A program made the translations under genes and the position numbers. A stretch of DNA of 64,000 bases. Origin: Paracyclopina nana. Taxonomy: Eukaryota > Arthropoda > Copepoda > Cyclopoida > Cyclopettidae. Below are positions 1-64,000 of this stretch, in pieces. The notes beneath the pieces were generated by a model that had not been told where the DNA came from, did no database searches, and saw only the letters and a program-made list of their open reading frames with translations. Position 1 is the first letter of the stretch; every line of letters starts with the position of its first letter. The stretch covers positions 5,042,001-5,106,000 of the forward strand of contig JAGUCH010000006.1 of the NCBI GenBank assembly GCA_019096065.1, given 5' to 3'.

Positions 1-1
1 G

Positions 2-913
<912 letters not shown>

Positions 914-2901
914 AAAACTGATATTATTGACTGTAATGTCCACATCAAGGAGTTTTTGAGTCGAGCACAACATCCGGATTTTAACACTCAAACAATATGT
1001 AATAATTGCGAAAATGCAATATGATAATTTCAGTTTCTTCATAATATTAAGTTAGGTTGACTCAATACTTTCTGTCTTGAGATCCAGGTTTCAGTATTGA
1101 AAATGGCAATTTCTGGATTATTGTGTGACGAACTTATGATAATTTGCGTGTAAATACAGAACGACTTTAACCTCAACAATCCCTGCTTAATGTCACGTTC
1201 AGGGCCGAAATTAGTCCGTTTCTGAACAGAGGAAATCGTGAGAAGTGATAACAGTTGCTAAAAATGCACAGTGGGATGAATCTGGACGAAAGGCATGGCC
1301 GCGGCCATTGTGGATTTCCGAATGTGCCCCCACTGTGCGCCAGTGATTAAAGTCTTTAGTTGAGCTAATAAATAGGATGCAAAAATGACCTTTGTGAATG
1401 GCTGTGAATTCAAGGAGAAAAGTGGATTAATTTTCTGCGGTTGACGCAGAATGAGGTCATTTAGCAAAGCTGCCATTGTTTCCCCGCGATGCAAAAATGG
1501 AAACCGACAAAGTACTTTTTCATAAAAGCCTAAAGGAAAAATGCGCAATAACTTTTGAACCGTAATCCCTCAAAAAAAAAAAAAGGAATAAAACTTGACT
1601 TTTGACCAAAATAGCTTTTGGAACGCCCAAGCAATTCTGCCGCCATTTCTTCCTGAAAAATTGCCAATTACAGAAAATGAATTATGGTTATATGGGGCAA
1701 AAAAGCGAGGAAAAGCATCGTTTCTCTTGCTACCAGATATATACTATAGCAGTGTAGTACCCTTGATAAAGCTGCTCTTTTTGCGAATAATCCATCACTC
1801 CCTCGAAAAAGTTATTCTGGGTATTTTTTGCCATTTGTTCACGCGCGTACTCCTTTTCAAGAAAACTTTTTGATCCGTCTTGTCAGCTACAGAGAAAAGT
1901 ACTTGATTATTAGCATGCCGGGAATAATCACAGATTTCGATTTCCGATGTCATTTTGCACAGTGTGCAGATCTTCTTTTGCTGATGAAGCCATTCCTGAT
2001 CTCCATCAATCCATCATCTTTCACACACACGTCCAAGTAATTGGACCATCTTTCTCTCAGATCATAAAAGAGAGCTGATCTTTCACTCCACATGAGCTAA
2101 TTGGTCAAAAATGAACACTTGACTCAGAATGGCTCTGCTACAGCAATCGTGGGGAAATCATGCTGGAACAACATATGTGAGCTGAATTTCTCATCCAAGG
2201 AAGAACCATGAAATTCAGAGCCACTGTGGGGCGATGGCACCATAAAAAATCCTGTATTGAAGTCAAAGTCAACCGCCAGTGTACCTGGCATTTCAGGCTG
2301 TTTCAAGAGCACTTTTTGCAACTGTACTTTTCCTCAGTGTGGCAAAGTGCATCATCCTTAGGTCTGACTACAATCCTACGAAGACACACTGGTCCAGATG
2401 GTTGTGCGTACGTCGAACGGAGCACGTAAGTTTCTCCTGCTGCTGCAGCATGAAAAACGCGTGGACACGTTCGACCATATAGGATACTAATAACACAGTA
2501 GGAACAAAATTGAAACCGATTAAGCCTTGAAAATTAAGGCTTTCATGCAAGTCAAAGGCAATCAAGCCAAAAGGCCTTTTTCACAAATAAAAGTGGGGTT
2601 TTTGGGGGGTGTTGTTCCCAGTGTGCACGCTCGTTTAGCTCCTAGCTGATGATTTTGCTTAAAGGCAAAAGCGAAACTTAGTTTTCTGGCAAAGTCAGGC
2701 TTACAAAGTATATAAAGTGGCAACAATGTAATTTCTTCCGTCTGATTTGTGTGGTGGAGAAAAAGGCCAAAAAGTGAAGCTTCTCCCCGACGACGATGGG
2801 ATGAGAAAAGGAGGCCTTTCAACTTGGCCAAAAATGCCACATTGAGGATAATATTCCACTACAATGCAACCAAAGTGCATCTGAGTAGTTTTGAATTCAA
2901 T
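914..2901. other. Spacer between the Runt gene and the receptor gene
   Basis: This stretch holds the 3' untranslated region of the Runt-type gene and the upstream region of the next gene. The first AATAAA hexamer downstream of the Runt stop is at 1367-1372 and could be its polyadenylation signal. The sequence is AT-rich with short spurious open frames. I see no coding potential that matches a known family and no RNA gene. Confidence 0.5.
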
Positions 2902-5900
2902 ATGCAGTTTTCGGCTTCAGCAGCCTTATTTACACTTGCGGCTGTGGCCTTTGTTGTGGAGTTCGTTAAGGCTGTGAAATTTCCACCCAAAAGCCTTCTG
3001 GAGAGGCTAGATGAAATCGACCAAAAGGAGGAAGGTAAAAAAAATTTTCTCTTGTCATTTCTCTCCCTTTGAAACGTTTGAGTGATGGATTTGGGGCTTT
3101 TTTGTCACCATCAAACTTGAATCGTATCGGCGTTTCCACCATACAGCGAGCCACGTACTCAGTGTCAGCAGCTGACATTTTCACAAATTCTAAAGAACCT
3201 CCAAAGTGTAGAGCTTATTTGTCAATAGTTAAGCCCAATGCAGTTTTTAACTGATTAAAAGGCATAAAAAATGATCAAAGGTCAATTAAGGGGCCCGTGC
3301 TAATCGTTAATCAACCATGAAGGTTCACTGATTATTTTATGTCAAAATGTGTATTGCATACAAGTTATTTGTCCAATGTCGTCGCGCTAATCACTCAGAA
3401 ATCGCTATTTACTATTTTTTCGTCGCATTTCACTGCGTCTTTGGCAATTTTAGCGCTACCAGATAGAGTGACATTTTGCACCGAGGGTTATGGCTACGGC
3501 CTACAATTAAAAGTTTTGCAAATTTAATTTCCAACTGTGCCAGCTACTTTTCATTCACTTTGATGTTTGCTCTTTACAAGAATAGCAAATTCTGTAGGCG
3601 CTTTGATGTGGTAATTTTTTACAGCAGTGGAAGCTCGAAATGCCTTTTGATACTATACTGAGTGCATTTCTAATTCGAGCAAAAATGTAGCATAATATAC
3701 AAAAAAATATTGAAAAAGCCACTTTTCAGATTACTTGAGTAAAAAAGCATTTATGTTCCACAAAAATAAAATACTACATACGTAGATTAGGCATAAATAA
3801 AGATACTTCTAAGCTTTATTACCTTGCTTGGGGCCTACCATAAGGTGGAATATCAGACTACCCATGAAACTGAGGGTAATCCAAGAATCAAGCTTGTAGT
3901 ACAAAGCTCGTTCTCATATTCTTCAACCTAATAAGCAAACCAAATTGCTTGGCACTTAGGAGGCTCATAGATCGGCCTCTGATCTCAAACAATATGCAAA
4001 CCTATGTATAGCTATTTTTTAAAAATCCCCTTTGTTGAGCCAAAAGGTCAGCAGATGAAGAACGTCACGCAAAAACTATTTTAAAAGTGAAATTGTCAGT
4101 TCTATTGTTGTTGCACATTGATTTATCAGAAACTCTGTGAGAAAAATTACTTCTTTTATTGAAGATCAATTGTAATAGTTGTTTTCAGTAAAGCAATATA
4201 GTACAAAGCAACTATCATGCATATGGGATCTTCTAGGATGTGGAAAGTTTTCTTCAGGGATTATCATCCACATGTGCTCGTCGTTATAGGTAAATGAGGC
4301 TATTTTTAGCGACGCAATTGGGAGAAAAGCTCCCAAAAGGACGCCATTTTTCCACGCAATATCAAATAAAGAGACCGAAGAAAAAAAATGGCGAAAGTAC
4401 TGTGAGCAAGGAGAAAAATTGTCTGTCTCAAACTTTTTTGCTGGCTTAAACTTTGCAAAGAGATACATTGCATACTCTTAAAAAATTGCCACTCTTCTTA
4501 CTGCTTTCATAATTAATAAGTGCTACATTTTCCTACATAACAAAAGATTATCCTATAACATTCCCTTTTTTCCAGGTCTTCCACTTGAAGGAATACAATC
4601 TCCACCTTGTCAATTAGCTTTTATGAAGGGAGACAGAAATTCTTCGACAGAAGCAAATAATGATGTAAGTTAATTGGCAGCCTCAACAAAGCTTAGCTGA
4701 GATGTACTACTTTTTTTGCAGCCACAAAAGCCAGGAGTGTCAGTCAAGATAAACGGGAAAAACTTTGTCTACAGGGAAAAGTGAGTACTTTGGATATGTT
4801 TTTATGGCCTTAGCCATATAATCTGGCAGAAATGAGGACTTCCTATTAAATTCTTCGAGCATCCTCTTGCCTAGTGAGTGTTTTAATAGCTGATGCAAGA
4901 GAAACCTGCACAAAAGAAAAAGTAGGCCAATTTTAACATTTCCTCCTTTATTATCATCAATGCATCTTTTCTTACTTGACAAAATTGGAAAAATATGAGT
5001 AATCCTATTAAAACACTTGAAAGACTGGATAGCACCTTTGGCTTGCACAGACTACCTGGAAGGTGAACTTCAAACCAGGATTTTTACATTTTGGTGGGGA
5101 AAAGCAATTTTTCTCCTCTCCTGTCATCATTTTCTGTTCTCATCTATCTCAAAATCTCCTGGGGATTTCTCAAATGCAAAGTCAAGACAAAGTTCTTCAT
5201 CATTATTTCTGCATGGTTCTCGTGTTACAACATGATGAGATTTAAAGGGTTTTCTTGGCAAGGTTGCGGTGGCACAAAGAGACTTGTTTTCAGGCTAAAA
5301 GAACAAAAAAAAAAATGCCAGAAGCACACATCATATTTTTTCCATTATCATTTCACGAGAGGGAAAATTTCACACCCACGTCTGATATGATTTCGTTGTA
5401 ATTGGGCTTTGCTTACGGAGGCTCTGGTAGTAATGGTTTTTGCCGCTAGGAGGAGCTAACGATAGCCCAGCTAATAGCACCGTAGGCTAAGCGGGATGAA
5501 AATTGAATTTTGATCTGTTTCTGTTTGCACCCGCCCCGCTACTAGCCACGTTCTAAAAATATTGAACCTCCGATCAATATTTGAAGCGACCAGATTTGAA
5601 ATATTTCAATTACTTAAATAATGTTTTAGTCTTCTAATTTTTGAAAAGCAAGGTTTGATCTAGTTTTGTAGTCATTTTATGGGAAAATTGAGTAAGAATT
5701 GTATGTTTTGTAGGACAATTTGACCAAGAAAAGCAAGCTTGATACCCAGTGGAGCTTTCTGGAAATGGCAGAAATTCTCTCGTTTCTTGACAAGAACGCC
5801 AAATATTGAGTTTTCAAAAGTCGAAAAGCCAAATGATAGCAATTATGCGAAAAACTAAGCGACTTAGAAAAAGAATCGGAGGTTACTCCTAATGCCATCT

Positions 5901-8900
5901 TTTTTGCCTTATTCGGAAAAATGTAACTACACCGTGAGGAAAGCCCAATTGGTCGTTTTCATCCTTAATTTTATGCCATAAAGTAGGGTACGGTTTGAAG
6001 TGGAAAGTGAGTAGACTTCATTGCAATTTTAACCAAGCTTAGATCTAGCACACAACTTTGCTTTGCTACATACTTTTTCAGAAATCCTCATATCGACCTG
6101 GAGCCATCATGCCTGCAATTATTTGTAGCATAGCGATAATTTTCCACTCGTTAGCCTTGTCAAATGCCTTTGTTTGCAGATGGCCTGAAAAAAGAAGGCT
6201 TTAATTTTATGAGTTGCACGTTGAACTAATGTGATATTTTCTTCCTACTGAAAAAGTGTGTAGCCAGAAAATGGCCTAGAACGTGATAATAAAAAATCTC
6301 ATGCTAGCAATAATGAGAAATCTGCCAAAGCTAATGGTGTGTGTTTCTAATAACTGTATGAGAATACTCTATGATTCCTTGTTCTGCCTTATTTGAGCTC
6401 ACCGCAGAAAAAGATGTCGGTTTTCAAGGAAAGGAATCTACTATATCTTTATAATTATCGTCGTCAGATGACAACAGGCCCTACCTACGTCAGGTTTTTC
6501 TAAATTCCACTTTTACTTTCTTACCCTTAATTAAATTAAGGCTGCAAATCTGCCATTTCAAGAATTCAATTATTCATTTTACCTCCTGGAATTAATTATT
6601 TAGGAGGTAGGAAAAAAATAAGTGTTAGGATAAAAAGTGATTGGGCTAATTATAATCACGATGATTCTTGAAGACAACATATAATCAAAGGTTAAAGCTA
6701 ATTTTTGCCTTGTGTTGTAATTTAGCATGGCTTTAGAGCTAAAAAGTTGATGCCAATTAACTTTGGAATCATAAGACACATGCATAATTTAGTACGATTA
6801 AGCCCTACTTTTCTGGCTTCGAACCAAGTGGAAGCGAAAACAACAAACGGCCTAACCTAGCTCAGCCGCTCTTCTATCGTCAATAGTCAGCTGCTTCAAT
6901 ATAAAGTCCTTTCTTTTGCCGATAGTTTGCCAAAGTCGGTTTCATTTCTCCTTTTTAAATGCATCCGCCTGGCTATACCAGCTCTCTTCAAATATCCGAA
7001 AATAGAAGCCAATTTCGGTGCAAAAAAGTTTGTGAAACCTCGCAGCATTGCGAGGGTCAACTTTCTTCAATTTGCCACATTTCCTGATATCCTGCCAAAT
7101 GTCAAAACGCAATCACTCTTAGAAAAAAGCTAGCAAAAGAGGAATGCAGTCTGCATACGAGGTGCGAGGAGAGCGAGCTTTGAGTCACATTTCACAAGAA
7201 GAAGAAGAAGGATTTTTTTCAAGGTTGCTCTCGAGTGTACCATGTTCATATGTATATAGGTGTGGGTGATGTAAGTGAAAAGCCTCTTTCTTTTTCAGGT
7301 CTGTCGTGGTCGTTTGCAAGAACATGAATGCCACAGATGTTGAACGCCTGGTGCCACGTTTGGCTCTGAAAGGCTGCAGCAGTAATCCAGACTCGAGTTC
7401 AGACACGAGGCAACGATGCATAGAACTTTTGATGTCTTCGAATTCGTCAAGTAGCAGCAACAGCAGCAGTAGCAGCAGTGCTAATTGTCGTGGTGAAACC
7501 GATCTGTGTAAGAGCTACAGCAATGCTACTGAGGCTGGCGGCTGCGAGGATGTCGTTTGCAAGCTGATGCATAAAGTGCGGACGTATTTGAGGACGCACT
7601 CCACGAGGCCTCCATTAGTTGCCAACAAGTCTCCAACGACGTTGCGAAAGGTGATATGCTCATTTGCATTTCTGCACATATCTTTTTAAAGAAGACGATA
7701 AAATCGCCTATTTTTCCAGTTTGCATGTCTTAGATATCGTAATTTTTGAAAGTTGGTGTTATCAGGTTTTTGTGGTAATTATCGTAGCATTTAGCATTTT
7801 TTCCAGAAAAATTTCGTAGTTAAAAAAGATGAATGAACCCTCGTAGTAAAAGTAGTGATGGACGTGCGCGGCGTATTTTTTATCTGGTGGCTGCTAGAAT
7901 TGTTGTGGGAACAAGCAAATAGCCTCATTCTGAGAGAAAAATTGGATTAGGCATCCCCCATCACAATAAGAGTTGCCTTTGCTGCTGCATCACTGCTGGA
8001 AACAATTCCCAAGTGATGATGATGATGAGTGAACAAACCATGTGAGCTGTAATGGGGGAAAATAATGGTTAATACACTCTCTCCTTGAAAGTATTACCAC
8101 GTGTTTATTTGAACTTTTCAGAAACTGCCCAGAAGAAGGGCTGACACCAAAACGTTGGCAGTCCTGCTTCCCTGTCGCGAAAAGGGCAGCAAATTGACCA
8201 AAATGTGGCTTCGGAGGCTGCAGCAATATTTATTCTACCACTTCAAAACGGCCGCCTCTAGTGGAATTGATTTGGCCTTGCCAAGGCCAAAGTTCAAAAT
8301 TGTCACCCTCTTTTCCTGCGAGGCTCGCGAGAGGCTGTCTTTTATGGAGAGGCCAGATTTGGCAGGAATCCTCTCGTTTGAGCCGAGGCCGACGCCAACT
8401 GCAATGACTGGTGCAAAGTTCGACAACCTCACCGAGGTCAATTATTGCGATCAAAGGACTCTGACCACCCTGCAGCTCTCGAGGCTGGGGAAACAGCTGT
8501 CCAGGAGTGGAAAGCTCAACGTGATTTACACGTATAGCGCGGCCTCGGCTCCAGCCATGAAGCTTTTGGCCTCACTCATCTTGCGAGGCCATGTCGAGGT
8601 TTCTGGGGTCGAGGCCATGCAACCGGACCCTGAGGGCATTTCGGACGTCATCGAGGACACGTGGAAGTCGAGCAATGCCGACTCGGTCCTCTACATTGGT
8701 GGGCCTCCGAGGCCAGACAGGAGTTGTGCCATAAGTGAGCTCAGTCAAATGGCCACGATCATGGGCTCGAGCTTGTCTCAAGAGGAGCAGCCTCCATTTG
8801 ACCTCGAGACTGATTGCGATTGCCGATTATGGGCCTTTCAGTTTTTGCAGAGGCCATTCGGGGAGGCTCCCTTGGGAGAGCCTGAAACGACCACCACATC

Positions 8901-11900
8901 AACGTCAACAACAACGACACCAACAACGACATTTACTACTACTACTACTGCTACCACGATGCGGCCAAGGAGGAAAGGCCAAAGGCCACCGAGGACAACC
9001 ACCACTGAAGGTCCGGCCATAATACAGCCTCTGGAAACGTCGTGCAGCCCCGAGAAACAGCAGTCCGGCCTTTGGAGGCCATTAGCTATCGTAATCAGTG
9101 CCCTCGGGCTGTCAATCGTCGTAATAGCCTTCATCGCCAATCTCGCGGCCTTGTGGAGGGCAGAAAGGTCACTCGGGATTCACGAGATTTTCCTGCCTTT
9201 CGGCCTCATACTTTTGTACTCGTCTATTGCCATTTTGGCCCCGCCCTCCGACAACCTTTTGACCCCCACCATATGTGCCCTTCGAAGGACCTTGCCAGCT
9301 CTTGGCCTTGTCGCGGCCTTTGTCGGCCTTATTCTGCAACTGGTGCACGAACTGGACAAAAACGTGTATTTCGTGAACCCCGAAAGGCCGTGGCTGTGTG
9401 GCATGACCAAACGAAGCGGCCTTTTGGCCTTTGGCCTCCTCCTCGTGGGAATTCAAGTGATCGTTTTGGCCGCCTGGATCGGCACGAGGCCGCCGCGAGT
9501 GCTTTGTAACACGAGCAAAGGCCAATTTGAGTGCGAGGCCATGATCAAAGTGGGGGACTATTACCCAATTGTCTACTCGTATCCAGCTCTGCTTGGCCTC
9601 ATCATTTGCGGCCTCAGTGGAGTGAGCCTCAAGTGGAAGACCAACTCGGGCGCAACCTGGAACCTTTTGGCCTTGACCGTGACTTTTGTGACCTGGGCTG
9701 TGACAGCCTCGGTGGAAAGCATCGGTGAGTTGTAGCATTCTTAATGGCCTCATTTGAAAAATCACTTTGTTGTACTACAAAGTCCGTTGCATGGCCTCTC
9801 TGTTAATTTTTGGGGAGCTTTTCCTCCTCGGTGGCTTTCAGATGCTCACTACTTTTGGCGACAAACTAGCTTTCGAGGCTGTCGAGGCTCTTTTAAACGA
9901 AGTCTACTACCAGCAATTTGTGTTGCTCGAACGAGCACGAATTGAGCAGCCTCGAAGGCTTTCTTTTCTAGCTTGCTTCTTCATGTCTAACTAAAAATGT
10001 TACACGAGTTTTATTCCCATTTGCAAATTAGTTTCCATTTCTAAAAGGAGTATTTTAGGCGGCTAAATAACGTTTATTTTTAGCCTTATAGCTGCTCGTC
10101 GCGTTTTCAATTTCAAGTCCTTTGAATGCTCGATTGCATTTCTATTGCTTGGAATTGTGCATGCTGAGGTGGCTCGTATTCATCAGAGAAGGAAGCAAAG
10201 CGAGTCCTGCTGCCACAAAATTGGGACATTTTCAAGCTTTCCCTCGTTAAAGTAAATGCTGCTGGAAGATGCAATCTGATACATTTATCGTGCTGCACTG
10301 AGTGTATCTGCAAAATTCCCTCAAGCAAATTAAAATGCATCTCAACTCGTTCACTGCGCTGCCATTTGCTCATTCACGAGATGGTTCTTGTAAATTTGCC
10401 TCCGTGGTGCTTTCCCTCTTCGCACGATGATCAATGACGATCTTATGCACATGTACTATGCTGGCAGTAGCAATGTGTGTGTGCTCTGAAAGCATGAAAT
10501 GAAGCAAAAGTTGTCAAGGCCATCATCATATGCTGAAGATCATCACAGTGTATTATCATCATCAAAAAAGAACGAACGCAGCTTGCTTGCGGGCTTAGCT
10601 CCTCAAATAATGCACTTTTCGTCATATCTTTCGCCACAAATTTGAAGCAGGCGGAATCGAGCTAGCGCACAGATTTGCATGAAATTCCAATGATGTCCTA
10701 CGACTAGCTGATTTATATTCCAAGACTCCTCTTTATTCTCCTAGTACCACATTATTCGCGAAAGTCCACGTTTTTATTGTGAGCTTTTTGCCTTGCAGGA
10801 GGTGCTGCAAATCGAGGAGATCCAGGCAGCGAGGACAGTTTCCGGTGGGCCTCGACGTTGCCCCGCAACAGCCTCAATCTAGTCTCGGCCTCGGTGACTG
10901 CAGTGATGCTGCTCGCCTTTGTCTTTCTTCGCAGGACAATAGTGAGGATGCGAGGCCTTAACGTCGACAATGGGGAGCTGGAGTTGACCTCTAACTGCAC
11001 CATTCCGGAGTTGAGTGGACGCAGGCATTTTAGCAGCTCGAGTGAGTTCAGCTCAAGTCCAGCCTCATCTACTCTGCCATTGCCAGATTTCCACCAGCAC
11101 CACAGCCACGTCAATCGAAGCTACACCAATACCTACAGCAGCTGCTCATCTTTCAAAATGCCAAATATCATAGGTAAACTTTTCAAGCTTTTGAGCCCTC
11201 AGTGGAAAAGGACTTTATGTGGTGTTCATCTATTAAGGAAAGGCTTTTTCCTTTGGCGAATAACCTAAGTACTGAGAGCTTGAGCTAAAAACTAAGAGTA
11301 GGTAATCATTCTTAAAAGTGGATTTTTTAATACCCAATAGTTTTAATGTAAAATAATGTTCCTAAGTTCGAAAATGACGGAGTCTTGAAATCATAAGTTT
11401 CCTTATCATAAGGAAAAATGACGTAGATGAACACCACATTAATGCTAAGGTACCAGGCCTCATGAAACAAGGTATACATGGGGCTATGAAGCAGTCTGAA
11501 AGTGTGCTATTTATATCTCACAATTACGCGAGGAGCTAGCTTTCATCTTCTTCTTTGGTGTATTATAGCATATCAGCCAAGCTACGAAGAAAGCTATAAA
11601 TTTACATTAGATAGAACCAGCGTATAATTAATGGAACTCGTTTGCTCGGCTGTTGTAGTATCTATAGTATAAGATTGAGTCGACGTTCCTGATTGTTTAT
11701 TTACTCTGCAGAAGATAACGAAAAGCTGTGCGCGTTTTACCATATAAGTAGAACGCTCCACTTCTTATACAGAACCCATAAAGTGCTGACATTCCCAAAA
11801 TAGCTGAGAATGAGTCAGACACTCACTGACATTCTGCTCTTGATCTTATTGTGCTGTGGCTGTCAAATTTCCCTCGATCTCGAAAACAGCCTTTTTACAT

Positions 11901-14657
11901 ATGGAAAGGCAGCCGGAGAGCTTTATTTATTCACAAACTATCGATGACGACATCAAAAGCTGGCTCGTTCTCATTGAAAAAAGTGAAATGAACCCTTTTT
12001 CTTGCTGATCACGACCAAACCAAAGCTTTAGGGAATAATATTGCTAGGAATGTCATGAAACACCAAGAGCCCAAGAGACGAGGAAAATAATCGAAAAAGG
12101 CGTGGCCTACCTCGACTCATGCATAGTTCTGCTATTAATGGAATTTTTGTTTAGTGTTTTCAGCTCCCAGAGCGGATTTCTGCTTTACAGTAGTACATGT
12201 GCCAAAAGCAGCTTCCAATATTTTTTGGGGCATGCCCCAAAATTAATGGCTCGGCTCCGACTGTCGAAAAGCTGAGGCTCAGAGACTTATATAACAAGAG
12301 AAGTGCTACTGGGCGAGGCTTATGGGGGTGCGTTTGCAGATCTGCTGCACGCTCCAAAAGAGACTACAATGGAATATTGGTCGCGGCTGCCTGAACTTGG
12401 GCCGGGGCAGACTTTTGGTTGCTAATAACTCCTAAATGAGTCCACTTGGCCAAAATATTCCTATTTTACGAGCTGTTCAATTTTGCTAGGGCTATCTTTT
12501 GTCTTTTATAAATATTTCCCCAACTATTAGGAATTAAGGGCCTGTTCACCTGCTTATTATGGCCGTTATTTCGGCAAAATATTGGAGAGAAATACTGAGA
12601 AACTGAGAATTTTTATATTTGTGCAGGATGGCTTTTGGTACCAATAGACCGATTCCGAAGGCAAAATCTGAAAAATGATTTTACAAATACCAGATATTTG
12701 CAAATTTCATCATAATATCGCGCGTTATTTTGCTGGTAATAATGCAGGTGAACAGGGCCTAAAATGTGTAAAACAGAGGTGCCAGTTGTCGTTTTCCTTT
12801 CTGGATCAATACAGCCCGCTGACTATTTTATTAGAACAGCTGACCCAAACGTTTTCAAAATCACTTGTAGCACTTGGCGCGCGCTCGCGTGCAGTGAGAA
12901 TGCAAGAAGTAGCACTTCTCTTTCTATATAAGTCTCTGCTGAGGCTTTTTAAAAGATATCGGCGAGCCTGTTTATAATTCAAACTTGGCATGTGGAGCAA
13001 ATTCTGCAAAGAATATTTAAGGACCTTTTAAGAAAATCTGCCATGCAAGGCCGAAACTTTCTCAACTCTCTTCAATCTTATTTGTCTCCATTGACATCAC
13101 GCAACAGTAGCTATTAGAAGAGAAGAGAAAGGGCTCTTAAAAGGGCCAAAACATTACCTTGTTTCATTTGGCGGCTTTCTTGTCCTAAATGAACTCGATG
13201 ATCCTATTATTGTCAAAAATAGCTACATCATTATTATGGCTGCTGCTCGATCCTCCTTTGTGTTTCTCTCCCCAAATGAGTCCAAGAAATCATTTATGAC
13301 GAAAATATTCCTTTTGTGGGCTGTAATTATCCCACACAAAGATTAATCCAAGCAACAAAAATAGGTAAAAAGAAGGACTAGCTCCTGTTTCAATTGTGCA
13401 TTTTCGAAAGCTGCATTTATGGCTGTAATAATTTTATCGAAGAAGGCAATAGCTTTCTTAATCGATCAGCTTGTGTCCAATATACAGCCTCTTCCTTTTA
13501 CTTTTACGGCATAGAGAGATCCTGATGCACTTTTGTCTCAACGAAGCATCCTTCAATAAAAATTAACCAGGGCAAAATAATACCTTTATTCTTTCACTCA
13601 TGAGCTTTGCTTCATTTTTGGCTGGAGGATACCTTATGCAAACATGCTTATACCTTTTCCTCCCTTTTTCTTCTTCCAGCCATGCCTGAATCTTCTGCTT
13701 GGCAAGACATGCGAAGATGGGAGCTGCACAATAATGAGCAAGACTTGCATGTGGAAATCCAAGAGGATTTCGAGGATGAAGTTGTTGTGCATAACGAATT
13801 GTACATTTCTGAAAACGAAGAGGAGGAGGAGATCATTTATGGCCAGAGAGGCTCCACAACTGGTGATATAGAGCCTGAAGGCTACGAATCTTCAGATGAA
13901 AGACAATCCCACATAAGTGGCATCAGTCAACAAGACAGGGACAACAAAACGATATTGTTGCGACAAGCTGCGAGTGGTAATTGCATTTAGCTTTTTTTCC
14001 CCAATCACTAATCTCAATTGGAGGACTCTGAAGGTGGGAAAAGAGGGAAAAAAGCAGCCTCTCTCTCTACAGAGAAAGGTAGCAAGCCTCCTCTTTTCGT
14101 TTTTAAGGCCTTTCACTATACCTAGGGATTTCGAAAATGGCCTTGTCAGCTGGTAGTGTCAAGTAGTCTTGCTTGATGACCTTGCTGGCTCAAGGACTTA
14201 GTGGCAATGAAGACAAGAGTGAGAGCAGAAAGAGGCAACAACTTTCGCCTCTTTTTCATCCGGCATTGTTGAGCCAAATCCAGCCAAAGCTGCAAAGGGC
14301 CAGTGTACGAGTGAAAAAGAATTTAGTTGCTGCTTCTACTTTTCTCTGTTGCCACTCAATCTTCAATTGTGAAGAAAGGCCCAGCTCTAACCAAAATGGC
14401 CTTTTTCTTGAAGGGCTACCAAAGTCCCAAGAACTATGCATTGATTGTGTGCACATTTCATGAAATGGCTAAAAATGCATTTTCCAATTTTCATCAGCAA
14501 AAGTTTCACATAGTATGCTATATAGGTATTTTTTATATCTTTATGGTGCTGTTACTGCGGGAAGAGTCAGGAAGCTCAGATTGTAAAATGTTCCTCGCCT
14601 GTTTTTAGCCAAAATTAATATTTTTGCTTTTCGTTTCCAGGTTTTTCCCGAATATGA
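2902..14657 (+). CDS. boss: Bride of sevenless-like class C seven-transmembrane receptor, eight exons
   Basis: Exons are 2902-3034, 4576-4664, 4722-4780, 7299-7650, 8122-9724, 10799-11173, 13680-13976 and 14641-14657. All junctions are GT-AG and the phases (1,0,2,0,1,1,1) match, giving 974 residues. The protein starts with a signal peptide (MQFSASAALFTLAAVAFVVE), then about 510 extracellular residues with a Ser/Asn run near residues 135-150 and a Thr-rich mucin-like stretch just before the membrane. Seven hydrophobic segments follow, from about residue 531 to 790, including the class C-like TM3 motif CALRRTLPALG; TM7 lies in exon 6. A cytoplasmic tail of about 180 residues has an acidic patch. 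Long ectodomain, seven segments and tail match Boss, the Sevenless ligand/orphan receptor of insects. The class C fold is clear; the Boss assignment is by architecture. The terminal exon is uncertain because the spliced frame ends after five more residues. Confidence 0.7.
3035..7298 (+). other. First three introns of the Boss-like gene
   Basis: Apart from the two small exons at 4576-4664 and 4722-4780, this is intron sequence (3035-4575, 4665-4721, 4781-7298). It is AT-rich with many short spurious frames on both strands. I recognise no nested gene, RNA gene or transposon in it. Confidence 0.6.
8122..9724 (+). CDS. boss: Main exon of the Boss-like receptor: ectodomain and TM1-TM6
   Basis: This 1,603-nt exon opens in phase 0 after TTTTCAG at 8115-8121 and closes in phase 1 at a GTGAGT donor (9725). 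It encodes residues 212 to about 745: the C-terminal half of the ectodomain, a Thr-rich segment coded around 8886-9005, a cysteine shortly before the membrane, and six of the seven transmembrane helices (TM1 near 9080-9150, TM6 near 9655-9715). Its base composition is far richer in GC and in GGCC than the introns on either side. The open frame begins upstream of the first GTG/ATG, so no start codon is expected here. Confidence 0.85.
9725..10798 (+). other. Intron 5 of the Boss-like gene
   Basis: The intron separates TM6 from TM7. It runs from GTGAGT at 9725 to a TTGCCTTGCAG acceptor ending at 10798, and the split glycine codon joins in frame. An in-intron frame at 9767-9994 is hydrophobic but does not have compatible splice sites, so I leave it as intron. 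Confidence 0.7.
12223..12242. repeat. Perfect 20-bp palindrome
   Basis: TTTTGGGGCA is followed directly by its exact reverse complement. It lies about 300 bp before the MITE-like element and next to the left arm of a longer imperfect inverted repeat. The function is unknown. Confidence 0.8.
12243..12970. repeat. Imperfect inverted repeat with arms of about 65 bp
   Basis: The left arm (about 12250-12314) contains CAGAGACTTATATAACAAG followed by AGAAGTGCTACT. The right arm (about 12906-12970) contains the reverse complement with a few changes. The arms bracket the MITE-like element, suggesting either two inverted copies of another repeat family or an older element into which the MITE inserted. 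Confidence 0.55.
12538..12759. mobile_element. MITE-like element with terminal inverted repeats and TAA target duplication
   Basis: The left end reads GGGCCTGTTCACCTGC and the right end is its reverse complement with one mismatch (GCAGGTGAACAGGGCC). The match continues imperfectly inward (TTATTA / TAATAA, then CGGC/GCTG and a GTTATTT/AAATAAC-like region). The element is 222 bp, has no coding capacity, and is flanked on both sides by TAA (12535-12537 and 12760-12762). A TWA target duplication and ends beginning GGGCC/GGCCC are typical of PIF/Harbinger-derived MITEs. The family assignment is therefore an inference from ends and duplication, not from a database match. Confidence 0.65.
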
Positions 14658-16240
14658 AGTTGAGTTCCCAATGAGAACTTGAGTGCCAAAAAATCGCGGA
14701 GAGTGCAATAATTGATACGCCCTAAAAGCCAACAGAGAGAAGCTATTCAATAGTTAACCGAAATAAATAAATAACTTTTAGGTTTTTTTTGGGATGTCGC
14801 ATAAAGTTAAGCCTGGCTTAGTTACTATTTGTAGGAAAACTGCGTCGCCGAAACACTGCTGTTTATTATCATTTCCTTGCTCATTGCATAAAGTAGTATA
14901 GTTATATGTATAGTTGTTAGAGTGGTAGAAGGAATACGACCCTGCAGCTGGTATGTGCGGTAGAATTGGTGGTACATTTTTGGTATGTATATATGGTAGA
15001 ATAACCACGAGCTGCTGCTTCTGCTGCACAGAGGGGAGAAAAGCAACTACCATAGAATTGGCCTTTTTGAGTATTATTTATGTCTCTGGTAAACACATTT
15101 AGTGGTAGGTGGTAGTATACAATGGTTACATTCGTCACACAACCTGAAATGAATGAATTTTTTGGGACCAGTGTGATGCTGCTTCTTCTTTCTAAAATCG
15201 TTGATGTCTGTGAATCTCGTGAAGATGCTGATGCTTTCTTTCTTTTCCTCTACATCATCCAACACATCTGTAGTAGTAGTAGTAACAACAACAATTTAGT
15301 AAGAGTTTTCCTTATTTAGCTGGGAGGGGTGGCCATCATAGTCATCTACTTCATATATATTTATGGCGTTTTTGAAACACCCATACATGTATAGAATAAC
15401 TTCTGATAGCTGCTGCTGCCTAAAAATGTCGTTTTTTTCCGGTAATATAAAAATTGTCAACATTTATACCATCAATATTATTGGGTCGTGGATGGGTGAG
15501 GAGGAGAATAATAGTGGGATCAAGGAGAGAGCTGAATATCAGCCTTTTAATGAAAACACCAAATAGCAGTAATTATGCGCACGCGACAATTGAACTAGCC
15601 TTACAACATAAAGTCGACTATAAAAAACACGAGAGAGAGAGAGACAGTCTCACATATTCAATATGTACTGCGTTCGGGAGAAAAACAAAGAGAAGCGTGA
15701 AAAAGCTGACCGACTCGCAACTTCGAGCTGGAATGCATATCCCTTGTTTGGTTGTTAAAAAATAAGCATATAGTAGGTTGCGTGATACGGCCACTCTTTC
15801 CAAGTGTTAGCCCCCCCAAATTAAGCAATTGTCAACGACAAAAGGAGCAACTTTCAAAAGAGTTGCTGGGTCAAAGAGGGGAGGAGCAAATAAAGGCCAC
15901 GAAAGAGAAAAAATAACGAAGTTTGAAGGTATTTCAAGAGCACACAATCAAGCCACATGGTCGGGCCTCAGGGGGCATAATATATGAAAATAATACTGCC
16001 ACAGCCAGCAAGCTGCTGTCTGCTTTCTAATTTTTCATAGATCCCTTGGTGTAGTAGTGTATTCTTCTTTTAGCACTCACACAGCTTGTTCTTCGTCGTC
16101 TTCACACGAGGCCGTTTAGGAGGACATCATCGTCGAGGTTGTTTGTAGAAAGTCAGCTCACATCAATTATACGCGCATTTTTCCACGCTCGCACAAAACT
16201 ATGATTTTTGGTATATAGAGTCTCATTGCACTATATCATA
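14658..16240. other. Spacer between the convergent receptor and potassium-channel genes
   Basis: The two genes meet tail to tail here. The region holds both 3' untranslated regions, a short TAG/CAA trinucleotide run near 15270-15295 and a GA-rich run near 15630-15645. I see no further gene. Confidence 0.5.
14762..14775 (+). promoter_or_regulatory. Candidate polyadenylation signal of the Boss-like gene
   Basis: Overlapping AATAAA hexamers lie about 105 bases after the proposed stop codon of the receptor gene. The position and strand fit a 3' end there; no transcript evidence is available. Confidence 0.4.
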
Positions 16241-19200
16241 TTAGAGGTTGGAAATTTTCACTTGGGGAACGTCCTCAGTGGCGGAGGCCGCAGCCGAGGC
16301 TGTTGCATTGGCAGCGGCTGCTCCGTTTGAGTCGTTGACTATGGCGGTTATGGTAACGGGCACACCCGAGCTAGACGAGGCTGAACTGTACGAAGGGGGT
16401 GAAATCACTGGCAAGTCGTTCAAGACGACGGCCTCGGAGGCTGCTGCTGCCTCGTTGTGGGCCGGCCTCGACCGCGGACTTGGGGGAATGTTTATGTCAT
16501 TGTCTTTGTAGACTCGCACTTGAATGTCATTCATTTCCTGCTGCTGCATTTCACACGTGTTGTTCTCGTTGCGACGGCCTCCACGGCCTCCGCTCGTCTG
16601 GATACTGGTCAGTCGTTGATTTCCTATCACGGTGGACCCTGAATCATCAGGCTTTGACTTGCTCTGAAACATGACCAGATACAGCGCATTGTTAGCCACA
16701 AATAACTAGATATCACGAAAACCCAAGCAGTGCTTCTTTCATTTGGAGGCTGCTAGCTGTTTAAACCTCCGCTAGCTAGGGAGAAGAAGATATGCCAAAA
16801 ATCAATACATATATCTTTTCGGCGTCAATTTGGACCAGGGCCAGGCCTGTGAAACGTGCGAAGAGGAAAAGAGTGGAAATTAGAGACTTTTCTGCTTTGA
16901 GCGGACATTTTCTCAATGGCCGGCCAACTGAGAAGATCCTTGTTTTCCTAATGAGAACTGATACCCATACAGTCTTTCGTGATGAGCGCATACGCTAAAT
17001 ACATATGGGAGCATGCTAAATACATAGCAAACATTTCCAGGTGACAGGTCGACAAGGAGTCGAGATAATCGAAATGAGCCTGACACACAGAGGAGCAGAA
17101 GCAAAACGCTCAATTAATTGCGTTACCGTCATCTCAAGAGAATAATGACGGTAGCATAAAACTTGGCGTAAATCCACAGCGGAGCATTTCATTGGATAAT
17201 TAAAAGTTTGCTCATGGAGGACACCAACTCACTACACTGTAATGTATTTTGGCCAGCTGCTGCACCTGAAAAAGTTTGCTCGTTGAGCTATGATATTTGC
17301 TCTTGAGAACACATAGTTTTGGCTTTTTAGTAGCATCTACTAGATTACAACAGGAGATAAGCTCGCGTATTATTTAGCATCTTAGCTTGAGCTGCGAGAT
17401 TTCGTTAGAGTGGCTTTCCAAATTATGTTCAACTACTACTACAGCACAGAAGAAGCATCCACTTTTTTCCGAGCTGAGCTGCTGCTACCTCCACAAAGAA
17501 ACTAAATTACTCGCACATGGAATCTAATTAAGGTTCTTTTTGTGCTCTCGAAGTAAAATATAACTAGGTTTTTTATGACACTTCCTTTTTTAGCACCACC
17601 AAAGCTCCGCGCTCGGTTCGGTTTTAAAAATCCTATTACCTTCAGTGAAGTTGCCAAAAAATAATCAAGTTATATGCCTTTTTTGGGGCTTCATCCACTT
17701 TACCCAAATAAAACACCAAATGCCAGCATCTTGACAGTCACGAGGCTGGAGTAGGTCAAAAGCATTCAAGAATTCATGAATACTGGCATAAATTAAGGCA
17801 TTCATCCGTCCAAAACTGGATATGAAGTGGAGGAAACTTGGGAGGAAAAGAGGCCAACGAGTCCAGCTGGAGACAAGTTATGGCAAAAGTTAGCCAGCAA
17901 CTATAAACAAAATTCCGAAAGATCAACTGAATGCGATGAACAGGTTGGCTATGTTTTAGAAAGCGCGAGAGAGAGTCGAGTGTATTTACCCATTATGGGC
18001 ATATTAGGATAAAACGAAATTATGCATCTATACCGAGGGTATATCCACTCGAGTCAGAGGGCCGAATAATAAGGTTATGCAGCTAGGGACCGTTTTTGTA
18101 ATATCCCTGGTCTTAAAGGTCGAAGGGACTTCAAAGTATATAGGACTACGACGACGTTTAGTACATGCTAAAAGCTTTCTAGATTGCACCATGGGGCAAG
18201 CAGGCCTCTGGAGAAATATGCAAATATTTGCCATCCCTTTTCCCCTCCATTTTCCAACTGTGCTGCGCACGAAATGGCGTGAGCCTTGGCTGCAGCTCGT
18301 CCATTATTATTACAACAATAATCAGCGAACGGACAAAATTGTCAAACTTGCAGGCCTTTTTGGCATCGAGGCCATCGCACACAGTGAGAAAGCTCAACGT
18401 TTGTTCTACGCCTGATGATGGTGGCCTCGAAAAAGGCTGTCTCATTAGATTTGCTCTACAGGAGGAGAAGTGAGTAGTAGCTTGTAGAGCTCTCGTTTCT
18501 TCACCAAAATCAGCTGTCTAGCCAAAAATATGTATAGCAAAAAACTTTGATTGCTCCTTCTCAAATTCCTGCCAAAAGAGTGGCAAAAACGGAATTCAAG
18601 CTCTTGTTGTTGCGTAATTGGTTGTTTACTATGAGGCGTGCGCATGCGCAGTACTAACACAAGCCGTGCCGGCGCGTCACAGGCTTGTTGTTGACCAGTA
18701 TGCGCATTCACGAACATACACAAGCTTCAAAGCAGATGCGGCCATATGTTTTCTCGCATAAAAAAGCCTTTGAAGGTGGAGATGAAGGATTCTCTAGCAA
18801 TATGCCTAGCATAAAAGCTTTCACATGCTTTGCGCGAACCATCTCTGGCTCACTCTAGTTGTTGTTACTTGTTCTTCTGATTTACGATTCTCCTGATACT
18901 TGACTAAGCGGCCTTTCAGGCTCTTGAGACGATAAAGCAAACAAAAAGTGCAACTTGGAATGCTAAAGTGGCCTTAAAAATCTAGACTGTCTGAAAAAGC
19001 CAGCACATAAAACAACCTTATCTTGATTACGCTGTAAATCAAGATAGGGAGCTTCTAATTGGAATACGAATCACGGATGAAATTGCAGCTAATTGCATCT
19101 TTTACTTTGTTTGCGGAAGTTTTTATGAGATTTTTTTGGGCCGTGGGCTGTGCACGATTGCATACTTGCTTCTGTGCCAAAAATGCACTGTAAATCAGGC

Positions 19201-22200
19201 GCTTCATCCTACAATTAAGCAGAGGCTTCCCAAAAAGCTCAATAAAGAAAGCATGCCTTCAAACCGAACCGAACAAATCAAGGTCCATTTTTGATGCATA
19301 GTGCTATTTTTTGCTTTCCCTAGGTTTTCAAAGGCAGCTCACAACAGTTTAACCTTGCTTTTTTCCACTGTGAGATATTTTTTGTTGGCAAGCCTCAATG
19401 GGGCACACGTCGAAAAAATTGCACACCCATCTGTAAATGGGGAGCTCTTTTGTTCCTCCCAATGCAGTGGATGAAAAGGAAAAGTGAAAGCCACTTCATC
19501 ATATGACAGAGGAGTCATTAGGAATGCCAAAAAGGTGAAACGTTCCCACTTCACGAGAGACAATGCAGTTGTAGCAAACTAATGATCAAAGCCAAATTTT
19601 ACTTATTCATCTAGGTAAAGAACTGCTAGGGCAGCTAGTGAGAAATGCTACTAAAGCCCAGATGCTTTCTAATGTTCCCTAATCCACTTTGAATAGCAGA
19701 TTTTCCTTCAAATTATGCCCCGGCAAACTGGTGCAATGCTAGAAATAATAATGGAAAAACTGGCCCATTAAAAAAGCAAGCATTGCTTGGGTTTGAATGA
19801 GAGAGCAGCAGTAAAAGACTTTTGAGGCCTTTTTAAAACGAGTCCATTTTTGTTACTTTTCTACAGCAATTGCTTTTCCCGCAGCAATTTGCAAAGATGG
19901 AGGCCACGATAGCATCAGATGGCGATGGCGAAGGGGGGATTGAGGAGGACGGAGCCAATCTCTTGGGTGCACCATTGAAAGGTAGGTCCATTTCCACGAA
20001 TTCTCGGTCCTGCAGCAGAAGATAAAAAACTTGTTGAAGCTTGATATGTGAGGTTTTCAGGATCATTATCGTCCTCACAATTTCTCATATTGATCAGACA
20101 AACCGAGCACCCACTCCAACTAGGAAAATGCCTGTTTTTGACCATTCCTCACTTAAGAGCAGTATGTGGTTGGTATGGAAAAAGCTCTAGAACTTGACAT
20201 ACGAGAGAGATGTTGCCTTCTATATTAACACATTCCATATGAAATTGTTTCTCTTCAAAAACCCGAATGCTGAAAGTATCTAATGATCTGACATGCAGAC
20301 TCAAACAGGTCATCTTTTTGTTTCCTTGACACAGTACACATTAAGTGTGAGATTGCTCAAGTGTGGCCAACTAAGCTTCCTCAGAAAAAGCGAGTGACCG
20401 CGTGGATATTAAGCAGAAATGAGACACTAATTACTTCATTTATTCAGCTTTCATTCAATTTGTCAGGGCTACGAAAAGCCTCTGAAGGTATTTGAATTTT
20501 TCATCCGTTATGCTTCATTGCACCCACTGATTTAAAAATTCACGTTAATTTGCATTTCTATTCGGGAACTTTGGTCTAATTTTTCCTAGCATGCATATCA
20601 CATAAAATGATCTCGATTTACATGGCTTCCTAGGCATGCCAACAACATATTCACGTACACAAGTAGGAAAAGATTTATGCTTTGGCATGTGAGGATGACA
20701 CAAAATGGCTTTACTTTGGCATAAATCCCCCCCAGCTTACTTACTAAAATGCTCAATTTCAGATACTACTTTGAGTCAATTCATCTTTCTTTTTTAGGCC
20801 CCCCATTTGGAAAATTGTTGCCAAATGACTAGGGGATATATAAACAGCAGGATTCTTTTATAAATTCAGCAGTATCTACCGAGCTTTTTAAAGCAAACAC
20901 AGCTTGTTTAGAGTAGGTATAACGCTCGTAAAATCGAAATAAAGCTATAGCATCTTACCCCGTTTTTGATTTAAAGACAACATTTTTATGAAAGCACTAA
21001 AATCCAGCTTCTCACTTTATGTTAAGCACAGTCTGCTTGTTTTTCATCTGCTTATTTGTTTACAGTTTAGTCGCGCACGTGGAGCGCCGCGCGGAACTCG
21101 TTTGACAAAAGAATCTCGCAAACTCTCTCAACATTCTAAAACTACTTTATAATTCTCGGATATATCAGACTGAGAATTGCAATCTTCAACTTTTTAAAGA
21201 CGTCACATCAAAAGTTAGAGATCGTTGAACTTTTTGGCTGATCTGAGAACAGCTGCATCAGCTACAGATAAGTTTTGATCTCCTCAATAACCGGCTTCTC
21301 CATTTGTATTTGGAATACAGGTGTGTATTATGAAAAGAGTTTCGTAAATACTAATGCACAAGGCTTTCTGAGTTTTGTTGTAGCAAAACACATTTCCATA
21401 AATGCTCTTGGATAAAGAATGTCATTTTCACGTATCTCGAATTATCAGACAATCCCATAATTCATACACCAAGCTATAAAAGCTCTACTTTGCTTAGCTC
21501 ACATTTTTCAGCAGTACACAAGCCGGGAGCTGCTTCCTTTAATCAAATTCACTATAGATGTTGGTTGAAGTTTTACGAGCTTACCGTCGTCTTTTCTAAG
21601 CATCTCAAAAGGTGATGATGTTGCAGTTCAAAGACGTCTTCTTTGAAGTTGTCATCCACGGGCATTCCAGCAGCCCGAGCAGCCATTTTGGCCTCGGCAG
21701 CCTTCTTTTTTGACACGAAGGCTGCTCCAGAAGTGGCCTTTGCAATTTGTATGCGTGCTAAACGTGCTTTCTGAAAAGACAAATAAACATAAGTGGTGCA
21801 GCAAGTTCTCAAAAAACTCATACATATAAGCTAAATAAGTTGCAGTTACAGCTACAAAAAAGCTTGCCAAGTTGGCTGTCTCATCAGAGAAGCAATATCA
21901 TGCAATTGGCATATACTTCTCACAGTGGCCAGTTATTCCGTTTGGATTAGTTTACTTAAATGTGGGCAATGATGCGTTAAGTTGGATACTCAGAATCTTG
22001 AGAGGAGGCTTCTCCTTATATTTGAAAAATGTGTTTCAAATGAAACGAAGCAAATAGGAAAATAGTATAGAGCCTCCATCTTTTCTCTGGCCTAATTTGC
22101 TCAACTTTTTTGCCAAATGTGGGAAGCAAGACTGTCATAGCCCACATGCTGTAATTCTGCCATTTTATTAATTACGGTACAGATTGTCCTGTAGGTATTT

Positions 22201-25200
22201 AAAAGCTCTTTCTGAGGAGTCGATGTGTGCATATTCAATTAGGGAAAATGCCCCTACAAAAACTGAAGCATGATAAACGATCTACACACTCTGCAGCTAG
22301 ATAGTTAGTCAGGCTCGGTTCAGCGTGTTAAATTAGGCCTTGGATCATTGACAAAAGGTGTGTGTTCTCATCAAGATGCCTAGCTGCTTCTGCCATTAGA
22401 AAATAGCCACACAAAAAGTCATTGGATTTTTGGAGAAAGCAGAGTGAACTTAAGTGAACTTTTTCATACAATTTGATCATTTCCGAAGCTGGCCTACTTT
22501 ATACTATGCAACAAGGAGAAAAGTTGTTGCAAAAATGCCACTGAGTCGCAACAATGTCGGTCCAAACCTTTTGTGACACTTGCGCATAGTATATTCATAG
22601 AAATGATACAATGCCTCTGTATTTATGATATGCCACTACATACGGTATGTAATTTTGGGCAGCTTACCTTCTGGGCTTTCCGTTTGTCTGCACGCTGATT
22701 TTGGTGATAAATGCGAGAGAAATTCGATACAATGACAGGGACGGGAAGGGCAATGACCAAAACTCCAGACAAGGAGCAAACGCCACCTATCAGTTTGCCA
22801 AGATTTGTACTTGGAACCATATCGCCATACCTGAAAACGAAACGAAAAATATTTAATCATTTCATATGATGATTAATTTGAAATTCTAAGTACTATAGTA
22901 TAAGCTCTATTTTCGTGGCGCGTATGAAAAAATGTGACCTTAGCCAATTATTTAGCCACGGCAACGAAGAGGCAGAAATTCGATACTTTTAAGCATCTGA
23001 GGACGTCAACAACGATTCGTCTTAACAATGGATGACCTCAAATCGCGCAAAAATGACACATTTTGGGTCACATTTCTTGGGTGTGCGTGGGGGGAAATAA
23101 GGCCACTGATCAATCAGTCAACATTATATTTGGCATAACTTTCATTCTTTTGCCTCCTAGAACTGCTGTAAGGCAGTTGCTACATAAGGGACATGTCAGA
23201 TAAATTCCAGCAAAATTAGTCACGAGTTCTTCTCAGCTCAAGATTCAAGGAAAGCTAATTGGTGAACAGCAAAGATAAGCAACTTTTCCCGCGGATACTT
23301 TTCTCATTTGATGAAAACTTTGCGTACAAAACTTTATCTACAATAACAGCAGGCCAAAAAAGATAGTTCTACCAAAAAATAGGCTAAATTATTCCAGTCT
23401 CTTTTTTTGTCACAAATTGCCCACAATTTGGCATAATAGCTTTTTGACTCCTCCATTATTTCCCGAATGCTTTGAGCATTATTGTTGAGTAAAAACCTGA
23501 CCAGCTCAGTAAATGACAGCTTGACAAGGCGTGCAGAGCAGGGTAAGGATCAAGACAATCCCAGTGGCAATTTTAAGACAAACTTGCGCCCATTAACGGG
23601 AGACAATGTGACATTGCGATAATATTACTCAAACTATAGCCGTCTCTCACAAAGAAGTGCAATACAGTACATATTGTTGTTCTCCTCGTGGAGTATCCCA
23701 ACTTTTGACATGTCTTTTTCTGCGTTGCGTGAGGCCATCAATAATGCTTTTATGGCAGCTGTTGGGCTCTAGGTGATCACAAAAGTGGTCGCTCTCATTA
23801 TGCATTCCCATTCAAGCAAAGCATACTGCAGTATCTTTGAAATTGAAATTGTAAACTGGATACATTTTCCAATCAGATAGAGTGCAACTGCACCATTTTA
23901 ATTAGGGTTGGTCTATTATTATGCACGAGCTATATAGCTCGCAACATTAACCAGTCATGCAACCTCATTTGAAAAAATACGCATTAGACCTAATTTTCCA
24001 CTGTAGCCACTGCGCTCTAGTTTATTGTGCATGTGTGTGTGTATTCAGGCCAACTACTGCGACGTGGTACATTTTTCCAATATTTCGACTTATGTCCGCA
24101 ACGGAAAACGTAGAAAATGGCTGGGAAAAGAAGTCATCTGAGCACCACAAAAAAAGGATGAAGAATAGGAAAAAACTCGTTTGAAAATACCTCTAGACAC
24201 TAAGCCACTTACTCTATGTTTTCCATAAAATCGAATACTTGAGGAAAGGAGCTAAGTTGTTATTCCAGTAATTATTGCTTTGCTTTTTCGCTACGATTTA
24301 TTCCGAGGAGTGTTTTGGCAGAAGAAACCTATCCACGGTGTAATTGTGCATGACTAGTCTAGCTTGGTAGACTGATGAATGGTATTACTGAGCCGAAATA
24401 TTGCCCCTAGTTTTTCTCCTTTAGTAAGAGTAAGGCAGAATTGCGTAATACACCAGGGTCTGCTTCAGTAGGAATAGTACAATGAAACAAAAACACTATG
24501 TGTAGCCTACAAAAATATGGATTTGTCGCGCAAAAGTCAAGGCCACGACTGCTTATAGCTGTGTAGTATATGCTAGTACCAAGTTGGCTTTTTGCACATT
24601 TGCGCAAAGTGCAAACGAGTGGAACATATTTGGCGTTCATTTGTGTAATGTGAAAGCCGAATTCGGCCCAAATATGGTGACCACATTATTCTGATACAAA
24701 TCAATAAACTTTGTGTTGCAGCATGCAGCTATAATATATGCTTTATTTCATGGCTACTCCCTTTGTCACTTGGTGCAAAATAAAGCAAAGTTACTTCAAA
24801 AGGGTAATAAGTTGTACTGCAATTGGTATGATCTTGCATTTAGCGATCCAGAATCGATTATGAGCTGCACAAATATTTATCTAACTTTTGTCGTGGTACA
24901 AAACGAGAGGAGTGAGAAAAGGAAGATTTGCTGTGTGAAATCGAATCGTAGGTGAAAGCCAAGAATTTGCTTGTTGGCTGACAGGCAGCAGCAGTAGGTA
25001 AAATAAATGATACGGGCTCTAGAATAAATAGACGATTTTTGCGCTCCCATTTGACATTTGAAACACCACAATGTAAATTCCTGCCGTCAAAAAGTGTCTA
25101 GACGAGCAAAATGAGAAAGTCGACCGCCGAAGAAGATGAGATGAACAGATTACCAGCGCTGAAATATTAATGTTCTGCTGGCTTAAATGGACAGATTTCA

Positions 25201-26890
25201 TGCTCAATATCAGATTTGTTTATTGGATCTCATGGCAGGAGTCTCGTCCAGTAAAAGCAAATCATGAAAATTGATTTTTGATATGTCTATCCTTTCATTC
25301 GATGACAATAGTCTACTTACTTAGCCTATATGATTGTTTCACCTATAGCTATATTGACTTCCACATTTTGAAGAAATGTTAAAATGAGAATTCTTGGGGA
25401 CTGCCGCACCTTGGCAATTTTATTTACCTATGTCTCTAGTATGAGGGTGATAATTTGTTAGTCTTGATTTGGCTGCAAATCAGAATGGCTTTTCCCTCTC
25501 TCTCTACTGCTCTCTTACTTTTGATGCTATTGGTGTGATCGATTCCCATGGGACCTAATTTACTTCTCAACAGCAAATTGGTTTCAATTTGATCTTACGC
25601 TCAGCTCAAGTTTTTTAAAATATGCAGGCAATTAACAATATCCGTCTATGGCATACAGGATGCATCGCGGAAAACGCAACTGCGCCGCTGCCAATGCGCC
25701 CGAGTGTTTGTTTACGTTTGTCGCGCTTCGCGAGGCGCAAGCCGTACGCATCTGAAGTGAAACTAGGCTTACCCCAAGGTGGTCATGGTGACGATGGTGT
25801 ACCAAAAGGCGGCCGGGATGCTCGTGAAGGTGGAGTCCTCGACGTTCTTCTCACAGTAGTACATGATGGTGGCAAAGATGATGATGGCCATGGCGAGCGA
25901 GAAGACGAGGAAGCCGAGCTCTGAGGCGCAGGACTGGAGCGTGTAGCCGAGGATTCGAAGTCCCTGCGAGTGTCTGGAGAACTTGAAGATGCGAAAGACG
26001 CGGAAGACTCGGAGCGTGACGAAGGCGCCGGACACCTCGTTGTCGTCGGACAGCCCGAGGCCGATGTAGTAGGGCATGATGGCGACAAAGTCGATGACGC
26101 TCATGACGCTGCGCATGAACTTGCAGCGGTCGGGCGCGGCGAACAGCCTCAGCAGGTACTCGGCGGTGAAGATCATGACGCAGGCCGTGTCCAGGCAGAA
26201 GAACATGATCTCGTACTTGTCGCCGCAGGGCTGCACCTCGTTGCCCCCGGGCAGGGTGCCGCACGGCACAGTCTCCACCACGTTCGCCATGACGGAGACG
26301 GCGATGAAGAAGCCGGTGACGTAGTAGAACACGAGGGCGGGCGTGGAGGTGTGGGGGGCTTCGAAGGCGCGCCACATGCGCTCGCGGAGGGCGGCGGGCA
26401 CGATCCCGTCGCCCCCGTTCTCCTCGTCGTCCAGCTTGTCGTCCATGAGGCGCTCGGCGTTCTCGCGCTTGCGGTCGCGGTAGTCTTCGTAGCAGCAGTC
26501 GCCGATCACGTCGGGCATGATGCCGAAGAAGGCCAACTCCTCGTCGTACTGCGTGAGGCACTCGTGCTTCGGGTAGTGCAGCTTGCCCGTCCGGTAGTAG
26601 TTGAGGATGTGGCGGAAAATGTCGGGGTCGCGGTCGAAGAAGTACTCCTTCGTCTCCTCGTCGAAGAAGAAGTCGCGCTCGTTCGAGCCCAGGAGGGTGT
26701 CGGGGTACTTCTCCAGGGTGTTTTGCCACGTCTCGAACCGCCGGCCCGAAATGTTCACCACCAGCTTCTCGTCCTCGGCCCGCTGCTTCCCCGAGATCTC
26801 CGGCGGCGGGGGCAGCGGGTTGGTCGCGATCGGCACCCAGCCGATGGCCGCGGCCCGGGCGAACGGCAGCCAGGCCGCTACCGAGGCCAT
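16241..26890 (-). CDS. Shal: Shal/Kv4 voltage-gated potassium channel alpha subunit, five exons
   Basis: Exons in coding order are 26890-25773, 22830-22668, 21770-21585, 20009-19857 and 16663-16241. All are GT-AG and in frame, giving 680 residues. The start [20 protein letters not shown] is the conserved Kv4 N-terminus, which interacts with KChIP-type subunits. The T1 domain (about 42-145) has the zinc motif H105, C111, C132, C133. S1 to S4 run from about 184 to 306, with S4 reading [15 protein letters not shown]. The pore helix is followed by the filter TTLGYGD (370-376); an intron splits its first glycine codon. The C-terminus has [16 protein letters not shown] (about 474-489), the dileucine region known to direct Kv4 to dendrites. 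The protein ends in VKISNL, resembling the VKVSAL ending of vertebrate Kv4. It would form A-type, fast-inactivating potassium channels in the plasma membrane. The last exon encodes a Ser/Ala/Asn-rich tail, so this isoform is longer than the common insect form. Confidence 0.95.
16664..19856 (-). other. Last intron of Shal
   Basis: This is intron between the exon ending NCCRK and the final exon. The donor is a non-optimal GTAACA. It contains an NRF-1-like palindrome at 18639-18650 and otherwise AT-rich sequence in which I recognise no gene. Confidence 0.6.
20010..25772 (-). other. Shal introns 1 to 3
   Basis: Apart from exons 21585-21770 and 22668-22830, this is intron sequence (20010-21584, 21771-22667, 22831-25772). 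It is AT-rich, and I see no nested gene, RNA gene or recognisable transposon. Confidence 0.6.
25773..26890 (-). CDS. Shal: Shal exon 1: N-terminus, T1, S1-S5 and pore helix
   Basis: This single 1,118-nt exon encodes residues 1-373, ending in phase 2 inside the selectivity-filter glycine codon at a GTAAGC donor. It is strongly GC-rich, with third codon positions mostly G or C, unlike the four downstream exons, which are AT-rich. The ATG at 26888-26890 fits the conserved Kv4 N-terminus, so the start is secure. Confidence 0.95.
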
Positions 26891-27600
26891 TTTACGTGCA
26901 CTTCAGCAATTCCGGCCTCATACGATAACCTCTAATATGCTGCACCTGGGACAATCACTGTCTTACTAAACTACTTTGCTACTTTCTCTTTTTTCGAGGC
27001 CGCTAGCTGCCGAGGCCGCTCCTGCTACCTCCTCCTACTCTCTATGCTCGGCCTCAGCGGCTATGCTGCAGCGACCACGGACTTTGTATAGCGAAATGCT
27101 GAAAAGCGCGAGGAGGCCATCGACGTCGGCCTCGTAGAAGCAGTGCGGCCTTAGTTGTGGAGCGCGGGCCGGCAGGCTTTCTCTGCGTAGGCCTTCTACA
27201 ACTACAGACTAGTACACCTCAAGATACATGCTACTACAATGAAAATACGAGAATGTGTGGTGGCCACTGCGCTCAGTTGTGAGGATCCACGCGCACGCGG
27301 TGGCCCTTATTATGAGCCCCGCTGCGAGGCCGGAAATGACCATGTGCTGATTTAGCACTAATTTCTCAGCCCTTTCAGCTCACGAGAGGGAGTACACGGC
27401 AAAAACATGACCTCGGCCGCGTGCTTGTGTGCGCGGCTCCAGCAATACATATCCTGTTTTACCCCAGCTCACCAAAGTCCGCGTTCTCCATCCGAGGCCG
27501 AGGCTGCTGCTGCTGCTGATGCGTATTGGTCGTCAACGTGAAAGCAGCAGAAGCAAAGCAGCCTCCATCCACCGATAAATAGAGGAAGTGGAGGTCACGA
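26891..27600 (-). promoter_or_regulatory. GC-rich 5' region of Shal
   Basis: The GC-rich block that begins in Shal exon 1 continues upstream to about 27.6 kb, with frequent CG and GGCC and a short CTG run near 27510. It probably holds the 5' untranslated region and promoter. No TATA box or defined initiator can be pinned down from the sequence. Confidence 0.4.
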
Positions 27601-28846
27601 CCAAAGGGGAATAAAGGGGGAGAGAGATCAAGGCTTGCTTTCCTCGGACACCAGCAAACTTACCGTTCTACATAACGCACATGTGCCACGGCGATCGAAT
27701 GCGTGGATAGGGAAGAGGTGCTAAAAGTAAGGTTTGCGGAAGAAGTTGCAGGCTATTTTTAGAAAGCAATTGCTAGCTCCTGTAGGAAAGTTCTGCCTAA
27801 CATTATCTGGAACATCAATCAAAACTAGCTCGGCGAGCCCTTTTTCCTTCTCTCGCGATCGACGGGTCGTTCCCTAAAAAGTGCAGCAAGGATAATAAAA
27901 TTGTTGATGGGCATTGTACCCTGTAGTTAAATACAAGAGGCCCTTGTGCGGCCATTTTTACGTCAGCAACTCGTATATATGTCTGGTAATTGCGTAATAA
28001 TCCTCTCAATATACGAAAGCCATTACCAGGCCTCAGCTTTTTGGTACCACACTGTGCGTTAGAGCTTCGAATTGGGATATATAAAAAAGTCATGTGTCTG
28101 GTGATTTTCGCTTTAATCTGAGCTCAGCCGAATATTAAGGTAGATCGTATATTTAAGAAAAAATAGATTTTGCAACCTTAACAGGAACCAATCACATGCT
28201 GTGCAATTGTGCAATTTCCAAGGATACAAATTAAATTAGTCCAAAGCTTAACAAAGGGAAAGGAATTTGAGAAAACCGGTTTGCATTTGGAGAAAATATA
28301 CCTAATTTTTGACCCTACGAACGAGCCGAAAAGGAGAGCTTTCGAAAAGCTGCTGCAGTATACAAAAAAAGATGTACTGTAGACTGCATCATTTTCCCGC
28401 CTTTGCAGTACATCTCCTTGATTGTTAAATTGCAGAACGCTAACCGCCTCGAAGCTATAAATTGAGCCTCAAAATAAATGTACCTACATTTTTTCCTCGT
28501 CTGTCGGATCAAGTAAACATTTAATTCAGTTACCTTTCGCCAAGGTCAATGAGGGGAGAGGTGATAGCATATCAAAGGTGCACATCATCATCATTTACGA
28601 TCGCCACAAAAGGCCTCAAGGGACATTTCGGAAGCACTAGCTAATTTAAAGAGAGAGCTGCTCTTCGTTTGCTGCGGCTGCCCACGAAAAAGTTCCTTCC
28701 AATTACATGTTATGTAACCAACACCATTGTTGTTATTAGGCTTGATACTCCAGTATCCACCCAAAATACATTATACAGTTGGTGACGTAGCATATATAGT
28801 GGAAGCTTACCAGATTCAGTGAGAGAAAAACTAGCCATACCTACCA

Positions 28847-28856
28847 GTGACGTCAC
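28847..28856. promoter_or_regulatory. CRE-like palindrome upstream of Shal
   Basis: GTGACGTCAC contains the full consensus CREB-binding palindrome TGACGTCA. It lies about 2 kb upstream of the Shal start codon. A chance occurrence in a window this size is possible. Confidence 0.25.
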
Positions 28857-31800
28857 TCTACTAATGGCGTTGTAAAAAATGACGCCAGTTTGTTTGAGCA
28901 GACAATTCCAAAGGGAAGAAGAAGCAAAAGAAATTCCTTTTTTTCCCACAGTGCACATGTGAGAGATGCATTTTGGGCGGGCCAGTTTGTGGTGCATTTT
29001 TTAATGCTGTCCTCTTTTATAGACTTGCTGTGGTTGGTGGTGGTGGCTCAACTGTAGATTGCAGTTTTTGGCTTTGCCAAAATCTCCAGAGTGGCTAGTA
29101 GGAAAATTGTTTGTGACTCATTTACTCCGAGCATTTCCTGATCCATACTTTGCCCCAGGCTGACATTTTCCACAGAAATAAAGAGATTTGCTGCGAACAG
29201 TCACAATAAGGTAGTACATATCAACGCTTACTTTCCATGCATTATTCATGAATGGTCAACAAATAAGAAAGAAAAGCTTGTTTTGCTCCTATCATGGTAG
29301 CTCATTAGAGCTTTTTTTCCACTGCTATTTCTGCAGAATAATTCACGAGCCCAAATGCCAGCCTCTATTTTTAGATAGTTACGCTGTGCTGTATTCCACA
29401 CAAAACTATTTTTATGGCGCATGGAAATGCCTTTTCGCACCATATTACAGCATAAAACATGCCTGCCTGGATTTTTGCTATCCCATTTTTAGCTATGATA
29501 TGAATAGGGAGAAACGGAAAGTACCCCCTTTTATCTGTTATGTGTAGAGCATATTGGAAATTAGGGTTGATCGAAAAGTTGCGTGAGATGCTCCAATGTA
29601 AATTGCGACCATTGTTCACCACTCCTGTATTCAACCCAGTTTCGTTCTATATGACCTGCGCGTGTTATCCTGCCATAAAAAAGTGAAAGCAACAGTAAGA
29701 GGAAGTCAACTATGACTTTTTTGTCTATGATTCCCCCATTGAAGAAAGGAGAGCCTGAAATGATTGGTGCTGTGCAATAAATTGCAAAAGCTAACAAAAG
29801 GAAGTTTGCTTAATAGGACAGCAGAAATTGCAAATGAAACTTTTACTGAGCCTCCAGCTCGCGTGCTCGTTGATTGAAATCCTTTCCGTTTTCTACAACC
29901 TCTGAAGTTGAAAGAAACCTGCCAATGCCATTCTGGTGATACCAAAAACGAGGAGTAGAGTCGTGCCCTATAAATTGCTTACCAAGCGCTAGCTAGGGAT
30001 TCCAGAAATTGAAGCCAATCAAACCTAATGCCATGCTGAAAAAGGATTTTGCTCTGACACTCGACTCCTTTCAAGCCTCTCAAAAGGCAATAATAGAACA
30101 GTGGCAAAAAAGAGAAAAGCTCACTTTTGAGGCATCGAAGAAGGCTCTAGTATTTTCCAGTAACCTAAATATTATGTATTGCTGTAGCAGCTCTTTTGTT
30201 ATATCTGCTTCTTATATGGTAAATGATTCTAGCCCTGAATCAAGTGCTTTTACATGCCACACTGGCCAACAATAGAGAGAGAGCACCACTTGTGAATGCT
30301 AAATACCATGCAAGCTATTCCTGTTAATAGCATATATAATGGTAAATAATGAGCAGCCAATGTGCATGTGTCGTCTCTCTCAGGGATTCTGAGGTCCCAA
30401 AATAAACAAGCCTTGACTAGAATAGCAAAAAAAATTTTCTGAGGCAAGGTCATGGCAACGCATTAGTAAATACAGCAGAATATAGTTAGTAATAACCGAG
30501 AATATAGCAAGAGGTGAAAGGTCTGGAAAATTTCCTGCAACAGCCACAATTATAGCTTATTTGCCTAGCTCAAAGCTCTGCACATTTATCAGCACTTTGT
30601 GCAAAAGATACCCTCGAGAACGATATTCCAGCTCACGATTACACATGTGTTTCATAGTGCATAATAATGAGGCAAATTTGTCACAATTCCTTTGCACAGA
30701 CAGCTGTTATGTAGTCTAGCATACTATATGGCAATTGAATTATCACTTGCGTAATGTTAAGCATGGTACGTTGGTACACTATATGCTAATTGGATGATGA
30801 ATATGGATTCGGTATCCTTCTTCATCACGCATTTTGTATTCAATTATAGCAATGCTTTGTGATTCCTGGCTTTTTCGGTTCATTTCAGTGGTTTTTGTTG
30901 TTGAATGTGGGCATTACATTACAAGAATACTTGCGAGGAGAGAGCAAAAAATGTGTGTGACATTGCTACGTGACTCCAAAAGATACTGCCAGTGCAAAAC
31001 GAGGCCATGACGCTCGTTTTTTCTTGCAATTTCCTGGGCGACCTCCCATATTATTAAGACCTTTTTCCTAAGAAACTGAATCATGATTTGTAAGCGACTC
31101 TAAGCAGAAAGCTTTCGAATGCACAGCCCAGCTCATCTGCCACATTATTAGTCGTAGCTCCGAAGAAAGCTCTTGGAAATTCATCTAGGCATTTTTCGAA
31201 GGGTTTCTAAGGCCCAAAAGTTGACTAAAAATATCTAAGATGAACCGAGCATTCACTTTCCAAGGGCTTTTTCTAAAGTGTATTTAGACAAGGTTTATGG
31301 GTCCACAATCAAAGCAAATTTTCTTTCGTCGACTCTCGTCTTCTCCCTGCTAATTGATTGAAAGCCTTCAAGAGTGCATGCACAGTGGGAGTCATTCCCA
31401 TGAAAGATTGCATTCTAGCGAAATGGCTTTCATTCACTTTTCCACGTACTATTATTTCTTGCATAACTTGAGGTAAAATTTCTCATTTTGGAAAGATTGA
31501 GAGGTTTTTCCTCATCTTGCAAGAAGCAGTGAAGAAAAAAAATAGCAGCAATGGAAAAAATGGAAATGAAAACTGAGTAAAAATAGAATCAAGTGATTGA
31601 AAAAAAGTGCTGATTAGCTGGAAAATCAGTCCAGGTAAGCTCTTTTTTGCTCTAATAGTATGCATCTGTCAAATCGCATTATTTCACTATGTTCTGTTTA
31701 ATAATATCATTGCTTCCGCTTGGCATCACTTCGAGGAAATCTTATTCATTTTAAAAAGGAACAAGGTCCATTCATCCCAGCACTATTTGGCAGAAAATGT

Positions 31801-32437
31801 CGATTTTTCTAGTAGCAATTCATCGTGGCTTTCTCTTCAAAGTCAGATGAACTTCCGGATTTCTAAGGAGAGCCAAGGGAGGAAATAAAGCGCATTTTTC
31901 TCTCATCACCTCATTAGACACAACAACAGTAAAGTAGTTGCGAGGTCTCAATGTGACAAGGCCAAATGTAAGAAGGGTGAGGATACATTTTTGGCGTAAA
32001 ATTAAGAATGTCCCTGAAAATTCGAAACAATGTCCGACTAAAAAATTGGGTTTTTTACAAAATAGTTGAACTTTGCCTGTTGGCTGAGGAAAAAAAATTG
32101 GTACCATTTCCATATTTTTTGGTTACTTTCTTTGCTGCGCTGGATTAATAAGGGCAGAAGCAGCATTCTAAGAATAACTCTGGCGGATGAAGTGTAGCCA
32201 TACACATATACTAGCTGTAATGCTACTACTGCAGTAGTGTAGAATAAAAGTCGAAGGTCATCCAAAAACGCAGCAGGATTATCCAGTATTATGCCTAAGC
32301 ACGTAGTATGTATGACCCCAACAGTGGTTAGATTGGTGAGCCTAATTTACCACCACTACATATATGTGGTGTCCGGAAGAAAAAATACCTTCAATTGCAT
32401 CATAAATTGAGGCATCAATGATTCTAGTGGAACAGTA

Positions 32438-32443
32438 GGTTTT
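32438..32443 (-). promoter_or_regulatory. Candidate polyadenylation signal of the Dumpy-like gene
   Basis: This is the AATAAA hexamer I noticed on the minus strand downstream of the stop codon, about 420 bases away. It is a plausible 3' end with no transcript support. Confidence 0.3.
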
Positions 32444-32859
32444 ATTTGGTCAGGCATGCTTTTACTACAATTTATGGGCAGTATTGATTAGAGTACTATT
32501 AGAATAAGTGGTTAACAAACATTTTTGTGATCTGGCCTTTCTAGCTGGGCGACACCTTTTCTTTTTCCGTCAGCTAAAAATCGGCCTTTTCTTCTCTCTT
32601 TTGGCACACACAATTTTGGGGGCACACACACGAGATAATCTGGGTTACTAAACATATTGTTGTATTAATAAGGAGGGATTATTAGGTTTCATAGTACATA
32701 TGGTATATCACAAAATATCAAACTGCACATTTGATATCACTTGAAGAGGAGCGGAGAAAAACAACGTAATATGATTGAAATCGTGCACAACACATTGTGT
32801 TTTTTGCTTACATAACTAGTATCACAGACATCATAAGTTTCTCTATGTATAGAACAGTT

Positions 32860-34080
32860 TCAATGCAGATAATCCGGCGTGGGCTCCGCCAAAGGTTCCG
32901 GAGTGGTGAACAGAGGGTTGGGAAATTCAGGCGGATGTGGCAGCGGGCCGGCCGTTTTCGGCCTTTTTCTGTAGGCCATCAGCCAACAGGAGACAGCAAT
33001 GGCCACGGCCACCAAGGCCAACAAGGCCGTGATGACGAGAGCAATGATAAATCCGATCTTGGACACGCACACTTCCGCATTGAGTGCAGCCTTCTGCTGA
33101 GCCGCGAGGTCAGCTGTCCTCGAATCCGGCCTCCGTTCGATGGTCAAAATGGCATTGGATTGCACTTGGATTTCCTCTCGCAGCTCACCAGTGTACACAG
33201 CCCCAGCGATCTCGTGTTCGGATTCGCGCTTTTTGCGACGACCGTACGCGTTCACTCCTGCGCAATTTTGGGGTTGGCATTGGCCAAAGCAAACCCGGAT
33301 GTTGCACTTGAACTTGATCGTGTTGCCATCAGGGAATTTGAAGGCATCAAACAAGGCTGTGAGGTGGCCCTTGACTGGGTCGTAGTCCCAGTCGTGGAAA
33401 ATCTGCGGATCCGTTGCGCAGCCATTGGCATCGGTGACTGTGTAGATGGTCTCATCGTTGTTGTCGTCCACAGTACGGGCTTGGCAATTTCGAGCAAAGC
33501 CTCCATAGATCTCACGTGGCTGCACTTCCACCTTGAGCATCAGTTTGTCTCCAATTTCGGCCTGGCTGATGTCTTCGCCCACCTCGTTGCAGATGCGCAT
33601 TGTGCACGTGGGGGCTGGACCTGTGTTGGCGATGGTGCCCGCAGTGGTCAGCGTGGACACGTTGAAGCCAATGTTGAGGTTCTGCTCCCCAGTGTTGTAC
33701 ACACACCTGATCCTGTAGGCTTGGGCCTTGAACGTGAGCAACTTGGGGTGCTTCTGAATCACCAGCACAAACTTGGCCTCGCCCTACATTGAAATATTTT
33801 CAAAATATCATAAATCATTATTCCAAAGTAAAGCTTACATCGTTGTGGAAGAGGCCGCAATTTCCAAAGTTGACCGTGAAATCAATGGGGTCGGCGGCCT
33901 CGCCCTCAGCCACGTTTCTGCGGCATTCCGGAGCGTTGCTGTGGCCCTTGACATACATGACTCCGTGGAAGTTGGGATCAACGACCTTCACCGTCACTTG
34001 GACTCCATCCGCCAAACAGTTGACAAGAAGGTCAGGCCTTGGGAAGTCGCTTGGTGGAGGCTTGGGAGTGGTAATTGGAA
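32860..34080 (-). CDS. dp: Dumpy-like gene: ZP domain, furin-like site, transmembrane anchor and tail
   Basis: Exons are 34080-33839 and 33783-32860, joined by the only phase-0 intron of the gene; the stop is TGA at 32862-32860. A zona pellucida domain begins with LLVNCLADGVQVTV and continues with paired cysteines to CNIRVCFGQC. Next comes the basic stretch GRRKKRESE, matching the consensus furin-like cleavage site found after many ZP domains. A single hydrophobic segment (IGFIIALVITALLALVAVAI) and a short proline-rich cytoplasmic tail end the protein. ZP domains polymerise, so this end is expected to anchor and assemble the filament at the apical cell surface. Confidence 0.93.
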
Positions 34081-37000
34081 CTGAAACAATCAAATGTTGT
34101 TATAAAACAATGAAATACTATTTAAAATTTTATTAACGTACTGCATCCAGTCTTGGGATCACCAGTGAAGCCCTGGACACATTGGCAGTTGCACACGTGG
34201 TTGAAAGGAGTGCCAAAAGCATTGGGGCCACAAGGATCCCTGACGCAGGGATCGGCACAAGTCAAGTTCCTGGCTTCGCAATACTTGGTCGTATGGCAGT
34301 CCGGATCCACTCTGCAATCCGGAATATCCACGCAAATGCCCAGCTCGTTCAGTTCTTGTCCAGGTGGGCAAACACATTTGCCCGCAATGACGTCCAAGAC
34401 AAGTCCTCTGGAGCTGTCGCACACGCACTTCCCTTGAGCATCAATCACAAATCCAAGTTCCTTGGGGCAGGGCACACAATTGCCCTTGTCGTCAAAAGCA
34501 TATCCTGGAGGACACACACAGTTCTCATTTTCATCCAGGATGAGTCCCTTGCCAGGCGGGCAAGTCTTGACAGGTGTACATTGGATGGAAGCATCTCCTT
34601 CATAGCCTTCGATGCAAGTGCAGGTCATGGTTCTCACAGGCAGAGTATCAAGAACGGCGCACACCGCATTGATTCCGCAAGGCTCAGCCAAGGAGCAAGG
34701 ATTCTGGCACTGACCTCCAATGCAAGCAGTTTGCGATGGGCATTCGCTATCTGTCCTGCATCCAATCTCAGCCTTCACACATGCAGTTCCTCGGTCTCCC
34801 TGGAATCCAGCAGGGCAGGTGCAGTCCACGTTGTGGTTGAACACCTTACATTCTGCAGTGTTCTCGCAGGGATTCTCGATGGCACAGGGATCCTGGCAAA
34901 TCTTGTTGATGCAGGCCTTTTCAGGTGGGCACTCCGAATTGGCAGTACATTCAACATTTGTGCAAGTCACATAGGGGTCACCATCCAATCCGACTGGGCA
35001 GGTGCAAATTGGCTTGTGAGCTATGCCTGTACAATCCGCGTTGCCTCCACAGGGCAGGCCTTCAGGGCCGCACACTGGTGTGCACTCTCCATTCCTGCAT
35101 GCATGGCTTTCTTTGCACTCGCTGTCAGCCTGGCATCCCAGGATAACACAAGCAACTTCAGGGTCACCATAGTAGCCTGGTTCGCAAATACACACTGGTC
35201 TGTGGTTCGTGATGTCGCATTTGGCATTCAGGCCGCAGCCACAGGGGTCCCTGCAGACTGCATTGATGCAGGCAGTTTGGTCGTTGCACTCGTCGTCCCT
35301 TTCGCAGCCTGACACAATCGGCGGCAGGGTTCTGCAGCCTCCCTTGTCATCAGTGATGTAGCCTTCAGGGCAGATACACACCATCGTACGTATGGGCATT
35401 GAGTCTGCCAGCCTACAAGTGGCTGGTGCCACACACGGTGACAGGGTAACGCAAGGATTGATGCATTTCTCGTCAAGACACACTTGGTCAGTGGGGCAAT
35501 CCTTGTCTTCGACACATTCAGGCTCAGCAAAGGGCACACAGGCCCTGTAAGGATCCCCAGTGTAGCCAAATCTGCACCGACACTGTGCGAGATGTTGGCT
35601 TACCAGACAGTCTGCATTCGTTCCACATGGGTTATTGGTCAGGCAGGGATTGACACAGTCCCTGTTTTGGCAGGCTCGATCCAGTGGGCATTCTGGGTCG
35701 GTTCTGCAACCAATGGCAATGCATCCAACGAAAGGATCTCCTTCGAAGCCTTCATTGCATCTGCAGTTGGCCACGTGACTTTGTGGGAAGCAAACAGCAT
35801 TTGATCCACAAGGATCATTGATCAGGCAGGGATTGATACAGTTTCCTTGGACGCAGGTCTCTCCGTCCAGGCATTCACTGTCTGACTGGCATCCAGGGTC
35901 AAGGCAAGCAATTTGAGGGTTGCCAATCTTGCCTTCGGGGCACTTGCAAATCGGCCGATGTCCAGACAAGAAGCATTCGGCTCCTTTTCCGCAGTCGCAC
36001 GGATTCATGCAAATCCTGTTGACACAGGCTTCATTGGTGCCACACTCGTCATCCCTGATACATCCGGGTGGATTGTCAATTTCCAGGGGCACACAGCTGC
36101 GGTCTGTGTCAGGGATCCAGCCAGTTCTGCATGAGCAAATCATGGTCCTGAAGGGCACAGTGTCGACAACTGAGCAAACTGCCGAGACATCACAGGGACT
36201 CAGTTCATAGCAGGGATTCTGGCAGGTGTTGGTCAAGCAGGCTCTTCCTGAGGGACAGTCAGAGTCGACTTCACATTCCACTTCAGCCAAGTCAGGGATA
36301 GGGTCCAGTTTTGGTGAGCAGAGCACCAGGGGATCGCCAACGTATCCTGGTGGGCAGGTACAGGATGCGTCATGATTGATCACCCTGCAAATGGCAGTAG
36401 GAGCGCAAACGTTCTCTAGCAGGCAGGGATCAAGGCACTGGTTTTGAATACAAGCTTTGGTGGTAGCACAGTCCCTGTTGACGAAGCACTCAACTGTCTC
36501 ACAGTGCTCATAGGGGTTGCCAACGAGGCCTGCAGGGCAAATACATCTGGCAGCATGGTTCTGTGCCTCGCAAATGGCGTTGGAAGCACAAGGATTGGCC
36601 AATAGGCAAGGATTGATGCACTTGTTGCGATGGCAAACTTGGTCAGTTCTACAATCAGGATCAACTTGGCACTCCACTAAAGTGAAAAAAGAAAGTATCA
36701 TTGCTTGTTTTGAGGTTATCATGAACATGCACACGTATTTCTAAAAAAATTGGATCTGAGATTTTAAGAATAGTGATGAACTTTGGGAAGTTACCAAAAA
36801 CATTATTTGCTAAAACACCTAATCAATTTTTCGTGAGAATGCTTACGTTTTTGACATTCAATTTCTGGGTTTCCTGAATATCCTGGTGGGCAGAAGCAAA
36901 GAGGTTTGTGGTTGAAAACCTTGCACTCTGCATTTATGCCACAGTTGCAGGGATCAACACAAAGAGTGTTATGACAGGCCTTGTCAGTTGGACACTCATC

Positions 37001-40000
37001 ATCATGTTGACAGCCGACGGTAACTGGTTGTGCTGAAAGAAGGATGAAAAATAAGCAATGCTTAGCAGATCCTAAAGCAGCACTGAAAACACAAAAATGA
37101 TGACATAACCCAAAACAAAAAGCTTCATCCAATGAGAGTTGGATGCAAAAAAATGAAACACATCAGCTGAAAAAAAGACGGCAATTAACCCAGTGTATAT
37201 CTTCTTGTTTTGTCTTACGTGGAAGCTCGCATTTAATTTGAGGATCTCCAAAGTAGCCTGCTGGGCAAGCACATTTGGCTGTATGGTGGATAACTTTGCA
37301 AAAAGCGTTAGGTGCACATGGGTCGAGCACAGCACATGGGTTGCGGCATGCTTGATTCAAGCAGGCAGCATAATCAGGGCATTCCAGGTCACTACTACAT
37401 CCAACAATCACATCTATGGGTGCTGGTGTAACTGCAAAAAGGCAACAGGCAATGCACAATCAAAGCAGTATTAGCAAGCAAAAAGCACTTACTTGGGTAA
37501 CATGCAACTCTAGCATCTCCTGTGTAATTGGGAGGGCAAGTGCAAGTGGTTGTGTGATCTCTAGACGTGCAAATCGCATTTGTGCCACATTGTTCAACTC
37601 TACATGCGTCCAAGCAAGTGCCCGAGTGGCACTGCTCAGTTGTTCGGCAATCAGGATGCCTCTGACATTGGGTGACACCAGTCACTAAAAAAGCAAGGAT
37701 ATTTGTTCAGCTTCATTCTCGCAGACACCTACTTAACATCATAATACCTTGGACACATTCACCATTATTGCCAATGAGAAAGCCATCAGGGCAAACGCAA
37801 GCCATGGTTCTAAAGGGTAGGGAGTTCTCAACAACACATTGTTGCCCAGCTCTGCAAGGATTGTTTAACTGGCAAGGGTTTTGACAACGATCACCCAAGC
37901 AAGCCAATAATGATGGACAATCTCTATCAGCTCGGCATTCTGGTTCCTCAGATATTACAGCTAAAAGCCCACAAAGTAGCGTTTAGCGTTTTACGTGAGA
38001 TAAATGTAATGATGTGCTTACGCTCAATGCATGCTGCTAGGCCATCACCCTTCAGGGGAAACTTGCAAGTGCAAATTTCTGTGTGATCTCTTGCAGTGCA
38101 TTCTGCCCCAACAGCACAATTACCAGGCCTGCATAAAGGCTGACATTCCTTTCGGGTAAAGCCATTTCCAGGAACAAAATCACACTTTTCATTTGTAGCA
38201 CAATCAGTGTGGCTGCTGCAACCAGCCTCAACGCAAGCAATAATTGGATTGCCTTGGAGGCCGGGTGGACAGACACATATTGCAGCATGAAAGTCCACCT
38301 CACACCTCGCCCTTGAGCCACAAATAGTGCTCATACAAGGATTAACACATTCTTGTGATTTGCAGGCTTTGTCCAAAGGACAGTCTCGATCAACCTGACA
38401 TTCATCTGGAGAAAAGAAACCATTGACAATACTATGACAAAGCCAGAAAGAATTATCAACATACATTGGTAACATTCTCTGTAGGGATCACCAGCCCAAT
38501 TACTAGGGCACCTGCACACTGGTCTATGTCCAGTTGTTTGGCAAAGTGCATTTTTGCCACACGGATCCTCAACAGAGCAAGGGTCAAGGCATTGGTTCTG
38601 AATACATGCCTTGTTGTCGGGGCAATCTGTGTCAAACTGGCATTCTCCTTGTTTAACTATTTCAGAATTCTTTGGAAAAAATGTCTAACATAAATAATTA
38701 CAACTTCTTACTTGGAATACATAGACTGTAAGGATCACCAGTAAAACCAGGTGGGCATTTACAAGTTGACTGGTGATTGTTTGCAACACATTCAGCAGTA
38801 GAACTGCATGGACTATCAAAGGCGCAAGGATTGACACAAGCTCGATTTCTGCAGGCTTGAGTGAATGGGCACTCATTATCACTAGAGCAACCAACTTCAA
38901 CAGGTGCAGCTATTAACAGATAACAGATACACTCAAAAAACCTTTAAACATGTACCGAAAATTAATATACCAATTTGTTCACATCTTTCCCGTCCATTTC
39001 CAGTAAAACCGTCAAAGCAAACACAGCTCATAGTTCTTGTTGGTGTTGTGGAGTGAACTCTACAATTTGCATTAGCTACACATGGTCTTAGGGTTGAACA
39101 AGGGTCAACACAGCGATTTCTTCCCCCCTCTTGGTAACAAATCTCAAGCGCAGGGCAATCTATATCTACCCTACAATCCTGCTCTTCAATGACTGGCTCA
39201 GGTACTAATGAAGAGAACAAATGCAGATGGCAGCAAATAAGTAATCAAAAAATAAATTATTACTTGGCTTGCATCCTTCAAAATATGGATCACCGGTAAA
39301 TCCTGGCCTGCATGTGCAAATACCTCTGTGGTTTCTTGCCTCACAGTCAGCATTTGAAGCACACTGACATGGATCTACACACCTTTCACTTCTGCAAGCC
39401 AATGTTGTGGGGCATTCTGGGTCAGTCAAACACTCATATGGCCTACACTCAACATAGGGATTGCCTTTGTGGCCAGGTGGACACTCACACTTTGCAAAGT
39501 GCCGGTTAACAGAGCAAAGAGCTTTGATACCACACTGTTCAAATGGGCAAGGGTCTTGACATTCTCTCTGAATGCATGCTTGAGTAAGAGGGCATTCATC
39601 ATTGCTTTTACACCCAGCTGATAAAAAAATTAGTAGAACTATGGTATTTTCTTGCCTAATATTCATAGTCTTACGTTCTTCGCAAATTCTATAAGGATCT
39701 CCAATAAACCCAGGGTTGCAAATACAAGTAGCTCTATGTCTTGATGCTTTGCACTCAGCGTTAATTCCACAAGCACTAGTAAAGCAAGGGTTTTGGCAAG
39801 TCTCTCTTATGCATGCTAGGTGGTCAGGGCATTCAGGATCAGAAGTACATTCAGGCTTTGGTGCTGAAAAAAATTAACAGATCTGCAATAATGACATTTA
39901 AGTAAATTGATGCAAAAATCATAAAAGGATTACATAATTTCACAAACAAGACCTAGATCTAACAACAAAAGCCACTTACGAAGTTTACAATCTGTCTGTG

Positions 40001-43000
40001 GTGAACCGATGTAACCATCAGGACAAGTACAAACAGGCTCATGCTTGACAACCTTACAATAAGCAGTAGGAGCACAAGGCTGGTCTACAGCACAAGGATT
40101 AATGCAGGCAGTATTTCTACATGCACTATGGTCAGGGCAATCATCATTTCTTGCACAACCAACAAGCACTGGCTCAATAATGTTGTGAGGGACTAAAGAA
40201 AACATTTTTACCGAGAAAATCATAAATAAATTGAGGACTTACTCAGGCTGCATGCATGCTTTCCATTCCCTGTGTAACCAGAAATACAAGTGCACTCAAT
40301 GTCATGCTGAGTAGTGGTACAAACAGCAAATGGAGCACACTTGAATACCAAACATGCATTTACACAAGTTCCAGTATGGCAAACTTCACTTTGCCTACAA
40401 TCTTCATTGTGAGTGCATTCATTCTGAGCCTCACCTTCAAAACAACAGTTAATGCAACAAAAGAAAACAGGAAACAAATAACTTTCATGATATACCTTTT
40501 ATGCATTCACCATTATTGCCATATATCAAGCCTGATGGGCATTCACATGCAACACTCCTAAGAGAATCTCTTGCATCTTTAACAACACATTTTTGAGACC
40601 CAGTGCAAGGATTGCTGACAAGACAAGGATTTTGACATTTTTCATTCATGCAAGTCATCATGGAGGGACAATCCCTGTCAATCCTGCACTCAGGTTCATC
40701 AGCAATGATTTCTAAAATACCCAAAAGTTTACAATCAGCCAAGTTGACAAGTGTAGTCTACTTAAACTTACGCTCGACACATGCAGCATAGCCATCTCCC
40801 TTCAGAGGAAATCTGCATGTGCAAGTCTCTTGGTGATCCCTTGCAGAGCAATCAGCACCCTTGGCACAGTTCCCAGGGTTACAGAGCGGCTGGCATTCTT
40901 TGCGAGTAAACCCACTCCCAGGGATAAAGTCACATTTTTCATTTGTAGCACAATCTGTGTGACTGCTGCAACCAGCCTCAATGCAAGCAATGATTGGATT
41001 GCCTTGAAGGCCAGGAGGACATACACAAATAGCTGTGTGAAAGTCCACCTCACAAAGGGCCCTGGAGCCACACAGTGTAGACAAACAAGGATCAACACAC
41101 TCCTGAGACTTGCAAGCTTTGTCCAATGGACAATCTCGGTCAACCTGGCACTCATCTACAATCAAGATAGAGAAGCTCACAACTTGTTGAAACCCCTACT
41201 TATTGCTGCAAAACCTACATTGAAAGCACTCTCTGTGAGGATCGCCAGCCCAGCCACTTGGACACCTACAAACTGGTCTATGGCCTGTTGTTTGGCAGAG
41301 TGCATTTTTGCCACATGGATTGTCAATGGCACAAGGATCTAAGCACTGATTCTGAATACAAGCTTTGTTGTCAGCACACTCTGAATCAAGTTGGCATTCA
41401 CCTTGCTTGACTGAAATTACCAGAATAGGTTTTGATCAAAGTTCTAATAACATCTAATCCATATTATTCTTTGCTCTTACTTGCTACACAAAGGCTGTAT
41501 GGATCACCTGTCAAGCCAGGTGGACATTTACATTCTGCTTTGTGATTGTTTGCAGAGCACTCAGCAGTTGAGCTACATGGACTGTCATAAGCACAGGGAT
41601 TGACACAAGCTCGATTTCTGCAAGCTTGAGTAAATGGACATTCAGCATCACTGGAGCATCCAACCTCAACAGGAGCCGCTAACAAAAGGGAAAGAAACTA
41701 TGAAATGACTTCAATTTACCCCTACACATCAAAAGCTTACGTATTAGATCGCATCTTTCTCTTCCATTGCCAGTGTACCCATCAAAGCACACACAACTCA
41801 TGGTGCGAGTTGGTGTAGTGGAGTGCACCCTGCAGTTAGCATTTGCAACACAAGGCCGCAAAGTAGAGCAAGGGTCCACACATCGATTTCTACCACCTTC
41901 TTGATAGCAAATCTCTAAAGCTGGGCAATCTACATCAATCCTACAGTCTTGCTCCTCAACCACTGGCTCAGGAACTATGAAACAAGGGTTTTACTGGGGG
42001 CAAGCTGATTTTCAGAACATTTCAAAATGCTTACTTGGTTTGCACCCCTCCAAGTATGGATCACCAGTGAATCCTGGCCTACATGTGCAAATGCCTCTGT
42101 GATTTCTGGCCTCACAGTCAGCATTTGTAGCACACTGGCATGGATCTACACACTTTTCATTTCTACAAGCTAATGTAGTGGGGCATTCAGGGTCTGTCAA
42201 ACACTCATATGGCCTACACTCAATATAAGGACTGCCCTTGTGTCCTGGAGGACACTGGCACCTAGCAAAATGATTGCTAACAGAGCAAAGGGCTTTAATG
42301 CCACATTGCTCATATGGACAAGGATCCTGGCATTCCCTTTGTATGCATGCTTGTGTGAGCGGGCATTCATCATTACTTTTGCACCCAGCTAGAAAAAGTT
42401 TAACACTTTGTCAACATGGCTGATCTGATATTAAGCATTTGTGTCCTTACGCTCTTCACATATTCTGTAAGGATCTCCAATGTAGCCTGGGTTGCAGACA
42501 CAAGTTGCCCTGTGTCGAGATACTTGGCATTCTGCATTGACTCCACACGTGCTAGTGAAGCATGGATTTTGACATTTTTCTCTTATGCATGCAAGATGGT
42601 CTGGGCATTCAGGGTCTGTAACACATTCAGGTCTAGGGGCTGAAAAATAAATATTAGTCAATGCAAAGCAATCATTGCTAAAAGCATACGCAAAGTGCAA
42701 GCAACTTGTGGATCTCCAATGTATCCATCAGGGCATGAACAGACAGCTTTGTGATTCAATGCTTTGCAAATAGCAGAAGTCGAACATGGGTCACTTTTCC
42801 CACAAGGATTCAGACATAGTCTGTTGTAGCATGCTGCATAATCTGGGCACTCATAATCAGAATCGCAACCAGCAGTAACAGGTGAGACAGTGGCAGGTGC
42901 AACTAGTAAAAACATTATGTCACATAACATTTAACAATAAGTGAATTGATAAAACTCACATGGATAGCATGCAACATCTGGATTACCACTATAATCATCA

Positions 43001-46000
43001 TTGCACATGCAAATGCTATTATGGTTGCTGGCAATGCATTTAGCAAAGGTTCCACACGATTTTTTAATACATGCATTAGCACAGCTCCCAATGTGGCAGA
43101 TTTCAGAATTGCCACAGTCCAAATCAGAAATGCACTCAGGCACAGCTTGAACTATATGAAATAATGGAATATAATAAGCTAGATGCAAAAAACACTGTGT
43201 ATTAATTTAGCATTTTCATGTAGAAAGCTTTTTAGTTATTAACTGAAAAGGCAAAAAAGGTCTTAGATGTTATTGGGATCCCAATAATTCAGAAGTTAGT
43301 GTTGTTCTCAAAATTCAGAAGCTCTGTTAATACATGTTTTTAACTAACTCATAAGAAAGCTTTCTAAGCAAAGAAAAATGTTTCAAATAAAGAAATTAAT
43401 AAAATCCATGATTTTGGCAAATCACAGAGCCAAATTTCAGACTCCCATAAACTAAGCTATTAGATTAGTGATGAAACGAGCTTAAGCTTGGCTTGAAAGC
43501 TTGAAACAAAACCAAGGTTGAGCTAAAAATGCAAAATGCTGGGGATGGCTTGAACCAAAATTTTGAAAAGCTTGACACCAAAAATTATAAATGGGGATGC
43601 CTCACAATCAGCATTTAGCGCATGGGATTTCTCCACATGTGCATTAGGTCAGTAGCAAGGCTGCAACAGCAGCTCGCAAGTTGGAATCTCTCAAACACCC
43701 TTCAAAAAGCTTTCAGCGTGAAAAAGCTAAAAATTTCAGGCTCATTCAATCACTAAGTCAGATAAAAACCTGAAAAATTATGTAAGAAAAAAGTACAAAA
43801 AAATAGTCAAATTGCAAACAGAGCATGAGAAATAAACTGAAGTGAAAAGGAGCTTTAAATGCACTTCAATTTAAATTAAAAAGTGTGTCAACCCATTTTG
43901 ATTCAGCGCAAGGCATTTCTCTGCAGATGCAGTTTCTTTTTTTTTGCAAAATTGCTCTAACATAGGCTGTGGCCTTCTTTAAAGGTCATTTGTTTGATAT
44001 AAACTTCAGTAATGTACTAAGATAAGTCAGCTTAGTGAAAAAGATCAGTCTAAGAATATATTTTGGTCATGATTTAAAGTTGAAAATTTCAATTAGAGAC
44101 TGCTTCTTTAAGAAGGTCTTTTTGGAGGCAATGCACCCAGCAAAAAATGAACTGCTTATTTCAAAAAGGCCTGCTATGAAGACTGCACAATGGGTTTCCA
44201 AACTAAGCACAAAATTTGCCACACAAACTTCAAAAAAAGTAATAAACACTTTTTTGCCTTATTTACTTGCTTATGCTTTAATGAATTTGTGGAGAAAATA
44301 TGTGCACCAAATCGATATTTAGTGACTCACTCTTCCAAGTTAAAATACGCCCACATGAAAATGCTGGATTTAAAAATACCATGTTAGCAGAAATTAATAA
44401 AAAAATACATGAAAATTAAAAATTCAAATACTATGTCCACTCAATTATTCAAGGAAACAAAAGTATTGTATTGTAAAATTTACAAGATAATTTGAATACC
44501 TTGATTGCAAATTCCATTTTCACCAAAAATGTAACCGATGGGACAAACACATGCAACACTCTTAAAGGAAGTTCCAGAATCAGTAACAATACATTTTTGA
44601 GATCCAATGCAAGGATTGCTGACAAGACAAGGATTTTGACATTTTTCGTTCATGCAAGTCATCATGGAGGGACAATCCCTGTCAATCCTGCACTCAGGTT
44701 CATCAGCAATGATTTCTAAAATACCCAAAAGTTTACAATCAGCCAAGTTGACAAGTGTAGTCTACTTAAACTTACGCTCGACACATGCAGCATAGCCATC
44801 TCCCTTCAGAGGAAATCTGCATGTGCAAGTCTCTTGGTGATCCCTTGCAGAGCAATCAGCACCCTTGGCACAGTTCCCAGGGTTACAGAGCGGCTGGCAT
44901 TCTTTGCGAGTAAACCCACTCCCAGGGATAAAGTCACATTTTTCATTTGTAACACAATCTGTGTGACTGCTGCAACCAGCCTCAATGCAAGCAATGATTG
45001 GATTGCCTTGAAGGCCAGGAGGACATACACAAATAGCTGTGTGAAAGTCCACCTCACAAAGGGCCCTGGAGCCACACAGTGTAGACAAACAAGGATCAAC
45101 ACACTCCTGAGACTTGCAAGCTTTGTCCAATGGACAATCTCGGTCAACCTGGCACTCATCTACAATCAAGATAGAGAAGCTCACAACTTGTTGAAACCCC
45201 TACTTATTGCTGCAAAACCTACATTGAAAGCACTCTCTGTGAGGATCGCCAGCCCAGCCACTTGGACACCTACAAACTGGTCTATGGCCTGTTGTTTGGC
45301 AGAGTGCATTTTTGCCACATGGATTGTCAATGGCACAAGGATCTAAGCACTGATTCTGAATACAAGCTTTGTTGTCAGCACACTCTGAATCAAGTTGGCA
45401 TTCACCTTGCTTGACTGAAATTACCAGAATAGGTTTTGATCAAAGTTCTAATAACATCTAATCCATATTATTCTTTGCTCTTACTTGCTACACAAAGGCT
45501 GTATGGATCACCTGTCAAGCCAGGTGGGCATTTACATTCTGCTTTGTGATTGTTTGCAGAGCACTCAGCAGTTGAGCTACATGGACTGTCATAAGCACAG
45601 GGATTGACACAAGCTCGATTTCTGCAAGCTTGAGTAAATGGACATTCAGCATCACTGGAGCATCCAACCTCAACAGGAGCCGCTAACAAAAGGGAAAGAA
45701 ACTATGAAATGACTTCAATTTACCCCTACACATCAAAAGCTTACGTATTAGATCGCATCTTTCTCTTCCATTGCCAGTGTACCCATCAAAGCAAACACAA
45801 CTCATGGTGCGAGTTGGTGTAGTGGAGTGCACCCTGCAGTTAGCATTTGCAACACAAGGCCGCAAAGTAGAGCAAGGGTCCACACATCGATTTCTACCAC
45901 CTTCTTGATAGCAAATCTCTAAAGCTGGGCAATCTACATCAATCCTACAGTCTTGCTCCTCAACCACTGGCTCAGGAACTATGAAACAAGGGTTTTACTG

Positions 46001-49000
46001 GGGGCAAGCTGATTTTCAGAACATTTCAAAATGCTTACTTGGTTTGCACCCCTCCAAGTATGGATCACCAGTGAATCCTGGCCTACATGTGCAAATGCCT
46101 CTGTGATTTCTGGCCTCACAGTCAGCATTTGTAGCACACTGGCATGGATCTATACACTTTTCATTTCTACAAGCTAATGTAGTGGGGCATTCAGGGTCTG
46201 TCAAACACTCATATGGCCTACACTCAATATAAGGACTGCCCTTGTGTCCTGGAGGACACTGGCACCTAGCAAAATGATTGCTAACAGAGCAAAGGGCTTT
46301 AATGCCACATTGCTCATATGGACAAGGATCCTGGCATTCCCTTTGTATGCATGCTTGTGTGAGCGGGCATTCATCATTACTTTTGCACCCAGCTAGAAAA
46401 AGTTTAACACTTTGTCAACATGGCTGATCTGATATTAAGCATTTGTGTCCTTACGCTCTTCACATATTCTGTAAGGATCTCCAATGTAGCCTGGGTTGCA
46501 GACACAAGTTGCCCTGTGTCGAGTTACTTGGCATTCTGCATTGACTCCACACGTGCTAGTGAAGCATGGATTTTGACATTTTTCTCTTATGCATGCAAGA
46601 TGGTCTGGGCATTCAGAATCAAGCAAGCATTCTGGCCTTAAAGCTGAAATGAAGATTTGGATGTGGCATAATGTTTTTACAATGGAAATATAAGAACTTA
46701 AATTGCAATCTTAAATCTTGGACTAAAAAAATATGTTATTAAACATTACTTTTTAACACTATGGTTGACAAATAACACATTAGCCTCACATTGTCTGAAA
46801 ACTTACGCAAAGAACAAGATACTTCAGGACTTCCAATATAGCCATCAGGGCATGAACATACAGCCTCATGCTTTGTAACTTTACAAAATGCATTTGCAGC
46901 GCAGGGGTTATGTTCAGCACAGGGATTTAGACACTTTCTTGATTGACATGCAGAGTAATCGGGACAATCATTGTCATGGCTACAACCGCTCTCGATCGGT
47001 TCAGTTATAATTGGATCTGTTGCAAAAATGATATCAATAGAGCTCATAATTTCGATAGATGAAATCACACCTTGAAGGCATGCAATGTTTGGATTTCCAT
47101 TGTAACCTGGCAAGCATTCACATTCCCCTCTATGATATTTAGGCATGCAAATAGAGTTACTTCCACAGGGAACAGATTGGCATGCATTTATGCATGTTCC
47201 CTGAAAACATTTCTTGTCTTCAGAGCATTCAAAGTCAATGGTGCATTGAGGTTTGGCATCAACTGAAATAAAATAATTATCATGCACTAGATATAGAATG
47301 GCATTTAACATGCATACCACTTTCACAGGTTCCACCATAGCCAGCTAATGTTCCCAATGGGCAGACACATGCAACACTTTTGAAGGATGACAATGAGGAG
47401 GTTACAACACATTGTTGAGAACCAGTGCAAGGATTGCTTGCAATGCATGGGTTTTGACAAGTTTCTCTCAAGCAGGTCAGCAGTTGCGGACAATCTCTAT
47501 CAACCCTACATTCTGGTTCATCAGCTACTATTGCTGCAAAAACAGATGGGTCAATATGTGATGGAATCATTAAGTTTTTTATTTTGCCCTTACACTCAAC
47601 ACATGCTGCATAGCCATCTCCCTTCAGAGGAAATCTGCATGTGCAAGTCTCTTGGTGATCCCTTGCAGAGCAATCAGCACCCTTGGCACAGCTCCCAGGG
47701 TTACAGAGCGGCTGGCATTCTTTGCGAGTAAACCCACTCCCAGGGATAAAGTCACATCTTTCATTTGTAGCACAATCTGTGTGACTGCTGCAACCAGCCT
47801 CAATGCAAGCAATGATTGGATTGCCTTGAAGGCCAGGAGGACATACACAAATAGCTGTGTGAAAGTCCACCTCACAAAGGGCCCTGGAGCCACACAGTGT
47901 AGACAAACAAGGATCAACACACTCCTGAGACTTGCAAGCTTTGTCCAATGGACAATCTCGGTCAACCTGGCACTCATCTACAATCAAGATAGAGAAGCTC
48001 ACAACTTGTTGAAACCCCTACTTATTGCTGCAAAACCTACATTGAAAGCACTCTCTGTGAGGATCGCCAGCCCGGCCACTTGGACACCTACAAACTGGTC
48101 TATGGCCTGTTGTTTGGCAGAGTGCATTTTTGCCACATGGATTGTCAATGGCACAAGGATCTAAGCACTGATTCTGAATACAAGCTTTGTTGTCAGCACA
48201 CTCTGAATCAAGTTGGCATTCACCTTGCTTGACTGAAATTACCAGAATAGGTTTTGATCAAAGTTCTAATAACATCTAATCCATATTATTCTTTGCTCTT
48301 ACTTGCTACACAAAGGCTGTATGGATCACCTGTCAAGCCAGGTGGGCATTTACATTCTGCTTTGTGATTGTTTGCAGAGCACTCAGCAGTTGAGCTACAT
48401 GGACTGTCATAAGCACAGGGATTGACACAAGCTCGATTTCTGCAAGCTTGAGTAAATGGACATTCAGCATCACTGGAGCATCCAACCTCAACAGGAGCCG
48501 CTAACAAAAGGGAAAGAAACTATGAAATGACTTCAATTTACCCCTACACATCAAAAGCTTACGTATTAGATCGCATCTTTCTCTTCCATTGCCAGTGTAC
48601 CCATCAAAGCAAACACAACTCATGGTGCGAGTTGGTGTAGTGGAGTGCACCCTGCAGTTAGCATTTGCAACACAAGGCCGCAAAGTAGAGCAAGGGTCCA
48701 CACATCGATTTCTACCACCTTCTTGATAGCAAATCTCTAAAGCTGGGCAATCTACATCAATCCTACAGTCTTGCTCCTCAACCACTGGCTCAGGAACTAT
48801 GAAACAAGGGTTTTACTGGGGGCAAGCTGATTTTCAGAACATTTCAAAATGCTTACTTGGTTTGCACCCCTCCAAGTATGGATCACCAGTGAATCCTGGC
48901 CTACATGTGCAAATGCCTCTGTGATTTCTGGCCTCACAGTCAGCATTTGTAGCACACTGGCATGGATCTACACACTTTTCATTTCTACAAGCTAATGTAG

Positions 49001-52000
49001 TGGGGCATTCAGGGTCTGTCAAACACTCATATGGCCTACACTCAATATAAGGACTGCCCTTGTGTCCTGGAGGACACTGGCACCTAGCAAAATGATTGCT
49101 AACAGAGCAAAGGGCTTTAATGCCACATTGCTCATATGGACAAGGATCCTGGCATTCCCTTTGTATGCATGCTTGTGTGAGCGGGCATTCATCATTACTT
49201 TTGCAACCAGCTAGTGATATTAAACATAAAAATGTTAAGTTTCATTTAGCAATTGATGAAGTAACAATGGCTCTTACGCTCTTCACAAATCCTATATGGA
49301 TCTCCCACAAACCCTGCATTGCATACACAAACAGCTCGGTGTCTGGTGGCCCTACACTCAGCATTAACTCCACAAGTGCTAGTGAAGCATGGATTTTGAC
49401 ACTTCTCCCTTATGCATGCAAGGTGGTCAGGACATTCAACGTCGGTAGTGCACTCAGGCCTGGGGGCTAAAATTTATGTTTAACAGATTAATTTTTGAAT
49501 TTCTATGGGTTCTCTAAAATTCTTGTAGATAGATATTTCAATTAATTGTATCCCTAGAGGCATCCCAACCTGGTAGGGGCCATTGCTTATCTGGCAAATT
49601 TGGAATGTCAGTTCGGCTCTTGACCCAATACCAGCTCATTGGTGGTGGCTATGCTCAACCTTCACAAATTCTTATTACTTTTATGTATTTTATGAGTGTC
49701 AGTGTCATGAACTACATTAGGATCAATCACTAAATATAGCTTTTAGCTGAGATGGCTAAGCAGTACATAAGTTCTGAACACATAATTTTCATGATTTTTT
49801 AATATAGAGGAAAATAATGAACATAATCCATCAAGAAATGGATAAGGATCACTATACCTCATTAGATCCTTGCACCATCTCTTTCATTTAACCATCTTAG
49901 AAAAAGGAAGTATTTAGTAAGTATTAAACTCAGCACTTGGTTAATGTGCAGACACTCTTCCTTATAAGCTTATGATTTGTTTGGTACACCCAAGTGGAGA
50001 TTTACTTTTTTAGAGGTTCACATTAGGCTTTTTTAGCAAATAGAAGTTTTTGCAATTAAGACCTCGGATAAAGCTCTTCAAAGATTTTTGACTTAATGAG
50101 ACTATTTTGAATTCAGTATTGAAATTCAGATAAAAAGTTTGATCAAATTGTTGGCTGATTTCCTATCAAAATGGAAAAACTAAGACCTATAATTTTGAAA
50201 GCAATTATCTAGGCTCAAGTAAGCACACTAGCTAATAGAATTTAAAATATTTACTTACGCAAGGAACATGAAATTTCAGGACTTCCAATATACCCATCTG
50301 GACAAGTACACACTGCCCTATGACCAATTACTTTACAAAATGCATTCACAGCACATGGGTTTTGTTCGGCACAAGGATTGAGGCATTTTCGTGATACACA
50401 AGATGTGTAGTCAGGACAATCATTGTTATTTGTGCAACCACTTGTTATTGGTTGTATGATAACAGGATCTACATAAATAATATCCTCAAACAATAGATTT
50501 ACAGCTTATGGATAAATTTACCTTGTAAGCATGCAATGTTTGGATTTCCATTGTAACCTGGCAAGCATTCACATTCCCCTCTATGATATTTAGGCATGCA
50601 AATAGAGTTACTTCCACAGGGAACAGATTGGCATGCATTTATGCATGTTCCCTGAAAACATTTCTTGTCTTCAGAGCATTCAAAGTCAATGGTGCATTGA
50701 GGTTTGGCATCAACTGAAATAAAATAATTATCATGCACTAGATATAGAATGGCATTTAACATGCATACCACTTTCACAGGTTCCACCATAGCCAGCTAAT
50801 GTTCCCAATGGGCAGACACATGCAACACTTTTGAAGGATGACAATGAGGAGGTTACAACACATTGTTGAGAACCAGTGCAAGGATTGCTTGCAATGCATG
50901 GGTTTTGACAAGTTTCTCTCAAGCAGGTCAGCAGTTGCGGACAATCTCTATCAACCCTACATTCTGGTTCATCAGCTACTATTGCTGCAAAAACAGATGG
51001 GTCAATATGTGATGGAATCATTAAGTTTTTTATTTTGCCCTTACACTCAACACATGCAGCATAGCCATCTCCCTTCAGAGGAAATCTGCATGTGCAAGTC
51101 TCTTGGTGATCCCTTGCAGAGCAATCAGCACCCTTGGCACAGCTCCCAGGGTTACAGAGCGGCTGGCATTCTTTGCGAGTAAACCCACTCCCAGGGATAA
51201 AGTCACATCTTTCATTTGTAGCACAATCTGTGTGACTGCTGCAACCAGCCTCAATGCAAGCAATGATTGGATTGCCTTGAAGGCCAGGAGGACATACACA
51301 AATAGCAGTGTGAAAGTCCACCTCACAAAGGGCCCTGGAGCCACACAGTGTAGACAAACAAGGATCAACACACTCCTGAGACTTGCAAGCTTTGTCCAAT
51401 GGACAATCTCGGTCAACCTGGCACTCATCTACAATCAAGATAGAGAAGCTCACAACTTGTTGAAACCCCTACTTATTGCTGCAAAACCTACATTGAAAGC
51501 ACTCTCTGTGAGGATCGCCAGCCCAGCCACTTGGACACCTACAAACTGGTCTATGGCCTGTTGTTTGGCAGAGTGCATTTTTGCCACATGGATTGTCAAT
51601 GGCACAAGGATCTAAGCACTGATTCTGAATACAAGCTTTGTTGTCAGCACACTCTGAATCAAGTTGGCATTCACCTTGCTTGACTGAAATTACCAGAATA
51701 GGTTTTGATCAAAGTTCTAATAACATCTAATCCATATTATTCTTTGCTCTTACTTGCTACACAAAGGCTGTATGGATCACCTGTCAAGCCAGGTGGGCAT
51801 TTACATTCTGCTTTGTGATTGTTTGCAGAGCACTCAGCAGTTGAGCTACATGGACTGTCATAAGCACAGGGATTGACACAAGCTCGATTTCTGCAAGCTT
51901 GAGTAAATGGACATTCAGCATCACTGGAGCATCCAACCTCAACAGGAGCCGCTAACAAAAGGGAAAGAAACTATGAAATGACTTCAATTTACCCCTACAC

Positions 52001-55000
52001 ATCAAAAGCTTACGTATTAGATCGCATCTTTCTCTTCCATTGCCAGTGTACCCATCAAAGCACACACAACTCATGGTGCGAGTTGGTGTAGTGGAGTGCA
52101 CCCTGCAGTTAGCATTTGCAACACAAGGCCGCAAAGTAGAGCAAGGGTCCACACATCGATTTCTACCACCTTCTTGATAGCAAATCTCTAAAGCTGGGCA
52201 ATCTACATCAATCCTACAGTCTTGCTCCTCAACCACTGGCTCAGGAACTATGAAACAAGGGTTTTACTGGGGGCAAGCTGATTTTCAGAACATTTCAAAA
52301 TGCTTACTTGGTTTGCACCCCTCCAAGTATGGATCACCAGTGAATCCTGGCCTACATGTGCAAATGCCTCTGTGATTTCTGGCCTCACAGTCAGCATTTG
52401 TAGCACACTGGCATGGATCTACACACTTTTCATTTCTACAAGCTAATGTAGTGGGGCATTCAGGGTCTGTCAAACACTCATATGGCCTACACTCAATATA
52501 AGGACTGCCCTTATGTCCTGGAGGACACTGGCACCTAGCAAAATGATTGCTAACAGAGCAAAGGGCTTTAATGCCACATTGCTCATATGGACAAGGATCC
52601 TGGCATTCCCTTTGTATGCATGCTTGTGTGAGCGGGCATTCATCATTACTTTTGCAACCAGCTAGTGATATTAAACATAAAAATGTTAAGTTTCATTTAG
52701 CAATTGATGAAGTAACAATGGCTCTTACGCTCTTCACAAATCCTATATGGATCTCCCACAAACCCTGGATTGCATACACAAACAGCTCGGTGTCTGGTGG
52801 CCCTACACTCAGCATTAACTCCACACGTGCTAGTGAAGCATGGATTTTGACACTTCTCCCTTATGCATGCAAGGTGGTCAGGACATTCAATATCAGAAGT
52901 ACATTCAGGTTTAGGTGCTGTAAAGTTACGAAAATATCATGCAAAGAAATCATGGCTCTTATTGAATTCATTTTTGCTCTAGATATTTGAAAAAAGTTGA
53001 GTTTAATGTTTGACTTACGCAGTTGACACGATGTTGTTGGGTCACCTATGTATCCATCTGGGCATGTGCACACTGGTTTATGATTAACTACTTTGCAAAA
53101 GGCATTACGAGCACATGGATCATTAATTGCGCATGGATTGATGCACTTTTGATTTTGACATGCAGTGTAGTCAGGACAGTCATTATCGGAATAGCATCCA
53201 ACTTGAACTTGCGGTGGGTTTATAGGAGCTGGAAGATTTTTTAATAGTTATAATTTTGAAAAACATCTATTTTTGCTTGATGGCAACTTTGGCTGAAACA
53301 GCAAATCATATACCTGAAAAACAAGAACCATAAGGATCTCCATTATATCCTTGGTTGCATTCACAGTTTCCAGTATGAAATCCTGCCACACATCTAGCAT
53401 TGTGTCCACAAATGATCAAATCACATGCTGGCTTGCACGATCCTGAGTGACACTTATCAGGAGCATTGCAATCTGAGTCACTAAGGCATTCAGCTTGAGG
53501 TTCAACTAAAGACAGAATTTGACAATCAACAATTACCGAGGGTTTTGACGATCAGTTACCTTGAGAGCAAGTGCCACCATAGCCTGCCAATGTGCCAGGT
53601 GGACAGATACATGCAACACTCCTATATGAAGATGATGAATCTGTGACTATGCATTGTTGAGATGTAGAGCAAGGATTGTTAACTTTGCAGGGATTTTGAC
53701 AAGTCTCAGAAATGCATGTCAGCTGAAGTGGACAATCTCTATCCACTCTGCATTCTGGCTCATCAGCAATAACAGCTAAAAAATATCAATATGACAGTTG
53801 TGAATTTTAAAAAGCTTTAAAATTTGCTTACGTTCAGCACAAACGGCATACCCATCTCCTTGCAATGGAAAACGACAAGTACATGTCTCAGCATGATCTC
53901 TAGCAATACAGTCAGCCCCTAATGCACAATTTCCAGGCTTGCATAAAGGTTGGCACTCTTTCCTAGTGAATCCACTGCCAGGGAGGTAATCACATTTTTC
54001 ATCGCTAGCACATTCTGAATGGGTTCTACAACCAGCTTCGATGCATGCAACAAGAGGATTGCCTTGTAGGCCAGCAGGACAGTCACAGATTGGAATATGA
54101 ATTTCAACTTCACAAACAGCTCTGCTGCCACAGATTGTGGAAAGGCAAGGATCAACACACTCCTGTGACTTGCAAGCTTTATCAAGAGGGCAATCTTTGT
54201 CAACCAAGCATTCAACTAAAATTAACTTAAAATAAAGTTACTTGGAATAAAGAATAAGACTTTACGGCATACATTGATAGCATTCCCTGTGAGGGTCACC
54301 CGCCCACCCACTAGGGCATCTACAAACTGGCCTGTGCCCAGTTGTTTGGCAGAGAGTATTTTTGCCGCAAGGATCTTCAACAGTACAGGGATCAAGACAT
54401 TGACTCTTGATACAAGCTTTGTTGTCAGGACACTCAAAATCATGTTGGCACTCTCCAGTTTTGACTGCATAAAAAAGAATTAACTCCTTCTGATAAATGA
54501 ATAATGATAATGCTTTACTTGGGATGCAAGAGCTATATGCATCTCCTGTATACCCCGGTGGACATTTACAAGTAGCTTGGTGGTTGCTAGTTATACATTC
54601 TGCCAGAGGACTACATGGACTATCAAAAGCGCATGGATTGATGCAGGCTCGGTTTCTACAAGCTTGAGATATAGGACACTCATCATTACTGGAACATCCA
54701 ACCTCAATAGGGGCAACTGTATCAAAGCAAAAATGAGCCATTAACAAACATTAAACCTTCTTTTTAGCTACCTATTGGTTCACAATTTTCTCGACCATTG
54801 CCAGTAAATCCTTCAAAACAGATGCAGCTCATTGTTCTAGTAGGAGTGGTGGAATGAACCCTACAATTTGCATTGGCAGCACATGGGCTTAGTGTGGAAC
54901 AAGGGTCTACACATCGATTGTTTCCACCTCCTTGATAGCAGATCTCTAATGCTGAGCAATCTGTGTCTTTCCTGCAATCTTGCTCTTCCACTACAGGCTC

Positions 55001-58000
55001 AGGCACTATACAGAAATATTATTGTAGGTGATTTTGTTTGAAATATAATGGTAGCTTACATGGCTTGCACCCTTCAAAATAAGGATCACCAGTGTAATCT
55101 GGTCTGCAAGTGCAAATGCCTCTGTGATTTCTTGCCTCACAATCAGCATTGGATGCACATTGGCAAGGATCTACACATTTTTCATTCCTACAGGCTAATG
55201 TAGTTGGGCATTCTTGATCAGTCAGACATTCATAAGGCTGGCATTCAATATAAGGGTTTCCCTTATGCCCTGGTGGACACTGGCACCTAGCTACATGATT
55301 GGCAACAGAGCAAACTGCTCTTATTCCACAATTTTCAAGAGGGCAAGGATCTTGGCATTCTCTCTGTATGCAAGCTTGATTCAAAGGGCACTCATTGTCA
55401 TTTTTACAGCCAGCTAATCAAAAATAGTAATTAGAATCCTTTAATTATGGCTAGTATCATAATCTTACGCTCTTCACAGATTCGGTAGGGATCACCAACA
55501 AAACCTGGGTTACATATACATATGGCTCTATGCTGCGTAACCCTGCACTCTGCATTAACTCCACACGTGCTTGTGAAGCATGGATTTTTGCATTTTTCAT
55601 CTACACATGCAAGATGTTCAGGGCATTCAGGATCAATCGTGCATTCAGGCTTTGCTGTAAAAAATTCAAGCATAAGCAATGTTCTATAAAACTGTTCTAA
55701 AATTGGCGGCCAAATACCTCACTAGGCTCTATGATAAATGCATGCAACCAAGCAATAACTTACGAGGGTCACATCTGTTGAAGGGATCTCCAAAATATCC
55801 AGGTATGCAGGAGCAGATGGCATTATGGTTGCTTACTCTGCATTCTGCATTTATGCCACAAATCCCACCTTGGCAGGGATCAACGCATTTGTAATTTTGA
55901 CACGCCAACGAAGAGACACAGTCTGGGTTGTATTCGCACTCTCTTCTGCACCCAACAAATGGATCACCAAAGAAGTTGATTTCACACTCACACAAACATC
56001 TGTTTCCAGAAGGTCTGGCTATCGCATTTGTACCACATGGATTTGGCTGACAAGGGTCTCTTGGCGGCTCAGGTTTTTTATTGCCTTTGAAGGGAATAAA
56101 CCGTTCATCCATGCCCAACATAAAGATTTAGACAATTTTAAACTTACATATGGAAAAGGGATCACCAATGTAGCCAGTCAGGCATTTGCAGATGGCATTG
56201 TGATTTTGCACATAGCATTCAGCATTTTGGCCACAGATTCCTATGCAAGGCTCTTGGCACTTGTGACTTATGCAAGCTAGAGAGCTAGGACAATCAGCAT
56301 TGATAGAGCACTCATATCTACAGTTCGGAGGAGATCCTAAGAACCCATCTAAGCACATACAAGCTGCATATCCATTTTGGTTCTTGCAGAATGCGTTTGG
56401 TCCGCATGGATTAGGAAAGCAAGGATCAACAACAATAGCCTCGGTTGTGGTCTCTGGGACTAAATAACAATAGAATGTTAGAATGACAGCTCAAAAGTAC
56501 AAGTAACTTGTCTTACTTCGATCACATCTTATAAAGGCATCAGGCACACCTTGATAACCAGGCAAGCAAGAGCAAATTGCATTGTGGTTTATAACGTTGC
56601 ATTCAGCATTGATTCCGCATATTCCAGGACTGCAAGGATTGGCACACTTCTGGTCAATGCAAGCCAAGTTTTGTCTGCACTCAGAATTGACCAAGCATTC
56701 AGGGCGACAATTAGGTGGGCTCCCAATGTATCCTGGAGAGCAAGTGCACATGCAAACTCCCCTCACTTCTTTGAAATCGCTGTATGGACCACATCTGTTT
56801 TGGTCGCATATCTCCCTTTCCTCTTCAACTTGCTCGACTGAAAATAAGTAGGTAGATACTCTTCTTTAAAATAAGTTAAAATGAAATGAGCTTACTAATT
56901 TTCTTGCATTCAATGGATGGATTTCCCGTGTATCCTTGCAAGCAGTCACAATGGGGTGCATGGTTTTGTACATTACAGATTGCATTGAGGCCACAAACTC
57001 CAGGGCAAGGATCAACGCATTTTTGATTGCTGCATGCTTTGTTACTTGGACAGTCTTGATTTTGGATACACTCAGGTCTGCATGAAAGGAAGGGATCGCC
57101 AAAGTATCCTTCAATACAGACACAAGTTGCAGCTCTGTTCCTCTTGTTACATATAGCGTTGTCACCACATGGACTTGGCGAGCAAGGATCAATTGGTTGA
57201 CCTAAAGAACATTTATTAAGACCAATAATTGACACACTTTTACTCTGGCTTACTTGGTGGTATAGGTGAGCATCCAGAACTGTATGGGTCACCTTGAGTA
57301 CCTGCAGGGCAAGTGCACACAGGTCTGTGAGAAATCACAGCACATTCAGCTCTAGGTCCGCATGTTCCAGGGCAAGGATCTCTGCATTTTTGCTGAATGC
57401 ATGCAGCATTGCTAGGACAGTCAGGATTAATGAGACACTCAGGCCTGCAGTTGGGAGGCACACCAACATATCCTTGTTGACAAACGCAGCCTGCAATATT
57501 CCCATTGCGAACAGTACATTCAGAGTAAGGTCCACAAGGAGAGGGGTTGCAAGGATCAACTGGTTCTTCCACAACAGGCTCGACAGGCTCTTTAAAAGGG
57601 AATCACAAAATTGATTGAAAACCATTTGTGCGCAAATAATTTAATAACTTACGAATAGTGCATCTAGAGGAAGGATCTCCAATATAGCCTGGAGGACATT
57701 GGCAGATTGCATTATGGCTCACAACTTGACATCTTGCATTGATACCACAAATGTCACCTTGGCAAGGATCAACGCATTTGTAGTTTAAGCAGGCTTTAAC
57801 CAGGCTACAATCAGAGCTGACCACACATTCAGGGTGGCAATTAGGAGCAACTCCTTGATATCCAGGCAAGCAGGAGCAGACACAGTGGCCATCCTGCTCG
57901 TATTTTTGGCTGTAGGGTCCACAAGGGTCAGGATCACAAGGATCACTTTCAACAGGCTCTGAAAATGTAATTGATGAAAAACTGCTTGAAATTTTCTTGC

Positions 58001-61000
58001 TTATTTTTTGCTCACCAATTACTGGAGCTGGCCTACAAGATTCCAGTGGATCTCCAGTGTAACCTGGTGGACAACTACAAATGGGATTATGACCAACAAC
58101 CCTGCAGTCAGCATTGGCCCCACAAGATCCTGGGCATGGATCTCTGCAGTGAAGTGACATGCAGGCTTTGTCATAGGGACAATCACTATTGACCTGGCAC
58201 TCTGGCTTGCATTCAACGTACGGATTTCCTTCATAATTAGGTGGGCAAGTGCAAGAGGCTGATCTGCCTCGTGGATCACATTGAGCATTGATTCCACAAG
58301 GGTTGGGATAACAAGGATCATCTTCTCCTTCAACAGGTTCAATTGTGACTTGAGGTTTACACTCAGTGAAAGGATCACCCACGTATCCTTGTGGACAAGA
58401 GCAAATGGCGTTGTGATTGACCACATCACACTTGGCATCAATTCCACATGCGCCGTAGCAAGGATCTCCGCACTTCTTTTGGATGCATGCCTTGTTTGCA
58501 GGACATTCAGAGTTGATAACACACTCAGGTCTACAGTTGGGAGGGTTTCCAATGTATCCAGCCAAACAGGAGCAAGCTTCATGTCCATTCATAACCTGGC
58601 AAACAGCGTTGGCCCCGCAAGGGGATGGCTGGCACGGAATTGGTGGCCTTTCAGTCACAGGAGCAACTGAAAAATATTAGAAGATATCAGCCACACTAAA
58701 AGCACATAATTATTACCCAGACCAACGTATAACACTACTTTTTATCTACAAATATATTCAAATAATATTGAAGTGTTAGGATTATTTGAGCTCTCATAGT
58801 ACCTGGCATGAGGCTACAACTGGAAAAAGGGTCACCAGTGTAGCCCTCAGAGCAAGCACAAACTGGTCTGTGATTGATAACTTTGCACACAGTATTAGTG
58901 CCACAATTGCCTTGACAAGGGTCAGAGCACTTGTAGGACAAGCAAGCTTTTTCTAAGCTGCAATCACTGTTTCGCATGCATTCAGGCTTGCAACTAGGTG
59001 GGCCTCCTATGTACCCATCTTTGCAGCTACATTGAATTTTGTTGGTGTCTTTGTTAGTTCTACAAACGGTGTTTGCGCCGCATGGATTGGGATTGCATGG
59101 GTTGCTGCTCACAGTTTCGTGAGTTGTGTTGCTGTTAGTGGAAGCTAAAAAAATGATTGTATTATCTTGATGTGTTGTTAAAGCAAGCCTTTGTGTTTTA
59201 CTATGTTTGAGCAAGCAGTGCTTGAAAGCATCTCCAGTGTAGCCTTCTTCACAGGAGCATATTGTAAAATGGTTCGTAACAGTGCATTTAGCATTCGTTC
59301 CACAAGTGTTGGGGCATGGATCTGAGCATTTGTTGTTGATGCAGGCTTTGCCTTCTGGGCAGTCGCTGTTGAGAATGCATTCTGGCCTGCAATTGACCAT
59401 TGGATTGCCTATGTATCCCTCGATACAAATGCATGAGTTGTCAAGGCATTTTGCATTGGATCCACAAGCAGAGCAAGGATCATGAGTACCATCATCATTG
59501 GTTTCTGAAGGTTTTTCTGTGGTGGTGGTGGTTGTTGTTGTTATTTCGGGAAAAACTGCCTCTCTGCATTGCTCATAAGGATCTCCAGTGTAGATTTCAG
59601 GGCAGAAACACCTAGGTGAGTGGTCAATGGTTCTGCAAATGGCATTTGCTCCACAAGCTCCCAAGCAAGGATCTTGGCACTTTTGCGTTATGCAAGCAAG
59701 GTTCTTATGGCAGTCAGAATTCCTCTCACACTGAGGTCGGCACAAAGGGGGTTGGCCTTGGTAATCTTGCAAGCATTTACATTTTGGCAAGCCATACACT
59801 GACTCTTCACACACCGAGTTAGGTCCACATGGGCTGGGGTGGCATGAGTCCTCTTCAATGAAGGACTCTTCTTTAATGCAAGATGTGTATGGATCACCAG
59901 TGAATGTTTTCTTGCAAGAGCAGTAGGCTTTATGATCAATGACTTTGCAATCAGCATTGGTCTTGTCACATGAGTACTGACATGGATCTTGGCATTTCTG
60001 CTCAATACAAGAATGCTGATTTAAGCAATCTGAATTGACGACACATTCAGGACTGCAATGAGGAGGTTGTCCAAAAAAGCCCTTTTTGCAGGAGCAAGTA
60101 CACTTTTCATCGATTTCACTATAAGGCCCACAAATACTCAGATCACAAAGACTGGCAACTTCTTGAGTAGCTAATACAGGAAAATATGCGATGATAGATC
60201 TCATGCAAAAGTTTGTTAAATATGCTCCTTACTATTATTTTTTTGCTTAGTAGCGCATCCTTCCTCATACGGATTGCCGAAGAGTCCATGATCGCAGGTG
60301 CAAAGAGGTCTGTGGTTAACTACCATGCAAAGTGCATTTTGACCACAAACTCCAGAGCATGGATCAGTACATTTGGAATTGAGACATGCTTCATGAGTGG
60401 GACAGTCAGAGTTAAGAATACAACCAGAATGGCAACCCAAATCAGGGTTCCCCACATAGCCAGTAATACATTGACATGTGCAATTGGTAGCTGAAGAATG
60501 TTGCGCATTCGGACCGCAATTAGAGCAAGTTGTTGTAGTAGTGTTGGTGTTGGAATTAGCTAATTTGACAAAACATTCATTAAGGTCATGCAATTCTAAC
60601 TTGGTTGGTTAATTAGGGGAGTTAAGCTAGCCTTACCTGGAACTGGTTTGCAGTAGTTGAAAGGGTCCCCAGTGAAACCTGAAGGGCAGTGGCAAATGGG
60701 GTTGTGCGTGACCACTTGGCACAAAGCATTTGCACCACAAACCCCTGGGCAAGGGTCTTGGCACTGCTGATTGATGCAGGCTTTGTTAGGAGCACAATCT
60801 GAGTTTTTCAGACACTCTGGTTTGCAATAGGGTGGCTTTCCAAAGTATCCTGGCTTACACTCACACACTGGTCTTGGCCCCAAGACTGTGCATATGGCAT
60901 AAGGTCCACATGGGTCAGGATTGCACGGGTCAGATTCAATTGGCTGAATTGGCCCTGAAAATAAAAATTAATTAAAGATTGCAATTGGGCTAATTACTAA

Positions 61001-64000
61001 AAACAAACTACATAATTTAGTTAACAAAAATCAAGTAACAAGACTTACTGAGAGGAGTACACTGTCTGTATGGATCTCCTCCATAACCAGCCAAGCAAGT
61101 ACAGACAGCTCTATGTCCAGCAACTGAGCAAGCTGCATTGACTCCGCAAGTACCAGGACAAGGGTCAATGCACTTTTGGTTTATGCAAGCCTGAGTTGAG
61201 GGGCATTCTGAGTTCAGAACACACTCAGGCTTACATCCAATGTTAGGGTTGCCAATGTAGTCACTCATGCAGTCACAAACTGGGCCTCCATCTAGTACTG
61301 TGCAGAGAGTGTTGGGTCCACAGGGTGATGGGTAGCACGGATTTGTCACAGGCTCTGGACCTTTGTCAAGGTTGCAGCGAATGAAAGGGTTGCCAATAAA
61401 GCCAGGTGGGCAAGAGCAGATTGGATTGTGAGCTTCCACCACACACTGAGAATCAATGCCACAGGTTCCAGGGCATGGATCTCTGCATTGCTCAGCAATA
61501 CAGGCAAGATTGACTGGGCAATCATCTTGCCTGACGCATTCAGGTTTGCAGCCTTCAGGGTTAAGGGGGTCTCCAATCAAGCCTGGCAAGCAAGTGCACA
61601 GAGCTTGGCCAAGGTGGTTAACGGCACACTGGGTGTTTTTTCCGCAAGGCGAGGGATTGCAAGGATCAGAAGGAATGGAAGGTGGCAAGCAGCCAGCAAA
61701 TGGGTTGCCGGTGTATCCAGGCCTGCATTCGCAAGTTTCACCGAGCGTAGTGATGAAGCAATCTGCGTTGATGCCACATGGTCCAGGAATGCAAAGGTGA
61801 ACCACATCTGGCTCACAGCCGCTTCTTGGAGGTGGAGAAGGCCTAAATCCAGGCAGACAGAGACACTGAGGTTTACCTCCATAAGTCTCCAGACATTCTG
61901 TGTTTGGCCCACAGACATCAGAGCTACATCCAGTAACTTCAACTGAGAGAAAATGAGGATGAAAACCCAATTTGAGGCAATGCACTAGACAATAGGAGAC
62001 TTACTGCATCTGACTAAAGGATCGCCAGTTTTTCCCTTGGGACATGAGCACAGTCCATTTCCATTATCATTCTCGCATTGAGCTCCATCTCCACATGGAT
62101 TGGGTTCACAAGGGTCTAAAATACGTTACCATAAGTATCAACTCGTTCGCAATAAAAAGCATGCTTTGGGTTATACACTTACATTGCTCCGTGAACTTAG
62201 CCTTTCTTGTTAAATTCTGTGTGAGTTCTCCTCGCCAGGAAGTTAAATCGCATTAGTTGCCACCGGGATGCAGAGTCCCAATATTAATTTCGGTTACACA
62301 ATTTTGGTAGTTGGACGCATTAGTTTTGTTACAAGATATGGGTAAATATCTCATGATGGTAGTGGATGCACCGATCCAATTAGTAAACAATACACGATTA
62401 TACACAATATGGTAGTTGGGTTATGTCATCATTAGTGCACACAATCAATATGAGTAAGTTGTTACAAGTTTCAAATCGGGACTTACCTGGAAAGCACGAG
62501 CCGTCCAATTCGCATTCCACCGCCTCAACTGAAAAAAAAAATGTTTTTAGCTAATGGTTAAGTTAGACATAACGCAAATCTAGCAGTGTTTTTGACAATA
62601 AGTCACAATAACTAGTCCTGAAATGCATAAGATAAATGGAACTTACTAGGAAGGCACTTGGCATTGTGATTGACCACATCGCAAACCTCGTCTCTCAAAC
62701 AAGCCTTGTCTTCGCAGGGATTCACACACTCTCTGTTATTGCAAGCCTGCTTGTCAGCACAATCATTGTTGCTTCTACATCCAACAGCTGAAAAATAAAA
62801 AAAGGCTTAGCTTTCGATTCCTTCAAAACGTATCTCAACAAATTATTAGTTCATGGTAGTCAGTAATATGAATTGGATTAGTGGCTTTTCTCTTCCAAAT
62901 TAGAGGGTTGTTAAAATTGTGAGCAATCATCAGTATTTGTTAGAGGCTTTCTTCTTTTTGTTCTACCTTCGAGGCAGCCATAATTCTGATCAGCAACAAA
63001 TCCTGGAGGGCAAAACTTGCAGACAGCTTTGTGGTCTTCAACTACACATGGAGTGTTACCAGGGCAAGACAATCCTTCGCATGGGTTTTTGCATTGGAAA
63101 TTGACGCAAGCTTGGTCCAAGGGACATCCCCTGTCTTTAAGGCAGATTGAGGCACTCGATTCGCACTCCTTGCTGCACATGCAAAGTGCTTTGTGGTTCA
63201 GCACGTGGCATGTTTTGCCCTCAGGACAGGAAAGAGTATGGCAAGGAGACTGGCAAATGTTGTTCACGCAAGCCAAGTGTTGGGGACAAGCTTGGTCAGA
63301 TTGGCAGCTTTCACTTTGAGCATTGCAAACGAGCTCTCCAGCAGAATTGATGACAAGCCTGCTTTTACATTGGCAGGAAGCCTTGTGAAAGCTAGCAACA
63401 CATTTCTCATTTGGAGCACATACTGAGGTGGCTCCACAGGGAGATTTGCACATCCCAACTGACTTTTCACAATAAGTGTCAGTGGAGCAGTCATCATTGG
63501 TTTGGCATTGGGTGGTGACGACAGGCTGTGGCGGAGGTCCTCTGCAGTTGGGGTTCAATTTGCATCTGATGAAAGGGCTGCCAGTGTAGCATTCAGGGCA
63601 GGTGCATTTGGGTCTATGGCTGAGAACTTCACAGAGGGCATTTGGCCCACAAGCACCCCTCAGAGAGCAAGGATCCTTACATTCTCCTTTGATGCAAGCT
63701 TTGTCAAGGGTGCAGTCAGCATCCTTTGTGCAGTCTTGTTCTAATACAACATGTGCAAATTAAGTAACATGGCAGATCTAATTATCATCAGCCAACAGCT
63801 CAGCATAAAAATATTGAAATTGAGATTCCTGCAAAATTCCCCAAGTACTTTAAAAATAAACATTTTACCTCCTGGTCTAGTTGAGCATCCTTTGATTGCA
63901 TTTCCATGCGGGAATTCAGGTGGGCAAAAGCAGGTGCCAACGCCATTTTCTGACTTGCATTTTGCGTTAGGTCCACAGGATATGAGCCTGCATCCGTCTT
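32860..64000 (-). CDS. dp: Dumpy-like giant EGF/ZP matrix protein, 3' part with 75 exons in view
   Basis: This is the 3' portion of a gene for a giant membrane-anchored apical extracellular-matrix protein. The 75 exons in view encode about 7,830 residues; the 5' end lies beyond 64000. Every exon boundary was read as GT-AG; 73 introns are phase 1 and only the last one is phase 0. In coding order it has EGF-DPY-EGF triplets (55764-64000), six copies of an eleven-unit EGF supermodule (37219-55654), three four-unit blocks (about 34570-37032), a short run of small cysteine repeats, one final EGF, a ZP domain and a transmembrane anchor. The EGF-DPY triplets with NPCGPNAxC and PECxxNSDCPxxKACxxxKCxDPC signatures, plus a terminal ZP domain, are the known hallmarks of Dumpy, which links cuticle to epithelium and tendon cells. 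Most introns in the array are only 50-65 bases. The orthology is strong by architecture; another Dumpy-type paralogue cannot be excluded. Confidence 0.9.
34142..37032 (-). CDS. dp: Dumpy-like gene: three four-unit EGF blocks and small cysteine repeats
   Basis: Exon 37032-36847 (186 nt) and the large exon 36676-34142 (2,535 nt) are joined in phase 1. They encode three tandem blocks of four units. Each block has a unit with GCxxDDEC and NPCxCG, two ordinary EGF units, and a unit with the signature RTMxCxC. The first unit of block 1 is alone in the small exon; everything else is in the large exon. Block limits are roughly 37032-36085, 36085-35320 and 35320-34570. After that come short repeats of CVCPPG and GxCVC type (about 34570-34310) and a last EGF-like unit (to 34142). 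The contrast with the nine-exon array just upstream suggests intron loss or a separate expansion. Confidence 0.8.
37219..39863 (-). repeat. dp: Supermodule copy 6 (3'-most)
   Basis: Coding exons in order are 39863-39675 (a), 39617-39264 (b), 39204-38971 (c), 38909-38712 (d), 38656-38465 (e), 38405-38022 (f), 37960-37748 (g), 37684-37493 (h) and 37431-37219 (i). The exon order and lengths match the other copies (g is 213 instead of 216 nt), but the sequence is diverged, as in copy 1. Confidence 0.9.
39980..42639 (-). repeat. dp: Supermodule copy 5
   Basis: Coding exons in order are 42639-42451 (a), 42388-42035 (b), 41974-41741 (c), 41678-41481 (d), 41410-41219 (e), 41155-40772 (f), 40711-40496 (g), 40434-40243 (h) and 40192-39980 (i). 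It is nearly identical to copy 4 from a to part of g, then diverged. Confidence 0.9.
40604..42612 (-). repeat. Near-identical duplication block A (in copy 5)
   Basis: This block matches 44608-46616 (offset 4,004) with only about half a dozen base differences that I noticed over about 2 kb, introns included. Differences include 40636/44648-region ATTC/GTTC, GTAGCAC/GTAACAC (Ala to Val), GGTGGAC/GGTGGGC and GAGATAC/GAGTTAC. Confidence 0.85.
43152..44499 (-). other. Expanded intron in supermodule copy 4
   Basis: This is a 1,348-base AT-rich intron where the equivalent introns are about 55 bases. It has short spurious open frames (for example 44035-44322) and several AAGCTTG-like repeats near 43480-43570. 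I do not recognise a transposon family, although an insertion is the simplest explanation. Confidence 0.55.
44608..46616 (-). repeat. Near-identical duplication block B (in copy 4)
   Basis: This is the partner of block A at an offset of 4,004 bases. Its central part (about 44787-46397) is also nearly identical to blocks C and D. Sequence identity stops abruptly inside exon a on one side and inside exon g on the other. Confidence 0.85.
46807..49466 (-). repeat. dp: Supermodule copy 3
   Basis: Coding exons in order are 49466-49278 (a), 49210-48857 (b), 48796-48563 (c), 48500-48303 (d), 48232-48041 (e), 47977-47594 (f), 47533-47318 (g), 47262-47071 (h) and 47016-46807 (i). Exons b to f match copy 4 almost exactly at an offset of 2,818 bases, and a to h match copy 2. 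This copy is therefore linked to both neighbours. Confidence 0.9.
47078..49439 (-). repeat. Near-identical duplication block C (in copy 3)
   Basis: This block matches 50529-52890 (offset 3,451) with about seven base differences that I noticed over 2,362 bases. Exons a to h and all introns between them are included. Confidence 0.85.
49467..50258 (-). other. Long intron between supermodule copies 2 and 3
   Basis: This is a 792-base intron at the junction of two supermodules; most comparable junction introns are roughly 50-165 bases. I recognise no element in it. Confidence 0.55.
50259..52917 (-). repeat. dp: Supermodule copy 2
   Basis: Coding exons in order are 52917-52729 (a), 52661-52308 (b), 52247-52014 (c), 51951-51754 (d), 51683-51492 (e), 51428-51045 (f), 50984-50769 (g), 50713-50522 (h) and 50468-50259 (i). 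Exons a to h and their introns are nearly identical to copy 3 at a constant offset of 3,451 bases. Exon i is diverged from its counterpart. Confidence 0.9.
50529..52890 (-). repeat. Near-identical duplication block D (in copy 2)
   Basis: This is the partner of block C. It ends inside exon h on one side and inside exon a on the other. It shares one variant (CACACAAC at the exon c position) with block A rather than with C. Confidence 0.85.
53019..55654 (-). repeat. dp: Supermodule copy 1 (5'-most) of the Dumpy-like gene
   Basis: Coding exons in order are 55654-55469 (a), 55413-55060 (b), 55005-54772 (c), 54716-54519 (d), 54464-54273 (e), 54215-53832 (f), 53775-53560 (g), 53505-53314 (h) and 53228-53019 (i). 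Lengths are 186, 354, 234, 198, 192, 384, 216, 192 and 210 nt, all phase 1-1. Exons b and f encode two cysteine-rich units each and the rest one each, giving eleven units. This copy is clearly homologous to the others but is diverged in both exons and introns. Confidence 0.9.
55764..64000 (-). CDS. dp: Dumpy-like gene, upstream segment: EGF-DPY-EGF triplet exons
   Basis: Exons in coding order are 64000-63869 (partial), 63740-62967, 62787-62647, 62528-62487, 62115-62005, 61942-61049, 60954-60637, 60559-60233, 60170-59202, 59144-58803, 58666-58016, 57958-57653, 57589-57254, 57201-56896, 56837-56517, 56459-56148 and 56084-55764. Each 306-342-nt exon encodes one triplet: an EGF unit (NPCGP...), a DPY-type bridge (PEC..NSDCP...CxDPC) and a second EGF unit. 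The 651-, 894- and 969-nt exons hold two or three triplets, suggesting lost introns. The exons at the upstream end are irregular (774, 141, 42 and 111 nt) and encode EGF-like units without the strict triplet pattern. A Thr-rich spacer is coded near 59520-59550. All introns are phase 1. Confidence 0.88.
62116..62486 (-). other. Intron before the 111-nt exon
   Basis: This 371-base intron separates the 42-nt exon from the 111-nt exon of the Dumpy-like gene. I recognise no feature in it. Confidence 0.6.

Follow-up and report, generated by a model that had tools for sequence, protein, structure and literature searches.

A six-fold tandem array of a nine-exon EGF/DPY block with a near-identical inner core in a Dumpy-type gene of the copepod Paracyclopina nana

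Introduction

In insects, Dumpy ties the skin to the cuticle. Giant matrix proteins such as Dumpy carry hundreds of similar modules, and it is an open question how they remain regular while neither losing nor gaining length. Work by Carmon from 2007 is said to describe an expanded region adjoining the PIGSFEAST repeats of Dumpy in mosquitoes and Tribolium.

Fly Dumpy contains a super repeat of six EGF-DPY-EGF units, which occurs 13 times (Wilkin et al., 2000, as reported in PMC10895422). The array described here belongs to the same family and is likewise a higher-order EGF/DPY repeat, in the fly seen by cysteine spacing. Likened by description, the fly repeat consists of six EGF-DPY-EGF triads (639 aa in the construct of PMC10895422), whereas the copepod block comprises eleven DPY-EGF diads in 723 aa, is spread over nine exons and stands six times in tandem; its period is not that of the fly super repeat of about 639 aa. 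PIGSFEAST repeats represent another case of concerted evolution inside Drosophila dumpy. Some 40 copies of a 102-aa repeat lie in one large exon and are attributed most likely to unequal crossing-over (PMC2930355), whereas here a multi-exon tract with introns is involved and the copy number is apparently unchanged.

Nebulin, a muscle protein, carries an eight-exon block three times in its triplicate region. These 10-kb blocks vary in copy number between people (PMC9109913), whereas in the copepod, represented by one assembly, only part of the block is alike. The zinc-finger exons of teleost Piccolo b have also been amplified in tandem and in frame, with a single exon as unit and unequal crossing-over as proposed cause; in the author's model, diversity between the repeats stabilises their number (PMC3484663). 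Intragenic homogenisation of structural-protein repeats occurs in the spider aciniform spidroin AcSp1. This protein is unrelated, and the likeness of its repeats (>98% identity in pairwise comparison) is not confined to one part (PMC3933166).

An earlier note on the present DNA had put forward the higher-order Dumpy repeat for a first description, a claim weakened by the reported fly 'super repeat' (PMC10895422). As far as these accounts go, higher-order Dumpy repeats are already known, and the nine-exon, six-copy form with an apparently rewritten inner core adds to them. Among the literature matches listed, no title or opening of an abstract described the present array; Wilkin et al. (2000) may contain an earlier one.

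Organization of the array

The window, the whole stretch of 64,000 nucleotides analysed (contig JAGUCH010000006.1, positions 5,042,001 to 5,106,000), carries 54 predicted exons on its minus strand from 55654 to 37219, six times nine in the same order each time. From exon A to exon I, 5' to 3' on that strand, the lengths are 189, 354, 234, 198, 192, 384, 216, 192, and 210 nt; the exceptions are A of copy 1 (186 nt), G of copy 6 (213 nt), and I of copies 4-6 (213 nt). The array comprises 13017 nt of coding sequence with no stop in 54 exons. All introns inside it (53/53) are GT-AG and of phase 1, so that every array exon is frame-symmetric. Each copy encodes 722-724 residues and eleven DPY-EGF units of ten cysteines each, and the cysteine number per exon is constant across the six copies. 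Each copy has the CxPLCxPGNC unit in exon F, where copies 2 and 3 read PGSC, and the RTMSC unit in exon C. The earlier note had read 54 consecutive exons at 37219-55654, lengths repeating six times in order, about 723 residues and eleven cysteine-rich units per period, and recurring unit types; all of this was confirmed.

Copy 1 (53019-55654, minus strand) is the 5'-most, with exons A-I at 55654-55469, 55413-55060, 55005-54772, 54716-54519, 54464-54273, 54215-53832, 53775-53560, 53505-53314, and 53228-53019. The exons of copy 2 (50259-52917, minus strand) lie at 52917-52729, 52661-52308, 52247-52014, 51951-51754, 51683-51492, 51428-51045, 50984-50769, 50713-50522, and 50468-50259. Copy 3 (46807-49466, minus strand) comprises 49466-49278, 49210-48857, 48796-48563, 48500-48303, 48232-48041, 47977-47594, 47533-47318, 47262-47071, and 47016-46807. 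For copy 4 (42690-46643, minus strand) the positions are 46643-46455, 46392-46039, 45978-45745, 45682-45485, 45414-45223, 45159-44776, 44715-44500, 43151-42960, and 42902-42690. Copy 5 (39980-42639, minus strand) follows with 42639-42451, 42388-42035, 41974-41741, 41678-41481, 41410-41219, 41155-40772, 40711-40496, 40434-40243, and 40192-39980. The 3'-most copy 6 (37219-39863, minus strand) has its exons at 39863-39675, 39617-39264, 39204-38971, 38909-38712, 38656-38465, 38405-38022, 37960-37748, 37684-37493, and 37431-37219.

Knowledge of the expected lengths entered into the refinement of some exon boundaries; at a lag of nine, the refined lengths agreed within 6 nt in 45/45 comparisons. In 10,000 shuffles of the exon lengths, the mean was 11.1 and the maximum 20 agreements. 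Three checks were independent of this refinement or less affected by it. A chain built without it already had 37/54 exons exact. DNA self-comparison revealed six-copy repeat families with matches for 15/15 pairs of copies. The self-identity of the spliced protein peaked at lag 723 (0.52; median 0.07 over lags 20-1599), the period anticipated in the earlier note. A tree of the units (FastTree) placed 11/11 unit positions in monophyletic clades, each of six copies (support 0.85-0.998). As each position forms its own clade of six, the block was assembled once and then multiplied.

Two introns are long, the junction intron between copies 2 and 3 (792 nt) and the G-H intron of copy 4 (1348 nt). By blastn at E 1e-3, neither matched any other part of the window, and no further array-type exon was seen by eye among their minus-strand open frames of at least 30 aa.

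Gene context

The array lies in the 3' part of one predicted Dumpy-type gene. DPY, EGF and ZP models together with the clades of the unit tree support the proposed Dumpy-type gene and exon-level supermodule. On copy 2, the sole copy scanned, PF21164 (DPY) matches with E 2.9e-23, four stretches out of the 11 units passing alone, and PF12947 and PF00008 indicate EGF modules beside the DPY modules. PF21164 also matches the tail exon (E 1.5e-28) and the upstream part (E 4.2e-27). The array is composed of DPY-EGF diads only. The upstream part of the same gene (55764-63740, minus strand; exon chain read by eye, exon limits approximate) continues beyond the window. It shows EGF-DPY-EGF triad exons at about 56-61 kb, as read by eye from the translation, with matches to DPY and EGF models at 57606-58676; cysteine-rich units of other kinds lie at 62-64 kb.

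In the downstream tail (34125-37122, minus strand), an exon with a single unit (within 37122-36847) is followed by a long exon. The latter encodes eleven further DPY-EGF units and a twelfth irregular one and is not collinear with the supermodule. A seventh, intron-less copy was rejected as its identity: with the preceding single unit included, the last unit cut to 66 residues and the irregular twelfth left out, 105/300 shuffled unit orders reached the observed score, and copy 1 as control beat 300/300. A ZP domain and then a hydrophobic, transmembrane-like stretch follow at 32863-34099 (minus strand). PF00100 (E 7.4e-10) and CUT_C (E 3.7e-10) match 32863-33783; 33821-34099 and the hydrophobic stretch were read from the translation. 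Joined to the array by strand and order, this part is likely the C-terminal end of the gene.

Three of the six copies were aligned as a query for relatives; with two short peptide patterns each, viral contigs gave 46 pattern matches and prokaryote genomes 18, and tblastn confirmed none of them. By sequence, copy 2 matched no solved chain at E 0.001. An AlphaFold model of exon B (alignment of five of the six copies) was of fair quality (pLDDT 74.4, pTM 0.38). Its best two solved matches were EGF chains of Notch-2 (E 7e-4) and NELL1 (E 9e-4) with TM scores of only 0.27-0.29; the modelled structure supports EGF character and no more. The exon F model (alignment of four of the six copies) was set aside with a pLDDT of 39.8.

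Age and divergence of the copies

The six copies are old, and their silent sites are near saturation. Synonymous differences per exon amount to 0.57-0.92 of sites in the pairs 1/2, 1/6 and 2/6, nonsynonymous differences in exons A-F to 0.04-0.17. Outside the tracts described below, the inner copies are equally old by synonymous difference (copies 2/3, 0.74 in exon I; copies 4/5, 0.68 in H and 0.77 in I). Exon I of copies 5/6, with its total, was left out of the synonymous comparison, as it had been paired without alignment (3% identity); its aligned DNA is 56.9% identical. Reading frame, cysteine number and exon lengths of the block have been kept since the old multiplication.

Exon DNA is 57-80% identical between copies 1 and 2. 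For exon I, identity is 53-74% over all 15 pairs, with the highest value (73.8%) in copies 2 and 3. Exon H is strongly diverged between copies 2-5, except 2 versus 3; in copies 4 and 5, H is 54.7% identical and I 56.3%. Compared with one another, the five I-A junction introns (50-792 nt) are 2-33% alike, gaps counted. Since exon I and the junction introns are diverged in all pairs, no whole-block duplication is visible at the time of homogenisation. The earlier note had implied a protein lengthening by about 720 residues at a time; such growth as a process of today was not supported, the copies being old and no recent gain of a whole block being visible (exon I at most 73.8%, junction introns dissimilar). 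Recent events seem to have altered the inner blocks in sequence, with no visible change in their number.

The homogenised core

Exons B-F and their four introns form a near-identical core in copies 2 (51050-52665), 3 (49214-47599), 4 (46396-44781), and 5 (42392-40777), all on the minus strand. Over 1616 bp, the four pairs between {2,3} and {4,5} are 99.5-99.6% identical without gaps. Longer tracts exist within the pairs. Copies 2 (50529-52890) and 3 (49439-47078) share 2362 bp at 99.7%, from inside exon A to inside exon H, copies 4 (44584-46616) and 5 (42612-40580) 2033 bp at 99.56% (both minus strand). Copies 2-5 have longest exact common runs of 537-896 bp with one another; with copies 1 or 6, such runs do not exceed 28 bp.

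In the core alignment of copies 2-5, 13/1617 columns are variable, all exonic, and 7/13 variants occur in a single copy. The 255 intron bases are identical in copies 2-5. With 255/1617 intronic columns, 13/13 variants would fall in exons with a chance of about 0.1, which is not unusual. All six pairs show 2-5 synonymous differences per ~285 sites and 1-5 nonsynonymous differences per ~1062 sites. Set against copies 1 or 6, the four introns of the inner copies reach only 21-48% similarity and are therefore not under constraint. The core edges are sharp and lie no more than ~5 bp from where exon B starts and exon F ends. The hallmark of intragenic conversion, a sharp-edged near-identity between diverged segments that includes silent sites and introns, was thus found, with a less sharp 4/5 edge (98, 78, and 60% identity in successive windows through exon G). 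Site 52063 in the core splits {2,5} from {3,4}, across the main pairing 2/3 and 4/5.

Origin of the near-identity

An old six-fold multiplication, followed by non-reciprocal exchange among the inner four copies, is probably the best explanation. The block of 11 units and nine exons was multiplied long ago to six copies. Later, copies 2-5 would have exchanged sequence by ectopic gene conversion, or by a double exchange of the same effect after misalignment of the copies. As introns were carried along, the exchange should have been DNA-templated. It would have rewritten the 1.6-kb core in all of copies 2-5 and, inside the pairs 2/3 and 4/5, longer tracts as well, leaving exon I and the copy-specific junction introns outside. 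That these diverged parts limit copy-number-changing crossing-over is only an idea.

Several points speak against conversion. Tracts of 1.6-2.4 kb would be long for it, conversion tracts being usually under 300 bp (cited in PMC3484663). The edge precision at exons B and F is puzzling for an exchange that spanned four inner introns; that the outer introns lack homology is a possible factor. The fall of identity in exon G of copies 4/5 is not sharp, and the grouping at site 52063 opposes a simple order of events. Near-identity across much of the block, above all in the 2/3 tract, would also fit a recent tandem duplication of whole blocks through unequal crossing-over, the mechanism reported as most likely for another fly Dumpy repeat (PMC2930355). 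Such a duplication should have copied the full period with exon I and the I-A junction intron; however, the best exon I pair reaches 73.8%, the junction introns lack mutual resemblance, and copies 4/5 drop from 99.6% over 2033 bp to 54.7% in H and 56.3% in I, which makes this origin of copies 2-5 quite improbable. Copies 2 and 3, closest in exon I, may have been the last to arise by a whole-block split, which would itself be old.

Strong selection on the protein alone, consistent with the protein conservation of exons A-F between the compared copies, is extremely unlikely to have kept the cores alike. It is refuted by four introns 100% identical in copies 2-5, unless these are extremely constrained, and opposed by 2-5 synonymous differences per ~285 sites against 0.57-0.92 of sites in the pairs 1/2, 1/6 and 2/6. 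The core is a repeat type that confuses assemblers, and it could have been collapsed and its consensus inserted at four places, or the flanks misjoined through it. Yet the six blocks are distinct places because exon I and the junction intron differ per block, the cores differ at 13 sites, seven of them in one copy alone, and to either side of the core the copies pair in the same way, 2/3 and 4/5. Some real near-identity should exist, as truly diverged cores would not collapse, and an artefact is unlikely.

Significance for Dumpy-type proteins

The array appears to separate two processes, in that its blocks are old and settled in number and an inner part was homogenised recently. By analogy with known Dumpy biology, its 66 DPY-EGF units would belong to a long extracellular strand tying epidermis to cuticle, in which the likeness of the inner copies would make part of the fibre uniform. 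All 54 exons being frame-symmetric, skipping of exons or blocks could set the fibre length by splicing. It is conceivable, if somewhat doubtful, that within this one gene neighbouring blocks repeatedly have their exon-bounded cassette of five exons (B-F) rewritten by conversion, with the diverged exons G-I and copy-specific junction introns marking and stabilising each block. If so, sequence uniformity and length of the fibre would be under separate control. The apparent rewriting of inner copies hints at how huge repeat proteins could stay uniform at constant length, and the balance of conversion, crossing-over and selection is testable at this array in one species and its relatives.

Exon architecture of the array

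The genes in the window are of animal type and bear introns. A minus-strand exon chain, built without length information, gave a long run of cysteine-rich exons separated by phase-1 introns. Merged or shortened exons were then refined; 37 of 54 had already been exact. The refined array (55654-37219, minus strand) comprises six tandem copies of nine exons, A to I, copy 1 being 5'-most. Exon A measures 189 nt (186 in copy 1), exons B to F 354, 234, 198, 192 and 384 nt, exon G 216 nt (213 in copy 6), exon H 192 nt and exon I 210 nt (213 in copies 4-6), with 722-724 codons per copy. All 53 introns are GT-AG, and the 13017 coding nt contain no stop codons. DNA self-comparison independently revealed the six-fold repeat. 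Exon lengths at lag 9 agreed within 6 nt in 45/45 comparisons (maximum of 20 in 10,000 shuffles), and protein self-identity peaked at lag 723. Both the six nine-exon copies and the period of about 723 residues, which an earlier note had proposed from the sequence alone, were thereby confirmed.

Two introns, 43152-44499 (1348 nt) and 49467-50258 (792 nt), far exceed the other 51 (50-163 nt) and look A+T-rich by eye. Blastn found no match to either elsewhere within the window; they are possibly insertion remnants.

Gene identity and neighbouring genes

Matches to the Pfam models for the DPY module and for EGF were obtained with copy 2, the long tail exon downstream of the array and one upstream exon. 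ZP-C and cuticlin C-terminal models match the last exon, which has a hydrophobic stretch close to its end. The array and its flanks form the 3' portion of a Dumpy gene; strand and order suggest that the ZP exon lies in the same transcript. Array modules are DPY-EGF diads, unlike those upstream (about 56-61 kb), which read as EGF-DPY-EGF triads. The tail exon (34125-36740, minus strand) carries eleven further DPY-EGF units without interruption, in an apparent four-unit rhythm noted by eye from the unit list (RTM-type unit, short unit, two others).

Downstream of dumpy, on the minus strand (25772-26902 and about 22626-22856), lies a potassium channel gene of the Shal type (Kv4), which matches PF11601 and, among solved structures, KCND2 best. 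At 22722-22835, Rfam reports a 'potassium channel RNA editing signal', which may reflect only coding conservation, since it falls inside the apparent S6-coding exon by translation. On the plus strand, the window edge carries an exon of a Runt-domain (Runx-type) transcription factor (2-910), and a transmembrane domain of the class C GPCR type (PF00003, E 2.4e-11) is encoded by a single long open frame (8113-9732).

Origin and homogenization of the block

The array was split into 66 units of ten cysteines each. A tree built from 79 units (66 of the array, 12 of the tail exon, one of the exon between) placed all 11 positions in separate clades of six (support 0.85-0.998), indicating that the 11-unit block was present before its multiplication. 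Silent sites are close to saturation in comparisons among copy 1, copy 6 and the inner copies, 2-5. Exons A-F are well kept at the protein level across copies; exons H and I diverge far more (35-62% identity; pairs 1v2, 1v6, 2v6, 1v5), with cysteine number unchanged. The block is old and subject to purifying selection.

Likeness among copies 2-5 is uneven along the block. The core (exons B-F with introns BC, CD, DE and EF) is 99.5-99.6% identical in all four {2,3} versus {4,5} pairs, as a gap-free tract of 1616 bp with common ends. The tract is longer between copies 2 and 3 (2362 bp, inside exon A to inside exon H) and between copies 4 and 5 (2033 bp, inside exon A to inside exon G). Outside the tracts, one or two 60-column windows suffice for identity to fall to the level of unrelated introns and old exons; the fall is more gradual for copies 4/5, in exon G. 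Among 13 variable core sites, seven are single-copy, five split {2,3} from {4,5} and one splits {2,5} from {3,4}, a pattern compatible with more than one order of exchange.

Non-reciprocal exchange between blocks best explains the near-identical core, introns included. Protein selection cannot produce identical introns. Recent whole-block duplication is unlikely to have produced the near identity because block-adding crossing-over necessarily duplicates exon I and a junction: exon I reaches at most 73.8% identity in all 15 copy pairs, and the I-A introns joining successive copies 2-33%, gaps counted. Misassembly of near-identical cores is possible, although every block has flanks of its own.

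Known repeats and proposed function

This kind of repeat is already known: fly Dumpy is reported to contain a super repeat, made of six EGF-DPY-EGF units and present thirteen times (PMC10895422, citing Wilkin et al.), and the nebulin triplicate region an eight-exon block present three times (PMC9109913). No description of the array was found among the literature matches listed. The particular nine-exon, 11-diad block in six copies appears new, as does recent homogenization confined to a part of the block bounded by exon ends, with block number apparently unchanged.

Dumpy is described as a giant extracellular ZP-domain protein through which the epidermis is anchored to the cuticle and which contributes to bearing tension (PMC2930355; PMC10895422; PMC12426002). 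The array would supply 66 diads to its extracellular strand. Diverged G-I segments may reduce length-altering mispairing, a brake resembling a model published for piccolo b (PMC3484663), while homogenized inner blocks may give the strand uniform properties.
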